Below are positions 1 to 64,000 of a DNA stretch of 64,000 nt, one piece after another. The position numbers were made by a program, and so were the translations under genes. How positions within the stretch are numbered: the stretch's first letter is position 1; each line of letters begins with the position of its first letter. The notes below the pieces were generated by a model. It did no database searches. It was not told the origin of the DNA and saw only the letters and a program-made list of their open reading frames with translations. Source of the stretch: a virus; the IMG/VR virus record IMGVR_UViG_3300035661_003606, positions 1-64,000 of that record; one strand, written 5' to 3'.

Positions 1-2
1 CA

Positions 3-527
3 AAATGGGTTTCCTACTTAACTGGTCCTTCACAGCTTGATGTTTATTGGACTATTGCAAAGAAATACAATCTTGAGGAAAAGCTTAAACGTATCCCAAA
101 TACTATTGTGTTTGGGGAGATTTATGGGGCGACAATTCAAGCGGGATTTCCTTATGACACTTCTCAAGGCGAACCAATAAAATTGCGAGTTTTTGATATT
201 ATGAAAGACGGCAAATATCTCGATTGGGACACCATGGTTAGCCTTGCACACACGTTGGGATTGGAAACCGTTGCAGAAATATACAGGGGACCGTGGGACA
301 AAGAAGCTATTATTGCGTTAGCCGAAGCGGACGACCCAATTGCTACAGCGGTTGGGAAAACTCAGATACAGGAGGGTGTAGTAGTAAAGCCAATCAAGGA
401 AACGACTCATCCGAAGCTTGGTCGTCTTGTTCTTAAGATAATTAGCAACAGATATTTGACGCATAAAGAAGATAAGAAGAACAAGAAACAACGAAAAAAC
501 ACAACTCAAACCCAGGAGGAAAAATGA
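3..527 (+). CDS. RNA ligase, DRB0094/Rnl2-like, C-terminal part (5' end outside window)
   Basis: The frame is open from the window edge, so the N-terminus with the nucleotidylated lysine (motif I) is missing. What remains shows the later nucleotidyltransferase motifs of ATP-dependent RNA ligases: VFGEIYG (motif III), FDIMKDGKYL (IIIa), EGVVVKP (IV) and a C-terminal LKIISNRYL like motif V of the DRB0094 family. Such ligases seal nicked RNA, often tRNA cut by host anticodon nucleases, in the cytoplasm. The lysine-rich tail (KEDKKNKKQRKN) may bind RNA. The stop overlaps the next gene by ATGA, so the two are probably translationally coupled. The superfamily is clear; the exact subfamily is inferred. 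Confidence 0.8.
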   Translation, partial: KWVSYLTGPSQLDVYWTIAKKYNLEEKLKRIPNTIVFGEIYGATIQAGFPYDTSQGEPIKLRVFDIMKDGKYLDWDTMVSLAHTLGLETVAEIYRGPWDKEAIIALAEADDPIATAVGKTQIQEGVVVKPIKETTHPKLGRLVLKIISNRYLTHKEDKKNKKQRKNTTQTQEEK

Positions 528-751
528 GAGAAAAATTCAACAAAATATGCAGCAGTGTCATTAACTTGTTTCTTAAGATGATACCTACGCGACTTAGAAA
601 GTCTCCCAAGATGGTGGAAATCGAGGTAGACATTCCAGCCGAAACTTATGCTGAACTCGTTCTTGCTGCTCAAAGAGAAGGCATTACCGTAGACGAGTTA
701 GCGACTAGAATCGTAAGCGACTTCATTAAGAGATATGATGCGAATGAATAA
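524..751 (+). CDS. Small basic protein, possible ribbon-helix-helix fold
   Basis: 75 aa. The start overlaps the RNA ligase stop (ATGA) and follows an AGGAGGAAAA ribosome binding site. The N-terminal third is basic. The rest, MVEIEVDIPAETYAEL followed by two helices (LAAQREGITVDELATRIVSDFI), has the strand-helix-helix layout of ribbon-helix-helix DNA-binding proteins. That fold is inferred from pattern only and no family was recognised. It could act as a small repressor. Confidence 0.6.
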   Translation: MREKFNKICSSVINLFLKMIPTRLRKSPKMVEIEVDIPAETYAELVLAAQREGITVDELATRIVSDFIKRYDANE

Positions 752-1091
752 AAACAGCCAAGCGGAAGTAGTCAATAATTCTCACCTAAGAGACATTGAT
801 TTATTTTACATTGCCATGGCCGGACTAGAGGAAAAGCATGGCAACAGAAGTTCAATGTTAAAAGTCGGCATGATTGACGCATTTATAAGCTATTTGAAGA
901 CGAGTGGATATGAGGTTGCTAAGGACGCGCTGTATTTCATGCTATACGTAACCGGTGAACCTATAGACACAACGGCGCCCGACTTTAGGTTGTGGCTGTT
1001 AGAGTCAAGGATGAAATTGTTGGAAGCAAAAATATCAGAAGCAAACGAAAAAATAATAGAGTTGACAAAGCAAATAAAAGAAGGTATCTGA
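735..1091 (+). CDS. Hypothetical protein with C-terminal coiled coil
   Basis: 118 aa, family not recognised. It overlaps the end of the preceding gene by 17 bp. Three in-frame ATGs (735, 738, 744) compete for the start. The body is helical (DLFYIAMAGLEEKHGNRSSM and onward) and the last 30 residues form a charged heptad-like helix, suggesting oligomerisation. Nothing indicates an enzyme. Confidence 0.6.
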   Translation: MMRMNKNSQAEVVNNSHLRDIDLFYIAMAGLEEKHGNRSSMLKVGMIDAFISYLKTSGYEVAKDALYFMLYVTGEPIDTTAPDFRLWLLESRMKLLEAKISEANEKIIELTKQIKEGI

Positions 1092-1102
1092 CATTAAGAC
1101 AA

Positions 1103-1209
1103 GCACAAGGGATTGATAGTTTGTGCATTAAATCGGCTTGGATGGATACATCCTGAACGCGCGGAGCACCCTACGCGGAAACGGGTGTCTGTTTGGTGAA
1201 AAGCCAAAC
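1103..1209 (+). ncRNA. Candidate structured leader: four consecutive hairpins
   Basis: The 131-bp gap between two genes holds four successive perfect stems: GCACAA/TTGTGC (1103-1108 with 1121-1126), GGATG-GATA-CATCC (1140-1153), CACCC/GGGTG (1167-1171 with 1183-1187) and GTTTGG/CCAAAC (1191-1196 with 1204-1209). The last stem ends two bases before the AGGGG ribosome binding site of the gene at 1223. This could be a cis-regulatory leader or a small RNA. It has no tRNA cloverleaf and matches no riboswitch I know. Confidence 0.45.
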
Positions 1210-1222
1210 GAGGGGATGCACA

Positions 1223-1519
1223 ATGACTGACGTGGAAAAACGCGCCTCAAGGCTTATCAGCGAAACTTGCCACTCTAACCCTTTGGTCTTTGGAAAAAAC
1301 TCGGGACCATGGGCAGGAATGCCATTTGATAAGGCTGTGGCAAAACTTACAAAGATTGACGAAGATTTAAAAGCAGAACTGCAAGCTATCATCAAATCAG
1401 CAAGAGACAAAGCAGCTAAAGAGAAAGCGGTTTATCCGAAACGCACAGCATCTGATTGGGCTTATATTCAAAAACTTAAAAGAATAGGAATCATTAAAGA
1501 CGTTAGGCGCCATGAGTGA
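1223..1519 (+). CDS. Hypothetical basic helical protein
   Basis: 98 aa from ATG 1223, chosen because AGGGG lies 8 bp upstream; a TTG further upstream would fall inside the leader hairpin. The sequence is Lys/Ala-rich and mostly helical, with an aromatic patch (SDWAYIQKLKRIGII) near the C-terminus. No family recognised. It overlaps the next gene by 8 bp. Confidence 0.6.
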   Translation: MTDVEKRASRLISETCHSNPLVFGKNSGPWAGMPFDKAVAKLTKIDEDLKAELQAIIKSARDKAAKEKAVYPKRTASDWAYIQKLKRIGIIKDVRRHE

Positions 1520-2102
1520 TCGAGATACCTTTGGAGCGGAGAGCACTCACAATGGGGTATGGAAAGATGAGCTTATTCTAAGTATAGTCCAATTTAAAAA
1601 AGCGATAGAATCCTTTTTAGCAGACCCAGGGGAAATCCCGCTCCTTAAGATTCGTAAAGATTTTTTGAAAAGAAGAAAGTGTCCGCTGAAGGTTGGAGTT
1701 GGGGGATTTTCTCGTGGTCTGTATAATCATACAATGGATAGTATTACTGGTTACATTGCCGATAATCCAGCAGTGTCAGCTCTTCGCGATAAAATAAAAC
1801 AAAAATCAAAAAGCGCTGATACTTATCCTTATCTCTATTCCTTTTGCGACGTATGTCCACTTGGAGACAAAAACGGAAGGTGTCGCATAGACGAATTTCA
1901 TTCGATAGCTAGGGCTAGAATGGCCCTTCAACAAGAGATAAAAAGTGGAAAGGCTGAACATACAGTATCGCATAAGATTTTAGACGGATACCGTTCCACG
2001 TGCTCGACTTTAATGGGCTCTTGTCTAATCGGTCTTATTGAACTTTCTGCTATTCTTTCTTCTATTGTTGATGGAGATAAAAATAAACATGACGAGATTT
2101 AG
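1512..2102 (+). CDS. Cys-rich phage paralogue family, member 1
   Basis: 196 aa. Residues about 28-50 read AIESFLADPGEIPLLKIRKD, and a later cluster reads CDVCPLGDKNGRC. Three other genes in this window (2722, 21652, 27339) share the same order: an N-terminal helix of the form AxxxFxxxPxxxxLxxIxK, then C-x2-C-P-L, then a further Cys. The Cys set could bind zinc or an Fe-S cluster. This is the longest member, with an added C-terminal region that ends in a hydrophobic stretch (LMGSCLIGLIELSAILSSIV). The family is unknown to me. Confidence 0.65.
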   Translation: MSDRDTFGAESTHNGVWKDELILSIVQFKKAIESFLADPGEIPLLKIRKDFLKRRKCPLKVGVGGFSRGLYNHTMDSITGYIADNPAVSALRDKIKQKSKSADTYPYLYSFCDVCPLGDKNGRCRIDEFHSIARARMALQQEIKSGKAEHTVSHKILDGYRSTCSTLMGSCLIGLIELSAILSSIVDGDKNKHDEI

Positions 2103-2286
2103 GCCAGGTGATATCGTATCTGTTGTTCCTCGCGAAGATGATGATTTCTTTCCATTTATAGGAACAATACAAAACTGTGTAGTTGACACTGGTGAGACAT
2201 TATATATAGTTGTTGGATACGAAGATGAAATCTACACAGTTACTGAAGAGCAGTTAAGCTTTGCGGAAGAAGAGAGAGAGAAATGA
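2089..2286 (+). CDS. Small SH3/KOW-like beta-barrel protein
   Basis: 65 aa from ATG 2089, overlapping the previous gene by 14 bp, with GGAGA upstream. The pattern RPGDIVSVVP, FIGTIQNCVV, LYIVVGYEDEIYTVTEEQL resembles the five-strand SH3/KOW barrels seen in small regulatory or RNA/protein-binding domains. The fold is inferred; function unknown. A second small protein of similar layout lies at 29487. Confidence 0.6.
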   Translation: MTRFRPGDIVSVVPREDDDFFPFIGTIQNCVVDTGETLYIVVGYEDEIYTVTEEQLSFAEEEREK

Positions 2287-2633
2287 ACTTTCCATGTATT
2301 AAATGCGGAGCCACGCTATATGGAATAGTACCGAATGATTGGCCGTTCCCAAATATTTTTCCGATAACCTGTTCGTCATGCGGAGAGCAGCAGCTAATTA
2401 CAGCTAAGGGCATCATGAATTGGACTGAAGCATTTGAAGTGCTAGATAAGGCTTTTACTGTTAAGGGAGTTTGTTTCGCAGATATTAGTAACGACTTACC
2501 TAAATGGGAAACCAATCAGACAGCAGCGTCTAGACCACCCATCACAACAGAGGAAAATGTTAAAGCTCAAGATAACGACGCTTCTAGCGGACAGGTTGTT
2601 AATATTTTAACCTGGAAAAAGAGGAAAAAATGA
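2283..2633 (+). CDS. Zinc-ribbon protein
   Basis: 116 aa, start overlapping the previous stop (ATGA) with GAGAGAGAAA upstream. The N-terminus MNFPCIKCGATLYG with a later CSSCGEQQLI forms a two-CxxC zinc ribbon. The rest is low-complexity and polar, ending in the basic TWKKRKK. A role in nucleic-acid or protein binding is plausible but not shown. Confidence 0.6.
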   Translation: MNFPCIKCGATLYGIVPNDWPFPNIFPITCSSCGEQQLITAKGIMNWTEAFEVLDKAFTVKGVCFADISNDLPKWETNQTAASRPPITTEENVKAQDNDASSGQVVNILTWKKRKK

Positions 2634-2725
2634 AATTGCTAAAAATAATAATAATCGACTTTTGGTTTAATGGGTTTGAATACTACCAAGAGAAACTGCT
2701 GGACCTTTTAAGGCGAAAGAAATGA
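2630..2725 (+). CDS. Very small coupled protein (31 aa)
   Basis: Starts in an ATGA overlap with the preceding stop and ends in an ATGA overlap with the next start, so it fills the gap between two genes exactly. The peptide is MKLLKIIIIDFWFNGFEYYQ followed by EKLLDLLRRKK: a hydrophobic N-terminal half and a basic end, possibly membrane-associated. It may only pass ribosomes along, but the tight coupling supports real translation. Confidence 0.45.
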   Translation: MKLLKIIIIDFWFNGFEYYQEKLLDLLRRKK

Positions 2726-3168
2726 CTAGGTCAATAGAGATAGTGCTACCTAAAAAGTTTATTACAGCATTAAACGCCTTTGTTAAAACGCCTACTGCAT
2801 CCTCATATTCTAAACTTGCGAACACGTGGAAGGTTAGGAGAATAAAATATACCTGGGACCCTGGGGAAAAGAAAAAGTGGCGGATAACTCCAGCGGGCTA
2901 CAGTAGCCACGTGAGACTCCCAGTTTTAATGTGTCAGATGTACGCAATTCCGTTCTTAGGATCCTGTACTGGCTGTCCTCTTCATGCAAATAGAGTCGGC
3001 TGTCTAGTGTATAACCTACGACATCAGAGTAATTTGAGTCATAGGGCGCTAGCTGCGATAGAACTTCAGGCTGCTCTCAAGGGGATAAAATATGCAACAG
3101 TTAGCGAAGATTTTGTACGTAGATGCACTGGAGAAAATAGAATAGGAGAGGAAAGAACCTATGAGTGA
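2722..3168 (+). CDS. Cys-rich phage paralogue family, member 2
   Basis: 148 aa. The N-terminal ALNAFVKTPTASSYSKLANTW and the central CTGCPLHANRVGC match the layout of the genes at 1512, 21652 and 27339. An additional Cys precedes the cluster (LMCQMYAIPFLGSC). The first 60 residues are basic (WKVRRIKYTW, GEKKKWRI). Probably a small metal-binding protein; function unknown. Confidence 0.65.
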   Translation: MTRSIEIVLPKKFITALNAFVKTPTASSYSKLANTWKVRRIKYTWDPGEKKKWRITPAGYSSHVRLPVLMCQMYAIPFLGSCTGCPLHANRVGCLVYNLRHQSNLSHRALAAIELQAALKGIKYATVSEDFVRRCTGENRIGEERTYE

Positions 3169-3794
3169 ACCCCATGAAAGAGACCTGGGTCTTAGCTGAT
3201 ACTCATTTCGACCACGCAGCAATTCTCAAATATGCTAACCGTCCTTTTTCTTCAGTGGAGGATATGAACGCAGCCATTGTTGAAAATTGTAAAGTAATTC
3301 ACCCTGGAGATACAGTTATTATCGTTGGGGACTACGCATGGAAGCGGCATCAACACTGGATTCACGCTATCCGTGGCAAGAAGATTTTAGTGCGTGGCAA
3401 TCATGATAAAATGAACAGGGAATGTTATTCTCAATTTACTGAGGTGCATGACATCCTGGAAAGAAACATCCACGGACAGTTTACTGTGTTCTGTCACTAT
3501 GCCATGCGAGTGTGGAATAAAAGGCACTACGGCGCCTGGCACCTTTACGGCCACAGTCATGGGGCGCTAGCAGAGTATGCCAATGATATGAGCTTTGACG
3601 TAGGGGTTGATGTCTGGCAGTTTAGGCCAATTCCTTGGGAGGTAATCGTAAAGAAAATGCAGTGGAAAAAGATTCACGAGCTTGAGTTTGCTATGAACAC
3701 TAATCACAAGGATACCCAAGAAATAATCAAGAAAAACAAAGAGCTGAACCTTTTACTGTACCCTATAGCAAGTACCAATGAAAGCCAACCCTAA
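3165..3794 (+). CDS. Calcineurin-like metallophosphoesterase
   Basis: About 209 aa. The five metal-binding blocks are visible: DTHFDH, GDYAW, RGNHDK, FCHYAM and YGHSHG, the order of the YfcE/MPP superfamily. Enzymes of this group hydrolyse phosphoesters with two metal ions; the substrate cannot be told. The start is either GTG 3165, which overlaps the previous stop and sits 11 bp after GGAAAG, or ATG 3174. A charged C-terminal extension of about 40 residues follows the domain. Confidence 0.85.
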   Translation: MNPMKETWVLADTHFDHAAILKYANRPFSSVEDMNAAIVENCKVIHPGDTVIIVGDYAWKRHQHWIHAIRGKKILVRGNHDKMNRECYSQFTEVHDILERNIHGQFTVFCHYAMRVWNKRHYGAWHLYGHSHGALAEYANDMSFDVGVDVWQFRPIPWEVIVKKMQWKKIHELEFAMNTNHKDTQEIIKKNKELNLLLYPIASTNESQP

Positions 3795-3909
3795 GACTGC
3801 ACATCTGGGGCCGAACGGCGCCACGCAGTATGCCTGGGCTAACCCACAACTTTTAATTGAAACAGGAGAGAATATGAAAACATTTGAACGCGTAAGGTTG
3901 ACCACATGA
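3778..3909 (+). CDS. Small hypothetical protein (43 aa)
   Basis: An open frame that starts inside the end of the phosphoesterase gene and whose TGA overlaps the ATG of the next gene (ATGA at 3906). It contains TAHLGPNGATQYAWANPQ. An internal ATG at 3872, preceded by AGGAGAG, could instead make an 11-residue leader peptide. Either way it likely couples translation of the next gene. Confidence 0.4.
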   Translation: MKANPKTAHLGPNGATQYAWANPQLLIETGENMKTFERVRLTT

Positions 3910-4151
3910 GAGGTCGTAAGCCGGCTGCAAAAGCTAAAACACCCGCTAATAGATTCCCGGCTCTCAAAACTGCACTTGACCAGATTCACATCGAAGTGGA
4001 CCGCTCTCTTTTTCTTAACAATAGAGATGATATTGCGAGCAAAGAAGAAGCAATTGCTGTGCGTGAAGAGATTTCAGTGAGACTGTCTAGAGCTATTGAA
4101 TGGATTAAACGTACCGAAGAGTTAATGTGTGGAATCACAACCCTAAAATAA
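3906..4151 (+). CDS. Hypothetical small helical protein
   Basis: 81 aa. Basic Ala/Pro N-terminus (MRGRKPAAKAKTPANRFPA) then charged helices (EEAIAVREEISVRLSRAIEWI). No family recognised. The start is fixed by the ATGA overlap with the upstream small frame. Confidence 0.55.
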   Translation: MRGRKPAAKAKTPANRFPALKTALDQIHIEVDRSLFLNNRDDIASKEEAIAVREEISVRLSRAIEWIKRTEELMCGITTLK

Positions 4152-4164
4152 AAAGGAGGACAAG

Positions 4165-4620
4165 ATGAGAATCGGAAAAAACGTTTACCTAGTAAAGACC
4201 TTTCGTTACACAGAGCAGTTTACACATTCAAATGGGACAAAAGGACCAGGACAACTTGTAAGGGTTAAGGGATACTTTGATGAAGATACCCCATCGGATG
4301 TCAGTCTGAAAAAACTAGAAAACGCTATCAACCGCAACATAAATAAAAACGGTAGGGTACCACGATGGGTTGCTATTACCGAACTATGGCTTGAGGATGA
4401 GCTTGTTGGATCTGGACTCTCAGCCTGTGCCGCAACTGATAGGATTAATAAGAGAGAGGGCCTCACTAGGGCTCTGATTCGGGCTCTTAAGGAAGCAAAA
4501 CTCGAAAGACATATTGAGACCATACTTCAAGAACAAAGAAGGGCTCGTGAGGTAACACGCAAAATGGCTAGAATCCAAGCCGCTAAAGAACTATTACAGA
4601 AATACGGGGAGACAGTATAG
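4165..4620 (+). CDS. Hypothetical basic protein
   Basis: 151 aa after a perfect AAGGAGG site. The N-terminal half looks like a beta-rich domain (NVYLVKTFRYTEQF, QLVRVKGYFDED, WVAITELWLEDELVGSG). The C-terminal 55 residues form a long Arg/Lys-rich helix. Family not recognised; nucleic-acid binding is possible from charge alone. Confidence 0.6.
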   Translation: MRIGKNVYLVKTFRYTEQFTHSNGTKGPGQLVRVKGYFDEDTPSDVSLKKLENAINRNINKNGRVPRWVAITELWLEDELVGSGLSACAATDRINKREGLTRALIRALKEAKLERHIETILQEQRRAREVTRKMARIQAAKELLQKYGETV

Positions 4621-4838
4621 TGAGCCCTGAGGCGCCAGAAGAAAATCTCAATACTAAAACCACAGAGTCAAAAGTGAAGACTGGAGTTTGCCCTAAGTGT
4701 AAAAGTGTCTTCTTATATACTGAAAAACTCTCTTGTCTAGAGCTTTACGGCATGTGCTCTTTCTGTGTAGCTAATGACGGTAACATAGTTAAATCTAGAC
4801 CTCAACCCACAACAAAAAAACTTATGAGGAGGAAATAA
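4620..4838 (+). CDS. Small zinc-finger protein
   Basis: 72 aa with a GTG start that overlaps the previous stop codon. [10 protein letters not shown] and later CSFCVAND give a two-CxxC zinc site in the middle of the chain; the ends are basic and probably disordered ([10 protein letters not shown]). Located directly before clpP. Function unknown. Confidence 0.55.
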
Positions 4839-4839
4839 C

Positions 4840-5436
4840 ATGGCAGGACTTATTCCGATTGTTGTCGAACAAACTGGACGCGGCGAGCGTGCATATGACA
4901 TTTATTCTCGTTTGCTTAAGGATCGTATCATCTTTATCGATGGAGACATTAACGATGAAGATGCTAACCTGGTAATTGCTCAACTTCTCTTTTTGGAAGC
5001 AGAAGACCCAGCTAAAGATATCTGGCTTTATATTAACTCCCCTGGAGGAACAGTAACAGCCGGACTAGCTATTATAGACACCATGCAATATATCAGGCCT
5101 GATATTAACACTGTTTGCATCGGCCAGGCAGCATCTATGGCGGCCGTTATTCTGGCTTGTGGAACAAGGGGCAAGCGGCAAGCACTCCCAAGGTCTAGAA
5201 TCCTCATTCACCAGCCAAGCGGTGGTGCTGGTGGTCAAGCCGTCGATATTAAGATTCAAGCTAACGAAATTGATAGAATGGCTAAACAGCTCTATGAGCT
5301 TCTCAGTGAACAAACTGGACAAAAGTTCAGTAAAATAGAAAAAGATTGCGATCGAGATTTTGTCATGACTCCAGAACAAGCTAAGAAGTATGGAATTATT
5401 GATGGGATATTGGCGAAGCGCCCACCGATCAAATAA
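4840..5436 (+). CDS. clpP: ATP-dependent Clp protease proteolytic subunit
   Basis: 198 aa, the normal ClpP length. The serine-protease triad is intact: Ser99 in GQAASMAA, His124 in LIHQPSGG and Asp173 in CDRDFVMT, each two residues after the E. coli mature numbering. ClpP forms a double heptamer that degrades proteins fed by an AAA+ unfoldase. No ClpX or ClpA is present here, so it may use the host unfoldase, replace host ClpP, or act in prohead processing as proposed for some phages. Good AGGAGG site; the TAATG junction couples it to the next gene. Confidence 0.95.
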
Positions 5437-6095
5437 TGAATAGGATTAGGATTTTCTTGTCTTCGAGCTGGCGGGCTATCTGGAAAGTTTTGATAGCCCG
5501 CTGGCCGGAGAAAATAGCTAGGCCTATAGTTAGAATTTTGTTTTTACTCTATGGAGTTATAACTATTCTATGGATCTTCGCATTATCGAATCCTCAGACA
5601 CTCCAACCCCATATGGAGTCTGGTACAGTCGGACTGGCAGTTGCTACCACTTCAGATGGTATAAGTAACACATTGGCAACCGACTACAAACTAAGCAAAA
5701 ATTACATAGCATATCTATTCCAAATAACTAAAAAACATTCAAACGCTTACCACTTAGACCCTCTTCTGATCATGTCCATCATGGCTGCCGAGAGCGGCTT
5801 TCAAGTCGGAGCCACATCCAGCAAGGGTTGTGTTGGATTGATGCAAATAAATTGGTCGATGTGGGACAAAGAGTTAAAAAGGAAGGGCATAGTTAAGAAC
5901 AACATCAATATCTATGACCCCAATATAAACATTGAGGCTGGGTGTTTTATTTACAGTAGCATACTAAATAAAAACATGGGTTCTAATGACCGAGCTCTCA
6001 ATGAATACTTAGGAGCCAATGGAGTTCTCTATAGACAAAACGTATATGCCACATATGGTAGGCTGAAACTAATTGCCTCCAATTGGAGCGAGTAA
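5436..6095 (+). CDS. Membrane-anchored lytic transglycosylase (SLT fold)
   Basis: 219 aa. A hydrophobic segment at about residues 31-50 (IVRILFLLYGVITILWIFAL) anchors the protein. The C-terminal domain has SLT/goose-lysozyme motifs: the catalytic Glu119 in MAAESGF, GLMQIN, then a helix ending LNEYLGANG. It would cleave peptidoglycan glycan strands, either for lysis or for DNA entry if packaged in the virion. The family is clear; the timing of action is inference. Confidence 0.85.
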   Translation: MNRIRIFLSSSWRAIWKVLIARWPEKIARPIVRILFLLYGVITILWIFALSNPQTLQPHMESGTVGLAVATTSDGISNTLATDYKLSKNYIAYLFQITKKHSNAYHLDPLLIMSIMAAESGFQVGATSSKGCVGLMQINWSMWDKELKRKGIVKNNINIYDPNINIEAGCFIYSSILNKNMGSNDRALNEYLGANGVLYRQNVYATYGRLKLIASNWSE

Positions 6096-6298
6096 TGTAT
6101 GCTTTTGTTGCGATGCATCATGGTAGAATTGAACACGTTAACGTGGCGACCTCCTTAGAGCAACTGTTAGAGCCATTTAGGCTTCATACTAATATGGATT
6201 GGGAGGCATATAAGAAATCCCCGGATAGCATTGACCCTGATTTATATGGCTCTGCTATTGTGGAAGCTGATGAAGTCGAATCTATTCGAGGAGGGTAA
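6095..6298 (+). CDS. Hypothetical small protein
   Basis: 67 aa. ATG 6095 overlaps the previous stop (TAATG) and is preferred to an upstream TTG. The sequence is acidic (DWEAYKKSPDSIDPDLYG) and not recognised. It ends one base before the nucleotidyltransferase start. Confidence 0.5.
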   Translation: MYAFVAMHHGRIEHVNVATSLEQLLEPFRLHTNMDWEAYKKSPDSIDPDLYGSAIVEADEVESIRGG

Positions 6299-7582
6299 AT
6301 GACTCAAAGCACATCAACAAAAATTGCCCATTCCCCAGTGATAATGCCAAAAGACCTCCCAGCGCCGCCGCCATTTGCCTATTCTCCTCTTCCATCCCAA
6401 AATGATATAAATACGGCTAAACATAAGAGGCAATCGGCTCTGAATGAGTTGACTCAGCAACTCGACAACTGGGTGATATCTGCTGCAAATTTTAAATATG
6501 ACGAAGACTTCTCAGACGCATTTGCTATCCTTAATGCCTTCGCTAAAAAGGCAGGGAAACTTTGGATAGCAGGTGGCTCGCTGTTAGCTCAAAAGCTAGG
6601 CAAACCAATAAATGACATTGACTTTTTTTTCTCGGACAGACAGACTCGCTTAGCCGTGTTGGATTATCTCCTATATATGGGGTACTCTATCGAATTTGTC
6701 AGTAATAATGCAACGACACTGGTTAAAAACGGGAAGCGGCCCATTCAATTGATAAGTAACCACTATTATAATGATATGTTGGACTGTCTACTTGGGTTCG
6801 ACATATCGGCTAGTCAGTTTGGACTAAGACTATTAGAAAATGGAGATATTAACGTTGTAGAGCCAAACAGGCAGGTCTTTGACATTAAAGCTAAGAAGTT
6901 TTTCTTAGTTCCTTCTTCCGTTGGTGACCCCAGAAATACGGTTAGGCGGCTATTGAAATATTCCAATCAATATAACATCACGCCTTTTTTCACCAAAGGA
7001 ACCTACCAAGTTTTATCTCTAGCGGGTGAACTAGGAGCAAAGGATAATGAATCGTCCAAAAGTCAGTATTGCAAGGAAGACTATGCTTTCCCTATGAATC
7101 TTTCCTCGATATGGACCGCTCCATATATTGACCTTGCGTCAGGAGAGATGAAGGACGTCCTAGGAGACATGACTGACTGCTATGGAAGTGTCTATGATTT
7201 CTGGTTAGGCTTTAAACTGGCATTAGACAATAGACTGAAAGCTAATTGGAGTATGGAACATTGCACTAGCGTTGCAATGGACATGAATAACAGTTGCAAT
7301 TTCTTATTCATACCTATTCACCAACGTTTTGGTTGTTGGCCAATCGTTAGTGATTTTATAAATGTAGCCCCAGACGCAGCCTATTATTTCCCGTCGCATT
7401 ATCCGACGAGTGTAATTTTTAATAATGAGAGTGATTGGGGGCGGTTGGCTCAGGGTATCTATGACTTGACTACGGAAAACGACTTGGGACGAGCCATGAG
7501 CGTTCTCATGCAGCTTTCTGCGTTTCTGGATATTAAGTTACCAATGATGAGAGACATTCCATGGGATGGAGATAAGGCATGA
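6299..7582 (+). CDS. Nucleotidyltransferase-fold protein
   Basis: 427 aa. AGGS (residues 91-94) with DIDFFF (Asp106, Asp108) is the signature of the polymerase-beta-like nucleotidyltransferase superfamily, and DCLLGFDIS could supply the third acid. The following helical region (RNTVRRLLKYSNQYNI) resembles the domain after the catalytic core in related phage proteins. The substrate is unknown: RNA tailing, antibiotic-type adenylylation or protein modification are all possible. A proline-rich N-terminus of about 35 residues precedes the fold. A second, CCA/PAP-type nucleotidyltransferase lies at 49199. Confidence 0.7.
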   Translation: MTQSTSTKIAHSPVIMPKDLPAPPPFAYSPLPSQNDINTAKHKRQSALNELTQQLDNWVISAANFKYDEDFSDAFAILNAFAKKAGKLWIAGGSLLAQKLGKPINDIDFFFSDRQTRLAVLDYLLYMGYSIEFVSNNATTLVKNGKRPIQLISNHYYNDMLDCLLGFDISASQFGLRLLENGDINVVEPNRQVFDIKAKKFFLVPSSVGDPRNTVRRLLKYSNQYNITPFFTKGTYQVLSLAGELGAKDNESSKSQYCKEDYAFPMNLSSIWTAPYIDLASGEMKDVLGDMTDCYGSVYDFWLGFKLALDNRLKANWSMEHCTSVAMDMNNSCNFLFIPIHQRFGCWPIVSDFINVAPDAAYYFPSHYPTSVIFNNESDWGRLAQGIYDLTTENDLGRAMSVLMQLSAFLDIKLPMMRDIPWDGDKA

Positions 7583-8064
7583 TTATCGAAGATATCACTG
7601 CCCTAGAAGAAAAGTTTAAGGAAGAAATGATACGCCGGTGTCCCAATGCTCATAATCCAATTGTTAAAATTGGAGTAGAGCTCAAATCTTCTATCAATAC
7701 CCCTAGCAGCAAGGAAATTGAAAACATACTCGTTAACATTCAATCAGACGAATATTATATTCAAGTCGGAGTTATGATAGACGTGAACCGCCGAGGGGAT
7801 ACAAAACAACAGTTTAACATTACGACTTGGCCATTAAACGAACGAGCGGTCAAAGAAGAAACTGTGCAGCTAAGCGATATCGTTGGGTTCCGTCTTACGT
7901 TTAGTTCTCCAGCATATTGTGTTCGGCAGTTTGAGAGCAACGGAAAGGACATTAACATTAGTTCAATCGTGGAAAACATTAATAGGCAAATAGAAATGCT
8001 ACAAGCGGTTGAGCAACTCCAACAGATCGTTAGGGGGATTATCCCAACGGCGGAGACAACATGA
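7579..8064 (+). CDS. Hypothetical protein
   Basis: 161 aa, coupled to both neighbours by ATGA overlaps. A beta-rich centre (YYIQVGVMIDVNRRGDTKQQFNI) is followed by a C-terminal helix (NRQIEMLQAVEQLQQIV). Not recognised. Its place between the nucleotidyltransferase and the AAA+ gene suggests a shared transcript. Confidence 0.6.
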   Translation: MIIEDITALEEKFKEEMIRRCPNAHNPIVKIGVELKSSINTPSSKEIENILVNIQSDEYYIQVGVMIDVNRRGDTKQQFNITTWPLNERAVKEETVQLSDIVGFRLTFSSPAYCVRQFESNGKDINISSIVENINRQIEMLQAVEQLQQIVRGIIPTAETT

Positions 8065-8927
8065 AGACAAATAAGATGACTATGTTCATCCAGACCAACC
8101 ATGGGAAAAAGAATATTGACGACAACGTAATGAGGTGGAATGATGAACTTGCCCGCATTTCTGCCATAAAGGAGCCTGTCGACGCTTGGACGAAAGCCGT
8201 AAAGACTGCCATTCTTAACCCTAGTATATGGAAATTGTTAGGCTATTATTCGGGAACGGTAGAGGAAAGGGAAGTAGCACCAGCATTCCTACTTTCAGGA
8301 CTCGAATACGTTATGATTGTTTTAGGCTTAGATAAAAACGACGTGGCCGAGATGGAAGTAAGCGTTTCCTCCCGTAGGTGGAAAAGTACTGGGACTCAGC
8401 CTCTAGAATGGAAATTATATGTTCAATTCGGAGACGGTATTTCTCCATCTGAAGGGAAAGAGGAGAATGGGGGCTATTTAGACTTGCAACTTATCTTTAA
8501 GCAGAGGCGACGGACTGTGGAGCTTGCAGAGATAAGCGCAAAATGCAATTTAGATTTCAACATTCCCGATTTTCTTGGTTGTAATATACAACTCATGATT
8601 AATAGCCAATTCTACCAGTCTGAGGGTAAGATGTTTCGTAATTTTAATGGGGATCAGATTGCAGTAGGAAACCCAGACATTGAGAAATTTAAAAGTACTA
8701 TCCTTGCTTCTAAGTGTTGTAACAGTAAAGCTGTGACTGATATCTTTAAGGGGTTCAAGTCAAGCATGGGAAGTACGCAGTCTTCCCTGGTTAAAGGAAC
8801 CCTCTTGAGTCTTTCTGGTATTAAGGAGAAGTCCGCTGAAGTGATTAGGGTTAGTGACAAAGAAGTCCATGTAGGTATGCCCCACTCCTATAGCTCTTAT
8901 GGTAATGTATTTATAATTAAGTTTTAA
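8061..8927 (+). CDS. Hypothetical protein
   Basis: 288 aa, family not recognised. Mixed alpha/beta composition with strands such as WKLYVQFGDG and GYLDLQLIF; no metal or nucleotide motif is visible. It directly precedes the AAA+ ATPase and could be a partner or substrate adaptor, which is inference from position only. Confidence 0.6.
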   Translation: MKTNKMTMFIQTNHGKKNIDDNVMRWNDELARISAIKEPVDAWTKAVKTAILNPSIWKLLGYYSGTVEEREVAPAFLLSGLEYVMIVLGLDKNDVAEMEVSVSSRRWKSTGTQPLEWKLYVQFGDGISPSEGKEENGGYLDLQLIFKQRRRTVELAEISAKCNLDFNIPDFLGCNIQLMINSQFYQSEGKMFRNFNGDQIAVGNPDIEKFKSTILASKCCNSKAVTDIFKGFKSSMGSTQSSLVKGTLLSLSGIKEKSAEVIRVSDKEVHVGMPHSYSSYGNVFIIKF

Positions 8928-8940
8928 TTCAGGAGGAATC

Positions 8941-10233
8941 ATGGAAAGCAAAGTTAGAACAAGATATATCGTTATTATCCCTAGGGGAGCAGGAAGTATA
9001 CAATACGTGGCAATGAACGCTATTGTCGGTACATTCTATAGTAGCGGGGCCAACAATAAGATATATGACTCTTTAGAGTTAATATTCCCAGGAGCTTATA
9101 AGCCTTTCCCAGAGAAAAGAGAGCTCATAGCTAAAGTTGCCGTGGAGGCCCTGTCATACGCTCGCAATGTTCGCATTAAATATACTAATTGCGAAGCAGA
9201 CGATGACGATCGTCACAGAATGGTGATTTTGGCTATTGCGAGTCATACGAAAAATAAGGACGTTTCTCATCTAGTTGTGCTGGAGAAATACCTTTCGGAA
9301 AAAGATATTATGGACCTTCCAACAACAGACAGCTCTAGGCATCGCACCTCGCCTGTCGGGATGGGGAACGTTCAGGGTGGCCCATCACAACAGCAGCAGC
9401 AATCGACTGGGTATATTTATATGCCTAAGAACGATATCCCTTTAATACTCAATAAGCACGAAGCCATGGTTCTTGATGATGTCCTTAACGCAATAGTTAA
9501 TCGCAAAAGAATTTTTGAAGACTATGGCCTAAACCAGGTGATGGATACTAACAGCATGTGTTTCTTGTTTCATGGCGCTCCTGGAACCGGAAAGACACAG
9601 GCTGCAAAGTATATAGCTAAGAAACTTAACATGCCTCTACTTGTGGTGGACCATAGTCAAATTGTTGATAAGTATGTTGGAGAAACTGAAAAGCGCATTG
9701 CTGAAGTTTTCAAGCGCGCAGAGCAGGAAAAGTGTATTCTCTTCTTTGATGAAGCCGACTCTTTGCTTGGGGCGCGCAGCGGAGCCGAGCACTCCTGGGA
9801 GATAAGCAAAGTTAACTCTCTTCTACAATCAATGGAAACATTTAACGGTGTAGCTATTTTTGCTACTAACTATGCGTCACAGTTAGACCAAGCTGTTAAT
9901 AGACGACTGTTGATGAAGGTAAACTTTGAACTCCCCGACCAAGAGGAGAGGGCTAAGATTTGGGAAGCTCTACTACCCGCTAAAATCCCCAAAGACCCGC
10001 TTGATTTTAAGGCTCTTGGTAAATATTTTATGACTGGAGGAGAGATTAAAAACGCTATTATCTCTGCTACAGTAGAAGTAGCTAAAACAAATGCCAAACT
10101 AAACATGGATACTCTAAACAAAATGGCAGCTAAAGTAATCGGGGAACGTCTCTTCGACCCATACAAAGAAGCCGACAAGGAGAGGTCTAAGAGAAGCCTC
10201 GGTTTTACTAATGTTCCCATGGAGCTCAAGTGA
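8941..10233 (+). CDS. AAA+ ATPase, Cdc48/FtsH-like
   Basis: 430 aa. Walker A GAPGTGKT (212-219), pore-loop-like KYVGETEK, Walker B FFDEAD (268-273), sensor-1 FATNYA and arginine residues in NRRLLMKV form one classical AAA module. The first 200 residues are unique, with a Gln run at about 150-154, and may recognise substrate. Such ATPases thread or remodel proteins as hexamers. It lies just upstream of the first MoxR/VWA pair. GGAGG precedes the ATG. Confidence 0.85.
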   Translation: MESKVRTRYIVIIPRGAGSIQYVAMNAIVGTFYSSGANNKIYDSLELIFPGAYKPFPEKRELIAKVAVEALSYARNVRIKYTNCEADDDDRHRMVILAIASHTKNKDVSHLVVLEKYLSEKDIMDLPTTDSSRHRTSPVGMGNVQGGPSQQQQQSTGYIYMPKNDIPLILNKHEAMVLDDVLNAIVNRKRIFEDYGLNQVMDTNSMCFLFHGAPGTGKTQAAKYIAKKLNMPLLVVDHSQIVDKYVGETEKRIAEVFKRAEQEKCILFFDEADSLLGARSGAEHSWEISKVNSLLQSMETFNGVAIFATNYASQLDQAVNRRLLMKVNFELPDQEERAKIWEALLPAKIPKDPLDFKALGKYFMTGGEIKNAIISATVEVAKTNAKLNMDTLNKMAAKVIGERLFDPYKEADKERSKRSLGFTNVPMELK

Positions 10234-10880
10234 TTGAGAAAAATTGGTCCATCGATAAAAGCACTACGCTTAAGAAGATAATCAACGAAATAGCCACTAT
10301 AATTTTCAATGAGGTCCATACTTTCATTGCCGATGATAACGGATTAAACACTAAAAAGAAAATAGCTGATTACATTACCGACGCCCTTAAACATGACGAT
10401 TTTATTACAGTAGAGTATGTTCGTGCCGACTGCACCGTCGCATACCACATAGCTAAAACCTATGGCAATCGGATTACCTTTAGTAGTGCCTTTGACTTTC
10501 CCGTGTCTAAGACAATGGAAAACGCTGGGTCATATTCTATTAAGTTTGACCTAGACGAACAGTCAATCTGCATTGACACCTCCAAGGCAAATGGAATTAT
10601 TCAACTCTACGGAGCAGTTAACGGGATGATTGAAAGCATGTCCTCGTTTAATTCTGGAACCTCTGCTCCTGCAAAAGTAAGTGAGCTCTATAAGGTCATG
10701 GAGGAAAGCGGATTTGCGCTAGAAGGAGATAAAACCTGGACTAAGAAATGGCAGACGGAATACGGTCCAATCACTCTACACTTAAATTATAAAAATGATC
10801 TTACTGCTCTTACTGAACAAGATGTTTGTGCTGCTCAGTTAATCACAACTATTCTGGAGACCTTAAAGGTGAAATCATGA
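10230..10880 (+). CDS. Hypothetical protein
   Basis: 216 aa with GTG start overlapping the AAA+ stop (GTGA). Several beta strands and Asp/Thr-rich segments; no motif recognised. Coupling implies it is made with the AAA+ protein. Confidence 0.6.
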   Translation: MIEKNWSIDKSTTLKKIINEIATIIFNEVHTFIADDNGLNTKKKIADYITDALKHDDFITVEYVRADCTVAYHIAKTYGNRITFSSAFDFPVSKTMENAGSYSIKFDLDEQSICIDTSKANGIIQLYGAVNGMIESMSSFNSGTSAPAKVSELYKVMEESGFALEGDKTWTKKWQTEYGPITLHLNYKNDLTALTEQDVCAAQLITTILETLKVKS

Positions 10881-11176
10881 CTGAAAACGAAATCAAGCCC
10901 ATAGAAGAACAGAAAACCGTTGTTAACGAAGTAGAAATTGTTTTGCAGAAGTTCCAAGATACCTCCAATATCTACTTCTGTAGTGAGTGCCGCAAGTTTA
11001 TTAGACCAGACGTAGAAAAGGGAGAGTTCTTTTGGTATGTTCCATTGACGGGAGCGACTCTATGTGGGACTGGTAGCTGCAAGCGGACTCATATGAGAAA
11101 GCTTCTCAAAAAAATTAGGCAGGCTGAAAATGTTGACCTAACAAAAAAAGAAGAAGACCCATCGGACGAGACCTGA
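10877..11176 (+). CDS. Small zinc-binding protein
   Basis: 99 aa from ATG 10877, which overlaps the previous TGA. FCSECRKFI together with CGTGSCKRTHM gives a Cys4-type metal site around a WYVPL core. The C-terminus is charged. Family not recognised. Confidence 0.6.
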   Translation: MTENEIKPIEEQKTVVNEVEIVLQKFQDTSNIYFCSECRKFIRPDVEKGEFFWYVPLTGATLCGTGSCKRTHMRKLLKKIRQAENVDLTKKEEDPSDET

Positions 11177-11283
11177 ATATACCTTATCCCGCCAACTGTA
11201 TTAGCACCTATCCACTCAATCACTTATATCGTTAAATCACCCAACAGTTACTTAACCCGTAGTACTGAAAAAGGAGAGAAATT

Positions 11284-12384
11284 ATGAAGATGAATATCGA
11301 AGACGCTAAGGCCGCAATCAAGTCACTCGACGTTACTATTCCAGTTTTCCTGTGGGGACCCCCTGGAGTGGGAAAGTCTGCACTTGTGAAGCAGCTTGCC
11401 GAGGAAGTCGGAATGGGATTCAAAGATGTCCGCCTCACTACCATTGACCCAACTGACCTTCGAGGTCTGCCATATATTTATGAGGGCAGGGCGTATTGGG
11501 CAAACCCAGTAATCTTGCCACAGAGGGCAGACGAAAAGAACGGAATAAAGGGAGATGAGGAACATGGATATTTGCTCTTAGATGAATTGAATTCTGCTCA
11601 CACTACCATTCAGGCTGGCGCCTATCAGTTGGTGCTTGACCGTAGGGTTGGTGAATATATTCTTCCCGATGGGTGGCGCATTATCGCTGCCGGTAACAGA
11701 GAAGAGGACCGTGGTGTTACTTTCCAGATGCCTCGCCCCCTACAGAATAGATTTGTCCATATTGAGATTGAGGTTGACAAAAAGATCTGGGTCAATTGGG
11801 CCATGAAGTCTGGAGTGTCACCAACTGTTATAGCTTTTATTGAGTCCCAACCTGGAATGCTTAACCCGCAGGATAAGGATAAAACGAAAAAGGCTTTCCC
11901 CACTCCTCGCACCTGGGAGTATTCCAGCCGTATTATTGAAACGGTAAAGAATGAAGACTTACTCATCCCATTGCTCCAGGGCACTATTGGAGATGCGGCA
12001 AGCCACCAATTTGTAAGTTTCCTTAAGCTGCGCCACAAGCTTCCAAATCTGGACAAGATTTTTGCTGGAAAGCAGGAGGAGTTGCCAACTGAGACCTCTC
12101 TTCAGTATGCTTTTTATGCTGCCCTTTGTGGCAAAGTGGATGATTTGGTCAAGGAAAAGGGCATCACTAAGCTCACTAAAGATGATAAGTTTATCGGTGG
12201 TTTGGTATATTGCATCACCAAATTGGAAAGAGAGTTTGTAGAGCTTATCGTTCGTCATCTTTCTGAAAGGCAGGGTCAGCTTTTTGTCTCTATAATCAAA
12301 ACCGCACCCGCTCTCGCAAAAGAACTCACTAAAATGTATGGTGAGATGATGACGGTTAGCATGAAATTCGGTGGTGGGAAATAG
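11284..12384 (+). CDS. MoxR-family AAA+ ATPase, copy 1
   Basis: 366 aa. Walker A GPPGVGKS (25-32), Walker B LLLDELNS (97-104), sensor 1 AAGNREEDRG (Asn138) and Arg156 in RPLQNRF are typical of MoxR/RavA-type ATPases, which act with VWA-domain partners as chaperones for complex assembly or metal insertion. The partner gene follows 86 bp downstream, after a hairpin. GGAGAG site. Diverged copies lie at 21978 and 37395. Confidence 0.9.
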   Translation: MKMNIEDAKAAIKSLDVTIPVFLWGPPGVGKSALVKQLAEEVGMGFKDVRLTTIDPTDLRGLPYIYEGRAYWANPVILPQRADEKNGIKGDEEHGYLLLDELNSAHTTIQAGAYQLVLDRRVGEYILPDGWRIIAAGNREEDRGVTFQMPRPLQNRFVHIEIEVDKKIWVNWAMKSGVSPTVIAFIESQPGMLNPQDKDKTKKAFPTPRTWEYSSRIIETVKNEDLLIPLLQGTIGDAASHQFVSFLKLRHKLPNLDKIFAGKQEELPTETSLQYAFYAALCGKVDDLVKEKGITKLTKDDKFIGGLVYCITKLEREFVELIVRHLSERQGQLFVSIIKTAPALAKELTKMYGEMMTVSMKFGGGK

Positions 12385-12404
12385 AACGGTTTGGTGCTAT
12401 ATTT

Positions 12405-12432
12405 AAGGGAGTGGGAATTACCCCACTCCCTT
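12405..12432 (+). promoter_or_regulatory. Intercistronic hairpin between MoxR-1 and VWA-1
   Basis: AAGGGAGTGGG (12405-12415) pairs perfectly with CCCACTCCCTT (12422-12432) across a six-base loop: an 11-bp stem. It follows TATATTTAA (12398-12406), a string also found before the hairpin at 13711. Only three T follow, so attenuation or mRNA protection is as likely as termination. Confidence 0.6.
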
Positions 12433-12470
12433 TAACTGGGTGTTAGCTGAAGTAGATATAGGAGTTAAAA

Positions 12471-13688
12471 ATGGCAGATTTTCTGGCTGGTAAAAGCGAT
12501 TCTGAAATTGCAAAGATTAAAATAGCGGCAGCTAAGAGAGAAGCTCATTCTAAATGTCCTTTCTTTGCGTTTCTTTTATTCGCTCCTAATTATAAAGAAA
12601 TGCCAGACGAACTATGGACCAGTAGAGGCGGAGAGCCAACGATGGCAACTGACGGAGAGAATATTCTATATTCCGTTCAGTTTGTCAAGAACATTCCTAT
12701 TGACCAGCTTATTGGCGTTCTTATACATGAAGTGTTGCACTGCGCTTTACTTCACGTCGTTAGAAAGGGTGTTCGTGATATTATTAAGTGGAACTATGCT
12801 ATAGATTATGCTACCAATTCCATCATAACAAAAAATAATATAAGCCTCCCACCCGGAAGCCTATACGACCCGAAATATAATGACAAGAGTGCTGAAGAGA
12901 TTTATATCGACATCTCTAAAAATCCGCCAAATATAAAGAAAGTAAAAATGTTTGACATGCATATGTTTGGAGACGATAAAGACGACAAGAAAAAGAACAA
13001 TGGTGGAGGCCAGAGTTCTAGTGAAAAGTTCAAGGAGCAGATGTGGAAGTCTCACCTCGCTAACGCCGCTGTTCAGGCACGCCAACAGGGGAAGCTCCCA
13101 GCTGGGATGGAACGTATTATCGAAGGAGTTCTGGAAGATAAGATTCCTTGGCAGCAAATGCTTGCTCGCTATTTAAGCCCATTTGCTCTAAAAACTGATT
13201 ATGATTGGTGCAAGCCTAATAAAAAGATGCTCCAGTCTGGTATCGTTCTTCCTGGGTTTAGCTCCGAAAGTCTCGAGATAGCAGTAGGAGTAGATACTTC
13301 TGGATCTATCAGCGAAAAAGACATCCAGTGTTTCCTTGGTGAAGTTCGAGGAATTATGAGTGTGGCTCAGTCTTATAACATTCATATTATCGGATGTGAT
13401 GCAGCCGCTAATGAAGAAAATTATCATCTTGTCACAGAATGTGACCCAACCCTTCCCAAAGGTCTTGGAGGCGGGGGCGGAACTGATTTTCGTCCCGTCT
13501 TTGACCTTGTGGAAAAGAAGGGTATCAGGCCGGCTGTACTTGTTTATTTCACCGATGGGTATGGAACATTCCCTGAAAAGCCCCCAGCATATGACGTTAT
13601 CTGGTGTGTAGTTCCTGGTGGAGTAGGCGCCGAACAGATTCCATGGGGCATGTATGTCAAGACAGAGTTTGAGCAAGAAGAAGGTTAG
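12471..13688 (+). CDS. HExxH metallopeptidase-like plus VWA protein (DUF2201-like), copy 1
   Basis: 405 aa. The N-terminal domain carries HEVLH (86-90) with a further His95, a zinc-peptidase-like pattern of DUF2201 proteins. The C-terminal VWA domain has a full MIDAS site: DTSGS (275-279), Thr338 in GGGTDF and Asp362 in FTDGYG. Between them is a charged linker (about 165-190). In known systems MoxR ATPases work on or with such VWA proteins. Whether the HExxH site is proteolytic is unknown. Copies with the same architecture lie at 24322 and 38812. Confidence 0.85.
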   Translation: MADFLAGKSDSEIAKIKIAAAKREAHSKCPFFAFLLFAPNYKEMPDELWTSRGGEPTMATDGENILYSVQFVKNIPIDQLIGVLIHEVLHCALLHVVRKGVRDIIKWNYAIDYATNSIITKNNISLPPGSLYDPKYNDKSAEEIYIDISKNPPNIKKVKMFDMHMFGDDKDDKKKNNGGGQSSSEKFKEQMWKSHLANAAVQARQQGKLPAGMERIIEGVLEDKIPWQQMLARYLSPFALKTDYDWCKPNKKMLQSGIVLPGFSSESLEIAVGVDTSGSISEKDIQCFLGEVRGIMSVAQSYNIHIIGCDAAANEENYHLVTECDPTLPKGLGGGGGTDFRPVFDLVEKKGIRPAVLVYFTDGYGTFPEKPPAYDVIWCVVPGGVGAEQIPWGMYVKTEFEQEEG

Positions 13689-13710
13689 CTGTATATTTAA
13701 AGGATAGAGT

Positions 13711-13730
13711 GGGCCGCCTGCAGGCGGCCC
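13711..13730 (+). promoter_or_regulatory. Perfect 20-bp GC palindrome
   Basis: GGGCCGCCTGCAGGCGGCCC lies in the 56-bp gap before the gene at 13745, 10 bp after a TATATTTAA string (13692-13700). No T-run follows, so a simple terminator is unlikely. It could be a stable mRNA leader hairpin or a protein-binding palindrome. Confidence 0.6.
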
Positions 13731-13744
13731 AGAAAGGAAATAAA

Positions 13745-13933
13745 ATGCCAGATAGATTTATTTATAGCAATACGGGAGCACTTGCCTACCGAGTTTCGGA
13801 CCAGGGGAGTAGTATCTTTATATATAATGCCCAAGGCCAATTAGCGTATAGATACGACCGAGCTGCAAACATTACATATGATGCAACAGGTGGAATTGTT
13901 ATGTTCGGTTCTATCCTACCGAACCTATCATAA
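13745..13933 (+). CDS. Small YD-repeat-like protein
   Basis: 62 aa from ATG 13745 with AAGGAAA upstream; an upstream GTG frame would run through the palindrome. The sequence repeats YSNTGALAYRVSD and YNAQGQLAYRYD, then NITYDATGGIV, echoing the YD/RHS beta-repeat pattern, here only two to three units. RHS proteins form beta cocoons; a free fragment this small is odd and its role is unknown. Confidence 0.5.
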   Translation: MPDRFIYSNTGALAYRVSDQGSSIFIYNAQGQLAYRYDRAANITYDATGGIVMFGSILPNLS

Positions 13934-14151
13934 TGCTTCCTAACATGTGGTGGGGATATCTTCACTCGAATGGAACTATTCAAGTCAAAAGATGGTGGGG
14001 AAACCGCGCAGACTATACCACTGATTGTGAAAATAGTCCCTTTGTTGTTAGCGTAGTCCAACCCTTTGAGGCTAATAGTAGAGAGGACGCTATGCAGATT
14101 GCACGTGCGCATTTGTTTCCAATCCCGCACATCATTCCAAAACACCAATGA
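13933..14151 (+). CDS. Hypothetical protein
   Basis: 72 aa, coupled to the preceding gene by TAATG. Trp-rich N-terminus (MWWGYLHSNGTIQVKRWWG) and an amphipathic helix (SREDAMQIARAHLF). The pattern SNGTIQVKRWWG may be another single beta-hairpin repeat. Not recognised. Confidence 0.5.
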   Translation: MLPNMWWGYLHSNGTIQVKRWWGNRADYTTDCENSPFVVSVVQPFEANSREDAMQIARAHLFPIPHIIPKHQ

Positions 14152-14228
14152 ACGCATTGTTGAACTTTTGGCCTCGAAAAAATGATGAATATTAAAGAAG
14201 CCGCATATAAGGACAGTAGGAGCTGGTG

Positions 14229-14501
14229 GTGAGCAAGAAACATATAAATAGAGAACAAGAGCGACAGACAGTGAGACAAGAACAAAACTACGCGAACACA
14301 CAGCGAATGCCGCTAGAACCACCTCGTTATGTTAAGCCTCCAGATTTCGATATTGTGATAGAGGGCTATGTTCCTTTCGGTGTTTTATGGAACAATATAA
14401 AAACTGAATGGCATAGCCGCTGGGATACTTTCACAAATGTCATCAAGCAACGAATAGTGAAATATCTGGTATCATGGCACCAACAAAACAGAAACCTATG
14501 A
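14229..14501 (+). CDS. Hypothetical protein
   Basis: 90 aa, GTG 14229 chosen because TAGGAG lies 6 bp upstream. The N-terminus is Gln/Arg-rich, with aromatic residues after a proline-rich middle (PLEPPRYVKPPDF). Its TGA overlaps the start of the first RCC1 gene (ATGA at 14498). Function unknown. Confidence 0.5.
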   Translation: MSKKHINREQERQTVRQEQNYANTQRMPLEPPRYVKPPDFDIVIEGYVPFGVLWNNIKTEWHSRWDTFTNVIKQRIVKYLVSWHQQNRNL

Positions 14502-15619
14502 GCGACGAAATGAAATCGAGAAAGAGGAGAAGTGAAGTAGGTAACACTAGCTCTATTGCTTCAGTTTTAGAATTATCAAAAATTGTGTTCCTTATCGGTG
14601 GTGATTTCCTTACCTTGAAAAAAGACGGAACGGTCTGGGCCTGGGGGAAGTACAATGGCAATGGCCAACTCGGTAACGGGACAAACACCGAGAGCAATGT
14701 TCCCGTCCAAGTTTCAGGGCTCACTGGGGTAACGGCCATCGCGGGGGGCGGTGCACATTCCCTCGCCTTGAAAAACGATGGTACGGTTTGGGCCTGGGGG
14801 TATAACGGCGATGGCGAGCTTGGCAACGGGACCAACATCAATAGTAATGTCCCCGTTCAAGTCTCAGGGCTCACGGGAATCACAGCTATCTCAGCGGGCC
14901 ATTCTCATTCACTCGCCTTGAAAAATGACGGTACGGTCTGGGCCTGGGGGTGGAACGGTTGGGGCCAACTCGGCAACGGGATCTGGGACAATAGCCAAGT
15001 TCCTGTTCGCGTTGCTGGGCTTACCCACATTATAGCTATCTCTTCTGGCTACACGCATTCCATTGCCCTGAAAGACGATGGAACGGTCTGGGCGTGGGGA
15101 TATAACAAATATGGACAACTCGGCAACGGAACTAGGGACGATAGCTATGTCCCCGTTCAAGTTGCAGGACTTACAGGGATTACGGCCATCGCCGGAGGTA
15201 ATGACTATTCCCTCGCCTTGAAAAATGATGGGACGGTATGGGCCTGGGGGTGTAATTATTGGGGTCAACTCGGCAACGGGACCTATACAGACAGAGATCT
15301 CCCAGTTCAAGTTTCATGGCTCACTGACGTTACGGCCATTGTTGGAAGTGGCGACCATTCCCTTGCCTTGAAAAACGACGGCACGGTCTGGGCCTGGGGG
15401 TATAACGGCGAAGGCGAGCTTGGCAACGGGACCAACACGTGTAGCAATGTCCCCGTCCAGGTTTCAGGGCTTACCGGGGTCACCGCCATCGCGGGAGGTG
15501 GGGGACATTCCCTCGCCTTCAAAAATGATGGGACAATCTGGACCTGGGGACGTAATAATTACGACCAACTCGGTAACTGGGGCAACACCGATAGCAATGT
15601 CCCCGTTCAGGTAACTTAG
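14498..15619 (+). CDS. RCC1-repeat beta-propeller protein, 7 repeats
   Basis: 373 aa. Seven copies of the RCC1-type unit ([15 protein letters not shown] then GQLGNGT and [10 protein letters not shown]), about 50 aa each, enough for one seven-bladed propeller. ATG 14498 is chosen because it overlaps the upstream TGA; ATG 14510 aligns best with the MKS starts of the paralogues. There is no signal peptide or membrane segment. Bacterial and phage RCC1 proteins are mostly uncharacterised; adhesion or protein docking is inference. The DNA is GC-richer than the surroundings, and loop residues vary strongly between otherwise near-identical units. Confidence 0.85.
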   Translation: MSDEMKSRKRRSEVGNTSSIASVLELSKIVFLIGGDFLTLKKDGTVWAWGKYNGNGQLGNGTNTESNVPVQVSGLTGVTAIAGGGAHSLALKNDGTVWAWGYNGDGELGNGTNINSNVPVQVSGLTGITAISAGHSHSLALKNDGTVWAWGWNGWGQLGNGIWDNSQVPVRVAGLTHIIAISSGYTHSIALKDDGTVWAWGYNKYGQLGNGTRDDSYVPVQVAGLTGITAIAGGNDYSLALKNDGTVWAWGCNYWGQLGNGTYTDRDLPVQVSWLTDVTAIVGSGDHSLALKNDGTVWAWGYNGEGELGNGTNTCSNVPVQVSGLTGVTAIAGGGGHSLAFKNDGTIWTWGRNNYDQLGNWGNTDSNVPVQVT

Positions 15620-15722
15620 TATAACGCCTAGTTTTCGAGTCAATGGTCGAAGATTCTGTGATATCATCAGTGCGTAATAGATTAGAAACGTTTGCACCAC
15701 TTGAGCAGAAAGTGACAGTCAA
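15620..15722 (+). repeat. Conserved RCC1 intergenic spacer, copy 1
   Basis: About 100 bp with the strings TTCGAGTCAATGGTCG, GATTAGAAACGTTTGCA and GAGCAGAAAG just before ATG 15723. The same ordered strings recur before the genes at 16774 and 19137, showing that gene plus spacer was duplicated as one cassette. The conserved sequence may hold a promoter or ribosome binding site. Confidence 0.8.
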
Positions 15723-16670
15723 ATGAAATCGGTCGGGATTGCAAAACTATTTGATACATCTTCAGTTCCAGTGACCATTATATTCGGTAATGGATTGGGG
15801 CATGTTATTGCTTTTCAGAGTGATGGGACGGTTTGTATTGGGGGAGGAGGTAACGGTACCGACGAACTTACAAACAAAATCAACACCAATAACAAGGTTC
15901 TAACCCCGATTTCGAGGCTCACGGGGATTACGGCTGTCGCGAAGGGCTTTTCCCATTCCCTCGCCTTGAAAGATGACGGGACGGTATGGGCCTGGGGTGC
16001 TAATAGTTACGGCCAGCTTGGCAATGGGATCTGGGACAGTAGCGGTCTCCCCGTTCAGGTTTCAGGGCTTACCGGCGTTACGGCCATCTCGGTGGGCGGT
16101 AACCATTCTCTTGCCTTGAGAAATGACAGAACTGTCTGGGCGTGGGGGCGCAATAATCACGGCGAAATCGGTAACGGGACGAATACCAATAGCAATATCC
16201 CCGTTCAGGTTTCAGGGCTCACGGGGATCACGACCATCACTGGGGGCGGATATCATTCCCTTGCCTTGAAAAATGACGGTACGGTCTGGGCCTGGGGGGG
16301 TAACTGGGACGGCCAACTCGGCAACGGGACTAGGGATGATAGCAATGTTCCTATTCAAGTTTCAGGGCTCACTGGGATTACGGACATCGTTGGGGGTGGT
16401 TGGCATTCCCTCGCCTTAAAAAACGACGGTACGGTCTGGGCCTGGGGGTGGAACGGTTGGGGCCAACTCGGCAACGGGGTCTCGGGCAACAATAACAATC
16501 TTCCAGCTCAGGTTTCAGGGCTTATAGGGATCACGGCCATCACGGGGGGCGGTGCACATTCCATCGCATTGAAAAGTGATGGGACGGTCTGGGCGTGGGG
16601 GCGCAATAATCACGGCCAACGCGGTAATGGAGCCAACACCGATAGCAATGTCCCAGTTCAGGTGACTTAG
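15723..16670 (+). CDS. RCC1-repeat protein, about 6 repeats
   Basis: 315 aa. The first unit is degenerate ([18 protein letters not shown]), followed by five good ones. The N-terminus [15 protein letters not shown] matches the paralogues MKSSEIVKLLNDSSV and MKSARVSKPFDTS, so all derive from one ancestral start. Six blades may form a shorter or dimeric propeller. Same high-GC island; function unknown. Confidence 0.85.
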
Positions 16671-16773
16671 TATAACAGCTAATTGTCGAGTCAATGGTCG
16701 CAGATTATGTAATATCACCAGTGCGTAGGGAATTAGAGACGTTTGCATCATTTGAGCAGAAAGGAACAGTCAA
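16671..16773 (+). repeat. Conserved RCC1 intergenic spacer, copy 2
   Basis: Same ordered strings as the spacer at 15620 (GTCGAGTCAATGGTCG, ATTAGAGACGTTTGCA, GAGCAGAAAGGA) directly before ATG 16774. Confidence 0.8.
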
Positions 16774-18801
16774 ATGAAATCATCCGAAATCGTAAAACTA
16801 CTCAATGACTCTTCAGTTGTAGCTGTTGTAAGTAGCGGCTCACATTCCCTCGCCTTGAAAAGTGACGGGACGGTCTTGGCGTGGGGGAGGAATTTTGACG
16901 GCCAACTCGGCAACGGGACTAGGGACGATAGCAATGTTCCCGTCCAAGTTTTGGGGCTGAGCGGAATTACGGCTATCGCAGCGGGCCATTCTCATTCCCT
17001 CGCCTTGAAAAACGACGGTACGGTCTGGGCGTGGGGTGCTAACTGGTCTGGCGAACTCGGCAACGGGACCAACACGTGTAGCAATGTCCCCGTCCAGGTT
17101 TCAGGGCTCACTGGCGTTACGGCTATCGCTGGAGGCTTTTGTCATTCCCTTGCCCTCAAAAGTGACGGGACAGTCTGGGCATGGGGTGATAATGGAGGCG
17201 GCCAACTCGGCAATGGGACCAACACATGGAGCAATGTCCCCGTTCAGGTTTCAGGTTTAACTGGAATTATGGCCATTGCGGGGGGCTGTTATCATTCCCT
17301 CGCCTTGAAAAATGACGGTACGGTCTGGGCCTGTGGGTATAATGGTTTCGGCGAACTCGGCAACGGGACCAACTCCGATAGCAGTCTCCCCGTCCAGGTT
17401 TCAGGGCTCACTGGGGTAACGGCCATCGCGGGGGGCTGGTCTCATTCCCTCGCCTTGAAAAACGACGGTACGGTCTGGGCATGGGGGTGGAATTACCTCG
17501 GCGCACTCGGCAACGGAACCTGGAACAGTAGCAATATCCCCGTCAAAGTTTCAGGACTTACGGGGCTCACTAAAATCGCGGGTGGCTATCTCCATTCCCT
17601 CGCCTTGAAAAACGACGGCACGGTCTGGGCCTGGGGGTGGAACGGTTGGGGCCAACTCGGCAACGGAACCAACACGTGTAGCAATGTCCCCGTCCAGGTT
17701 TCAGGGCTCACTGGCGTTACGGCTATCGCGGGAAGTTCTGGCCATTCCCTCGCATTAAAGAGTGACGGGACGGTCTTGGCCTGGGGATGTAATGATTACG
17801 GCCAACTTAGCAATGGGACCTACACTAATAGCAATATCCCCGTCCACGTTTTAGGGCTCACAGGGGTTACGGCCGTCGTGGAGGGCAGTAATCATTTCCT
17901 CGCCTTGAAAAATGACGGGACAGTTTGGGCCTGGGGTGATAATGAATACGGCCAGCTTGGCAACGGGACCAACACCGGTAGCAATGCCCCCGTTCAAGTT
18001 TTAGGGCTCACGGAGATCATTGCAATCGCGGCTGGAGATTATCATTCCCTCGCCCTGAAAAGTAACGGGACCGTCTGGGTCTGGGGGTGGAATTTTTACG
18101 GCCAACTCGGCAACGGGACCTACACTAGTAGCAATGTCCCCATCCAGATTTTGGGGTTCACTAGGGTTATTGCCATTGCTGGGGGCTATGACCATTCCCT
18201 CGCCTTAAAAAATGACGGTACGGTCTGGGCCTGGGGGCGTAATTATTGGGGTCAACTCGGCAATGAGACAACTATAGATAGCAATTACCCTGTTAAGGTC
18301 TCAGGGCTCACGAGGGTCACTAAAATCGCGGGAGCCCGTTGTCATTCCCTCGCATTGAAAAATGACGGGACGGTTTGGGCATGGGGGTATAACGATGACG
18401 GCGAACTCGGCAACGGGACCTACTCCCAGAGCAATCTCCCCGTCCAGGTTGCAGGGCTCACTGGCGTTACGGCCATCGTTGGGGGTAGTCGTCATTCCCT
18501 TGCCTTGCGGAATGACGGTACAGTCTGGACGTGGGGTAATAATGAATACGGCCAGCTTGGCAACGGGGCCAATGCCAATAGCAATCTCCCCGTCCAGGTT
18601 GCAGGGCTCACTAGCGTCACAGCTATCGCGGCGGGCTGGGCTCATTCCCTCACCTTGAAAAATGATGGGACGGTCTTGACCTGGGGATGGACTAATTACG
18701 GTCAATTTGACAACGGGGTTCGCATCAATAGCAAAATCCCTAACCAGTTTGACACACGAGCCAAACGTCAATTTGTTGTGCAATTGGAGTGGTCAAGTTG
18801 A
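16774..18801 (+). CDS. RCC1-repeat protein, 13 repeats
   Basis: 675 aa with 13 RCC1 units, close to two seven-bladed propellers. Unit 4 has WACG in place of WAWG; the last unit is diverged (WTNYGQFDNG) and leads into a unique basic tail (RAKRQFVVQLEWSS). Its length suggests fusion or expansion of the 7-repeat gene. Starts MKSSEIVKL after AGAAAGGAA. No secretion signal. Function unknown; a virion or host-surface binding role is possible. Confidence 0.85.
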   Translation: MKSSEIVKLLNDSSVVAVVSSGSHSLALKSDGTVLAWGRNFDGQLGNGTRDDSNVPVQVLGLSGITAIAAGHSHSLALKNDGTVWAWGANWSGELGNGTNTCSNVPVQVSGLTGVTAIAGGFCHSLALKSDGTVWAWGDNGGGQLGNGTNTWSNVPVQVSGLTGIMAIAGGCYHSLALKNDGTVWACGYNGFGELGNGTNSDSSLPVQVSGLTGVTAIAGGWSHSLALKNDGTVWAWGWNYLGALGNGTWNSSNIPVKVSGLTGLTKIAGGYLHSLALKNDGTVWAWGWNGWGQLGNGTNTCSNVPVQVSGLTGVTAIAGSSGHSLALKSDGTVLAWGCNDYGQLSNGTYTNSNIPVHVLGLTGVTAVVEGSNHFLALKNDGTVWAWGDNEYGQLGNGTNTGSNAPVQVLGLTEIIAIAAGDYHSLALKSNGTVWVWGWNFYGQLGNGTYTSSNVPIQILGFTRVIAIAGGYDHSLALKNDGTVWAWGRNYWGQLGNETTIDSNYPVKVSGLTRVTKIAGARCHSLALKNDGTVWAWGYNDDGELGNGTYSQSNLPVQVAGLTGVTAIVGGSRHSLALRNDGTVWTWGNNEYGQLGNGANANSNLPVQVAGLTSVTAIAAGWAHSLTLKNDGTVLTWGWTNYGQFDNGVRINSKIPNQFDTRAKRQFVVQLEWSS

Positions 18802-18845
18802 CAAAGAGAACCACCAAAACTAACAACTACGAGGAAAACAACGAA

Positions 18846-19039
18846 ATGAAATTGACCAAGCGAGCAAAAGCATTTGACAAATCCGCAGTCATAGCGACTA
18901 TCAAACTTGATAATGGATTAGAACATGCTATTGCTTTGCAGAATGACAGGACGGTCTAGGCGTGGGGGGGTACAACAATTCCGGTCAGCCTAGAAACAAG
19001 ACAACTAAACACAGTAAATCTCCCTTTCAGGTGACTTAG
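18846..19039 (+). pseudogene. Decayed RCC1-repeat gene
   Basis: Begins MKLTKRAKAFDKSAVIATI like the other RCC1 genes and runs to DRTV, where TGG of the expected WAWG is TAG (18957-18959). After a run of seven G (18964-18970) the frame shifts, and YNNSGQ then SPFQVT can be read up to a TAG at 19039. One nonsense codon plus one frameshift in a single-repeat remnant shows gene loss by decay within the array. A 37-aa product could still be made. Confidence 0.75.
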
Positions 19040-19136
19040 TTAACAGCCAAATTTCGAGTCAATACTCTAAATTCTGTGGTGCAATCAGGCATAGGGGATT
19101 AGAGACGTTTGCATTTGAGCAGAAAGGAGCGATCGA
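19040..19136 (+). repeat. Conserved RCC1 intergenic spacer, copy 3
   Basis: Shorter version of the same spacer (TTCGAGTCAAT, GGATTAGAGACGTTTGCA, TTGAGCAGAAAGGAGC) before ATG 19137. It lies right behind the decayed copy, as expected if the cassette unit is gene plus spacer. Confidence 0.75.
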
Positions 19137-19343
19137 ATGAAATCGGCTAGGGTTTCAAAACCATTCGACACATCTGTATTTACAAAAATTATCACGCTCG
19201 CTACTAGTAGGGGCTCACATTCCCTCGCCTTGAAAAAAGACGGTACGGTCTGGGCTTGGGGGGGTAACTGGGCAGGCCAGCTTGGCAACGGGGCCGATAT
19301 CACCAGCAGCAATCTTCCTGTCCAGGTTTCAGGATTGAATTAA
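19137..19343 (+). CDS. Single-repeat RCC1 protein
   Basis: 68 aa with one complete unit ([36 protein letters not shown]) after the family N-terminus. Too short to form a propeller alone, so it may be a deletion remnant, or may complete a propeller with partners. Good AAAGGAGCG site. Confidence 0.7.
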   Translation: MKSARVSKPFDTSVFTKIITLATSRGSHSLALKKDGTVWAWGGNWAGQLGNGADITSSNLPVQVSGLN

Positions 19344-19412
19344 ACTTGAAGCATAATAACCACGGACAACTTTAAATCGATACACTTAAAAATTAATAGC
19401 AAGGAGTACAAT

Positions 19413-20132
19413 ATGAGAGAAGATATTGATATTTATGCTATCCCTCCGGATGATAAGGGGTGGCGGATACTACCTAATGGGAACAAAGTGATGCTAGGTG
19501 AAGATGTAAAACTAGGCTATGGTGTGCAGCTTGGTGAATATGTTAGTATTGGTTCTGGCACGAGAATTGGTGGTCTCGTGTGGATAGGTAATTTTGTATC
19601 GTTTAAGAATAATGTAGAAGTTGGCAACAAGGTGATGATAGGTCATGGCGTCACTATAGGCAAAAATGTTAAATTAGGCAATAGTGTAATTCTTGGCAAT
19701 GGTGTAATATTATGTGACGACGTACGCCTTGGGGATAACGTGATTCTTGGAGACGACACGTGTCTCGGCAGCGGGACAACTAGTGACACACTCTATAAAG
19801 ATTTTATCTCTGCACTACCAGAAGTATTTGAGGCATGGAAATGGGTGACGGCGGAACGTAAATCTCCCTTTTCTGATGTGGTACGGGATTATTCAGATGG
19901 AGCCATCGTGGAAGAACCGGCGGCTATTCGCGATAACAAGGTAACTGGCCCAGGCTTATACGTAGTTCGTCCAGGTTACAGGCCTGAATATCTTGGACTT
20001 GCGTGGCCTAACTCAGGACTAATTTGTCTTCGAGTGGAGGTTCGTCGGGAGGATGTTTGCTTCGGTGGGCTTCCGACTAGGGATGCTATCCTACGCGTCA
20101 AAAGACTTAAGGTGCTTAATCAGGTAGGCTAA
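19413..20132 (+). CDS. Hexapeptide-repeat (left-handed beta-helix) protein
   Basis: 239 aa. Residues about 28-125 follow the [LIV]-G-x-x-V rule many times (VMLGEDVKLGYGVQLGEYV and VMIGHGVTIGKNVKLGNSVI), typical of left-handed beta-helix acyltransferases. The expected catalytic His is not evident apart from GHGV. The C-terminal 90 residues (GPGLYVVRPGYRPEYLGLAW, CFGGLPTRDAILRVKRLKVL) form a separate domain. It could be an enzyme or a structural helix; I cannot decide. Confidence 0.7.
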   Translation: MREDIDIYAIPPDDKGWRILPNGNKVMLGEDVKLGYGVQLGEYVSIGSGTRIGGLVWIGNFVSFKNNVEVGNKVMIGHGVTIGKNVKLGNSVILGNGVILCDDVRLGDNVILGDDTCLGSGTTSDTLYKDFISALPEVFEAWKWVTAERKSPFSDVVRDYSDGAIVEEPAAIRDNKVTGPGLYVVRPGYRPEYLGLAWPNSGLICLRVEVRREDVCFGGLPTRDAILRVKRLKVLNQVG

Positions 20133-20234
20133 TAATGAAAGTCGGAGTGAAGCTGAGAATGCTGCATATTTCCATAGTTAAAACCAAGGCTTGCTCAAAA
20201 TAATTTCTAAAACTAAAAAGAATTCGGAGGAAAA

Positions 20235-21359
20235 ATGAGCAGAATAATTCTCCTCAATGAAATTATAACTATCTCTCGTAAGGATTTAAAATATTGCCAT
20301 GTACCTAAGAAAGGAAAGCCAATACTTGAAAACTATCCAGCGAAAAAGATATTTGGCAGAGTAAATTCTATGGACAGGCGAGGCATTGAGATGTCGTTAA
20401 TGATTCCCATGTTAGAGAATGAAACAATAGTGGGAACGATGGACACTGGAGTTCAAATTATTATTCCCACTAAAAAAGTTGACCGCATTCTCGACAAATT
20501 TTATGGTACAGACTTTGGCACCGCCGCCTCCTTGCCAGAAGAGATACATATTCCTACTCAGAAAACACTAGTGTCGGTAAAGGTTCATCGCCCTGGGGAG
20601 GTGAACATGAAGTTTACTCCGACACTCACTACAAATATTGCCGCCGTAGCCGAACAGATTAAAAAGGGGAATGAGGCATCTAGAGTCACGATCTTTGGCG
20701 ACATTGGCTCTGGTAAAACTTCACTAGCGGAAACACTATTTAGCGCTATTGGAATTCCATATATTATTGTAAATCAATATTGGTGGGCCGCAATGCCCTT
20801 TGAGGATTTAATTAGCGGCCTAAATTTTCTAGCTGATGTTGGAGCGGAAAGAAAACTTGGCATTATGCTTGATAATTTAGATGAACTTGTCGCGAGCACT
20901 TTGGTAAGCGATGCAGGGGGACAAGGTACAAGTAGTAGCCAAACAGCTACTCTACTTTTTCATCTTTCTCGTATATTCCGCCTCTTTCCTGGGACTATTA
21001 TCTCAACGACCTCTAGTGGTGAAGGTCTCGGTCATTTAAACGCTCAGACTCAATACTTTTTTAGTCTTAGTCTAAGTGAAACAGAACGGGCAAGTTTCTG
21101 GGAAATGATTTGTCCTACTGCTAGTAAAATGAAAGAAGAAATTGCAAGAGAAAATTTACCGATTAGTATTATGTGTGCTTTACTAAAGCAAGCTAAGGCC
21201 ATAGGATCTCTTCATAAAAGAAAGAATCCATCTGACGAAGATGTCAGGTGCGCATTGCAGTGCTGTGGAAAGAAAGAAGATGGGCAGCAGACTGGGTTTA
21301 TCAACGCACATTTCCACCCTGATGACCAAGTCAAACAGATTAAACGAAAGGAGGATTAA
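20235..21359 (+). CDS. AAA ATPase, unassigned
   Basis: 374 aa. Walker A GDIGSGKT (155-162), Walker B LGIMLDNLDEL and a later ISTTSSGEG as sensor-1-like segment. The spacing suits AAA+ proteins with an N-terminal adaptor domain of 150 residues. It heads the cluster that leads to the second MoxR/VWA pair, possibly a co-acting unfoldase. CGGAGGAAAA site. Confidence 0.7.
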   Translation: MSRIILLNEIITISRKDLKYCHVPKKGKPILENYPAKKIFGRVNSMDRRGIEMSLMIPMLENETIVGTMDTGVQIIIPTKKVDRILDKFYGTDFGTAASLPEEIHIPTQKTLVSVKVHRPGEVNMKFTPTLTTNIAAVAEQIKKGNEASRVTIFGDIGSGKTSLAETLFSAIGIPYIIVNQYWWAAMPFEDLISGLNFLADVGAERKLGIMLDNLDELVASTLVSDAGGQGTSSSQTATLLFHLSRIFRLFPGTIISTTSSGEGLGHLNAQTQYFFSLSLSETERASFWEMICPTASKMKEEIARENLPISIMCALLKQAKAIGSLHKRKNPSDEDVRCALQCCGKKEDGQQTGFINAHFHPDDQVKQIKRKED

Positions 21360-21360
21360 A

Positions 21361-21648
21361 ATGAAGGCTAAGGCAAAAAACAGGTATTTTGTTAACGACC
21401 TTACTCCTTACGTCGGAAGAATTATTACCTTTAAAGTTAATGTTGCTCACTCTGGACACAAAGAAGATACTCAAACCCCGTTATTTCTTTTGCGTGAAGT
21501 AAAAGAAACTGCCAGTGGGCATTTGTTGCTTGTAGGGGTTAACCTTAAAAGAGTTGAAGACATTCACACCCTAGACCGTAATACGGTTCCATTTAGATCT
21601 TTTAGGGTCGATCGTGTGCAATTCGGCTCTCTAAAGGTGATAGTTTGA
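21361..21648 (+). CDS. Hypothetical beta-rich protein
   Basis: 95 aa from ATG 21361, one base after the ATPase stop. RIITFKVNV, LFLLREVKET, HLLLVGVNLKRV and VPFRSFRVDRVQ suggest a small beta-barrel; the FRSFRVDRV end resembles the last strand of WYL domains, but the rest of that domain is absent. Function unknown. Confidence 0.55.
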   Translation: MKAKAKNRYFVNDLTPYVGRIITFKVNVAHSGHKEDTQTPLFLLREVKETASGHLLLVGVNLKRVEDIHTLDRNTVPFRSFRVDRVQFGSLKVIV

Positions 21649-21651
21649 CCA

Positions 21652-21960
21652 ATGAATAACCTTGTCAAAGAGTCAAGAGAGGCTATTAGAGCGTTTATAG
21701 AGAATCCAACTAGGCAACGGTTAATAGCCATAAAGAAGCTAACCGATGAAGACAATCGAGCAGCTGGGCCTTGTTTAGTGAGCAAACACTGCGTTTTAAA
21801 AACAACAAACATCTCTGAATGCGCAAAGTGTCCCCTAGGAACGGTAAATGAAGTTGGTGATACCATGTGCTGGTTCGTTAGACTAGACAATCCTATAACC
21901 TGGAAAAAGCATAAGGCAACAATACTTAAAGCTTTAATAGAATTTCAGGCCGGGCTTTAA
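21652..21960 (+). CDS. Cys-rich phage paralogue family, member 3
   Basis: 102 aa. AIRAFIENPTRQRLIAIKKL, then CAKCPLGTVNEVGDTMC preceded by CLVSKHCVLKTT. This compact form best shows the family plan: N-terminal helix with F-x3-P, four or more Cys, a C-terminal helix. Sits immediately before the second MoxR gene. Function unknown. Confidence 0.65.
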   Translation: MNNLVKESREAIRAFIENPTRQRLIAIKKLTDEDNRAAGPCLVSKHCVLKTTNISECAKCPLGTVNEVGDTMCWFVRLDNPITWKKHKATILKALIEFQAGL

Positions 21961-21977
21961 ATCTTAAGGAGGAATTT

Positions 21978-23495
21978 ATGGAACTGAAAAAACTAGGAAT
22001 ATATGGGTGTGAGGCCATTGAAGACCTCATAGCCGCATCTATTTTAACCGGAGATTCGGCTATGTTTATTGGCAGTGCTGGAACTGGCAAAACATTTATG
22101 CTAGAGAGACTGGCCGAAGCTCTCGATCTTAAGTTCATTGCCTATAATTGTTCATCTAATAATTTTGAAGATCTTATTGGATTTCCCATTCTGAATTCAG
22201 ATAAATCGGCGATGGACTTTATCCCTACCCCAACATCTATTTGGGGAGTTAACCTTGTTCTTCTTGATGAGATTAATAGGGCTAGGCTTGACATTCAGAA
22301 TCACTATTTTCAGCTCATTAGGAATCGTAGCATCCAGGGGAAGAAAGTAGATAGTCTTAAATGGGTTTTTGCCGCGATGAACCCATTGAGTTATGCAGGA
22401 ACTCAGCCGCTTGATAAAGCTCTCGCTGACCGTTTTGCTTGGGTTATCAGGACTCCTGCTTTTCATGTAATAAACGAGGAAGATAGACATAGTATTATAA
22501 GTAATATCACATGTGACGATGCTCCTGCTATGAGTCATTGGGGCTTTTCTAAGTCATTTAGCCGAGACGAGAAATTGACAGTTGAACTAAAGTCATATTT
22601 CAAAGCCGCAGCCGCCATTTACAATCAGTATCTTAACGATTGTAACGATGTGATCCAATATGTAGACGATTTTATTATTTCAGTTAACAATGCAAGCGGT
22701 TACTCTGGGACCATAGAGGGCCGCAGAGCGGGTATTCTCCTTCGCAACATCCTTTCTCTCGCGGCAGTTAGAGAGGCTAGTGGCTTACCTGGTGGCCTGG
22801 AAGCAGCAGCAGGTAAAGCTATTTTCCATTCGTTCATCAATGAAGCTGTTGATGAACCTATTCCAAACAAGGTACTTGAGACTGCCCATGAGAAGGCCAA
22901 GGTATATCTGCGTAAGTCCGCCTCGTCTATCATGGAGACTATTGAGCGTTTACCTTATTCAATTCAAAAAATAGCTAAGGGTATGAGATATAACATTGAT
23001 CCGGTAGTCTTGGGTGGATATATAAACGCCCACCTCTCGGAGATTAATTCGGACCCAATGGCGATGGAAGCTTTTGCTTTAGCCATTTGGCCATTTCTAA
23101 AAAATTCTAACGTTACCAATGATGCTCTTGCTTCTATAGCCAGCATAATTTCCATTATACTTTCTAACCAAGACTCGGACTTTTATCAGGATGTATCACT
23201 TAGAGAAGAAATAGATATTAAGACGTCGGGGGCACTTGAACTGAACCATATAATTGATTTGATAACTCCAAATCCCAAACAGAATTTTACTAATATATCT
23301 AACTTGCTTAATTCAAAAGATGTCTATGACGAGATATCTCACCGCCAAGGACTAAGACCAAAGTTGTCGTCCCATACAGACTTTTCAGCCGAAAAAGTGA
23401 GAGGAGCTAAGATGTTAAAGGCTTATATGTACGTGTTGTCCAATAACAATTTTACTCCAGATGTATTTGCCTCATCTCAACAGAAGGAGGTATAA
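21978..23495 (+). CDS. MoxR-family AAA+ ATPase, copy 2
   Basis: 505 aa, longer than copy 1. Walker A GSAGTGKT (32-39), LVLLDEIN (93-100), sensor-1 FAAMNPLSYAG and arginine finger region LADRFAWVI match the MoxR group. A C-terminal helical extension of about 200 residues is specific to this copy. AAGGAGG site. The next two genes follow with 0 and 4 bp gaps, forming a three-gene module. Confidence 0.88.
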   Translation: MELKKLGIYGCEAIEDLIAASILTGDSAMFIGSAGTGKTFMLERLAEALDLKFIAYNCSSNNFEDLIGFPILNSDKSAMDFIPTPTSIWGVNLVLLDEINRARLDIQNHYFQLIRNRSIQGKKVDSLKWVFAAMNPLSYAGTQPLDKALADRFAWVIRTPAFHVINEEDRHSIISNITCDDAPAMSHWGFSKSFSRDEKLTVELKSYFKAAAAIYNQYLNDCNDVIQYVDDFIISVNNASGYSGTIEGRRAGILLRNILSLAAVREASGLPGGLEAAAGKAIFHSFINEAVDEPIPNKVLETAHEKAKVYLRKSASSIMETIERLPYSIQKIAKGMRYNIDPVVLGGYINAHLSEINSDPMAMEAFALAIWPFLKNSNVTNDALASIASIISIILSNQDSDFYQDVSLREEIDIKTSGALELNHIIDLITPNPKQNFTNISNLLNSKDVYDEISHRQGLRPKLSSHTDFSAEKVRGAKMLKAYMYVLSNNNFTPDVFASSQQKEV

Positions 23496-24317
23496 ATGCT
23501 TAAGATAACCTGTTTTACTCCCAACAAAGACAAGGCAATGTTAGAAAACATTTTGCTACTTATAGAGTCTGAATCTGACGAGAAGCGCATAGCCATATTT
23601 AGAGAATTTAATGACTTCGGAGAGGTTCACTGTAAAGGCTGGCCCATTCTCAATCAAGAAGATTATGATAATTGTATGCTTATAGTTAAAAACCAAGGAC
23701 TTAATGAATCATTTGTGGTGGACAGTCCGGACTCTGAAAATGCTAACGTTATAACTAATATTTTCCGACATACTTTACTGCCTGGACCATTTCATAAAGT
23801 CATTTCCACTTCTATTGCAGCTGATTTTTGGAGTGCTGCACAGCTTCGTGCCAATAGACCACAAAGCTATGGCGAATCAGTTGATATTTTTACTTTCGAT
23901 GCACTAAAAGAAATGTGGAAATCTATTGGGAAAAGTGGATTTAGCAGTAAAAGTAAATCAGACTTATACGAGGGATTTGCTGAATCTGCAAGTGATATAG
24001 CCACTAGTCCAGAAAGCGAGGAATTCTGTAATCAACTTCCTGCTCGTATGATACAATTGGAAAATAACTATCATACTACTTATATGAAGCCCAATACTAC
24101 CATCATGTCTCCTACCAAGGTCTTAGCTCTCACCTCCAGAATATCTGGAAAAGTGCTCTATAACAAAGAGTCCTCGCCAGAGATTACTAATGATACAATT
24201 AGAAATAGACACATCATTGTAGACTTAATCGATCCATATAAAGATCCGATAGAAAGCGGTTTTACTACGGAGCAAGAAGCTCTGGCTGCTCTGACACCTA
24301 TTCCTCACAAGGAATAA
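23496..24317 (+). CDS. Hypothetical protein inside MoxR/VWA module 2
   Basis: 273 aa, starting immediately after the MoxR stop. Not recognised. It includes an acidic Ser-rich middle (SKSKSDLYEGFAESASDI). Modules 1 and 3 lack this gene, so it may adapt this copy to a different target; that is inference from position. Confidence 0.6.
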   Translation: MLKITCFTPNKDKAMLENILLLIESESDEKRIAIFREFNDFGEVHCKGWPILNQEDYDNCMLIVKNQGLNESFVVDSPDSENANVITNIFRHTLLPGPFHKVISTSIAADFWSAAQLRANRPQSYGESVDIFTFDALKEMWKSIGKSGFSSKSKSDLYEGFAESASDIATSPESEEFCNQLPARMIQLENNYHTTYMKPNTTIMSPTKVLALTSRISGKVLYNKESSPEITNDTIRNRHIIVDLIDPYKDPIESGFTTEQEALAALTPIPHKE

Positions 24318-24321
24318 ACAA

Positions 24322-25734
24322 ATGCCGGACAAGAAAGCATTCAATCCGGAAGAGTTTAGAAAAGATGTTATTAACGCTATGGGGGCCAACGCCCTAGCCA
24401 TGTCAAGCTTTGTAAGAGTAGCTGATATACAGTTTGACACTTCTGTCCCCACTGCCGCAATTTCTTTGGACGGTTTGCCTGTTATTCATGTTAACCCAGA
24501 CTTCGTGGAAAAATACGCTACTACCCCAGAACATAGATTTGTCCTTATCTACCATGAGCTACTGCATATGATACTTGGGCATGGTGTTAAAATCAAAGAC
24601 ATGTCAGACAATGTAATAGCCGATGCCCTTATCAATTCTATCATATGCTGCCAGTATCCTCAAGCTAGATATACTCGGTTCTTTACAAATTTTTACGACG
24701 CTAAGAAGTTTCCAGATAACATTTTAAGACCGTATTCCAAGTTCGATAAATTTACCCACCGGCAAAAGTACCGTAAGCTATATTCTTTTTCGGGTATGTC
24801 CTGGCAAGACTTAAGGCGCTGGTATGACGAAAACACTAAAGAAGCAGGCAAGCCCCTAGAAACCCCCACCCTTCTTGGAACTCACGGAAAGGCAAAGACC
24901 GAGGGCAGTGGAGAGGTCTTGCTTCCTATAGCCGATGGGATTCGTAAATCTATTGAAAACGCTATTCGAGAGGAAGTAGAAAAAGAGCAAAATAGGATCA
25001 GGCAGAAATACTATAGGAGAAGTAACCCAGACTTTAATAAAATGGAAAAGGAGTTACAAGAATGTACAGAGCAGGGTTTTTCAAATAGCGTTTTTCTTAG
25101 AGCCATTACGAGAATGACCGAGTCAGTTAGGAAGAAAAGTGCTATTGAAAAAGTTCTTCTTGCTCAGTCTAAACAAAGTCTTTCCTCTCGTGTTGAGACT
25201 GCTATCCGTGGGATGTTCCCCAAAATTCCACTCATGACCCCTATCCCTAATTTTAGAGATAGATATGCGATTGCCGCCCAACAAGCCGGGGTGTACCGTC
25301 CCTTCTATAAGAACCCATTACTACCGAGAGATTATGGGGCGTGTAGCATTTATGTTGATGTCTCTGAAAGTATGGGTAATTATATGCGGCTAGTATATAA
25401 AGTTGCCGTTGATTGCAAGGATTATCTAGACGATAAAATCTTTTTATTCTCTAATGTTATTGAGCCAATCACTAAAAATGAACTATTAAAGGGAGTTGTT
25501 AAAAGCACAGGAGGGACTGACTTTAACATAATTATATCTCACATGGAGAAAAACAAAATTAAAAAGGCAGTTTTGTTCACCGACGGGTGGGCAGGGATAA
25601 ATAAGGATGGTCTTAGGTCCATAGAAAAGCACGGTTTAAGTATTATCTGTGTTCTAACTCCTCACGGGACAGAAGCCAATGTTAAGAAAATGTCTAAGCA
25701 AATTATAAAGATTGAGGAAGGAGACATTAAATGA
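24322..25734 (+). CDS. HExxH metallopeptidase-like plus VWA protein, copy 2
   Basis: 470 aa. HELLHMILGH (78-87) repeats the HExxHx4H pattern of copies 1 and 3. A long charged helical middle (about 205-250) precedes the VWA domain with MIDAS residues DVSES (about 346), STGGTDF and FTDGW. The Gly to Glu change in DxSxS spacing (DVSES) keeps Asp, Ser, Ser. Probably partners the MoxR ATPase at 21978. Confidence 0.85.
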   Translation: MPDKKAFNPEEFRKDVINAMGANALAMSSFVRVADIQFDTSVPTAAISLDGLPVIHVNPDFVEKYATTPEHRFVLIYHELLHMILGHGVKIKDMSDNVIADALINSIICCQYPQARYTRFFTNFYDAKKFPDNILRPYSKFDKFTHRQKYRKLYSFSGMSWQDLRRWYDENTKEAGKPLETPTLLGTHGKAKTEGSGEVLLPIADGIRKSIENAIREEVEKEQNRIRQKYYRRSNPDFNKMEKELQECTEQGFSNSVFLRAITRMTESVRKKSAIEKVLLAQSKQSLSSRVETAIRGMFPKIPLMTPIPNFRDRYAIAAQQAGVYRPFYKNPLLPRDYGACSIYVDVSESMGNYMRLVYKVAVDCKDYLDDKIFLFSNVIEPITKNELLKGVVKSTGGTDFNIIISHMEKNKIKKAVLFTDGWAGINKDGLRSIEKHGLSIICVLTPHGTEANVKKMSKQIIKIEEGDIK

Positions 25735-26474
25735 ATAGCCGAATACCCATTCCTGTTTCTGGAGATGCTGTAAGTGAATTTGATCCTACCAAAGATGCAA
25801 TAACAATAAGCATTGTGCCATCTAATCGGGCACCAGATGAACCAAAGTGGCGAGTGCATATAGGACGAACCATCTTAAAAAATGCTGGCGCAATGCACTT
25901 TTCTTATCTTCAGTCGTGGCGTAGTATGGAAGCCGCTTTCAAAGATAGGAACGCACGTGGTCGTGGATTTGTTTTAATGCTCAATGGGGAAGCGAGGCAC
26001 GTCGTTACCCCAAAGAGCTGGGACTTTCCAGAGCAATATAACATAAGCTTTGACTCTGATATTATAGACCCATTTCCTATTGCTACTAAAGAGCAGGTCA
26101 TCAGATATAATAATTTTGACCGTACTTCTATCGGGGGTTCTACATACCCAGTGAGTAACTATGTCGCTCATTCTGCTAGGACAATTATGTCATCTGTATT
26201 GGGAAACGAATTTATCCAAATAGGAGGTTTTGATTTTCCAAATAATGGATACTATGGAGTGCTCGGTATACCCATTGACCGTCTAGCGTTAGATGAATAC
26301 ACGAAGGAGATGTGCTTAAAAATTTATGGAGCTTCTTACAAGTTTAACTCCGCCACTAAGACATGCTGGGTAGAAAAGCAGTTTGATAATGGAGCAAAAG
26401 ATTATTATGTTGGCGACGGAGGGGCGAACAGACTAAAGTTCTTTAATATCTTATCTTTAGAGAGAAAACAATAG
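25731..26474 (+). CDS. Hypothetical protein
   Basis: 247 aa, coupled to VWA-2 by ATGA. Beta-rich with many aromatic residues (CWVEKQFDNGAKDYYVGDGG). No domain recognised. Likely the last gene of the module-2 transcript. Confidence 0.6.
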   Translation: MNSRIPIPVSGDAVSEFDPTKDAITISIVPSNRAPDEPKWRVHIGRTILKNAGAMHFSYLQSWRSMEAAFKDRNARGRGFVLMLNGEARHVVTPKSWDFPEQYNISFDSDIIDPFPIATKEQVIRYNNFDRTSIGGSTYPVSNYVAHSARTIMSSVLGNEFIQIGGFDFPNNGYYGVLGIPIDRLALDEYTKEMCLKIYGASYKFNSATKTCWVEKQFDNGAKDYYVGDGGANRLKFFNILSLERKQ

Positions 26475-26527
26475 GACGTGCGAAAGTTTGAAGAACTCAT
26501 GTAACCAAAGATCAGATTGACAACAAG

Positions 26528-27367
26528 GTGAAAAAATATTATATTGATACAAAGACAGTTAGAAAGGAAGCAATGCGCAAATATAATGATTTCACGATAA
26601 GCTTATCTGGAAACCGAAAGACTAAATATATCATCGATGTAACTAAAGGCTGTATCGGAGCTAGAGTAACTGATGGAGGTTGCTATCACTCTTGCTTCTC
26701 TTTGAAAATGGCCAGAATGGCCGGGGTAGATTTCGCTCACACTGTAATTGGTACTCTTAACGAGGACCTATTACTCAAGCAGCTTAAAAAGGTAAAAGAT
26801 CAAAGCTATATTAGGATTGGTGTTGCTGGAGATCCCTCCGAGGCTTGGGAGCTTACCGTTAAAGTATCTCAACTAATTCATAGTGTAGGAATTGTACCAA
26901 TAGTGACCACCAAGGTGTGGAGAGAACCAACACTTGGCCAACTAGAGAAAATGGCCAAAGCTAATGTATTTCTCCATATATCTTGCTCTGGTTTAGATCG
27001 AGACCAGGAGATCGAAAGGAGGATAAAGATACTACAACAATATAAAGCCTGCGGCGGTAATCCTGTTATGAGAATTGTCTCTGCGCCATTTAAGCTTGGA
27101 ACTGGAGAGCAGATGAAACAGGAGCAACTAGTCCTAGAGGCGGATAAAAACAAGATTCCAATTTTAGAAACTCCTCTGCGAGTATTCAAAAATGTCTGGT
27201 ATTTTAACAAAATGGATGAGACAAAGCTCAAACATCACGTCTCTATTTTTTCCGGTAAACCAGACTCTCAGCTCACAGCGGGATTTATTTTAACTAATGA
27301 CCCAAACAATATGTGTTATGCATGTAAGGAGTGCAAAAATGAGTGCCAGCCGAAATACAAAGAATAA
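26528..27367 (+). CDS. Candidate radical-SAM-like / gp88-like Fe-S protein
   Basis: 279 aa from GTG 26528; ATG 26573 with GAAAGGAAG upstream is a strong alternative. TKGCIGARV then GGCYHSCFSLKMARM places three Cys near the N-terminus, and MCYACKECKNEC closes the chain with four more, as in phage gp88-like radical SAM-fold proteins. The centre alternates strands and helices (RIGVAGDPSEAW, VPIVTTKVW, VFLHISCSG) like a TIM barrel. The classical CxxxCxxC is not present, so the assignment is tentative. Confidence 0.55.
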   Translation: MKKYYIDTKTVRKEAMRKYNDFTISLSGNRKTKYIIDVTKGCIGARVTDGGCYHSCFSLKMARMAGVDFAHTVIGTLNEDLLLKQLKKVKDQSYIRIGVAGDPSEAWELTVKVSQLIHSVGIVPIVTTKVWREPTLGQLEKMAKANVFLHISCSGLDRDQEIERRIKILQQYKACGGNPVMRIVSAPFKLGTGEQMKQEQLVLEADKNKIPILETPLRVFKNVWYFNKMDETKLKHHVSIFSGKPDSQLTAGFILTNDPNNMCYACKECKNECQPKYKE

Positions 27368-27713
27368 ACCAAAAAACATGAAGAAGTATAATGAGTATCG
27401 AGTGGCTTTAACGGAGTTTATAGCAAATCCATCTAAAGATACGCTTGCTGCGTTGCGTAAAATTGAATATACACAAAGCCCATGCTGCCCTAAAAAATCC
27501 TATGATGCTGACTCTGATCCGACGGCTAACTGCGAAAGGTGCTTGATAAGGCAGCCTATTGATAACCTGGAAAGTATGTGCCTCCTGTGTTATATAGACG
27601 ATACTGAAATCGATAAAAAGGAAGATCCTGTAGCAGCCGCATTGGTTGCGGCCTTGATGCTTCAGCCCATTTTCGAAGGAAATGACGCTGAACCTAGAGA
27701 GAAAGAAGCATAG
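27339..27713 (+). CDS. Cys-rich phage paralogue family, member 4
   Basis: 124 aa from ATG 27339, chosen because AAGGAG lies 7 bp upstream inside the previous gene. ALTEFIANPSKDTLAALRKI, then CCPKKSYD, CERCLIRQ and CLLCY. CPL is CLI here and an extra CxxC is present. Same plan as the genes at 1512, 2722 and 21652. Confidence 0.65.
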   Translation: MSASRNTKNKPKNMKKYNEYRVALTEFIANPSKDTLAALRKIEYTQSPCCPKKSYDADSDPTANCERCLIRQPIDNLESMCLLCYIDDTEIDKKEDPVAAALVAALMLQPIFEGNDAEPREKEA

Positions 27714-27774
27714 TTATTCCATATAAAGAAAAAAAAATAAAAGAATTCATTGCGAATCTCCCCATGGAGAGAAA

Positions 27775-28026
27775 ATGTCTATAGACCGTAAAAAAGGGAA
27801 ACAAGGACAGAAAACAGTAATAGAGTTAGGACATAAAGCGGTATTAGAGCTAATGGACATATTTGCCGCAGGGTCTAACATTGGAGCTCAAAGCACCCAT
27901 GACACATGGGGGTTTTATCATTCAGATCCAAAAGTAATTTTAAAGCTACTAGACAGAATGTCCAAAGACTTAATTATGGAGACGAAAAGAATTAAAAAAA
28001 ATAGGAGAACGTATGTCTCGCCTTAA
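27775..28026 (+). CDS. Hypothetical small protein
   Basis: 83 aa, basic at both ends (MSIDRKKGKQGQK and KRIKKNRRTY). Central helix LELMDIFAAGSNIG. GGAGAG site. Overlaps the nuclease gene by 14 bp. Not recognised. Confidence 0.55.
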   Translation: MSIDRKKGKQGQKTVIELGHKAVLELMDIFAAGSNIGAQSTHDTWGFYHSDPKVILKLLDRMSKDLIMETKRIKKNRRTYVSP

Positions 28027-28438
28027 GGGCGCAGAATCAGAGGCAATGTTTGCCTACGTGGCACTTAAGCTGCAATGGGAGATTGCAGAACCATTGCATC
28101 ATTCTCCATATACATATGATTTTATTATTCGTAGACATTCTAGAAAATGGGAAACTGTACAAGTTAAAACTGCATGGTGTGAAACAAGGACAGGCAATCG
28201 CAAAAAAACAATTAGAGTCTCATTGCGCCATACTTCAGCCAGTAGATATAATGTCAGATATAAACACGGAGATTTCGATTTGCTATGCGTTGTATATTAT
28301 GATGATGTGTGGCTTATTCCCTGGAAGAAAGTTAAAAATAACTCCACAGTTGTAATATCTAGCAAGAAATATGATGCTTATAAAATGGACCTCAACCGAG
28401 GCGTTAAGCCAAAGACAATAATACCAAGAGCTAACTAA
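28013..28438 (+). CDS. PD-(D/E)XK-fold nuclease
   Basis: 141 aa. Glu10 in an N-terminal helix, Asp36 in YDFIIR and Gln50-x-Lys52 in ETVQVKTA reproduce the core of small PD-(D/E)XK enzymes such as intron-associated endonucleases and archaeal-type resolvases, with Gln replacing the usual Glu/Asp. A basic stretch (RTGNRKKTIRVSLRH) follows. Target unknown. Confidence 0.65.
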   Translation: MSRLKGAESEAMFAYVALKLQWEIAEPLHHSPYTYDFIIRRHSRKWETVQVKTAWCETRTGNRKKTIRVSLRHTSASRYNVRYKHGDFDLLCVVYYDDVWLIPWKKVKNNSTVVISSKKYDAYKMDLNRGVKPKTIIPRAN

Positions 28439-28453
28439 TGCAGGGGTAAATGT

Positions 28454-29380
28454 ATGATTGAACTTTTGAGTGTTGATGCAGAAACCAGAGCTGCCATTCT
28501 TGCACGAGATCATAGCATTTGTGTGATGTGTGGAAGTTCAGGGCCATTAGTTTTTCACGAGGTAGTTCCAGGTTGTTGGCCTCCTCCTCCACGCAATGGC
28601 AATAAAGCTCGATATGAAAGCGAGAGACTAGTAACATTATGCAAACCATGCGCGTTCAAAGTCGAAACAATGACTAACAGTCCTTATTGTAATATACTCG
28701 AACAGAGTCTTTGGAAAGACTGCGACGAAAAATGGAGAGTTTGTCGCGATAAAAACGACTGGCCCCTTATTACACTGTTAACAACGGGACGCCGGTTGGC
28801 TCACAAAACTCGTTTTGGAGCAGAGATCACTTCTCGTCCTGAAAGCATTTCAGAGCATAGCTATTGGGTTGCTTTGTTTGCTAAGGCCATTGCTCGACAT
28901 TATGTTGAGCCGACAGGTTTAAAGGTAAATGAAGGACACGTTCTTGATATAGCTTTAAATCATGATATTCCAGAAATCTTAACCACTGATGTGCCTAACC
29001 CGATCAAAAAAGCCTCCCGCGCTGTCGAAAGATTCTATAATCGCCAAGAAAAATTAGCCACTATTGAACTAGCAAAATGTCTTGGGTTTTCAGACTTTAG
29101 TGGCTTAGTTCAAGAATTTAATGAAGGCAAGACTATCGAGGCCCAGATAGTTAAAATGGCAGACAAGTTGAGTGGGCTTATTTGGTGCGTTGAGGAATTG
29201 GCATGCGGCAATAGAAATATTGTTATCGCTTTTCGTGGCTATTATAATGAATTGGTGGCGCAGGGCAACGTAGAAGACATCCCAGATTGGCGCAAAAAAC
29301 TAATAAGCGACGTGACTGGATTCGTGGAACATCATTTCTCTCTTCAAATATTGAAAGATGAAATAGTAGGAGACAAATGA
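28454..29380 (+). CDS. Zinc-finger/HNH-like domain fused to YfbR-type HD phosphohydrolase
   Basis: 308 aa. Residues 20-70 have CVMCGSSGPLVFHEVVPGCW and CKPC (Cys23, 26, 63, 66), like a zinc-bound HNH or finger module. From residue 115 the chain aligns with YfbR 5'-deoxynucleotidase: SEHSYWVALFAKAIA, NHDIPEILTTDVPNPIK and VKMADKLSGLIWCVEELACG, the last closely matching the E. coli QADALCAYLKCLEELAAG region. It would dephosphorylate dNMPs. The fusion with an N-terminal zinc module is unusual. Confidence 0.75.
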   Translation: MIELLSVDAETRAAILARDHSICVMCGSSGPLVFHEVVPGCWPPPPRNGNKARYESERLVTLCKPCAFKVETMTNSPYCNILEQSLWKDCDEKWRVCRDKNDWPLITLLTTGRRLAHKTRFGAEITSRPESISEHSYWVALFAKAIARHYVEPTGLKVNEGHVLDIALNHDIPEILTTDVPNPIKKASRAVERFYNRQEKLATIELAKCLGFSDFSGLVQEFNEGKTIEAQIVKMADKLSGLIWCVEELACGNRNIVIAFRGYYNELVAQGNVEDIPDWRKKLISDVTGFVEHHFSLQILKDEIVGDK

Positions 29381-29487
29381 AATTACGAGCTCTTCCGCAA
29401 GAAAGCCCCCCCCCCGGGGGGGCTAACCGTGGAAGTACGTCAGAAAAGTCTATTGAGAAAACACTTATCTTAGGGGGTCCATCGTGA
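29377..29487 (+). CDS. Small coupled frame across a C10G7 run (36 aa)
   Basis: Starts in an ATGA overlap with the preceding stop, after TAGGAG, and its TGA overlaps the next ATG (TGATG). It reads PQESPPPGGANRGSTSEKS through a run of ten C and seven G (29406-29422). Slippage in the run would change the frame. It also contains a copy of a dispersed repeat, so this may be a repeat insertion that happens to stay open. Confidence 0.35.
   Translation: MKLRALPQESPPPGGANRGSTSEKSIEKTLILGGPS
29404..29442 (+). repeat. Dispersed hairpin repeat, copy A
   Basis: GCCCCCCC/GGGGGGGC hairpin followed by TAACCGTGGAAGTACGTCAG. The second part recurs in reverse at 63955-63995, and partly at 54386-54420 and 58957-58985. 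The look (GC hairpin then CCGTGGAAGT) resembles right ends of IS200/IS605 elements. Confidence 0.55.
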
Positions 29488-29705
29488 TGAAAGTTGGTAG
29501 CAGAGTATGTTTATCTAATAATAGCGACATAAGAGGTTTTATAATGGAAATTTCGGGTGACATTGCATTGGTCCGATGGGATACTGGTAAAACTATAGCA
29601 ACTTCTATTGATTCATTAGAGATGATTAAAACATATCGGGCTCACAGTGCAGACTGGTTAAGATCCTTAGACAAGGATGATCCACGTAAACCCAGTCTTG
29701 ACTAA
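29487..29705 (+). CDS. Small SH3-like protein
   Basis: 72 aa; ATG 29487 follows AGGGGG by 10 bp, GTG 29484 is the alternative. MKVGSRVCLSN, IRGFIMEISGDIALVRWD and IDSLEMI form a KOW/SH3-like barrel as in the gene at 2089; the tail is charged. Function unknown. Confidence 0.55.
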   Translation: MKVGSRVCLSNNSDIRGFIMEISGDIALVRWDTGKTIATSIDSLEMIKTYRAHSADWLRSLDKDDPRKPSLD

Positions 29706-29709
29706 ACAA

Positions 29710-29740
29710 GCCCACGTATTGTGGGCCTCTCTATGTTTTC
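29710..29740 (+). terminator. Possible terminator hairpin
   Basis: GCCCAC-GTATT-GTGGGC (29710-29726) lies 5 bp after the preceding stop and is followed by the pyrimidine-rich CTCTCTATGTTTTC. A 6-bp GC stem with an imperfect T tract is weak but well placed before a 178-bp gap. Confidence 0.45.
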
Positions 29741-29816
29741 TAAGGTGACGATTCAATCCTATTCCTCTCTCTAGAGGCTGTATTAACGACACCTGTACTG
29801 ATGGAGATAGCATATG

Positions 29817-29845
29817 TTGACAAGCGGTTTAGAAACTGAATACGC
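29817..29845 (+). promoter_or_regulatory. Weak sigma70-like promoter candidate
   Basis: TTGACA (29817-29822), a 17-bp spacer, then ATACGC. Only the -35 is good. It lies in the 212-bp gap before the gene at 29918 and downstream of a probable terminator, the one place where a promoter is expected here. Confidence 0.3.
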
Positions 29846-29917
29846 AATAACAATTATCTAACTGGAATATTGCAGTTATTCTGCAAAAGTTAAAACCTTC
29901 AGAAAAAGGAGAGCAAA

Positions 29918-30112
29918 ATGAAATATAGAGTAGTTATGACGGGCACGGCGATGGTCTCTACTGGAGTGAGTATTGAAGCAGATAGTAAAGAAGAAGCTGA
30001 AAATAAAGCATTAGAAATGGCAGATCGTGGAGATGTAGTTTGGGAATATCAGGGGCTTGTAGAAGACAACCGAATTGAAGCAGAGGTTATCCAGGGAGGA
30101 CAAAATGCCTAA
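29918..30112 (+). CDS. Hypothetical small protein
   Basis: 64 aa after AAAAAGGAG. MKYRVVMTGTAMVSTGVSIE, EEAENKALEMA and IEAEVIQ give a beta-alpha-beta layout like small calcium-dodecin or DpnD-type folds often seen in phages. No certain family. Confidence 0.55.
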   Translation: MKYRVVMTGTAMVSTGVSIEADSKEEAENKALEMADRGDVVWEYQGLVEDNRIEAEVIQGGQNA

Positions 30113-30365
30113 AAAATCAGAAGGCATGACTCTAAACATAGCTAGAGACAAAATATATGAGATTAACAAAGACTTTGAAAAAATAACCAAAGAACTTAAT
30201 GCAATAGTTAGTTTTCTAGAAGAACGTGGTAATCAGATTGAAAACCAGCAGGACATTGAGATTATGCAAGCCGCGATTGCCTCTTTGAGAGAGGTATCTC
30301 AATCGCTCAAGTCAGCCGAACAGTGGGTCGACTTCTTATGCCAGTACGGACCCACTTCCGACTAA
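30105..30365 (+). CDS. Hypothetical helical protein
   Basis: 86 aa from ATG 30105 (GGGAGGA upstream), overlapping the previous gene by 8 bp. Almost entirely helical, with a coiled-coil-like stretch (INKDFEKITKELNAIVSFLE). Last + strand gene before the minus-strand pair. Not recognised. Confidence 0.55.
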   Translation: MPKKSEGMTLNIARDKIYEINKDFEKITKELNAIVSFLEERGNQIENQQDIEIMQAAIASLREVSQSLKSAEQWVDFLCQYGPTSD

Positions 30366-30395
30366 CAACTTCTAAGCTCATCTTTAGGTGTGGTT

Positions 30396-30719
30396 CTAAG
30401 TCTTTTTCTTCTTGCGCGTGGTAGATGAAACGGAAGGAGTAACAGAAAAAGAAACTAACTCTCCAGTCTCACTGTTAAATTCTGCGGACAGATATCCTCT
30501 TTCGTCTTCTTGTTTACCAAATAAACCATTGAGAATTCCTAACAGGCCTACTAGGTACCTATTGTTTTCTACCACAACTTGCACTGTGGGGTGGGAGGCC
30601 AATGCCTTATTACAAGGCACTCTCTGAGTACAAAGATTTGTTATCGCTTCCTTATCAAGTTTAATCAACTCATTAAGTAGAGCCACTGCCTCATTTACTG
30701 AAACTTTTTTTATTTTCAT
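30396..30719 (-). CDS. Minus-strand hypothetical protein
   Basis: 107 aa. Starts MKIKKVSVNEAVALLNELIK; the C-terminus is Ser/Thr-rich and basic (SSTTRKKKKT). AGGAG precedes the start, inside the stop region of the upstream minus-strand gene, so the two are co-transcribed. Not recognised. The opposing + frame has no ribosome binding site. Confidence 0.6.
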   Translation of the reverse strand: MKIKKVSVNEAVALLNELIKLDKEAITNLCTQRVPCNKALASHPTVQVVVENNRYLVGLLGILNGLFGKQEDERGYLSAEFNSETGELVSFSVTPSVSSTTRKKKKT

Positions 30720-31100
30720 TTAGTCTCCTGAATGTGAAGACTGACCTGGGATGTTAACCAAGTAATCTATCTGGTTCAACTCTGCAACAGACATCTCAAA
30801 TGTAGGGGGAAGGTCAACCTTCTGAATGTTAATATCAACCTCTTCGTCCAAAAGAGCATTGATCTCTTGCATATAGCTGGACTGGTTTTCATCAGGAATG
30901 GTCATTACGCCTTTTTCCTTATCTGGAACTCCAAATTTTTCAAAGAGTTCCTTTCTCTTCTCTTCAAAGAGTTTAATTACCGCTTCGACCTCAAGGTAAT
31001 CCTTATGCAGTTTGAACAGCACAGACAGTGGAAACTTTTGTAGGCTTAAGTTCTTAAGGGTATCTACTGAATTTAAAATTTGACTCATCTTAATCTTCAT
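30720..31100 (-). CDS. Minus-strand hypothetical phage protein
   Basis: 126 aa, starting MKIKMSQILNSVDTLKNL after a perfect AGGAGG. The layout (KLHKDYLEVEAVIKLFEEKR, then INALLDEEVDINIQKVDL, then VAELNQIDYLVNI) resembles small helical phage proteins of unknown function with an acidic middle. A strong promoter lies just upstream (31131-31159 on the minus strand). Probably expressed early and separately from the flanking + strand genes. Confidence 0.65.
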   Translation of the reverse strand: MKIKMSQILNSVDTLKNLSLQKFPLSVLFKLHKDYLEVEAVIKLFEEKRKELFEKFGVPDKEKGVMTIPDENQSSYMQEINALLDEEVDINIQKVDLPPTFEMSVAELNQIDYLVNIPGQSSHSGD

Positions 31101-31130
31101 TGTTTAATCCTCCTAGCTCGTCGCCGAATA

Positions 31131-31159
31131 AATATAATACCATAATCTCAAAAAGTCAA
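31131..31159 (-). promoter_or_regulatory. Phage promoter TTGACTTTTT-N-TATATT (minus strand)
   Basis: On the minus strand: TTGACT (31159-31154), TTTT right after it, a 17-bp spacer in all, then TATATT (31136-31131). It matches five + strand sites in this window and drives the two minus-strand genes. Confidence 0.85.
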
Positions 31160-31182
31160 GTGATTTTAAAATTGGAGATGCC

Positions 31183-32265
31183 ATGTTAAAAAATATTAAA
31201 GAGTTTCTTACCTCTACCAACAATAACTTAGTGGAAGTTGTCAGTTGTAGAGAAGGACCGTTAAGCACAGAAATAATTTTAAAACTTCTAGATTACAAGA
31301 AGGTGGGGCTAGTAGAAAAAAGTCTCGAAGGATTATCTTTTTTCCTTCAAGCGTCTTCTCATATTTTAATTCCGGACCCACTTTGTGGGGGCTTTAGACT
31401 AATTATCCCAGTAGATAATATTAAATCTATACCTTTTAACGAGAAAAAAATAATTAGACCTACCCAAATATTTTTAGGAATAGACGACAGAGGCGCGGAT
31501 CTGACACTATATTTAAGCGATATAACCCACACTCTTATAGCGGGAGCAACTGGATCTGGAAAGTCTATGTGTATTCACACTATTATCCATTCTCTTCTAG
31601 TCAAACAGGGCGTTAGTATAGTTTATTTGGACCCCAAAAGAGTGGAGAGCCAGCTATATAGTGGAATAGCAAATTCTAGTATCATGCGGATTGCCTCTAC
31701 GAATGAGGACATATTGAAAGAGTTAACTATGATCCATAGCTGGATGGAAGATAGGTATCAATATATGGCTAATCACCATATCCGAGATGCCATGTCTAAA
31801 TGGCTAGAGAATCACGATGAGAACCTAAAACCTATGGTTTTAATTTGCGACGAAGTCGGGGGTATATTTTCTGGAATTCCTGCAGCAAAAAACATTTTGC
31901 TGTCCTTGTCATCTCGATCTAGAGCAGCGGGACTTAGGATCTTTTTAGCCACCCAACGTCCAGACGCCAAGATTATTGACGGAGCCATTAAGGCAAACTT
32001 TACCACGAGAATATGTTTTAAAACAAGCTCTAAGATAGATTCATACGTTATCCTTGGTTTCGGAGGAGGAGAACATTTAAAGGGCAAAGGACATGGTATC
32101 CTTCTCGGCAATGATAATAGTATTACCACATTTAAGGGAGCTGTAATAGAAGGCATCAGACTAAGTAAATATAGCACTACAAATACATATTGTCCTGCGG
32201 CTGCGGCTCCTGTTGTGCTTGACTCCATTGGAGAAAACCTGGGCCAGCTAAAAAAGCTAAAATAG
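31183..32265 (+). CDS. FtsK/HerA-like DNA-translocase ATPase
   Basis: 360 aa. Walker A GATGSGKS (121-128), YLDPKR, Walker B MVLICDEVGG (Asp223, Glu224) and FLATQRPDAKIIDG, RICFKTSS form an FtsK/SpoIIIE motor domain. There is no transmembrane domain and no C-terminal gamma domain. It could translocate phage DNA during segregation or packaging or strip proteins from DNA. GGAGA site. Confidence 0.85.
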   Translation: MLKNIKEFLTSTNNNLVEVVSCREGPLSTEIILKLLDYKKVGLVEKSLEGLSFFLQASSHILIPDPLCGGFRLIIPVDNIKSIPFNEKKIIRPTQIFLGIDDRGADLTLYLSDITHTLIAGATGSGKSMCIHTIIHSLLVKQGVSIVYLDPKRVESQLYSGIANSSIMRIASTNEDILKELTMIHSWMEDRYQYMANHHIRDAMSKWLENHDENLKPMVLICDEVGGIFSGIPAAKNILLSLSSRSRAAGLRIFLATQRPDAKIIDGAIKANFTTRICFKTSSKIDSYVILGFGGGEHLKGKGHGILLGNDNSITTFKGAVIEGIRLSKYSTTNTYCPAAAAPVVLDSIGENLGQLKKLK

Positions 32266-32282
32266 AAAGAGAGGAAAATAAA

Positions 32283-33602
32283 ATGTGGCCCTTTAAGAAG
32301 ACAGCATTAGATAGAACTATAGATGTAGAAGAAATGCCGAGTGAGTTAGCAATACGTTATTGGGAAGATTTAAGTTTCATAGCTCAGTGGTTTTATAAAA
32401 CACATGTGTATGAAAGTCAAAGATATATCAAGAGCGATGAAAGAAAAACACTTCCTCTGCGAGACTTAATCGAATCCATTGGAGCTGTTGGTCGCTTAGA
32501 ACAATTTCCCAATCTAGAAACCATAGCACATATCAATAACCTCGCAATAGAGTATAAATTTACCTGTGGAGTCTATGATCCAGCTGCTGGTCTCGTGACT
32601 ATTCATCCTAATATTCGTAGCTTCCTAGATGCACCAGAGAATATTATTCAGCCAGTATTAAATACTCTATTTAGAAAACTTTCTGGGCGCAGATTAGACC
32701 GAGGAGATCGCAAAGATATTTTCAGGAATGGCATAGTTAAGGACCTATTCGCAAATTACACGGTCATCTCTGGGATAGCTGGATATCCTCAAGTAGCACC
32801 TGATTACCACACTCTCCAGTCTATTGTTGGTCCATATGCAAGAATAGACAAAGAATTTGACGTTTGGTCTATGTCCGCATTACCTCTTACTTATGAATAT
32901 TTTGACGCGATGAAAGTAGCAACAGAGTATGCCAGAGTAAGACCTCTAGAGGGCGAAATCCCCGCAATATGCATGCATCCTATGTGCCGCAAGAGATTTA
33001 AGATAGACAGTAGAATAGCTGATTTATTTAGATTTCATTTCTGGGATAATCAGGTTGAATTTATCGCCACGTTTTGTAGTGATGCCCATGCTTTTGCGGC
33101 AAGAGAAAATGGGATTAGATCTCTTCGCTCTCATGTTGATTTTGTCTCTAATCTGCCTGAACATGGCATTGAGAATGGTTTTGCTACACCTGAAAATCAA
33201 CTCTCAGAATACCTAAATCCGGACTTAGCGGTTGCTGGACATCGCTATTATGTAAAATACCCTCTATGTAAACAACCTTTCTACGTTGAATTTCATAGAC
33301 TTCTCCACTCAGTGTATGATGACAGTACATGGGATTCTAAATATATCGATGATAACGCTATGACTCCCTTAGAAGTTGGTGAAAATATTCACCAATATAC
33401 CGTTCCCACTTTAGAATATTGGTTAAATACATTTATTCAATATAATTTGTATGTCAATGTTGATAGTAGTCAACCAGAAAAAGAACAGCAAAAGTGTCGA
33501 GCAAAAGAGGCTGCTATCCTTGGTAAGATTCAACAAATTCTCCTTCGCGATTCTCGTTATAGAAGTTATCCGCTGACTCAATCTTTCCCCAAATACTATT
33601 AA
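32283..33602 (+). CDS. Hypothetical protein with Cys/His segment
   Basis: 439 aa, family not recognised. A CMHPMCRKRFKID segment at about residue 230 and a later TFCSDAHAF may bind zinc. Rich in Tyr and Asp with many short motifs; no nucleotide site. It sits between FtsK-like and sigma-factor genes. AGAGAGGAAA site. Confidence 0.6.
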   Translation: MWPFKKTALDRTIDVEEMPSELAIRYWEDLSFIAQWFYKTHVYESQRYIKSDERKTLPLRDLIESIGAVGRLEQFPNLETIAHINNLAIEYKFTCGVYDPAAGLVTIHPNIRSFLDAPENIIQPVLNTLFRKLSGRRLDRGDRKDIFRNGIVKDLFANYTVISGIAGYPQVAPDYHTLQSIVGPYARIDKEFDVWSMSALPLTYEYFDAMKVATEYARVRPLEGEIPAICMHPMCRKRFKIDSRIADLFRFHFWDNQVEFIATFCSDAHAFAARENGIRSLRSHVDFVSNLPEHGIENGFATPENQLSEYLNPDLAVAGHRYYVKYPLCKQPFYVEFHRLLHSVYDDSTWDSKYIDDNAMTPLEVGENIHQYTVPTLEYWLNTFIQYNLYVNVDSSQPEKEQQKCRAKEAAILGKIQQILLRDSRYRSYPLTQSFPKYY

Positions 33603-33629
33603 TAAAAATTTATATGACAAGGAGGTAAG

Positions 33630-34448
33630 ATGGCTATAGATTCCCTTTCCAAATTGGTTGAACAATATTCTCAGGCTTACGGTAGAAAGCGTCTCACCAA
33701 TAAAGAGATGCTTGACAAAATTAAAGAATTCAAAGCTACTAATAACGAAACTATTATGACCGAAATGATTGGAGCTAACATTGGGCTAATCATCAAGGAC
33801 ACTTATAGTATAGTAAAAGACTATACTCAAGTGGAAACATATATTGGCAGTGCTATAATTGGGTTTATTGAGGGCGTTAAGCATTTTGATGTTACTAGAG
33901 GTATTAATCTTGCTAACCCAAATGGATATATTTTTGAATGGGTTAGGGCAATGATTCATAAAGACTTCTATAAAGATAAGGCGTTTCTCTCTGGTTTGAC
34001 TGGCAAGAATAAAATGATTATCAATGCTCTTATCCAAGCTGAAAAAACAGGGTCTTTATCTACTCCCGACTTGATTAACTCCGTAGCTAATCAATTAAAA
34101 GAGGATAAGAAAACTGTCGCTTCGGTACATTCCACCATTGGTTCTAAAATGAGCTTGTCTTATATGAGTGGCAACGACGTAGTAGACATCCAATACGTAG
34201 AAAATAACCCAATGTCTACTATAAATCTATGCCATATTAAATCTGCTCTTTTGCCTGTTCTTAAAGAAATTCTCACCGAAAGAGAACTAACGACTATTAT
34301 GGCTCGAACTATGGAAGACGAAACTCTTGAAACAATTGGAAAGAGACTCGGAGTTTCTAAAGAAGCAGTTAGAATATACGAGAAGACCGCATTCAAAAAA
34401 CTACGAGAGGATGCCCGAATAAAAGCTCTCTTTAATGCTCTCGATTAA
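33630..34448 (+). CDS. RNA polymerase sigma-70 family factor
   Basis: 272 aa. Region 2-like segment IGSAIIGFIEGVKHFDVTRG with ANPNGYIFEWVRAMIHK, and a C-terminal region 4 helix-turn-helix: LTERELTTIMARTM, LETIGKRLGVSKEAVRIYEK. No region 1.1. It would redirect host core polymerase to phage promoters, possibly the TTGACTTTT/TATATT set, though that link is inference. AAGGAGG site. Confidence 0.85.
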   Translation: MAIDSLSKLVEQYSQAYGRKRLTNKEMLDKIKEFKATNNETIMTEMIGANIGLIIKDTYSIVKDYTQVETYIGSAIIGFIEGVKHFDVTRGINLANPNGYIFEWVRAMIHKDFYKDKAFLSGLTGKNKMIINALIQAEKTGSLSTPDLINSVANQLKEDKKTVASVHSTIGSKMSLSYMSGNDVVDIQYVENNPMSTINLCHIKSALLPVLKEILTERELTTIMARTMEDETLETIGKRLGVSKEAVRIYEKTAFKKLREDARIKALFNALD

Positions 34449-34556
34449 AAAAAAATATCAAGAATGGAGGTGATCCAATACTCTATATACTATAATTTTA
34501 ATCCTCTGACTTTAGTCGAGGTAATCCACAAATCACTCTAAACACAGGAGCGTATT

Positions 34557-35813
34557 ATGGAAACTTTTGTAGTTGACACTAGCGTTGTTTTAGAAGACTT
34601 TGAGGTGATTAACGACTTAGAAAATGCAGAAGTAGTTATTCCATTAGCCGTACTGCAAGAGTTAGACGACCATAAGAGAGACCTAGGTGTTACAGGATAT
34701 AATGCCCGCTCATTTATAAAACTACTTGAAAAGCTTAGACAAAATGCCAGTCTTTCTGACGGTGTCCCACTTGGCCCCTCCTGCTCTCTAAAAGTAGAAA
34801 CTACAGAGTTTCCTCATCCTACGGCCGACCAACGAATACTTGCCCTCTGCGAGCGTCTACAGAAAGAAGCTAAGAATAAAATCTTTCTTCTCTCTGAGGA
34901 TATTTCCTTAAGATTACTGGCAGAGGGAAAAGGTGTTTCAGCTAAGTCGGGCATGTATATGCATGACGAAAGCCTGTATAGAGGGGTGAGAGAGATACAA
35001 GTGGATAAGTCCGAGTTAGATTTATTTTTTAAAAATAAGCAGATGCCAATCTCATCGGCCTATCCTAATGAATACTTTATTATGCGCACTGCTACTAATG
35101 GAGGGGCGATAGGCAAGTATAAACAAAAAGCTGGGTGCATTATTCCCTTAGGAGACACGGAAGCGGTTAACGATTTTGTTCGTGCTAGAAATGCCAATCA
35201 AAGATTTCTAGTCGACGCTATACTGGATCCAGACATTTCCATCGTAATGGCGGCCTCTAGGGCTGGTTGTGGGAAAACGATTATAGCTTTGGGAACAGCT
35301 TTATATCTTACTCGACAAACTAGAGATTACCAAAGAGTAGTGATCACTAAAGCCGTAACCCCCGTTGGGGGAAGAGATGCAATAGGGTATTTACCCGGAT
35401 CGTTTGACGAGAAAATGCGCTTTTGGACTCTAAATTTTACCGACAACTTATCTGTAATATCTAACTGGGAAAGTGGCGGATATGGATCTGATATTTTCAC
35501 AGCTAAGGATATAGAAGTATGCTCTCTAATGCATATGAGAGGGAGATCCTTACATCACTCTATAATTATCTTAGACGAAGCTCAAAATATTTCCCCTAAA
35601 GAAGCCAAGACGATTGTGACTAGAATAGGAGAAGGATCTAAGCTTATTGTTCTTGGGGACATAACTCAGATAGATGTTCCATATTTGAATGAATATAATA
35701 ATGGTCTCACTTATATGACCAATAAGTTTAAGGACTACGATATTGCGGCAAGTGTGTATCTAGACAAAAATGAACGGTCCAAATTATCTACTTTGGCCGC
35801 AGAAATTATGTAA
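34557..35813 (+). CDS. phoH: PIN-PhoH fusion (PhoH2-like) RNA helicase/nuclease
   Basis: 418 aa. N-terminal PIN domain with acids Asp7, Glu35, Asp91 and Asp115 (FVVDTSVVLED, LLSEDISL). C-terminal PhoH ATPase: Walker A SRAGCGKT (234-241), Walker B SIIILDEAQN, then LGDITQID. PhoH2 proteins unwind and cleave RNA; single PhoH genes are frequent in phages, and the PIN fusion is known in bacteria. Cytoplasmic, RNA turnover likely. Confidence 0.9.
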   Translation: METFVVDTSVVLEDFEVINDLENAEVVIPLAVLQELDDHKRDLGVTGYNARSFIKLLEKLRQNASLSDGVPLGPSCSLKVETTEFPHPTADQRILALCERLQKEAKNKIFLLSEDISLRLLAEGKGVSAKSGMYMHDESLYRGVREIQVDKSELDLFFKNKQMPISSAYPNEYFIMRTATNGGAIGKYKQKAGCIIPLGDTEAVNDFVRARNANQRFLVDAILDPDISIVMAASRAGCGKTIIALGTALYLTRQTRDYQRVVITKAVTPVGGRDAIGYLPGSFDEKMRFWTLNFTDNLSVISNWESGGYGSDIFTAKDIEVCSLMHMRGRSLHHSIIILDEAQNISPKEAKTIVTRIGEGSKLIVLGDITQIDVPYLNEYNNGLTYMTNKFKDYDIAASVYLDKNERSKLSTLAAEIM

Positions 35814-35828
35814 GTGATGGAGGCAAAA

Positions 35829-36218
35829 ATGATTAGTACTGAAGACAGTGTAAGAACATTCTTGGAGTGTATGTCGATAAGTCCCACCGGTGACGCCGAG
35901 CAAGACAACAAACTTCAAGAGATATTAAAGAAAAGTATTTATGACTTATGCTTTGTGATGGTTCCAGACGTTGATTCTTTAGTGAGTGAGAAAGGAGTAT
36001 TTACACCATCTTCTATTGAGCATGGAGCAGTAATGAAGGCCTTCTTTAGCGAACAACGTAAGGTTATCTTTTCTGTTTTTAGTGGAATAGCTAAACTTAA
36101 GGAACAAGGTGAAAAGGACAAAGCTGAACTTAGAAATGAGATTCAAAATTTAAGAGAAGAGATTGCTAGAATGGGAACTAGAATGAAAGCCATAATGAAG
36201 AATCAACTCACATCTTAG
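35829..36218 (+). CDS. Hypothetical protein with coiled-coil tail
   Basis: 129 aa from ATG 35829 with TGGAGG 5 bp upstream. Helical; the last 40 residues (KDKAELRNEIQNLREEIARM) form a clear coiled coil. It lies at the edge of the repeat-rich region at 36239 and could bind it as an initiator or partition protein, but no DNA-binding motif is visible. Confidence 0.6.
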   Translation: MISTEDSVRTFLECMSISPTGDAEQDNKLQEILKKSIYDLCFVMVPDVDSLVSEKGVFTPSSIEHGAVMKAFFSEQRKVIFSVFSGIAKLKEQGEKDKAELRNEIQNLREEIARMGTRMKAIMKNQLTS

Positions 36219-36238
36219 TGGTTGGCATGGAAATTGCT

Positions 36239-36420
36239 CGCGCGTGCGCGCGCGTATTATTAAATAATATAATAATATTATAATAATATAATACGACTCA
36301 ATTGAGGTTTACAATTGAGGGCATCATATGAGAGACAACAATTAAGGCAAACATATTGAGGCAAACATATTGAGACAAATATATTGAGGCAAATATATTG
36401 AGGCAAACATATTGAGGCAG
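36239..36420 (+). other. Candidate replication origin or partition site (Z-DNA-like, AT-rich, iterons)
   Basis: Inside the only gap over 400 bp (36219-36619). In order: 16 bp of alternating CG/TG (36239-36254); 39 bp of only A and T (36255-36293); TTGAGG at 36302 and 36315; then six copies of a TTGAGG-type core at 36342, 36356, 36370, 36384, 36398 and 36412, exactly 14 bp apart, with AGGCAAACATATTG as the typical unit (AAATAT in two). GC block, melting AT block and iterons are the usual parts of an iteron origin; a centromere-like site is the alternative. The rest of the gap up to 36619 is AT-rich with no clear signal. Confidence 0.65.
36289..36307 (+). promoter_or_regulatory. T7-promoter-like sequence
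   Basis: TAATACGACTCA (36289-36300) equals positions -17 to -6 of the T7 RNA polymerase promoter; the following ATTGAGG matches 4 of the next 7 consensus bases (-5 to +2). It lies between the AT block and the iterons. No T7-type RNA polymerase gene is in this window, so function is uncertain and chance is possible in such AT-rich DNA. Confidence 0.25.
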
Positions 36421-36619
36421 ATAAATAGTGACATTATTAAATTATTTGGCATATTGTGCTGCAATGATATTATTATCTTTTGCAAATAAGAGGTGTATGT
36501 TGTTATATGTATTTAACTATTTCTCTAAATAATTTCTTTATAAGAATTGTTTTAAAAACATTACGGGAATTTTAAAAATACATCTGGAAATCAGAGTAAG
36601 TTGAAGAAAAGGAGAAAAC

Positions 36620-36943
36620 ATGATAAATTTAATCGGAATCCTTCTGGGCGCCATTTCTACCGAAGCAACTGTAAAAGTTCTTCTTAGAGGGGCTATTTTT
36701 GAAGTTCCTAGAAATTGGATTTATTCTAAAATCTCAGAAAATAACTTCTTTGGTAAATTAATCAGATGTCCGTATTGTTTGTCTTTTTGGGTGTCGGCTA
36801 TATTGGTAGGTGCGTATCTTTTGTCTCTGGATCTGTTTTGGTTATATGTATCTTGGACATGTATCTGTCGCTTAAGTAATATTGCCCACGACATTTCAGA
36901 TAAAATTTATTATTCGCAATACGGAACTGGGACAGAAAAATAA
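36620..36943 (+). CDS. DUF1360-like small membrane protein
   Basis: 107 aa. RCPYCLSFWVSAILVGAYLL matches the CPxCLxFWV signature of DUF1360 proteins. Three hydrophobic segments (about 2-24, 55-75, 78-95). Its location suggests the inner membrane. Function unknown. AAAGGAG site. Confidence 0.7.
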   Translation: MINLIGILLGAISTEATVKVLLRGAIFEVPRNWIYSKISENNFFGKLIRCPYCLSFWVSAILVGAYLLSLDLFWLYVSWTCICRLSNIAHDISDKIYYSQYGTGTEK

Positions 36944-36946
36944 CCA

Positions 36947-36974
36947 TTGACTTTTTAGTTTTTAAACTTATATT
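36947..36974 (+). promoter_or_regulatory. Phage promoter TTGACTTTTT-N-TATATT
   Basis: TTGACT (36947-36952), 16-bp spacer starting TTTT, TATATT (36969-36974), 30 bp before ATG 37004. Same consensus as five other sites, with spacer one base shorter. Confidence 0.8.
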
Positions 36975-37003
36975 AAGGCAAAGAAAAGAAAGGAAAAAAG
37001 ACC

Positions 37004-37327
37004 ATGAATGATTTGTTTGGAATTTCTAGCATGGGAAGTACATATGAACAGAGGAAAGTTGAACGTTTTGAAGATTCAAAACGGCATATAGTAGTTGATA
37101 CAGCCGCCGTAACTGACTCAGACAAACCATATGAGACTGCAATAAAGCATCCGAAGTATAATGGTGGGAACTGGATAGTTGTGCAGTTATACAATACTAA
37201 GGAGGAGGCTATTATAGGTCATAAGAAGTGGGTTATAAAAATGACGTCTGATAAACTTCCAAAGAAGATTAAGGACGTGTCCACAAGCATCATAATAGAC
37301 TTAATAAATTTCATGGCTATAGATTAA
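37004..37327 (+). CDS. Hypothetical protein
   Basis: 107 aa. A basic, mixed alpha/beta protein (NWIVVQLYNTKEEAIIGHKK) with no recognised family. First gene behind the promoter at 36947 and before MoxR/VWA module 3. AAAGGAAAA site. Confidence 0.6.
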   Translation: MNDLFGISSMGSTYEQRKVERFEDSKRHIVVDTAAVTDSDKPYETAIKHPKYNGGNWIVVQLYNTKEEAIIGHKKWVIKMTSDKLPKKIKDVSTSIIIDLINFMAID

Positions 37328-37394
37328 GCACTGTATTCATTTAACTGTTATATATGCTTATAGCTCAAGTAAAACCGAAAGAAAGGAATAGCAT

Positions 37395-38819
37395 ATGATA
37401 ACTGATAATAAGTTAAAGTTTTGGATCGAAAACGGTCAAAATGTTTTATTCGTTGGCAAACATGGAGTTGGTAAGACAGCGAGAGTTATTGAGGCTTTTA
37501 ACGAGGCTAAGCTAAATTGGCTGTATTTTAGCGCCTCAACTCTTGATCCCTGGGTAGATTTCATTGGTATTCCAAAAGAAGTGAAGGATAATCATGGTAA
37601 CTCATATATAGATCTTGTAAGACCTAAACCATTTGCTGAAGATACCGTAGAGGCAATATTTCTAGACGAATATAATCGATCTCCAAAGAAAGTCCGAAAT
37701 GCAGTAATGGAACTAATTCAGTTTAAGTCTATCAACGGGAAAAAATTCAAAAATCTAAAGATCATCTGGGCGGCCATCAACCCTGAAGACGAAGAAGAAG
37801 AGGGTGCAAACGGCGGATACGATGTTGAGAAATTGGACCCAGCTCAGAAAGATAGGTTTCACGTCATTGTGAATGTTCCGTATAAGCCCGACAGAAGTTT
37901 CTTTGTTAATAAATATGGAAAAGCTATTGCTGATAGCGCTATAAATTGGTGGACTTCTTTAGACAAGAAGGGGAAAGATAGCGTCTCTCCTAGAAGACTT
38001 GATTATGCTATAGATCTTTACACTAAAAAAGGAGACATGAGAGATGTCTTACCAAGTAACGTCAATGTGACTAAACTATTTCGAGAGTTAGGTAGTGAAG
38101 ATATTAAGGACACTTTAGCTAATCTATACAGTACACAAGATGTCTCAGCTACAAAAAAGTTTCTTTCCTCTAGAAATAACATTGATATTATGCTTAAAAC
38201 TTTAGAGGAAAATGCTAATTACAGGGACTTTTTCCTACCTCTTATGGGTGAAGAGGATCTGGCTAAAATAATAACGGAAAGTAAGTCAATATACCAATAT
38301 GTCATTACCAGTGGCAAGTTTGATAATACAATTGCAGAAATTAAGAAAACTGGATCAAAGTTAGCTAAAACCATCGCTAACGATACTCTAGCTCTCAGTT
38401 ATACCTTTTCTCATAAGCTGCTAGATTCTCTGCCTTCTTTGCCAATGGTCAATAAGTACAAGCTAGGCGGAAAAAGTCTCTATGATACGCTGCATGCCTC
38501 TCTAGGTCTAATGAACAATACATACTATAGGGTGTTTGCAGTAGACGTTGCTATTCTAAACTTACAACCAACAGACGATAAGAAAACATTCGAAATGGTG
38601 ACGAATGTATTGCAAATACTATTCAATCAATCTATCCCGTCAACTATTTTTAATATCAAGCACTTAGATCGTCTTTTGGGCTTTGTCATTAAAAAAGTTA
38701 GCGCATTTCACGGAAAAACACCCGACAAAGAATTTATGGATTTTCGCTTAAAACTTACACCCACAGGACAGAAAAGACTAAACTTGTTCTTAACCAAATT
38801 CGGGAGCTTGTATGCCTAA
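37395..38819 (+). CDS. MoxR-family AAA+ ATPase, copy 3
   Basis: 474 aa. Walker A GKHGVGKT (21-28), AIFLDEYNRS (Asp91, Glu92), sensor-1 WAAINPEDEE and DRFHVIVNV follow the MoxR order. More diverged than copies 1 and 2. Overlaps the VWA-3 start by 8 bp, so the pair is tightly coupled. GAAAGGAAT site. Confidence 0.85.
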   Translation: MITDNKLKFWIENGQNVLFVGKHGVGKTARVIEAFNEAKLNWLYFSASTLDPWVDFIGIPKEVKDNHGNSYIDLVRPKPFAEDTVEAIFLDEYNRSPKKVRNAVMELIQFKSINGKKFKNLKIIWAAINPEDEEEEGANGGYDVEKLDPAQKDRFHVIVNVPYKPDRSFFVNKYGKAIADSAINWWTSLDKKGKDSVSPRRLDYAIDLYTKKGDMRDVLPSNVNVTKLFRELGSEDIKDTLANLYSTQDVSATKKFLSSRNNIDIMLKTLEENANYRDFFLPLMGEEDLAKIITESKSIYQYVITSGKFDNTIAEIKKTGSKLAKTIANDTLALSYTFSHKLLDSLPSLPMVNKYKLGGKSLYDTLHASLGLMNNTYYRVFAVDVAILNLQPTDDKKTFEMVTNVLQILFNQSIPSTIFNIKHLDRLLGFVIKKVSAFHGKTPDKEFMDFRLKLTPTGQKRLNLFLTKFGSLYA

Positions 38820-40131
38820 AATGGAAGATACTATAAACCTATCAACCGAAGAGTTTGCAGAGATTGCTAGAGGCCTAGAGATTCATCATGCGATATTTTC
38901 TGTTTTATGGAACCTAGGCAAGCCAGTATTCACTAACTTGGTTCAAACGGCAGCTGTAGCCTTTGATGAGCAAGGCAAGTCTATTGTGTTTTATTTCAAT
39001 CCGGTTTTTTGGAAGAAGCTTTCCGACTATGAAAGAAATTTTATTATTTGCCACGAATGTCTTCATGTGGCCCTTGGTCACGGTGTCAGGCTAAGGGCTA
39101 TTACTGATTCTTCTCACGATCCTAACATAGCGGCTGACATTGTTGTCAATAATATGCTTATAAAATCTATGGGATTTGACCGAAGTAAGCTTTCTATGGC
39201 GGATGACTTATGCTGGATTGATACGATTTTCAAGCATTCTGAGAAGGTGGAGAAGGATAGATGTCTGGAGTATTATTACAATATACTGCATAAAAATGCA
39301 GAAAAAGAAGCTAGTGGATTAGGAGTGGGGTCAGGAGTTGGGTCTATAGATAGTCATGATGGGATAAAAGATTTAGATCAAGGCGCTCTCGATGATTTAA
39401 CTGATAACGCTATGGGAGGCTTAAACCAGGATGATCTTAAATCCTTTTCTGAAAAGGTTAGCCAATATAAAGAAGAACTAGATGCTGGAGATATTTGTGC
39501 CGGACGGACAGCTGGCACTATAGCAGGAAGGCTTACTCAAGTTGTTAAGCTAACAGAAGTTGTCACCAAAAAGAAATGGGAGACGGTTATTAGAAAATGG
39601 GCAAGACAACACATTAAAGACTCCAGCAAAGATTTTGAACAGTGGGCTAGGACCAACAGAAGGTTTAGTGACATTATTGCAGCGTCTAATTTATTTTTAC
39701 CGTCGGAGATGGAAATAGACCAGCGAGAGCAGGAACTAAGTAAAATAAAAGTGGTTTTCTTCCAAGATACTTCTGGTTCATGCTCTCATTTTGCTAAAAG
39801 ATTTTTTACTGCAGCCTCTAGCTTACCAAAAGATAAATTCGATGTAGAGCTATACTGCTTTGATACGGAAGTATATAAGACGTCCTTAGATAGCGGAAAG
39901 TTATATGGTTTTGGCGGCACTTCATTTAGAATATTAGAAAACTATGTTCGGTATAAAATATCCAATAATGACCCTAAGAAATATCCAAAGGCCATTTTTG
40001 TTATCACGGATGGATATGGGGACAATATCTCACCTCAGTTTCCTCAGAATTGGTATTGGTTCCTGTCATCTGATAATAGAAGTTGTATTCCTTCTGCGTG
40101 TAATATTTTTAAGCTTTCAGATTTTGAATAG
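38812..40131 (+). CDS. HExxH metallopeptidase-like plus VWA protein, copy 3
   Basis: 439 aa. HECLHVALGH (81-90) repeats the HExxHx4H motif; a Gly/Asp-rich linker (about 165-200) precedes the VWA domain with DTSGS (about 319), FGGTSF and ITDGYG. The T of the MIDAS site is kept. Partner of the MoxR ATPase at 37395. Followed directly by a phage promoter. Confidence 0.85.
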   Translation: MPKMEDTINLSTEEFAEIARGLEIHHAIFSVLWNLGKPVFTNLVQTAAVAFDEQGKSIVFYFNPVFWKKLSDYERNFIICHECLHVALGHGVRLRAITDSSHDPNIAADIVVNNMLIKSMGFDRSKLSMADDLCWIDTIFKHSEKVEKDRCLEYYYNILHKNAEKEASGLGVGSGVGSIDSHDGIKDLDQGALDDLTDNAMGGLNQDDLKSFSEKVSQYKEELDAGDICAGRTAGTIAGRLTQVVKLTEVVTKKKWETVIRKWARQHIKDSSKDFEQWARTNRRFSDIIAASNLFLPSEMEIDQREQELSKIKVVFFQDTSGSCSHFAKRFFTAASSLPKDKFDVELYCFDTEVYKTSLDSGKLYGFGGTSFRILENYVRYKISNNDPKKYPKAIFVITDGYGDNISPQFPQNWYWFLSSDNRSCIPSACNIFKLSDFE

Positions 40132-40138
40132 TTGGGCA

Positions 40139-40167
40139 TTGACTTTTAGCCTTAATAGTGTTATATT
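40139..40167 (+). promoter_or_regulatory. Phage promoter TTGACTTTTA-N-TATATT
   Basis: TTGACT (40139-40144), 17-bp spacer, TATATT (40162-40167), 24 bp before the bS21 start codon. Gives bS21 its own short-leader transcript. Confidence 0.88.
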
Positions 40168-40190
40168 ATTTTGACGGAGGTTGTACAAAT

Positions 40191-40412
40191 ATGGCAAAGG
40201 TATATCTAAGGGACAAGGAACCTATTGAAAGAGCGCTAAAGCGCTTCAGCGTTGCAGTAGCTAAAGATGGAATTCTAAGAGAGTTAAAGCTTAGGAAGTA
40301 TTACTTAACTGAAAATCAACGCAGGAGACTCAAAAAAGAAGAAGCTCGCAAGAGATTTATGAAGAATCTTAAGAAAAAGCTTCTTAAGGAAGCTACGTCT
40401 AACGGAAGATAA
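40191..40412 (+). CDS. rpsU: Ribosomal protein bS21
   Basis: 73 aa from ATG 40191 with GGAGG 10 bp upstream; an earlier ATG lies inside the -10 box and is excluded. MAKVYLRDKEPIERALKRF and AVAKDGILRELKLRKYYL, then a Lys/Arg-rich helix, match bS21. This small 30S protein sits near the anti-Shine-Dalgarno region and exchanges easily. Phage copies are known from huge phages and are thought to bias host ribosomes toward phage mRNA. Confidence 0.9.
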   Translation: MAKVYLRDKEPIERALKRFSVAVAKDGILRELKLRKYYLTENQRRRLKKEEARKRFMKNLKKKLLKEATSNGR

Positions 40413-40579
40413 TGCCAAAGAGAATAGAGGAAATAAAGATTAGATTTGCTAATGCTAGGATGGCTATTGACGCCCTTCCGATTGATGCAGATGTAAAGGA
40501 GCAGTTGAAGAAGATTATGACTTCTCACTTGAGGACGATTATTTCATATGCAGAAAACACCGAAGAAAAGCAAAATTAA
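40412..40579 (+). CDS. Small hypothetical protein coupled to bS21
   Basis: 55 aa, starting in a TAATG overlap with the bS21 stop and overlapping the primase gene by 32 bp. Sequence PKRIEEIKIRFANARMAIDA, then a second helix; all-helical and not recognised. Same transcript as bS21, so perhaps linked to translation. Confidence 0.5.
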   Translation: MPKRIEEIKIRFANARMAIDALPIDADVKEQLKKIMTSHLRTIISYAENTEEKQN

Positions 40580-41213
40580 CAAACAGCTTGTAGATAAAAT
40601 TAAAAATAAAATTGACATTCTAAAGTTGGTTGAAGATTTAGGCTTTAGCGTAGTTAAATCATCTAACGATCGATGGGTTATGTGTTGCCTCTTCCATGAG
40701 GAAAGAACCCCGAGTATGACGCTTTATAAAGACTCTAATAGTTTTTATTGCTATGGCTGTACTGAAAGTGGTGATGTAATAACCCTATTACAGAAGGCTA
40801 AGGGGCTCTCATTTGTTGAGGCTGTTAAATTCTTAGCAAAGAGAGGCGGAATTGATGTTGAATCTTCAAATGAAGAAACCTTCCATTGGGAAGGTTCAGA
40901 TGAATACTCTGAAGAGCCCGGTACCGAGCTCGACTACGAAGATATATTTACTTTTGTTGCCATGGAGACGAGAAAGTTGATAGAACAAATCAAAGATGTT
41001 TACTCAACAGACTCCGTGGAGTTTAATGAGGCTGTGTCTTCGATGGAGAGTATTTACCAGAAGTTTGATAACACTGACGTTTCTGGCGTAAAAATGTTAG
41101 CGCTCTCTCAGCTAGAAGGCTTAGCCAACGAGCTTAGGGAGACTTTAAATGAAAGTAGGGGTCATCGGGGACATTCATATGGGGGCATCTTACCACTTTG
41201 GACACACACTTAA
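40548..41213 (+). CDS. Primase zinc-finger (CHC2) protein
   Basis: 221 aa. Residues 18-100 match the DnaG N-terminus: IDILKLVEDLGFSVV, CCLFHEERTPSM and FYCYGCTESGDVITLLQ, a CHC2 zinc finger, then FVEAVKFLAKRGGIDVE. The chain then becomes acidic and helical instead of entering a Toprim core. The Toprim part is a separate gene at 62563, 22 kb away. The C-terminus overlaps sbcD by 65 bp. Confidence 0.8.
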   Translation: MQKTPKKSKINKQLVDKIKNKIDILKLVEDLGFSVVKSSNDRWVMCCLFHEERTPSMTLYKDSNSFYCYGCTESGDVITLLQKAKGLSFVEAVKFLAKRGGIDVESSNEETFHWEGSDEYSEEPGTELDYEDIFTFVAMETRKLIEQIKDVYSTDSVEFNEAVSSMESIYQKFDNTDVSGVKMLALSQLEGLANELRETLNESRGHRGHSYGGILPLWTHT

Positions 41214-42333
41214 AAGCGGACTAAATTCTAGACTTTCAGACTTTAGAAAAACTCTAGCATTCTGCATTGATAGCGCAGGCGAGTTTGGTGCCGAATTAGT
41301 TGTTCTTACGGGAGATTTGTTTAGAAATTCAAAGCCAGGGACATTTGAACAGGATGCATTATGGGAAGAGCTTAAGCGAGGGTATAAAAAATATAATATT
41401 CAGTACCTTATCGCTGCCGGTAATCACGATATGCCATCCTATTGTCGTAAAACGATAAGTACAGTAGCCCACAATATTAATAACAATAATTACATAACCG
41501 CGATAGACACTATAAAGTGTTTAGATTATCCTGATGATTTTAGTATTGTAGTTGTGCCATTCTATAATAAAGTTACTGAGAAAATGAATAGTACTGAGGA
41601 TGTTCTTAGTAAAATCAAAAATGATCTCTCAGTTTTAAAACCGAACAAGAAAACATTATGCGTGTGGCACTGTATATCTGAGGGAACAACTCTTGGAGAT
41701 TCTGTCGGGATGGAGGTAGACGCTCTTAATGAGCCAGTAATACCATTAACCCTAAGCAAGCAGTATAGTATATCTATTTTTGGTCACGTCCATAGACATA
41801 GTATAATTGCTAAGGGTAAGCAGTATGTTATTAATCTTGGCTCTATGGAAGTTAACGATTTTACAGACTCAGATCAAGATAAGTTCATGGCACTGATAGA
41901 CACGGCAAACATGAAGCCCAAACTTGTTAAGCTTCCTGTGATCAAGGCAACTACTTTAAACTTGAAATCGTTCGCGTCGATTCTTCCTGACATGGAAGAG
42001 ATGATTAAAAGAGAAAGCGTAGAGGGTAAGATTGTTCGCATTCATATAGAGACAAATGAAGATGCTCTGAGAACATATAATGAACAATTAGCTAAAGAGC
42101 TAATAGAGAAAAAGCTTGGTGCATATAAATATATGGGAGCAACGTTTAAGATCAAAACATCAGACGATGAATTAGCTGGTGTTGACGTCTCATCTACTCT
42201 CTCTGCGAGTGGATCTATTCTTTCTCATATTAGAACGTTTTTAGAGAGACATGACAAAGAGATGATCGATGAAACAATTTCCTACGTGAAGGGAGTTCTT
42301 GCTCAGATAGAAACTCTCAAAGAGGAAGATTAA
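41149..42333 (+). CDS. sbcD: SbcD/Mre11-like nuclease
   Basis: 394 aa. Metallophosphoesterase motifs GDIHMG, LTGDLF, AAGNHDM, WHCISEG and FGHVHRHS in the order of Mre11/SbcD/T4 gp47. With SbcC it processes DNA ends and hairpins for recombination and replication. One base separates it from sbcC. Confidence 0.9.
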   Translation: MKVGVIGDIHMGASYHFGHTLKSGLNSRLSDFRKTLAFCIDSAGEFGAELVVLTGDLFRNSKPGTFEQDALWEELKRGYKKYNIQYLIAAGNHDMPSYCRKTISTVAHNINNNNYITAIDTIKCLDYPDDFSIVVVPFYNKVTEKMNSTEDVLSKIKNDLSVLKPNKKTLCVWHCISEGTTLGDSVGMEVDALNEPVIPLTLSKQYSISIFGHVHRHSIIAKGKQYVINLGSMEVNDFTDSDQDKFMALIDTANMKPKLVKLPVIKATTLNLKSFASILPDMEEMIKRESVEGKIVRIHIETNEDALRTYNEQLAKELIEKKLGAYKYMGATFKIKTSDDELAGVDVSSTLSASGSILSHIRTFLERHDKEMIDETISYVKGVLAQIETLKEED

Positions 42334-42334
42334 C

Positions 42335-44491
42335 ATGCGATTAGTCTCTCTAGAAATGATTGATTTTATGGCTTATACCGAACAGCAAATAAATTTTGAT
42401 GAGAACGGGTGCTATATTATTCTTGGTAGAAATGCTGACAGATACGGTAAATCAAACGGAGTGGGTAAGAGCTCGATATTTATAGCAATTTATGCTGCGC
42501 TATATAACCAGATTAGGGGTAAAACATTAACTCAGGCTATTCGCGCTGGAGCCAAGGGATATAAACTTACATTAGTTTTGCAGTCTGCTGATGGATATTA
42601 TCAAATTATTAGAAGTAGAAGAAGAGATGGAACTTCTACGACTTTTATGTTTTATGATTCTACAGGTAAGTTTGAGGAAGATAAAAGAGTAGACTTGACC
42701 TGTCACAATCAAGATGATACCCAGGAGAGGATCAATGCTTTACTGAAGATGAATGCAAAATCATTTAGCCATTCGGTATATTTTAAAGAAGATATGGCAT
42801 CTGCTTTTGCTAAGGCTAAAAAGGGAGAGCGTTTTGAGCTCATTAAAAACTCTTTACAAATAGATCAATATGATAAAATTGTGAAAATTGCTAAGGCAGA
42901 TTTAGACCAGGTTAACGCTACCATTAAGGAGATATCAGATTATATTACCTTAGCAGAGCAAAGTTTGATTAATTTAGAGACACAAACAGCTGAACAGAAA
43001 GAGCTAGAGTTAAGCATAGAAAGAGCTGGTCTTGAAATAGCACAGATAGAATCAAAGTTATCTGAGATAATTTCCATTAAGAATAGTGTAGCTGACTTAG
43101 AACAATTAAAAAAGGATTGTATAAAAAAGAAGAATTTAGCTATATCTAACTTAAGTGATACTGAAAATAGACTACATGAGTTAGATAAAAAGATAGGAGA
43201 GGCCAACGCTAAGATTGAACAATATAGAGCATCGTTAAAGAAAATGAACCTTCAGTATAAATCTCTGGTCAATGAAAAAAATGGTATAATTATTATGCCA
43301 GAAGATGAGGTAGCAAAGATCAATGATGACATTCTGGCTTGTCAGGTAAAAATAAGACAGAATCTAGAAACTATTGAATCTGCAAGAGAGATGATAGCGG
43401 CTTTATCTAAGGCCCATGGTCTTAACTGCCCAACATGCACTAGCCCATTAGATGCTAAGAAGAGGAAACTTTTAGTTGACTCCGCTAATAATTCTATTGA
43501 TACAGCGATTGCGTCTAACGATCTTTTAAGTCAAAGAGTAAATAGCAATAGTAAAACATTAAATGACAATGCATCTAAAATAGATAGACTAAATAGTTTA
43601 AATAGGCAGATAGATCAACTTACGTTTCAGGCTAATTCTATGATGAAAGATGGGGAAAGTTTAAAGAGTATTATTGCTTCTCTTCAGCCGGAAAGAGATG
43701 CAGCGGCTCAGAGTGTAAAAGAACAGACTACTCAACTAGAAGCAATAAAAATGGAGTTGGCAAAGATAGAGAAGCAGATTTCTCTTAAGTATGATGACGA
43801 GATAGAAGGGAAACTAATAAACAAAAAACAGTCTCTGTTGGGGTATATAGCTACAAGCAATCAGAGAATAGGAGTTATAGAGGAAACAAATAAAGCTATT
43901 AGGGAGTCAATTAAAGACTTAGGAGTCAAACAAGCAGAGCTTAACGCTTTAAGTTTCAAAAGAACAATAGTGGAAAATGTTATTGATAGTTGCTCTAAAA
44001 AGGGAGGGATACCATCTATTTTAATCGGGCAAGCGCTAAAGGAGATAGAGAAGTATGCTAACCAAACCCTGTCTAGTTTTGATGATTATGACGCTCTCTC
44101 TATAAAATTTATTACCTCTAAGCCAGATGAAATAGAAATTATGGTAAGAAAAGACCCAGAGGTAGAGTTTAGAGAGTTTGATACATTCTCTGGAGCAGAA
44201 AGATTCATTGTGTCTTTTGCGATTCGTATGGCTATGTCTGAAATTCTTTCACATAAGTACGGGTCGGACCTCCAATTTATTTTATTGGATGAAGCTGGTA
44301 CGGCTCTAGATGATTATAATATGGGTTTATTCGCTAATATATTAAAGAGAATGGCTTCAGATAAGCTAGTGTTATGTATTACTCACCAGAAAGAATTGCA
44401 AGATCATATCCCACAAACGATACTAGTAAAGAGAAGCGGTGGGAAGTCAGAGATTTTAGTTAACAATAAGGAAATGAGAGAAGAGGCTTAG
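42335..44491 (+). CDS. sbcC: SbcC/Rad50-like ATPase
   Basis: 718 aa, short for SbcC but like T4 gp46. N-terminal ATP site (GRNADRYGKSNGVGKSS, with an insertion relative to the usual GxNGxGKSS), long coiled coils broken by a zinc hook LNCPTCTSPLD at about residue 365, then FSGAERFIVSFA signature and LLDEAGTALD Walker B. The hook joins two molecules. Partner of SbcD. Confidence 0.9.
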   Translation: MRLVSLEMIDFMAYTEQQINFDENGCYIILGRNADRYGKSNGVGKSSIFIAIYAALYNQIRGKTLTQAIRAGAKGYKLTLVLQSADGYYQIIRSRRRDGTSTTFMFYDSTGKFEEDKRVDLTCHNQDDTQERINALLKMNAKSFSHSVYFKEDMASAFAKAKKGERFELIKNSLQIDQYDKIVKIAKADLDQVNATIKEISDYITLAEQSLINLETQTAEQKELELSIERAGLEIAQIESKLSEIISIKNSVADLEQLKKDCIKKKNLAISNLSDTENRLHELDKKIGEANAKIEQYRASLKKMNLQYKSLVNEKNGIIIMPEDEVAKINDDILACQVKIRQNLETIESAREMIAALSKAHGLNCPTCTSPLDAKKRKLLVDSANNSIDTAIASNDLLSQRVNSNSKTLNDNASKIDRLNSLNRQIDQLTFQANSMMKDGESLKSIIASLQPERDAAAQSVKEQTTQLEAIKMELAKIEKQISLKYDDEIEGKLINKKQSLLGYIATSNQRIGVIEETNKAIRESIKDLGVKQAELNALSFKRTIVENVIDSCSKKGGIPSILIGQALKEIEKYANQTLSSFDDYDALSIKFITSKPDEIEIMVRKDPEVEFREFDTFSGAERFIVSFAIRMAMSEILSHKYGSDLQFILLDEAGTALDDYNMGLFANILKRMASDKLVLCITHQKELQDHIPQTILVKRSGGKSEILVNNKEMREEA

Positions 44492-44546
44492 CTGACTATT
44501 AATAAAATGTCTTGTTATGGGCGAGTTGTGCTCTAGGGGAGCAGTC

Positions 44547-45152
44547 ATGTCAATTTATATTACTCGTACTCCGCTAACAAATGATGAGCGGGTTGAATTG
44601 GAAGCTGAAGAGGAGCAGCTTGATGCAGTTAGAAACTCATATTGTGGAAGCCAGGGGCCGAAAGAATCATGTGAGATATCATATGACGCATGCGGGACTC
44701 CACTGTATACCATAAAGGCTTCTGAACATGATCCGTATTATATAGACGCCCTTGCAGCAGCAGTCCAGAATGGAAATGGAAGAAGCGCCATAAGAGTCAA
44801 AGTGAATGGTAATATTCCAATTGTAAGAAATACGGGGCATAAGGGTTTTGTTTATCCAGGGTATGATGGAACTCCTGATAATGTGAGAAGCAGCTACGCC
44901 TTTTCGTATCTTAAGGATGAACCTATTAATGTAGTCTCAACAATTCCACTTCAAGATGGAGTTAAAAGAGTAGTTTCAGTCATAGAAAGGCCACAGGAGT
45001 TTGCTAGGTGGTATATTATAGAGGCCGAAGTTGGCATAGAGCCGCCTCCACCTAGAATTACTCCCGCATACTTCCCGAGAGGGAAAGGAGTAGCGCCTTG
45101 GTGGAAGACCTTATATCCCGATGGGTCTCCCTCCACGGCCACGACAGGATGA
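44547..45152 (+). CDS. Hypothetical protein
   Basis: 201 aa from ATG 44547 (AGGGGAG upstream). Beta-rich N-terminus and a proline-rich C-terminus (EPPPPRITPAYFPRG). No recognised domain. ATGA overlap with the nuclease gene that follows. Confidence 0.55.
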   Translation: MSIYITRTPLTNDERVELEAEEEQLDAVRNSYCGSQGPKESCEISYDACGTPLYTIKASEHDPYYIDALAAAVQNGNGRSAIRVKVNGNIPIVRNTGHKGFVYPGYDGTPDNVRSSYAFSYLKDEPINVVSTIPLQDGVKRVVSVIERPQEFARWYIIEAEVGIEPPPPRITPAYFPRGKGVAPWWKTLYPDGSPSTATTG

Positions 45153-45967
45153 CAGAGAATATAAAAGAAAAGAAAGAAAGATTGTCCTATTCTAAGATAG
45201 ACTGCTATAAGCAATGTCCATTTAAGTATAAGAAAATTCATATTGATAAAGACATTCCGTTCAAGGAGTCTTTACCAGTTAGGTATGGAAATTTTTTACA
45301 TGGAGTCCTAGAGGATTTAGGCAAGGCCATCAAGAACAATGGCAATAAATTTCCAGAAAATATCAATGATATTGTTGCAAGATCCTGGAAGAAGTATCGG
45401 GCTACTCAGAAGATATTTGATGAGGCTCTCATTAAAGAGGCCGTTGATATTATTCATAACGTTGGCAAGAAGTTAAAGTATTCTAACGAAATTATTTTAG
45501 AGGTAGAAAAGACATTTAAGATGGACCTGGATGAGAAGTATTTTATTCAGGGCAAAATCGACCAGGTCTTAAAGGCGGGAGATAGGTATTTAATTAGAGA
45601 TTATAAAACAAATGCAGACATAAAATATCTCCTAGCGGACCCGCTGCAGCTAAAGATATATGCAATGGCATACAGCAGACTCAATAATATACCGGCAGAT
45701 AAAATAGATTGCAGTTATTTAATGTTGAGAATGGACTGTCAGGAACCTAAATCTAGTTTTACTGAAGACGAAATTGCAGAAACAGAAATCTACTTAAAGA
45801 CTATTATTCGAGAAATGGAAGCCTCTAAGGCGAGTGGAGAATATAAATGTGTCACCAGTGGGCTTTGCCCGTGGTGCCCAGCTTTTGACTACTGTCCTGC
45901 TGCTAGTAAAAATCCAAAACTCCAAATTAAAAGGGCAGAGCTAAAAAATCTTGGTAAGGTAGATTAA
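45149..45967 (+). CDS. Cas4/RecB-like PD-(D/E)XK nuclease with Fe-S cysteines
   Basis: 272 aa from ATG 45149. YSKIDCYKQCPFKYKKIHID at the start, GNFLHGVLEDLG, GKIDQVLK and IRDYKTNAD (motifs D and DxK), and the C-terminal CPWCPAFDYC give the PDDEXK_1 fold with four Cys for an iron-sulfur cluster, as in Cas4 and AddB. Likely a 5'-3' end-resecting exonuclease working with SbcCD. Confidence 0.8.
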   Translation: MTENIKEKKERLSYSKIDCYKQCPFKYKKIHIDKDIPFKESLPVRYGNFLHGVLEDLGKAIKNNGNKFPENINDIVARSWKKYRATQKIFDEALIKEAVDIIHNVGKKLKYSNEIILEVEKTFKMDLDEKYFIQGKIDQVLKAGDRYLIRDYKTNADIKYLLADPLQLKIYAMAYSRLNNIPADKIDCSYLMLRMDCQEPKSSFTEDEIAETEIYLKTIIREMEASKASGEYKCVTSGLCPWCPAFDYCPAASKNPKLQIKRAELKNLGKVD

Positions 45968-45978
45968 CAAATCGTTGC

Positions 45979-45993
45979 GGGGGTTAATCCCCC
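45979..45993 (+). promoter_or_regulatory. Hairpin before the 1066-aa gene
   Basis: GGGGG-TTAAT-CCCCC sits directly before the CAGGGGAA ribosome binding site. The C run could pair with that site instead, so it may tune initiation at ATG 46005. Confidence 0.4.
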
Positions 45994-46004
45994 AGGGGAA
46001 TGTC

Positions 46005-49000
46005 ATGAGACTTTATAAAATCTCAGAAGAAGAAGAAGACCAGAGTACAGACCTAAGCAGTGGTTTGGAGTCGTCTGAGTCACCGCAAGATCCTACAGAA
46101 AACGCGGGAGAAAATACCGAAGAAAATACAGAAGAGAGTAAGAAGCTATTAAAAGAAAAGGAGAAGGAGTTATTAATAGAACATTTTGTTGACATTTTAA
46201 TCAACAGACTATGGTCTGATAATTTTCTATCAATTGGGTCATCTGAACTAGCCCACAATATAGGGCTGAATTTTGTGGATAATATGGAAAAAATTAGGGA
46301 TTTTTTAAATACGGTTTCTCCTCCTCCAGATCAGGCTAAGTCTGAGCATGAGACTTTATACCCCTATGGAGTTCCGATTAAAAATGAAGAAGACGCCTTT
46401 CGATATATGCAGCATGTGGAATCATTTGAGCCCAAGGCGCGGGACTTGGGGGAAAATTATGCTTATGAACTCATGAAACGTCTCGGTCTTACATCGTTAA
46501 TACCACAATGGATATCCATAAACACCCCAATCGAGAAGTCAAATGGAGGTGAGACTGGGTTAACATTGGGAGAGACCTTAACAGATGGTACGACTCCACT
46601 AGATATTTTGTTAAATCGAGAATCTTCGCTAGATGACTTATCTAGGGTGGAAGAGATTTATGATGCTGATAAGATTCTAGAGGAATTGCCAGGAAAAGAG
46701 GCAGACCGAAAGAGAGGAGAGCTCCTACTTAAGTTAAAAGAGGTTGAAAATAATATATCTTCTATTAATGTTCCTAAAAGAGTAGATTCGAAAATCGAAG
46801 AGTTGTCAAAAAAACTTGATATTGTGCTTCGGCGCGCAGCTGAAAATCTCAAAGATAAATATGGTTTATCCGATGAAGAGATCAAAGATCCTAATAATCT
46901 AGCCTACGTAGCGCAATTAGATACGATGAAACCAATTAAGCCTAGGGAATTTAAAGATGGTGCTCCTATTGGTGATATATCAATCATTCCAGATATAGCT
47001 AAAGCTGGGGCAAGCGATATAGCAAAATTTTTATTGATATCAAGGCTATCTGGGGCGAAAGTTTTTCTCACTAGGAATCAAAAATCAGAAAGCCCGATAG
47101 GAGGGGGCGTGGCTACGAAGTTTCCAGCTAGTATTTCAGGGACAGATACGTTCAAGAACAATAGGGTTTCGTCTGCCTCGGCCCTTGTGAGCTATTCTGG
47201 AAATGTGAGTACATTAGATAATCGAGAGTTCAAGGCGATTCTAGACAAATATTTATTGAGAGTAGATAGTGAAGAAGTAGATAGTGAAGAAGTAGATAGT
47301 GAAAAAGTAGATAGTAAAATAAACTCTGGTTGGCAGGGGATGTATATTTGGCCGATGGCCTTTAGTCGAGAGCTGGGCGTGTTTACATGTATGCCAACAG
47401 AGGCAATGTTGGGGTTGGGGGAAGAACTCTATGCTGCAGTGGAGGCAAAAGACAAAGATCAAATTAAAAATATAATAGCGAAGTATAAATATAATTCTTA
47501 TGGTGTTTTAACGAATATCTCCGATAAATCATTGTCTAAAAATAATAATACGTTTAGTTTTATTGCAACGCCGGTTCAAATGATTAAGGCCCTAGCAGAA
47601 GAGAAGGGGATTAGTCCCGAAGAAGTATATGATGACGTTAGGGGGTTTATTGCAGAAAGGAGTGGGTCTCTAAAAGAAGATGCCGGGGAGTTAATCTTAG
47701 ATAATAAGGAACGGATGATACCCTTTCCACCGGAAGCTCTAATTGCTATTGCTTTTTATATTGTAAGGTTATTTATCTCTACCTGTAGAGCTAATGCAAT
47801 TTCTACTATAGAGGAATACACTTCCAATGAAAAGGTACAGAAAGATGTGACCTCTGCTATTAATGGACTAATAGACGATTTGGATGTAGCTCTAAACTCG
47901 GCGGAGGATTTTGAATTATCGGCGGGGACGACTAAATCTTTTACTAGGTCAATTTTAGAAGCATCTAGGCTTGAGAAGTTTGGGGTTTCAATTGATAAGC
48001 TCAAGTCTTTGGCTATGGAGGGGATTTCACGATCTCTTCGAAGTGGGGCTTTGTTGTCTTTAGAGAAAGCGCCATTTGAATTCACAAAACAGGCCTCGTT
48101 CAATAGAGAGGCAATTTATAATATTGCGACTGCTTTATCTGGGGCGGTATTAGATAAGATTAAAACCCCAAAAGGGGAAGTTAAAATCAATATGACTAAC
48201 CTTCTCTCTGGGGTAAGACTAACAGATTTTAGCTCAAAGACGATATTGGATATAGAAAAAACTAAGCAGTATGGAAAGTATCTATTAACTTGGTCACCGG
48301 AAACCAGGTCTAGTACTTCAGAAACTGTGCGCCGATCAATGGTCAGGATGACGAGTCTAGTAGATAATAATTGTAAGGGGATGTGGATTGTTGGTGTGGA
48401 GCAGGATAAAGCATCCGATACAACTGTTTTGTCTGTAAAGGTTAATTCTAACCTAGTTTTCCAGAATCATGGTAATGGGGCAAAGATTACGATTTATAGG
48501 GTTGTAGACGGAGGGAGACAGGAGGTTCTTTCGGCACAAGCTAGTAAGATTACAGTACGTCTACCTAATGAAGATAAGAGCAATGACAAAAAAAATAGCG
48601 TTGTAGACGGAGGGAGACAGGAGGTTCTTTCGGCACAGGCTAGTGAGATTATAGTACGCTCAGCTGTGAGAGATAAGAGCAATGATAAAAGAAAGAAGAC
48701 AAATCCCCGTCGTAGACAGGAAGGTGGAAAACTTTATCGCTTGTTTATTACTCCCAGTATTAATTTTGAGTATAATGAGAACTCAGATTATGAACTGGAT
48801 ATAGGGCAGGAGATTATGTATCAGGCTAGACTAGCAACAGAAAAAAATACTTTAGACGTTTGGATAAGAGAAGTCAATAGGGAGCTGTCTAGATTTAATA
48901 ATATTAAGGCTGATATGATACGGGCCATTGCCAATAAGAATTTATCTACGGCTATGGAAGTTATGAAGAATGGGGAACGAACATTGAGAGTAGATCTAAA

Positions 49001-49202
49001 TAGATTTCGTACTCTTAATTCGGATTTTAAATCGATGATAGACTCGGTGATGTCTCATTCTAAAGATAAAGAAGAGTTAGATGCTTATTCTAGATTTATA
49101 AAAGATTATGTATCTAGGTGCATGGTAGCCATTAGTCAAGTCAGGGCTCAAATATTAGAATTTAAGAAAGCTGCCGCTGTGATATTAGGGGTGAACATAT
49201 GA
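46005..49202 (+). CDS. Large hypothetical protein with internal tandem duplications
   Basis: 1065 aa from ATG 46005 (GGGGAA 5 bp upstream). No family recognised. Acidic N-terminus (ISEEEEDQSTD and Glu/Asn repeats). Residues about 420-436 repeat VDSEE four times from a 15-bp DNA unit. Residues about 833-898 hold two copies of a 33-residue unit beginning VVDGGRQEVLSAQAS (99-bp DNA duplication, 48501-48698). The C-terminus is helical. Size and position between a nuclease and a nucleotidyltransferase give no clear role; a virion-internal protein is possible. Confidence 0.65.
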   Translation: MRLYKISEEEEDQSTDLSSGLESSESPQDPTENAGENTEENTEESKKLLKEKEKELLIEHFVDILINRLWSDNFLSIGSSELAHNIGLNFVDNMEKIRDFLNTVSPPPDQAKSEHETLYPYGVPIKNEEDAFRYMQHVESFEPKARDLGENYAYELMKRLGLTSLIPQWISINTPIEKSNGGETGLTLGETLTDGTTPLDILLNRESSLDDLSRVEEIYDADKILEELPGKEADRKRGELLLKLKEVENNISSINVPKRVDSKIEELSKKLDIVLRRAAENLKDKYGLSDEEIKDPNNLAYVAQLDTMKPIKPREFKDGAPIGDISIIPDIAKAGASDIAKFLLISRLSGAKVFLTRNQKSESPIGGGVATKFPASISGTDTFKNNRVSSASALVSYSGNVSTLDNREFKAILDKYLLRVDSEEVDSEEVDSEKVDSKINSGWQGMYIWPMAFSRELGVFTCMPTEAMLGLGEELYAAVEAKDKDQIKNIIAKYKYNSYGVLTNISDKSLSKNNNTFSFIATPVQMIKALAEEKGISPEEVYDDVRGFIAERSGSLKEDAGELILDNKERMIPFPPEALIAIAFYIVRLFISTCRANAISTIEEYTSNEKVQKDVTSAINGLIDDLDVALNSAEDFELSAGTTKSFTRSILEASRLEKFGVSIDKLKSLAMEGISRSLRSGALLSLEKAPFEFTKQASFNREAIYNIATALSGAVLDKIKTPKGEVKINMTNLLSGVRLTDFSSKTILDIEKTKQYGKYLLTWSPETRSSTSETVRRSMVRMTSLVDNNCKGMWIVGVEQDKASDTTVLSVKVNSNLVFQNHGNGAKITIYRVVDGGRQEVLSAQASKITVRLPNEDKSNDKKNSVVDGGRQEVLSAQASEIIVRSAVRDKSNDKRKKTNPRRRQEGGKLYRLFITPSINFEYNENSDYELDIGQEIMYQARLATEKNTLDVWIREVNRELSRFNNIKADMIRAIANKNLSTAMEVMKNGERTLRVDLNRFRTLNSDFKSMIDSVMSHSKDKEELDAYSRFIKDYVSRCMVAISQVRAQILEFKKAAAVILGVNI

Positions 49203-49885
49203 AAGAATTTGCATACGTTATTTCTAGGTTAAAAGCAGCAGCTCAGCAGACAAATAGTATGTGTTATGTTGTTGGGGGAGCCGTAAGAGATATTATATCT
49301 CTTAAGAAGATTAAAGATGTAGACGTAGTAGTGACGGTTGACCCAAAGACATTTGCATCTGCACTAGCTAAGACGACAGAGGGAGCTAAGTCGGAAGAGG
49401 TCCCTGCGCCATTTCCGCTGTGGACTGTGGACATTGGAGATGTTACAGTAGACGTTGTCCAATTGAGAGGAAAGAGCCTACAAGAAGACATTAAGCATAG
49501 GAACTTTACAATTAATGCAATATACTATGATGTGGTGGGCGATAGGTTTGAGGATCCAACTGGTAGAGGGTTTGCAGATTTATATAACGGGGTAATTAAC
49601 ACTGTAGCATTAGATTCGTTTGCTTTTTTTAGCTCAAGTCCTCATGAGGCAAATAGCATATTTATAGCTATAAGATTAGTGGCTGATTCAGGGTTCAGGC
49701 TTAGTGAGCAACTTAAGAGTGGGATAAGAAAAGCCCTCGAGCACGGAGTTGTCCCTGTGGAGCTATCAAAACGTTCTAAAAAGGAAATTTTGAGGGCTCG
49801 CTTGTCTCCACATTATAAAGATAAGGCCTTACCGGTAATAGAGGAGTTGGGATTGGAGCATTTTTATCAACTATCCAGCTCTTAG
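49199..49885 (+). CDS. CCA-adding/poly(A)-polymerase-like nucleotidyltransferase
   Basis: 228 aa. VVGGAVRDII (GG at 26-27), DVDVVV (Asp40, Asp42), RNFTINAIYYD, DPTGRGFADL and SIFIAIRLVADSGF follow the class II tRNA nucleotidyltransferase head, neck order. It stops after the neck, about half the bacterial length, so the body and tail domains that bind tRNA are missing. It may repair tRNA ends or tail other RNAs. ATGA overlap with the previous gene. Confidence 0.8.
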   Translation: MKEFAYVISRLKAAAQQTNSMCYVVGGAVRDIISLKKIKDVDVVVTVDPKTFASALAKTTEGAKSEEVPAPFPLWTVDIGDVTVDVVQLRGKSLQEDIKHRNFTINAIYYDVVGDRFEDPTGRGFADLYNGVINTVALDSFAFFSSSPHEANSIFIAIRLVADSGFRLSEQLKSGIRKALEHGVVPVELSKRSKKEILRARLSPHYKDKALPVIEELGLEHFYQLSSS

Positions 49886-49936
49886 GTTGGTAATCATATT
49901 GCCGGTGTGGGCCGTGACTCATAGGGAGACGTAAAA

Positions 49937-51631
49937 ATGTCTAAGCTTGTTATTGCAAAATATAAGTCTAAAAAGAAACTTGATACTGGCACTATAGTGT
50001 ACGAATATAGTGAGGCAGATAAAAAGAAACGGGCTAAGAAAAAAGCCCAACATGTTAGAAAGGTGTTTCAGAATATATCCAAAATTAAGAATGCCTTTGA
50101 AAAAGACATGAAGTCCAGTGATAAGAAATTACAAATGGTAGCTCTAGCTGTGGGTATTATTTATGAGATTTTTGAGAGGGTTGGAGATAGGGGCAATATA
50201 GGAACTGGGGTTGTCTCCCTTAAAAAGAAACACATTACGGTTCATGGAGATAAGGTTCATTTTAAGTATGTAGGAAAATCGTACGTTAAGCAGGACAAAA
50301 CTTTAACGAATTCGACTATGGCTAAATTAATCAAAGAGAACTTAGAGGGAAAGGGAGACAATGAGTATTTGTTTGACTTTGAAGATGAGAGTGGGAAGAA
50401 GATAAGTATTCTCTCAGACGATATCAACGAATATTTAAAGCCATTTCATATTACAGCTAAAGACCTTCGGGCGCATGCGGCCAATGATATTCTTATTTCA
50501 AAACTTAAGGCAGCTGAGAAGGCTAAAGGAGAGACTAGTGAAGAAAAAGAAAAATGGCGCAAAGACAAACTTAAAGAACTTATTGAGGAAACTGCAGATG
50601 AGATAGGGCATACCCCAGAGATCTGTAGGTCGTCGTATATTGATCCCTCTTTAATTGAGGAATATATTTCCAGTGGAAAGATAATAAAGCTGACGGCTGA
50701 TCAAAATTTGACGGTGATGATTAAGCTGGCTAACATTAAGGAGCATCCTAAAGTTAAAGAATTTTTGACTAGAGGAGTAACGCCAGAGGAGCAGGCTATT
50801 ATAGATAGCCCCTCCCAAGTTAGATCTGAAATTTCGGACTCAGCCTTCACTAAAGCTCTAGAAAAAGCAAAGGCGGAGGGGGCCTTAGCTGGTCTTTTAG
50901 ATATAGTCGAAGATAATGATGAGTCTGCTTTTGGAGTAACTCCCATTATAGTGGGTGGTAAGGCAATTCCTATTATCGGTGTAAATATAAATAAAATTAA
51001 GTCAGAGGCGGCTAAAGGCAAACCTATAGAGGAAATTTTATCAGAACAGGTTAAACAGATATTAGGAGTAATTGCCCACGAGCAAGCTCATGTTGAAGGA
51101 CAAGGAGAGGCTGAAGCAGAGAGAGTTCAGAAAGAAAGAGTGGAAAAAATAGAAAGGGACACGACCGCAGATACGTCGGCGCCTATTTTACGTTTGGCGT
51201 CTGAAGAGAAGACGTTATTTCAAAAGCTTGGAGTTGATGGGGTTGACAGAGATAATCTTTTAAAAGTTACAAATAATGTCCTAAAAAAGATAGGTATTCC
51301 AAACACCAATCAAAATATAGGTCTATTAGCTCTAGGATATCTGTTATCTTTAGGTAATAATCCATATAGAGCAGAGTGGAACATACGAAAGGCTATAGGA
51401 TTAGAAACTCCAATCGATATCAAAGATGCAACTATTGTATATAATATTCTTAATAGTGCTTTTCAAGAGGCTTCGATAAAAGAGGATAAGCAAGAGGATT
51501 TCTATTCTTTTTCAGATGAAGATAAAATGAATTTGGGGGATATTGATTCCTTAAAATGGGAATCAGAGCCTTCTTACTCTCCTGGGACTGGTATGGGGTT
51601 CTATCCTCAAGTACACCCATTCAACTATTAA
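49937..51631 (+). CDS. Type IB topoisomerase with C-terminal HEQAH-bearing extension
   Basis: 564 aa. Residues 1-250 match TopoIB cores: RVGD (Arg81), GKSYV (Lys114), AKDLRAHAA (Arg178), GHTPE (His225) and CRSSYIDP (Tyr234), the full catalytic set. It relaxes supercoils through a 3'-phosphotyrosine. After residue 250 a new region contains AHEQAHVEGQGEAEAE (HExxH at 380-384), a zinc-peptidase-like motif, and a Tyr/Pro-rich tail (YSPGTGMGFYPQVHPF). The join is seen in one frame with no sign of error. Confidence 0.85.
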   Translation: MSKLVIAKYKSKKKLDTGTIVYEYSEADKKKRAKKKAQHVRKVFQNISKIKNAFEKDMKSSDKKLQMVALAVGIIYEIFERVGDRGNIGTGVVSLKKKHITVHGDKVHFKYVGKSYVKQDKTLTNSTMAKLIKENLEGKGDNEYLFDFEDESGKKISILSDDINEYLKPFHITAKDLRAHAANDILISKLKAAEKAKGETSEEKEKWRKDKLKELIEETADEIGHTPEICRSSYIDPSLIEEYISSGKIIKLTADQNLTVMIKLANIKEHPKVKEFLTRGVTPEEQAIIDSPSQVRSEISDSAFTKALEKAKAEGALAGLLDIVEDNDESAFGVTPIIVGGKAIPIIGVNINKIKSEAAKGKPIEEILSEQVKQILGVIAHEQAHVEGQGEAEAERVQKERVEKIERDTTADTSAPILRLASEEKTLFQKLGVDGVDRDNLLKVTNNVLKKIGIPNTNQNIGLLALGYLLSLGNNPYRAEWNIRKAIGLETPIDIKDATIVYNILNSAFQEASIKEDKQEDFYSFSDEDKMNLGDIDSLKWESEPSYSPGTGMGFYPQVHPFNY

Positions 51632-51633
51632 CG

Positions 51634-51662
51634 TTGACTTTTCATGAATGAGCAGTTATATT
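51634..51662 (+). promoter_or_regulatory. Phage promoter TTGACTTTTC-N-TATATT
   Basis: TTGACT (51634-51639), 17-bp spacer, TATATT (51657-51662), starting 2 bp after the topoisomerase stop. Fixes the next start at ATG 51684, since ATG 51648 lies inside the spacer. Confidence 0.88.
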
Positions 51663-51683
51663 ATTGTAGATGGGAGAATAGAC

Positions 51684-52196
51684 ATGAATAAGCTTGTGTG
51701 TCATGGCAACAAGATTGAGAATGCAGTGCTTACGACTGAAGACACAACCTACAGTAACCTTATAGACTTTAAGTGGACGATTGCTGTATCTGATAAGTTT
51801 TCTAATTTTAGTGTACAGGCTCGCACCAACCAACAAGAGAGCCCCTTTGTTCGTATTGAGGGTGCTAACTGTCAATTGGAATATGAAAATACATTTGGTG
51901 TTTGGAGAGTGGAGAGCGATGGTACTCTACTTGGAACAAGGGTCTTAATTAATGGAACTCCGATACCAGAAATGCAGCTTCAGGTGTTAGAGTTGGTAGG
52001 GGTAAGGGGGAAGGTGACGCTAAATATTATAGCATATGGGTTATACGCGTCTGTTCAGCACACTTCGGCCTGTACCTTTATTAAGGCGGGAGAAACTATG
52101 TTAGGTGGGGTAACCAGAGCCACTATTAAATGTAGCGTGGAAGAACCATTAAACGAATTTGAATTAATCATTGAGGATAACTATGCCAATATTTGA
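51684..52196 (+). CDS. Hypothetical beta-rich protein
   Basis: 170 aa from ATG 51684 (GGGAGAA upstream). Regular beta strands (TIAVSDKFSNFSVQA, KVTLNIIAYGLYASV) suggest a jelly-roll or sandwich fold. No family recognised. First gene of the promoter-51634 transcript that leads to UDG and trigger factor. Confidence 0.6.
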   Translation: MNKLVCHGNKIENAVLTTEDTTYSNLIDFKWTIAVSDKFSNFSVQARTNQQESPFVRIEGANCQLEYENTFGVWRVESDGTLLGTRVLINGTPIPEMQLQVLELVGVRGKVTLNIIAYGLYASVQHTSACTFIKAGETMLGGVTRATIKCSVEEPLNEFELIIEDNYANI

Positions 52197-52467
52197 ATTT
52201 GAATGTGAATCATGTCATAAAATTACAGAAAGAATTTGTTCTTATTCGGAATCAATTTCCCTAGATGGTTCAGTGTGCGATGAGTGTGGGGGCATAATTA
52301 AAAAAAAAGTTAGCGTTCCCGCATTAAAATTTGTTGGCCCAGGTTTTTATGAAACCGAATATGCAAGGAAAGAAAGAGATCGTAAGAGAATTCAAAGAGA
52401 CATAGAAATAGCCAAGCCCAATATAGAGGAACAGGAAAGAGCAAGAAAGAAAAGGTTTCAGGAATGA
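52183..52467 (+). CDS. FmdB-type zinc-ribbon protein
   Basis: 94 aa from ATG 52183, overlapping the previous gene. MPIFEFECESCHKITERI, CDECGGIIKKKVSVPALKF is the FmdB/CxxC zinc ribbon, common in phages and bacteria; the rest is a charged helix. Proposed as a regulator; role unproven. Confidence 0.7.
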   Translation: MPIFEFECESCHKITERICSYSESISLDGSVCDECGGIIKKKVSVPALKFVGPGFYETEYARKERDRKRIQRDIEIAKPNIEEQERARKKRFQE

Positions 52468-53105
52468 CACCAGAAGAAAAAATAGAAGCTCTTATTAAGT
52501 TAAATGCTGACTGTCACAAATGTACAAAGTGTAGTCTATATACTAACGTACCTCCAATTCCGGGTTGGCAAAAAGGGCCGCATGTTTTTGGGGCCGGGAA
52601 AGTCTCAAGTAAAATTATGATTGTGGGGCAGAACCCAGGGATTAAAGAAGTTCAGCAACAAAGGCCATTTGTGGGCCCAGCCGGAGAGAAGCTCAATGAG
52701 GCAATATCTAGCGTTGGATTGAACAGACGGGATTTGTATATTACTAACTCTGTTCTATGCTATACGATAGGAAACTCCGTGCCGCCAATAGAAAGTATTT
52801 GGGCATGTAGAGACTTCCTGGTGGAGCAAATAAAGATTGTGGAGCCAGAAGTAGTGGTTTGTTGTGGAGCTAGTGCGTTTAGGTCTTTTAAGAGCAAGTT
52901 TCAGTATTCCACTGCTTTCTGTAAGTCGCCTACGGTAATAGAGACGGACATACATCCTAGGGTTATTGCTACTGTTCATCCTGCATATGTTATATATAAA
53001 CATGAAGAGGCTATGGAAATTCTAAAAGCTGGCCTTATGAGAGCTAAAACATTCTTGGAGGAAAGTTATGAAGACTATGCATCATGCAATGCCGCAGCCC
53101 TATAA
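52464..53105 (+). CDS. Uracil-DNA glycosylase, family 4/5-like
   Basis: 213 aa. Four iron-sulfur Cys (17, 20, 99, 115), motif GQNPG (55-59), RPFVGPAGEKL and TVHPAY. It removes uracil from DNA to start base-excision repair, or possibly destroys uracil-containing host or rival DNA. GQNPG replaces the usual GEAPG, so the catalytic acid differs. Overlaps neighbours on both sides. Confidence 0.85.
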   Translation: MTPEEKIEALIKLNADCHKCTKCSLYTNVPPIPGWQKGPHVFGAGKVSSKIMIVGQNPGIKEVQQQRPFVGPAGEKLNEAISSVGLNRRDLYITNSVLCYTIGNSVPPIESIWACRDFLVEQIKIVEPEVVVCCGASAFRSFKSKFQYSTAFCKSPTVIETDIHPRVIATVHPAYVIYKHEEAMEILKAGLMRAKTFLEESYEDYASCNAAAL

Positions 53106-54351
53106 AGTTATAGTAGAGCTAGACGATAAAGAGGTAAAGTCTGCCCTACATGAGTTTTGGGTGTCTAAGGGTCCAACCCTTATGAAAGAGACGCCTGGCT
53201 CTTGGACTAAAATTGCAGCCTTAAGAGAGCATTTGGAGAAGCAAGAGGGACATAAGCTATACTGGGATATGATATGGAATTGGGTAGAAGAGGGGCTCAA
53301 AAAAGTACCGCTTAAGATTCATCGGATTATAAAAATTAGTATAGATAAGTTTGATGAGAAGCTTGGAGCAATTATTTCTACAGAGGTTGATTTGATTCCT
53401 AGTGTTAAGTTGGGGGATTACAAAAATATTAAACTCCAGGTACCTTCATTTAAGCCTCTTCCTAAAGAGGTCGAGGGGCAGATTATTCTAGCCTTAAACC
53501 ATTCTCCGCTTGCTACTACTCAAGAGCTACATCAGCAGATTAAGCCTGGGGATACAGTTAAGATGTCATATACAATTTCCAGAGCGGATGATAACACTGT
53601 ACTTCAAGTTAGCGAGAACGACATGATCAATTTGTCTTCTGGGGCTTATGCCACAGAGTTTGTCGATGCAATTGTAGGAGAATATGCTCCTTCGACTTTT
53701 ACTAAAGTGATTCATTTTCCAGACAATTATCAACATGAAATTCTTCGGGGAGTGGATGTTAATTTAAAAGCTGAAATTTTTGCAGTTATTAAAAAGATTC
53801 TGCCAACTGAAGAGGAAGAAGCGGCAAGAGAGGGACTTTCTTTAGAGCAGTGGAAATTGAAATTCTGGACAGATATCGAGAAAAATAAGAAGGAGTCCTT
53901 TGAAATTAGAAAGAGAGACTTTATTCGGCAGGGGGTAGAAAAACATCTCTTGACCACTTCAGAAATTAGCCCTATTCCAGATAGTATGATAGAGAATGAG
54001 ACTAAAGCGTTGATGGAAAATCTAGCAAGAGTCAAGGGGATGACAGTGAGTGAGTATGCAGCGGATATGAAGATGACCGAGGAGTCTCTCTTTGCGGAGT
54101 TAGCTTACTTAGCAGTAAGAAGGCTTATGGTGAGGTTAATAGTTGAGGCTATTTGTGAAGCTGAAGGGATTGTTGTTGACGAAAAGAATACCGAAGAATA
54201 TTTGACTAAATATGCTGCCGAGAAGGGAGAATCTTTAGACAAAGTAAAAGCAGATGTTGGAGATAAGGATATCTCTTTTCTAGTTAAGTCTTATTTGGTA
54301 GATGAATTGTTAAATAATAGTGTAACGCTTGTTCATCCAACGGATGGATGA
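53068..54351 (+). CDS. tig: Trigger factor-like chaperone
   Basis: 427 aa, near trigger factor length. A middle FKBP-like domain (IKPGDTVKMSYTISRADDN, VDVNLKAEIFAVIKKILP) is followed by the long helical arm region (EGLSLEQWKLKFWTDIEKNK). SVKLGDYKNIKLQVP matches the start of the PPIase linker in bacterial proteins. The ribosome-docking GFRxGxxP signature is not found; ETPGSWTKI stands there. It may fold phage proteins off the ribosome or dock differently. Confidence 0.8.
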   Translation: MKTMHHAMPQPYKVIVELDDKEVKSALHEFWVSKGPTLMKETPGSWTKIAALREHLEKQEGHKLYWDMIWNWVEEGLKKVPLKIHRIIKISIDKFDEKLGAIISTEVDLIPSVKLGDYKNIKLQVPSFKPLPKEVEGQIILALNHSPLATTQELHQQIKPGDTVKMSYTISRADDNTVLQVSENDMINLSSGAYATEFVDAIVGEYAPSTFTKVIHFPDNYQHEILRGVDVNLKAEIFAVIKKILPTEEEEAAREGLSLEQWKLKFWTDIEKNKKESFEIRKRDFIRQGVEKHLLTTSEISPIPDSMIENETKALMENLARVKGMTVSEYAADMKMTEESLFAELAYLAVRRLMVRLIVEAICEAEGIVVDEKNTEEYLTKYAAEKGESLDKVKADVGDKDISFLVKSYLVDELLNNSVTLVHPTDG

Positions 54352-54385
54352 TTTGGCTTGCTCTTAAAATTTTATACTGACATGA

Positions 54386-54420
54386 CATACTCCCACGGCT
54401 TAAACCGTGGGAGTTTTAGT
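54386..54420 (-). repeat. Dispersed hairpin repeat, copy B
   Basis: On the minus strand: AACTCCCACGGTTTAAGCC, then GTGGGAGTATGTCA. Shares CCGTGGGAGTA.GTCA with copies A and D. On the + strand the same hairpin acts as a probable terminator. Confidence 0.5.
54389..54420 (+). terminator. Rho-independent terminator after trigger factor
   Basis: ACTCCCACGG (54389-54398) pairs perfectly with CCGTGGGAGT (54405-54414), loop CTTAAA, then TTTAGTT. A 10-bp stem with a short T tract, 38 bp after the stop and 47 bp before the next promoter. Confidence 0.7.
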
Positions 54421-54460
54421 TAGATAAAGATTAATGACTGCTAGTGAATAGAGCGGCTAT

Positions 54461-54489
54461 TTGACTTTTTTACGGTAGTGTTTTATATT
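54461..54489 (+). promoter_or_regulatory. Phage promoter TTGACTTTTT-N-TATATT
   Basis: TTGACT (54461-54466), 17-bp spacer, TATATT (54484-54489). Drives the DnaE genes from ATG 54535. Confidence 0.88.
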
Positions 54490-54534
54490 TCTTATGTAGT
54501 GGCTATAGGTCAGAAAGGTTGGTGGCGTTGTATA

Positions 54535-55434
54535 ATGTTTGCAAACTTACATACCCATACCGACTATTCCGTGTTAGACGGAATGATGACGGTTGGGAAA
54601 GCTTTTGAGAAAGCAAAACAAAATAACTATTCAGCATTGGCCATTACAGAACATGCGAACTTATCTTCATTGTATATAGCTCTTCAAGCTGCTGAAAAAT
54701 ACGAGCTTAAGTTTATTCCTGGTATAGAGTTTAATTTTGCAGATGATACTAGTGACGAAAAAGGATATCACCTAGTAGCTCTAGCCACTAACCATAGTGG
54801 GCTACTCTCTATTATGAGAGTTTCTTATAGGGCTTACTTCAGAGACTACAAGTTTCCATATATAACTTGGGAAGACTTAGACTTATTGGACAGAAACGGA
54901 GTTTATATTTTATCCGGGTGCGAAGAAGGGCTTCTAGCTAGGAAAACCTTATTTTTTGGTCCTCAACGAGGGGGACAGATAGTAGATAGGTTCTCCTCTA
55001 TGTTTGGAGACAGGTTCTTTGTAGAATTAATTGCTCCTTATAATGATAGACAAAATGATATCAATGGCATTCTTTTGAATTTAGCTAAACAAAAGGGGGT
55101 AGCAACCGTTATGACGCTGGATAGTCACTATGCTGACGAGGTAGATGCAGAGCTATTCCCCGTGTTTCAAGCAATACAATCTAAAAGAACTATTTTTGAT
55201 AGAGATAAGTTTTACGATAGAGCTCCACTTATCACTGAGGAAACATTAAGGAGTATGTGTGGAGCAGAATTTTCATCTTCAATAGACCATGCCGCTATAT
55301 TAGCTGATAAATGTGAAGACTCTAAGAATTATTTGCCGAAAGCAAGTGAGTTTTTAATGCCTAAGTTTAATGTCCAAGAGGCAGATAACTATGAGGCATT
55401 TAAGGAGTGGAGGAAGAAGACCTATGGAGCGTAG
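54535..55434 (+). CDS. dnaE: DNA polymerase III alpha, part 1: PHP domain
   Basis: 299 aa from ATG 54535; upstream frames lie before the predicted transcript start. FANLHTHTDYSVLDG, LAITEHANLS, PGIEFNF, GCEEGLLAR and MTLDSHYADEVDAE are the PHP metal motifs of bacterial DnaE. The gene ends at the PHP/polymerase border and overlaps part 2 by 11 bp in another frame. The PHP domain may proofread or bind other subunits. Confidence 0.9.
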   Translation: MFANLHTHTDYSVLDGMMTVGKAFEKAKQNNYSALAITEHANLSSLYIALQAAEKYELKFIPGIEFNFADDTSDEKGYHLVALATNHSGLLSIMRVSYRAYFRDYKFPYITWEDLDLLDRNGVYILSGCEEGLLARKTLFFGPQRGGQIVDRFSSMFGDRFFVELIAPYNDRQNDINGILLNLAKQKGVATVMTLDSHYADEVDAELFPVFQAIQSKRTIFDRDKFYDRAPLITEETLRSMCGAEFSSSIDHAAILADKCEDSKNYLPKASEFLMPKFNVQEADNYEAFKEWRKKTYGA

Positions 55435-56527
55435 TGATAGTCATGACTATCTTACTTTTCTTTGCGTTCAGGGCTGGGAGAAGAAGATTGCTCCATTAAA
55501 TTTACCCGAAGAAAAAATACTCGAATATGCGCGCAGACTTAACCATGAATTGCAGATGATTCATCTGGCTAATCTGGATGATTACCTGCTTATTGTATAC
55601 GATATCCTAAGATATTGTGATGAGCGTGGTATTCAGAGGGGGGTGGGGCGTGGAAGCTCAGGAGGTTGTTTGATTGCTTATTTAATTAATATTACTCATA
55701 TTGATAGCGTTAAATATGGCTGTCTTTTTTCTAGGTTTTTTAATATAGGCCGTTTGCAAACTGGTAATTTGGCTGACATCGATGTTGATATCGATCCTCG
55801 ATATATTAACGATGTTATTGGGTATATCAAAAGAAAATATGGGTCTGATAAGGTGGCGGCCATTTCAACTGTTGTCAAGTTGTTTGGTAAGTCAGCCATT
55901 AAAGATGTTGCTAGGGCTTTGGCCATTGGGGAAGGTGGGACCGGCAAAGCCGAAAATAAGAAGGAGATATTTTCTTTAAGCAATCGTATTACCTCTTTTT
56001 TCCCAGATGACCCAAAGGCCACTGTAGCCTCCTCCGTAAATGAGTCTAAAGAATTACAGAAATATAAAGATCGATTCCCAGAGTTGTTTGAAAAGGCAAC
56101 CAAGCTAGAGGGATTGGTTAGGTCCAACTCTATTCATGCTTGCGGTATGACGATTGCTAGTGTTCCATTGATTGAATATTTGCCAATGAAACTCTGTAAA
56201 GTCCGAGGAGAAGATGATTCTACATTAAAAGAAGAGGATTCTACATTAAAAGAAGACGATAGCATTGCAGCAGATGAGGTGGATCAGGGACAGCAAGCTC
56301 AATTAAGAGAAGTTGTTGATGTCGATATGAAGGTTTTAGAGTCTAGGAAGTTTTTAAAGTTTGATTTTTTAAAACTTAAAACGTTATCTGTTATAAGAGA
56401 TACCTTAGATATGATTAAGCGGAATCATAATAAAACTATTATCCTCCAAGATTTGAGTTTAGATGATGAGGAAGTTTATAAATATATGTGGAATGCCCCA
56501 AATCTTCTGGGTATTTTTCAGTTTTAA
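55424..56527 (+). CDS. dnaE: DNA polymerase III alpha, part 2: palm with catalytic Asp
   Basis: 367 aa from ATG 55424. GVGRGSSGGCLIAYLINITH and ADIDVDID (Asp120, Asp122) and LKFDFLKLKTLSVI (third Asp) supply the three catalytic aspartates of family C polymerases. An acidic insert with a 21-bp tandem repeat (DSTLKEE) lies just before the third Asp. The frame ends NLLGIFQF-stop; the family continues with Glu here, and part 3 follows in the same frame. Confidence 0.88.
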   Translation: MERSDSHDYLTFLCVQGWEKKIAPLNLPEEKILEYARRLNHELQMIHLANLDDYLLIVYDILRYCDERGIQRGVGRGSSGGCLIAYLINITHIDSVKYGCLFSRFFNIGRLQTGNLADIDVDIDPRYINDVIGYIKRKYGSDKVAAISTVVKLFGKSAIKDVARALAIGEGGTGKAENKKEIFSLSNRITSFFPDDPKATVASSVNESKELQKYKDRFPELFEKATKLEGLVRSNSIHACGMTIASVPLIEYLPMKLCKVRGEDDSTLKEEDSTLKEDDSIAADEVDQGQQAQLREVVDVDMKVLESRKFLKFDFLKLKTLSVIRDTLDMIKRNHNKTIILQDLSLDDEEVYKYMWNAPNLLGIFQF

Positions 56528-56536
56528 AGTGCGGGG

Positions 56537-57994
56537 ATGAGAGATCTGATTAGAGCTGTAAAGCCAAGAAATATTGAAGAGTTAGCTCATTGCAATGCTT
56601 TATATCGTCCTGGGCCTATGGACTCGGGCATTCTCGATCAGTATATAAAAAGGCGCCAGGGCCGTGAAATGGTAACCTATGATCATATTGATTTAAAGCC
56701 TATATTAGAGAGCACGTACGGTTTGCCTATTTTCCAGGAACAAAATATGAAGATTGCGCAGGTCATTGCGGGTTTTTCAGAGCAAGAGGCAGACATCTTA
56801 AGGGCCGCGATGGGTAAAAAAGATAAAGATAAAATGGCATCGCTTAAATCCAAATTTTTAGATGGGGCGGTGGCAAATGGATATGGTCGTGAGTTAGCTG
56901 AATATTTATTTGATGCTATTGAAAAATCTAGCAGATATGCATTTAACAAGCCACACTCTGTAGCCTATTCTATTACGGCGTATTATACCCTTTGGCTAAA
57001 GTTTCATTATCCAACTGAATTTATTACTGCCAGCATTAATAATGAAAAAGATTGGGATAAGATTTCTTTGTTTGTTTTTGATGCCCAGGAACACAATATC
57101 AAAGTGTTACCTGTTGATGTTTCTCGTTCTCAAGTAGAATATACTGTTGCTGGAGATCATCAGATTTTAACAGGATTTAAATCTATTAAGGGTGTAGGGT
57201 CAGTAGCACCACTGACCATTGTGAATGGCGCTCCCTATTCTAGCTTTATAGATTTTCTAGTGAGAACTCACAACAGGGGGTCGAAGGTTACTAGTGCTGT
57301 GGTTACGGCAATTAACTCGGTGGGTGGTTTTGAATCGTTAGGTTTTAATCGAGCAACAACAGAAGCCTATTACGATAAGGTGTCTAGTCTCCTGAGATTG
57401 GAGTATCCTAGCAAAGAAGATAAACTTACAGAGCTGGTAACTAAGTATGTTGAAGATAAAGAAAATGTTGATATATCTAAGATCGTTACGGAGTTAATGT
57501 CCTCGGGTAGAACATCTGTCTATGAGTTTGATAAAAGACAATTGAAATATATCACTAAGGTTTTGTCGACATCGTATCCAGATAAGATGGCTACTATTAG
57601 TGCCATTCCGATTCAAGTGTTACCGGATTGGCCAATGTTAAAAAAGTGTAAATTAGAGAAGGCTTATCTTGGATATTTTGTAAGCGGACATCCAACTAAA
57701 GACTTTGGTGCGGTTAGACCTAAACATTATCTTGGTTATATTAATGGAATGGGAAATAATACAAAAGTTGAAGTGTTGGTGTTTGTAGAAAGATTAGTGG
57801 TAGATAAGATTGTCTCTGGTGGGAAAAGAATGTGTAAATTTGAGGTTTCAGATGTCAGTGGATCAATGGAGCTGACAGTGTTTTTAAAGTCATATGAGGT
57901 GTGCCCTATTATTGTTGGGGCAATAAGCCATATTTTATGCGCTGTTAATATTTTTAATGGAAGAACCTCGCTTCAATTTATTAAGTTGATTTGA
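56537..57994 (+). CDS. dnaE: DNA polymerase III alpha, part 3: fingers, thumb and OB region
   Basis: 485 aa, in the same frame as part 2, nine bases after its TAA. MRDLIRAVKPRNIEELAHCN, ALYRPGPMDSG, YGLPIFQEQNMKIAQVIAGF, RAAMGKK and NKPHSVAYS are DnaE fingers motifs; near the end an OB fold (VEVLVFVERLVVDK). No Shine-Dalgarno precedes ATG 56537 (GCGGGG abuts it), so separate initiation looks weak. Either readthrough, two chains that assemble, or a sequence error. Confidence 0.88.
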   Translation: MRDLIRAVKPRNIEELAHCNALYRPGPMDSGILDQYIKRRQGREMVTYDHIDLKPILESTYGLPIFQEQNMKIAQVIAGFSEQEADILRAAMGKKDKDKMASLKSKFLDGAVANGYGRELAEYLFDAIEKSSRYAFNKPHSVAYSITAYYTLWLKFHYPTEFITASINNEKDWDKISLFVFDAQEHNIKVLPVDVSRSQVEYTVAGDHQILTGFKSIKGVGSVAPLTIVNGAPYSSFIDFLVRTHNRGSKVTSAVVTAINSVGGFESLGFNRATTEAYYDKVSSLLRLEYPSKEDKLTELVTKYVEDKENVDISKIVTELMSSGRTSVYEFDKRQLKYITKVLSTSYPDKMATISAIPIQVLPDWPMLKKCKLEKAYLGYFVSGHPTKDFGAVRPKHYLGYINGMGNNTKVEVLVFVERLVVDKIVSGGKRMCKFEVSDVSGSMELTVFLKSYEVCPIIVGAISHILCAVNIFNGRTSLQFIKLI

Positions 57995-57996
57995 GC

Positions 57997-58025
57997 TTGA
58001 CTTTTTTGCTGTTTTGAGCTATATT
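57997..58025 (+). promoter_or_regulatory. Phage promoter TTGACTTTTT-N-TATATT
   Basis: TTGACT (57997-58002), 17-bp spacer, TATATT (58020-58025), 2 bp after the DnaE stop. Excludes TTG 58014 as a start for the next gene. Confidence 0.88.
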
Positions 58026-58046
58026 GAATATGAAGGGGTTTATACA

Positions 58047-58397
58047 GTGAGAACTAAGAAAAAATATTTTATAGACAAAATTCTTCATGATCCCAGACAA
58101 AGATTTTACATGAAGAGGTCAGAGTGCGCCATAATACTTGAGATTATAATGGAAGCTATTAAGGAAGCCATTCTCAAGCAAGAGGTGGTAGAACTCAGGG
58201 GTATTGGTTCTATTGGAATTAAAGACATTGGACCTAAAAGCGTATATAATTTTAATGATGGCTCAACTTATATAAAAGAACATATTTTAAAGTTGAAGTT
58301 TTCTCCTTCTTCAGTTATCGAGAGGGAGATCAAAGAGCTTAATGCCAAACTAGATGAGCAGAATTTAAATAAGGAAGGAGATGATAATGCTGTGTAA
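58047..58397 (+). CDS. HU/IHF-like DNA-binding protein
   Basis: 116 aa from GTG 58047, the first start behind the promoter (GAAGGGG upstream). IILEIIMEAIKEAILKQEVV, ELRGIGSIGIKDIGPKS and LKLKFSPSSVIEREI follow the HU/IHF fold: two helices, beta arm, C-terminal strand. The usual GRNP tip is replaced by KSVYNFNDG. It probably bends or coats phage DNA. Confidence 0.75.
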   Translation: MRTKKKYFIDKILHDPRQRFYMKRSECAIILEIIMEAIKEAILKQEVVELRGIGSIGIKDIGPKSVYNFNDGSTYIKEHILKLKFSPSSVIEREIKELNAKLDEQNLNKEGDDNAV

Positions 58398-58968
58398 TAA
58401 TTGTAAACACGATATACCCCTATCTATGGGATTTGCTTATGCTAAGGGATCCTGCCCCTTTTGTGGTGCAGATTTTTTGTCTGATACAAAAGGTTTAGCT
58501 ATTCAGAAGTTTTATAATGAACTCTTTACGTGTTTTGGGGATAAGTTAGACATGGATAGGATTTTTATAATTCTAGATTTTATTTATAGTCCAGGGTCTG
58601 AACTTATTGTAGAATTGCTTCAGAAATATAGAGATACTTTTAATGAAATCGCGGCTGCAGTTATCCCTACCAGGGAAGCGGTCAATCCCCAATTGCCTCC
58701 TTTAGCAAAAAAAGAAACAGTAAAGGCTCCAAAGAAGATATCTCGTGTAACAGAAGAAGATTCCACAACAACTAAAAAGATAAAAAAAACAGAGTCCTAT
58801 AGTCGCGCCCAAGCAGATTACTCTATACCAGAGGCAGAGCTTGCAGAGCTGTCGGATGACCTTAGAGATTTTGGTCGCAATGTTAAGACAAAGGCGGATT
58901 ATGATATGTTTTTAAAGATGGTTGCAGAATCTATGATTACGAATTCTTCCGCGCAAGAAAGTCCCTAG
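58387..58968 (+). CDS. Zinc-ribbon protein of unknown function
   Basis: 193 aa from ATG 58387 (AAGGAG 6 bp upstream; ATG 58381 is too close to it). CNNCKHDIPLS and CPFCGADFL form a zinc ribbon, then helices, then a long charged disordered region. The last residues QESP and the TAG stop lie inside a dispersed repeat, so the 3' end may have been altered by its arrival. Confidence 0.6.
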   Translation: MLCNNCKHDIPLSMGFAYAKGSCPFCGADFLSDTKGLAIQKFYNELFTCFGDKLDMDRIFIILDFIYSPGSELIVELLQKYRDTFNEIAAAVIPTREAVNPQLPPLAKKETVKAPKKISRVTEEDSTTTKKIKKTESYSRAQADYSIPEAELAELSDDLRDFGRNVKTKADYDMFLKMVAESMITNSSAQESP

Positions 58969-58985
58969 TTTTAACCGTGGGATGA
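58957..58985 (+). repeat. Dispersed hairpin repeat, copy C
   Basis: GAAAGTCCCTAGTTTTAACC, then GTGGGATGA. CCTAGTTTTAACCGTGG is identical to the minus strand of copy D (63971-63987), and CAAGAAAG is shared with the start of copy A. Confidence 0.55.
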
Positions 58986-59077
58986 ATTGCGGGGACTATG
59001 TCTATTAATGTTTTTTGGGTGATACATATGATTTTAACATATAAGATAAAACATTTCTGCTATTTCTCTTCAGAGTC

Positions 59078-59102
59078 TTCTGCGGCGCGTAGCGTCGCAG
59101 AA
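59078..59102 (+). promoter_or_regulatory. Perfect 11-bp hairpin in the UvsY-like leader
   Basis: TTCTGCGGCGC pairs with GCGTCGCAGAA (one G-T pair) across a three-base GTA loop, in an otherwise AT-rich 171-bp gap and 38 bp before ATG 59140. No T-run follows. Likely a leader hairpin or a processing site rather than a terminator. Confidence 0.55.
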
Positions 59103-59139
59103 TACGCTTTAAAATATCGAACTATAGCTAGCAGGAGGA

Positions 59140-59649
59140 ATGTGGGTGTCCGCTGATTTTATTCGAGATATTTTAACTGCTATTGGTGGTATAGATGAGA
59201 GTGCTTTTATTGATAAGTATAAGTATATCGACGATGTAATAAATCGTATTCCAGTCTATAGTTGTATAGATCAGAATGTAGCCAAAGAATTGGCTACGAT
59301 GTCTTTAGCTGGAGCTAATCTTTGCTCTGATTTAATCGGTGAGATGGCGCAGAGATATCAGATATTGAATATTTCGGCTAAAGAAGAAGAGGGGAAAGCA
59401 GGTCTTCTTCGTAGCGGGAAAAATTCAACTGTAGCACAAAAGTTTTTTGCTCAAACAGATAAAGACTTTGTAGATGCTTCGGTTAAGAAGGCTAATGCTG
59501 AAACAATGTTAGAGGCGCTAAAGAGAAAATATGATGTTTTAATGGCTTTACATTATTTAAGTAGAGATATTATTAAGGGCTTATCTAAGGTACCTACAGC
59601 CGAGGCTTATGATTCGGCTCTAGATAACCCATCATTTAAAGGGCTATGA
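59140..59649 (+). CDS. Possible UvsY-like recombination mediator
   Basis: 169 aa after AGGAGG. The C-terminal half (AQTDKDFVDASVKKANAETM followed by a long helix, LMALHYLSRDIIKGL) has the layout of T4 UvsY around its SADKDVLKVD region. The gene precedes SSB and RecA, where a mediator that loads recombinase onto SSB-coated DNA would be expected. Similarity is weak; the context carries most of the call. Confidence 0.45.
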   Translation: MWVSADFIRDILTAIGGIDESAFIDKYKYIDDVINRIPVYSCIDQNVAKELATMSLAGANLCSDLIGEMAQRYQILNISAKEEEGKAGLLRSGKNSTVAQKFFAQTDKDFVDASVKKANAETMLEALKRKYDVLMALHYLSRDIIKGLSKVPTAEAYDSALDNPSFKGL

Positions 59650-59673
59650 GCCCACAAATAAGGAGATAGTAAA

Positions 59674-60543
59674 ATGAGTGATAACATTTGGGATGAGTTT
59701 GAAAAGTCGAACGTAAATACAGACGGCACACCGGGAGCGGTGTCTATTAAGGATAAGCGTATTGAATTCAATAAGCCTTCTACTCAGATTAGGCTCCTGT
59801 CCAACAAAGATGGTTTGAAACGTATGTTCCATTTTATTAGGACGGCTGGTAGCAAGGGCCGCTCAGTAGTGTGCTGTGGCAAGGATTGCCCAGTATGTGC
59901 GGTTGGAGATATTCCTCAGCCTAAGTGGCTTATGGTTGCTATGGAAAGAGAGACTTTAAGGGTTGGGGTAGTTCAGTTAACTAGAGGAATGATGAAGGGG
60001 ATCGCTGCTCTTCGTAAGCTTCCGCCATTTGGACCTGATGTCACTTCATATGATTTATTGATTATTAAAAACATTGAGAGGAATAAAGAAGGAAAGGAGC
60101 AAACCTCTTATATGGTGCATGGTTTACCTCAGGGCACTGTTCCGGCAGTTGATGATGCAACGCGTGCTAGGATTATTTCCGAGGCAAAGGAAATAACGGA
60201 GCATATTGAGGATTTTGCTAAAATCTATTCTCCAGATCAGACTCTTCGTTATTTGGGCTGGTCTACGAGTCCCGCGCCGTCGGCCCAGTCTTCGGCGGCT
60301 ATGGGAGCAGGTACGCGTCCAATGACCTCTCCCCCCTCTGTTCATCCTGCTTCTTCGGTCTCACCGCCCGTAGTTCAGTCTCCGCAAGCATCGTCCTCTA
60401 AGACCTCAAATTTTGATATTTCTTCTTTTTTGACAAAACCAGAGCTAGAGGCAGATGCCACTTATAAGGTAGATCCTAAAATTGCGGCAGCTGCTCCAGC
60501 TACCGAATCGGAAGATGGGGATATTCCGCAGTTTAATCTATGA
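59674..60543 (+). CDS. Single-stranded DNA-binding protein (gp32-like)
   Basis: 289 aa. Residues 25-170 show strands with CCGKDCPVC as zinc site, as in T4-type gp32 proteins. A Ser/Pro/Ala-rich linker (about 195-245) leads to an acidic tail ESEDGDIPQFNL like the DDDIPF tip that recruits partners in SSBs. It protects ssDNA during replication and recombination. ATGA-type overlap with the RuvC-like gene. Confidence 0.8.
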   Translation: MSDNIWDEFEKSNVNTDGTPGAVSIKDKRIEFNKPSTQIRLLSNKDGLKRMFHFIRTAGSKGRSVVCCGKDCPVCAVGDIPQPKWLMVAMERETLRVGVVQLTRGMMKGIAALRKLPPFGPDVTSYDLLIIKNIERNKEGKEQTSYMVHGLPQGTVPAVDDATRARIISEAKEITEHIEDFAKIYSPDQTLRYLGWSTSPAPSAQSSAAMGAGTRPMTSPPSVHPASSVSPPVVQSPQASSSKTSNFDISSFLTKPELEADATYKVDPKIAAAAPATESEDGDIPQFNL

Positions 60544-61061
60544 TAGTGTTAGCTTTGGATGTTTCTTCTGTTAGTACTGGTTGGGCATGTTTAACTGATT
60601 TAAAGTCTAAAAAGATGTCTCCAGTGGCCAAAATAAAAGATTTTGGTTGTATTTCTCCTAAGTCTGACTTGGCCACTGAGAGACTGATAATGTTTGAGAG
60701 TCAGTTAAAGAATTTGATATATGAAATAAAGCCCGACTTATGTGTAATAGAGGATTTAAATCATTTAAGAAACATGAACGTGGTTAAGGTGCTGGCTTCG
60801 TTTCTGGGAGTGGCAAAGAAGATATGTTATGAGTATCATAAGACGGAGCCTCTCTTAATTCGCAGAACCCATGTTCTTAAGCAGACAATGGGGAATGGAG
60901 ATGCGTCAAAGGAAGATGTTGTCAAGTATATTGAGGATTTTTTTGATGTTATCCTCCCTAAGGAGGGAACAGAAGACATAGCCGATGCTATTTTGACGGG
61001 CTATTGTTACATTTTAGAAAGTAGGCTTCATATAGAAGGAGGGGAGGATGGCAAAAAATAA
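60540..61061 (+). CDS. ruvC: RuvC-like Holliday junction resolvase
   Basis: 173 aa, the usual RuvC length. Asp7 in LALDVSSVSTGWA, Glu71 in CVIEDLNHL and EDIADAILTGYCY at the C-terminus give the RNase H-fold acidic cluster. It cuts four-way junctions formed by RecA. Overlaps SSB and RecA genes. Confidence 0.85.
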   Translation: MIVLALDVSSVSTGWACLTDLKSKKMSPVAKIKDFGCISPKSDLATERLIMFESQLKNLIYEIKPDLCVIEDLNHLRNMNVVKVLASFLGVAKKICYEYHKTEPLLIRRTHVLKQTMGNGDASKEDVVKYIEDFFDVILPKEGTEDIADAILTGYCYILESRLHIEGGEDGKK

Positions 61062-62181
61062 AGAATCCAATCCATTTGCAGATGAGCAACGAGCTGGCAT
61101 ATTGAAGAAGTTTTTTGCCGAAGCTGCCTGGAATGAAGATAGAGACGCAAAGATAACGGTCATCCCCACTTCCTCGTTTGCTCTTAATTATATTTTGGGT
61201 ATTGGGGGGATTCCGTTAGGTCGCATAGTTCAGTTAGCCGGAGCAGAGTCTTCGGGTAAAACAACGTTATGCATGGACCTAATGAAGAGAGCGGAGGATT
61301 TGGGATATAGTTTTTTGTTCTTTGATGCGGAACAGACTTATAGTGCTGAACTAGCCTCTAGAATGGGTATTAGAACCCCGCCATCGGAATATATGGTGAA
61401 GGAATCTAGGGCAGCGGTTATTTGGTCTAAGCTTATAGGCCCGCACAAAGGTCTTAAAAAACAAGAGGGGATATTATGTCCAGACAGTGAAATAGGGCAT
61501 TACTTCCTAAAAGAAAAGAATTTAAAACTAGTCTTTATAGATAGTCTTAACTCTCTAGTGGTCCCGAGAATAGAAAATTCAGACTTAGAAACCCAGCAGG
61601 TGGGAGCATTGTCGGCTTTTCTATCTCAAAATCTCCCCTTATTAGTTCCTAAGTTGGCTTTTGCAGGGGTTACCTTAGTGGGGATTCAGCAACTAAGAAG
61701 TAAGATAGGGGTTTCATATGGAGACCCTACAACCACGTCAGGGGGGAGAGCCTGGAAGCACGACGTATCTGTATCAATTAATCTTACACCTAGTGAGTCC
61801 AAAGATTGTAAAATTTTAGATGGCGAGGGTGCAGTTGTAGGTACCTCAGTTACGGCGTATATTTCTAAGTCTAAAGTATCTAGACCATATATGAAAGGTC
61901 AGTATAAGGTAATATTTGGACAGGGGATAATTGAACCCGAGCGTGAAGTTTTTGACATTGCATTACGTCGGAAGGTGATTACCAAGCCTAATAACGTGAC
62001 GTATGAGTTTGAGGGGACAACTTGGCGTGGCGAAAAAGCTGTTCTTGCCGCTATTGCCGCAGACGAATCTCTGCGCGACAAGTTGATAGCAAGTATATAT
62101 GCTCGTCGATATGAAATATTGGATGATGAGCGCGATCCTGCTCCCCCGGCAGGAATGATTTCAGATGATCAAGATATTTAA
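61048..62181 (+). CDS. recA: RecA/UvsX recombinase
   Basis: 377 aa. Walker A GAESSGKT (65-72), FFDAEQT, Walker B LVFIDSLNSLV, the L2-like region RSKIGVSYGDPTTTSGGRAW and C-terminal region match RecA. It forms filaments on ssDNA and drives strand exchange. GGAGGGGAGG site inside the ruvC gene. Confidence 0.9.
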   Translation: MAKNKESNPFADEQRAGILKKFFAEAAWNEDRDAKITVIPTSSFALNYILGIGGIPLGRIVQLAGAESSGKTTLCMDLMKRAEDLGYSFLFFDAEQTYSAELASRMGIRTPPSEYMVKESRAAVIWSKLIGPHKGLKKQEGILCPDSEIGHYFLKEKNLKLVFIDSLNSLVVPRIENSDLETQQVGALSAFLSQNLPLLVPKLAFAGVTLVGIQQLRSKIGVSYGDPTTTSGGRAWKHDVSVSINLTPSESKDCKILDGEGAVVGTSVTAYISKSKVSRPYMKGQYKVIFGQGIIEPEREVFDIALRRKVITKPNNVTYEFEGTTWRGEKAVLAAIAADESLRDKLIASIYARRYEILDDERDPAPPAGMISDDQDI

Positions 62182-62198
62182 AATTAGGAGGAGATAAG

Positions 62199-62618
62199 AT
62201 GTTGACGACTTGCAATAAATGTGGCTCACAGAAGGAAGTAAAGCTTAGGAAGAGTGACAATGTACCGGTGTGTGTGGAGTGTGGGACAGTAGTGAACTTG
62301 TCTCAAATGATGATTAATAGTATGAAAATGAGCAATGACTATATCACAATATCAGATAATAAAATTCCATTTGGATGCAAGTGTGATAAGTGTGGGGCAA
62401 TTGCTGAGTTGATTCTTAACCCTGGTTCTAATGAGGCGGAGTGCACGGTTTGTCATCAAACTATGAACATTACTCCTTTTATGATAAAGGCCCTTCAAAT
62501 TGCCGGACATTATCGTCCGTCTAGGGAGGCACCGGTAACGCTTGACGAGAAAGAGGAGACAAATGTGTCTGAGTCCGATAAGCAGATTAGTAGCGATGTG
62601 CCACGCGAACCTAAGTAA
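62199..62618 (+). CDS. Double zinc-ribbon protein
   Basis: 139 aa. Two CxxC pairs in each of two repeats (CNKCGSQ and CVECGTVV; CDKCGAIAEL and CTVCHQTM), each followed by a similar NLSQMMINSMKM or NITPFMIKALQI helix, so it is an internal duplication. Sits before and overlaps the primase Toprim gene and might be its zinc-binding accessory. AGGAGGAG site. Confidence 0.65.
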   Translation: MLTTCNKCGSQKEVKLRKSDNVPVCVECGTVVNLSQMMINSMKMSNDYITISDNKIPFGCKCDKCGAIAELILNPGSNEAECTVCHQTMNITPFMIKALQIAGHYRPSREAPVTLDEKEETNVSESDKQISSDVPREPK

Positions 62619-63384
62619 CACCCACAGAGAGTACTTTAGGGGACGTGGTTATAGTGACGATGCCCTGGAGTCTTTTGGTATTGGTACTTTTCCTTTGGGA
62701 TTAGTCGTCTCTGCTTTTAATTGTAATGAGTTAATAAGTCTGAAAATTATACATGCTTCTAGGGCTGGATATATGTCCTATTACTCAGAATTTAGTGATA
62801 GGATTATTATTCCGGTCCACGATGCGTATGGTCAACCAGTTGGTATAACCGGCAGGCTTATTGCAGAAAATCCTAATAGAGGGAAGTATTACAATAGTGA
62901 TTATCCTAAGGCTTCTACTCTTTTTAACCTGCATAGAGCGAAGCAGGAAATATTAAAGGCTGGGTATGTTGTAGTGGTGGAGGGGAACTTAGACGTTGTT
63001 GCGATGTGGGATGCTGGGATTAGGAACGTAGTGGCATGTACTGGAGCCTTTATTACGCCCAAGCAAATTAGAAAACTTCTGAGATATACTGATAAAGTTC
63101 TAGTGGCTACCGATAATGATAATGCTGGTCATATGTCTTATACGAAATTTTTAAAGAATTCGGCTTACTATATTAAGAATGGGGAGCTTAGTGCTATTAG
63201 GATTATTCCTCCATTCGGGCTTAAAGACCCCGATGATTTTATTAGAAAATATGGGGCTAAAACCTGTAGAGAATGGGTGGCGGCAGGAGCCAAGCATTTG
63301 ATGGACGTAAGTAATAAGGGCAATTCTATAAGCTTTAAAGGAGTTTGGAATGGCTGTGGACAGGAAGAAGTCGGGGGTCAGTAA
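62563..63384 (+). CDS. dnaG: DNA primase catalytic (Toprim) part
   Basis: 273 aa from ATG 62563 (GAGGAG 4 bp upstream), overlapping the previous gene. FRGRGYSDDALESFGIG, FSDRIIIPVHDAYGQPVGIT, GRLI, VVVVEGNLDVVAMW and VATDNDNAGH are DnaG core motifs, including the Toprim Glu and the DND. The zinc finger is at 40548, so primase function is split over two genes. It lacks the helicase-binding C-terminal domain. Confidence 0.85.
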   Translation: MCLSPISRLVAMCHANLSNTHREYFRGRGYSDDALESFGIGTFPLGLVVSAFNCNELISLKIIHASRAGYMSYYSEFSDRIIIPVHDAYGQPVGITGRLIAENPNRGKYYNSDYPKASTLFNLHRAKQEILKAGYVVVVEGNLDVVAMWDAGIRNVVACTGAFITPKQIRKLLRYTDKVLVATDNDNAGHMSYTKFLKNSAYYIKNGELSAIRIIPPFGLKDPDDFIRKYGAKTCREWVAAGAKHLMDVSNKGNSISFKGVWNGCGQEEVGGQ

Positions 63385-63949
63385 GCGCTATCAATACAAA
63401 TTTAGAGAAATACCAGTAGAGTCCATGGATGTTTTTTCTGAGGATATGGCTCTTCACAATAAAGAAAATATATCTAGTGCACAGAAGCAGAAACAGAAGG
63501 CGAACATTCTAGAAGCTATATTCAATATTGCGGATGAGCAACTAACCCAAAGACAGAAAGACATACTGTATTGCAGGTATGTTTTAGGTATGACTCAGGT
63601 AGAGATAGGAAAAAAATTAGGTATTACGCAAAGTTGCGTTTCTCTTCAGATTAATGGCATTCCAAATTATACTTATAATAAAATTCATGGGGGAGTTTTA
63701 CCTAAGCTTAGAAAGATGTGTATCAATGAGGCAGCTATTGCCTCTGGCTCTGCAACAAGTGAAGAGGTAGACGTTCTACTGAAGACCATAAAAAGTAGAA
63801 TTAAAAAATCTCATCCAGACTACTCCGATTTAGAATTAGCTAAGAAGGCCGTAGAGAGTTTTTCTAATATGAGCAAGATACTGGACTTGTTTGAGATGTT
63901 AATAAAAGAAGAAGTTGAACAAGAAGAGGAGGACCTTAATCAGGATTAA
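63350..63949 (+). CDS. Sigma-region-4-like transcription factor
   Basis: 199 aa. LTQRQKDILYCRYVLGMTQV followed by EIGKKLGITQSCVSLQING is a region-4 type helix-turn-helix, here flanked by helices and without a clear region 2, so it may be a regulator or a very diverged sigma. Acidic tail (EEVEQEEEDLNQD). Overlaps the primase gene. Confidence 0.7.
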   Translation: MAVDRKKSGVSKRYQYKFREIPVESMDVFSEDMALHNKENISSAQKQKQKANILEAIFNIADEQLTQRQKDILYCRYVLGMTQVEIGKKLGITQSCVSLQINGIPNYTYNKIHGGVLPKLRKMCINEAAIASGSATSEEVDVLLKTIKSRIKKSHPDYSDLELAKKAVESFSNMSKILDLFEMLIKEEVEQEEEDLNQD

Positions 63950-63954
63950 ATTGG

Positions 63955-63995
63955 CAGCCTGATGTACTTCCACGGTTAAAACTAGGAGCTTCATG
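63955..63995 (-). repeat. Dispersed hairpin repeat, copy D
   Basis: Minus strand: AAGCTCCTAGTTTTAACCGT, then GGAAGTACATCAGGC. Closest to copy A in the 3' half and to copy C in the 5' half. Six bases after the stop of the last gene, continuing to the window edge. Confidence 0.55.
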
Positions 63996-64000
63996 AATGG

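Follow-up and report, generated by a model that had tools for sequence, protein, structure and literature searches.

Replication origins that combine an array of initiator-binding repeats with easily opened DNA are the closest described systems to the locus studied here. In the origin of phage lambda, the iterons adjoin a 40-bp A+T-rich opening region, and iterons are usually arranged in helical phase (PMC5043065); classic iterons measure 17-22 bp (PMC4980987). Until now, coverage trends and GC skew have been the grounds for suspecting origins in huge phages (PMC7162821), and a literature search combining jumbo phages, iterons and replication origin gave no result. Here we describe an intergenic element of 400 bp, located at 36219-36619 of the window (the whole stretch of 64,000 nucleotides that was analysed), which probably, though far from certainly, is the replication origin of its phage, or the main one, and would be of the iteron type with a putative initiator. 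It is a sharply bounded, single-copy and conserved origin candidate, and its defined repeat unit of 14 bp makes the question of huge-phage origins testable.

The window comprises bases 1-64000 of a virus record of 70,756 bp (G000), and nearly all of its genes lie on the plus strand. G000 is collinear with the region 231-308 kb of a longer record, IMGVR_UViG_3300024999_000030 (332,730 bp; G001), at ∼70-80% DNA identity. The two contig ends of G001 share an exact overlap of 126 bp, which suggests a circular or closed genome. Since the window is collinear with this apparently closed genome of 332.7 kb, it is very probably a fragment of a huge phage genome. Another record, IMGVR_UViG_3300025015_000017 (G002), is identical to G001 across the 14 kb compared, and the two therefore count as one independent relative of the window's phage. 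A DNA search with the element and its surroundings (4 kb) against the INPHARED phages gave no match. When IMG/VR was scanned for the pattern of palindrome and repeats, we obtained 45 matches, among which the array was present in G001 and G002 only; the others look like chance or unrelated repeats. Scanning for two repeat units gave none in IMG/VR and six matches in the GTDB genomes, one exact match each, which we took as chance. Distant relatives detected through PhoH (∼29-34% identity) yielded no intermediate relative, and the closest of them (L078) has no comparable array. The window also has a gene for ribosomal protein S21 (40158-40412), a protein known from huge phages and helpful for host assignment.

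Next, we checked the anatomy of the element letter by letter, and every feature of the preliminary description was found at its position. The element lies between an upstream ORF of 134 aa (35814-36218, plus strand), which has no family match and whose predicted structure is mostly helical at low confidence (pLDDT 53.5), and a downstream ORF of the DUF1360 family (36620-36943, plus strand; Pfam PF07098). It begins with a conserved box, TTGGCATGGAAATTGCT (36222-36238, plus strand), near-identical at the G001 locus and placed immediately 5′ of a CG-rich tract of alternating purines and pyrimidines. This tract, earlier given as 16 bp of alternating CG, starts with CGCGCGTGCGCGCGCG at 36239-36254, which contains a single T; the purine/pyrimidine alternation continues perfectly through 36257, giving 19 bp (36239-36257). 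Its 6-bp GC arms and 4-nt loop can form a hairpin, not followed by a T run, and the tract has the potential to adopt Z-DNA or a cruciform. The pure A/T block occupies exactly the 39 bp announced for it (36255-36293); it has the lowest duplex stability and is the putative unwinding element. It is the longest A/T run in the window, where the next one is 20 bp, and the longest run in 100 shuffles was 31 bp.

Beyond the A/T block, we observed a feature absent from the preliminary description, the palindrome CTCAATTGAG (36297-36306), in which two repeat cores stand head to head and which may be a dimer site; its counterpart in G001 is CCTCAATTGAGG. The two related cores noted earlier, at 36302 and 36315, both read TTGAGG. 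The second of them, within CAATTGAGG (36312-36320, plus strand), lies 13 bp past the first and is kept in G001. Then follows the array of 14-bp direct repeats with the consensus ATTGAGGCAAAYAT (36328-36425, plus strand), consisting of six units, or seven with a degenerate one. The exact 14-bp spacing of its six cores was borne out: these are TTAAGG at 36342, TTGAGG at 36356, TTGAGA at 36370 and TTGAGG at 36384, 36398 and 36412, so that the cores at 36342 and 36370 are one-base variants, still within the wording 'TTGAGG-type'. An additional degenerate core, ATGAGAG, stands in phase at 36328. The self-match at lag 14 was 62 of 70 positions, against a maximum of 42 in 2000 dinucleotide shuffles of the region and of 40 in whole-window shuffles; the periodicity at 14 bp was matched by none of the 2000 shuffles, and TRF reported a period of 14 with 6.0 copies and a score of 131. 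The periodicity of the array far exceeds chance.

The remainder of the element contains a second conserved non-coding block, TTTCTTTATAAGAA...ACATTACGGGAA...CAGAGTAAGTTG (36500-36605, plus strand), found by alignment with G001; it probably serves the downstream operon as promoter and leader, and its RNA fold is unremarkable. RNA folding of the region is likewise nothing special (z −1.4), which disfavours an RNA element; Rfam also gave no match for the region. Folded as a DNA strand, the region surpasses its shuffles, with z −3.5 in the window and −5.6 at the G001 locus.

We then compared the element with its counterpart in G001, which, like the 400-bp intergenic extent, had not been part of the preliminary description. 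The counterpart lies between the same two genes (orthologs of the upstream and downstream ORFs are 74% and 71% identical, respectively), and both phages share the order of box, CG tract, A/T block, palindrome, second core, 14-bp repeats, variable spacer and leader-like block. The number of repeats is about 6-7 in G000 versus about 4-5 in the shorter orthologous array of G001 (273,660-273,727). Among the 13 syntenic intergenic regions of G000 and G001, the element is the most conserved, with 75% identity over 410/377 bp; the next best showed 67% over 128 bp, then 61% and 55%.

The order of features had been described as unlike anything else in the window, and this held true for the A/T run, the CG tract and the repeats, and extended beyond the window. 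Of all 40-bp windows in the 70,756 bp of G000, the one with the lowest stability is the A/T block, and its counterpart likewise ranks lowest in G001. The CG tract is the sole GC-rich alternating tract (at least 14 bp and at least 60% GC) in G000, as is a 19-bp counterpart in G001. Besides its array, G001 (332.7 kb) has no clear short-period tandem array in non-coding DNA; the other array matches outside plus-strand ORFs were either two weak ones (units of 11-12 bp, 2-3 copies) or belonged to minus-strand genes at 160-164 kb. The case for an origin rests most firmly on the occurrence of three genome-unique features within ∼190 bp.

The element heads the replication gene cluster; the first clear replication gene downstream, at a distance of 4 kb, encodes the CHC2 zinc-finger part of a DnaG-type primase (40548-41213, plus strand; Pfam PF01807). 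The downstream genes further include those for SbcD, SbcC, an exonuclease, a type IB topoisomerase, Pol III alpha, an SSB-like protein, RuvC, UvsX and the catalytic part of the primase; in G001, a DnaB-type helicase is encoded at 120 kb.

Several side observations concern other genes of the window. The DnaG-type primase appears to be split, its CHC2 part (40548-41213) and catalytic part (62542-63384) being ORFs 21 kb apart, each with a separate ortholog in G001. Pol III alpha extends across three consecutive ORFs (54478-57994); the last two are fused in G001 (851 aa), and the first split is common to both phages. Three paralogous pairs, each with a DUF2201/phrog_1314 protein after a MoxR-like AAA ATPase, occur at 11284-13688, 21978-25734 and 37395-40131, and one of these pairs comes directly after the element. 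An FtsK/SpoIIIE-like DNA translocase gene (31183-32265) lies 4 kb upstream of the element and has its ortholog in the matching relative place in G001. The topoisomerase, of eukaryotic type (IB), and a trigger-factor chaperone are encoded at 49937-51631 and 53068-54351. Genes of RCC1-repeat proteins, one of 675 aa with at least 12 repeats, occupy 14474-18801 within an island of ∼50-55% GC; the richness in GC of this island, within a genome of 38-42% GC, suggests its recent acquisition.

A change in GC skew had been proposed as a check of the origin, and its outcome differed between the two phages. The raw GC skew is positive nearly throughout and is uninformative because the genes run on one strand; therefore, we measured skew at the fourfold-degenerate sites of plus-strand genes. 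In G000, this skew was −0.19 to the left and +0.15 to the right of the element, which is the sign expected on either side of a bidirectional origin. The best split lies near 41 kb, with a two-unit support interval (34.9-43.5 kb) that includes the element, and was matched by none of 2000 gene permutations. However, no GC-skew switch marks the element in G001 (p 0.20), nor does the circle as a whole show a pattern of two replichores. The A/T skew of G001 has its best split beside the element in the range 237-312 kb (p 0.0045), but over the wider range of 190-332 kb the best split was not significant. In G000, the composition switch coincides with an operon boundary, so expression-related codon bias is an alternative cause of it. 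We consider the skew evidence as supportive, not decisive.

The same boundary introduces the main rival to an origin, namely that the element is the operator/promoter region of the replication operon, where a phage regulator would bind the palindrome and the repeats and thereby turn the downstream genes on or off. In this reading, the upstream transcript would end at the CG hairpin, and the A/T block would belong to the promoter or to an upstream element. Operators commonly consist of a palindrome plus half-site repeats, and the position of the element between two transcription units, with a conserved leader-like block after it, agrees with such a function, as do the promoter-like matches in the region (28, versus 17 in shuffles) and the presence of two phage sigma-like genes. 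However, no similar operator was found elsewhere: outside the array, the 14-mer has no match at fewer than two mismatches in the window, and only a single scattered copy, with one mismatch, in G001. The CG hairpin without a T run also differs from the clear terminator at 113.3 kb of G001, and an operator would have no need for the least stable DNA of the genome alongside it. Regulation as the whole explanation therefore appears rather unlikely to us. In several plasmids, origin and operator are a single site, and by analogy they may be one and the same site at this element.

The preliminary description had also offered a partition site, and this alternative proved to be the weaker one. We searched G000, G001 and G002 for ParA (PF13614) and ParB (PF02195) and found no match. 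G001 does encode a tubulin of 434 aa (111,800-113,104; L064:11800-13104), whose best PDB matches are TubZ (E 2e-21) and whose closest solved relatives are the TubZ proteins of Bacillus plasmids, not the PhuZ group of Pseudomonas phages. The element could thus be imagined as a tubC-like centromere of a type III tubulin partition system for moving the phage DNA; tubC sites are direct-repeat clusters at a single locus (PMC5016525), and TubZ partition has been described for a phage (PMC7950403). But tubC sits upstream of its own operon, whereas the tubulin gene of G001 is 161 kb from the array, in a region that the G000 fragment excludes, and no TubR-like gene or repeat cluster was recognised beside it. 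An A/T unwinding block, moreover, is not a component of a centromere. Taken together, a centromere seems quite improbable.

A site of packaging initiation (pac), bound by the small terminase subunit, would be another way to account for repeats at a single locus. Small terminases bind repeated sites, and the overlap between the ends of G001 fits a genome that is circularly permuted and packaged by the headful. But a pac site is usually found within or close to the gene of the small terminase; the small terminase was not located, and the large terminase and portal genes of G001 are ∼51 kb from the array. We regard packaging as a highly improbable function of the element.

We return to the origin as the preferred reading. 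A search for the Rep_3 initiator (PF01051) at E ≤ 1 gave no match in G000, G001 or G002; the search for a DnaA relative gave only a weak and short domain match below threshold, and no DnaA box TTATNCACA within one mismatch, an optional feature of iteron origins, was present in 36219-36619. The element has tandem short direct repeats in non-coding DNA and an adjacent, easily melted A+T-rich region, as iteron origins do. However, with a spacing of exactly 14 bp the repeats are shorter than iterons of 17-22 bp and lack helical phasing, although a set of three units spans 42 bp, or about four helix turns. Because of the repeat length and helical phase and the missing Rep_3 initiator, we do not file the element as a Rep_3-type iteron replicon. 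By analogy, it appears on balance to work like an iteron origin, though not as a Rep_3-type iteron plasmid replicon. The earlier description of the order as classic for iteron origins thus stands in part: the conserved order, the least stable DNA, the unique array, the placement at the replication cluster and the sign change of skew in G000 agree with it, while the lack of a skew flip in G001, of a known initiator or DnaA box and of a repeat of usual length and phase does not.

In the mechanism that we propose for the origin, a phage-encoded initiator would bind as a dimer to the palindrome CTCAATTGAG and as a cooperative array to the direct ATTGAGGCAAAYAT units. Rep dimers of iteron plasmids bind a palindromic operator, which the same-core palindrome of the element resembles. 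The strain from initiator binding, perhaps aided by the neighbouring CG tract, would open the 39-bp A/T block, where the DnaB-type helicase, the primase and the Pol III-type polymerase of the phage would then load. We also considered a bolder version, which is decidedly unlikely as a whole: an origin class proper to a huge-phage lineage, in which a Z-DNA-prone CG tract would be coupled to the A/T unwinding block and a new initiator family would bind one palindrome and a 14-bp array on three helix faces, the site possibly doubling as a docking site for the phage tubulin.

Compared with known systems, the element is unlike tubC in that the array lies apart from the tubulin gene, no TubR was recognised and a putative A/T unwinding block is present; it is like tubC, with its TubR and TubZ, in being a direct-repeat cluster at a single locus in a phage whose relative G001 has a TubZ-like tubulin. 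The iterons of lambda, located within the O gene, are inverted-repeat units of 19 bp, whereas the element has intergenic direct units of 14 bp, and no O relative was identified. It nevertheless resembles ori-lambda, with the iterons of the O protein, in having an array of putative initiator-binding repeats directly beside an A+T-rich region of ∼40 bp in an early replication region (PMC5043065). From the iteron plasmids, whose repeats measure 17-22 bp (PMC4980987) and are usually phased (PMC5043065), the element differs by its 14-bp unit and by having neither Rep_3 nor a DnaA box; with F, P1, R6K, RK2 and pPS10 it shares the combination of direct repeats and an A/T unwinding element.
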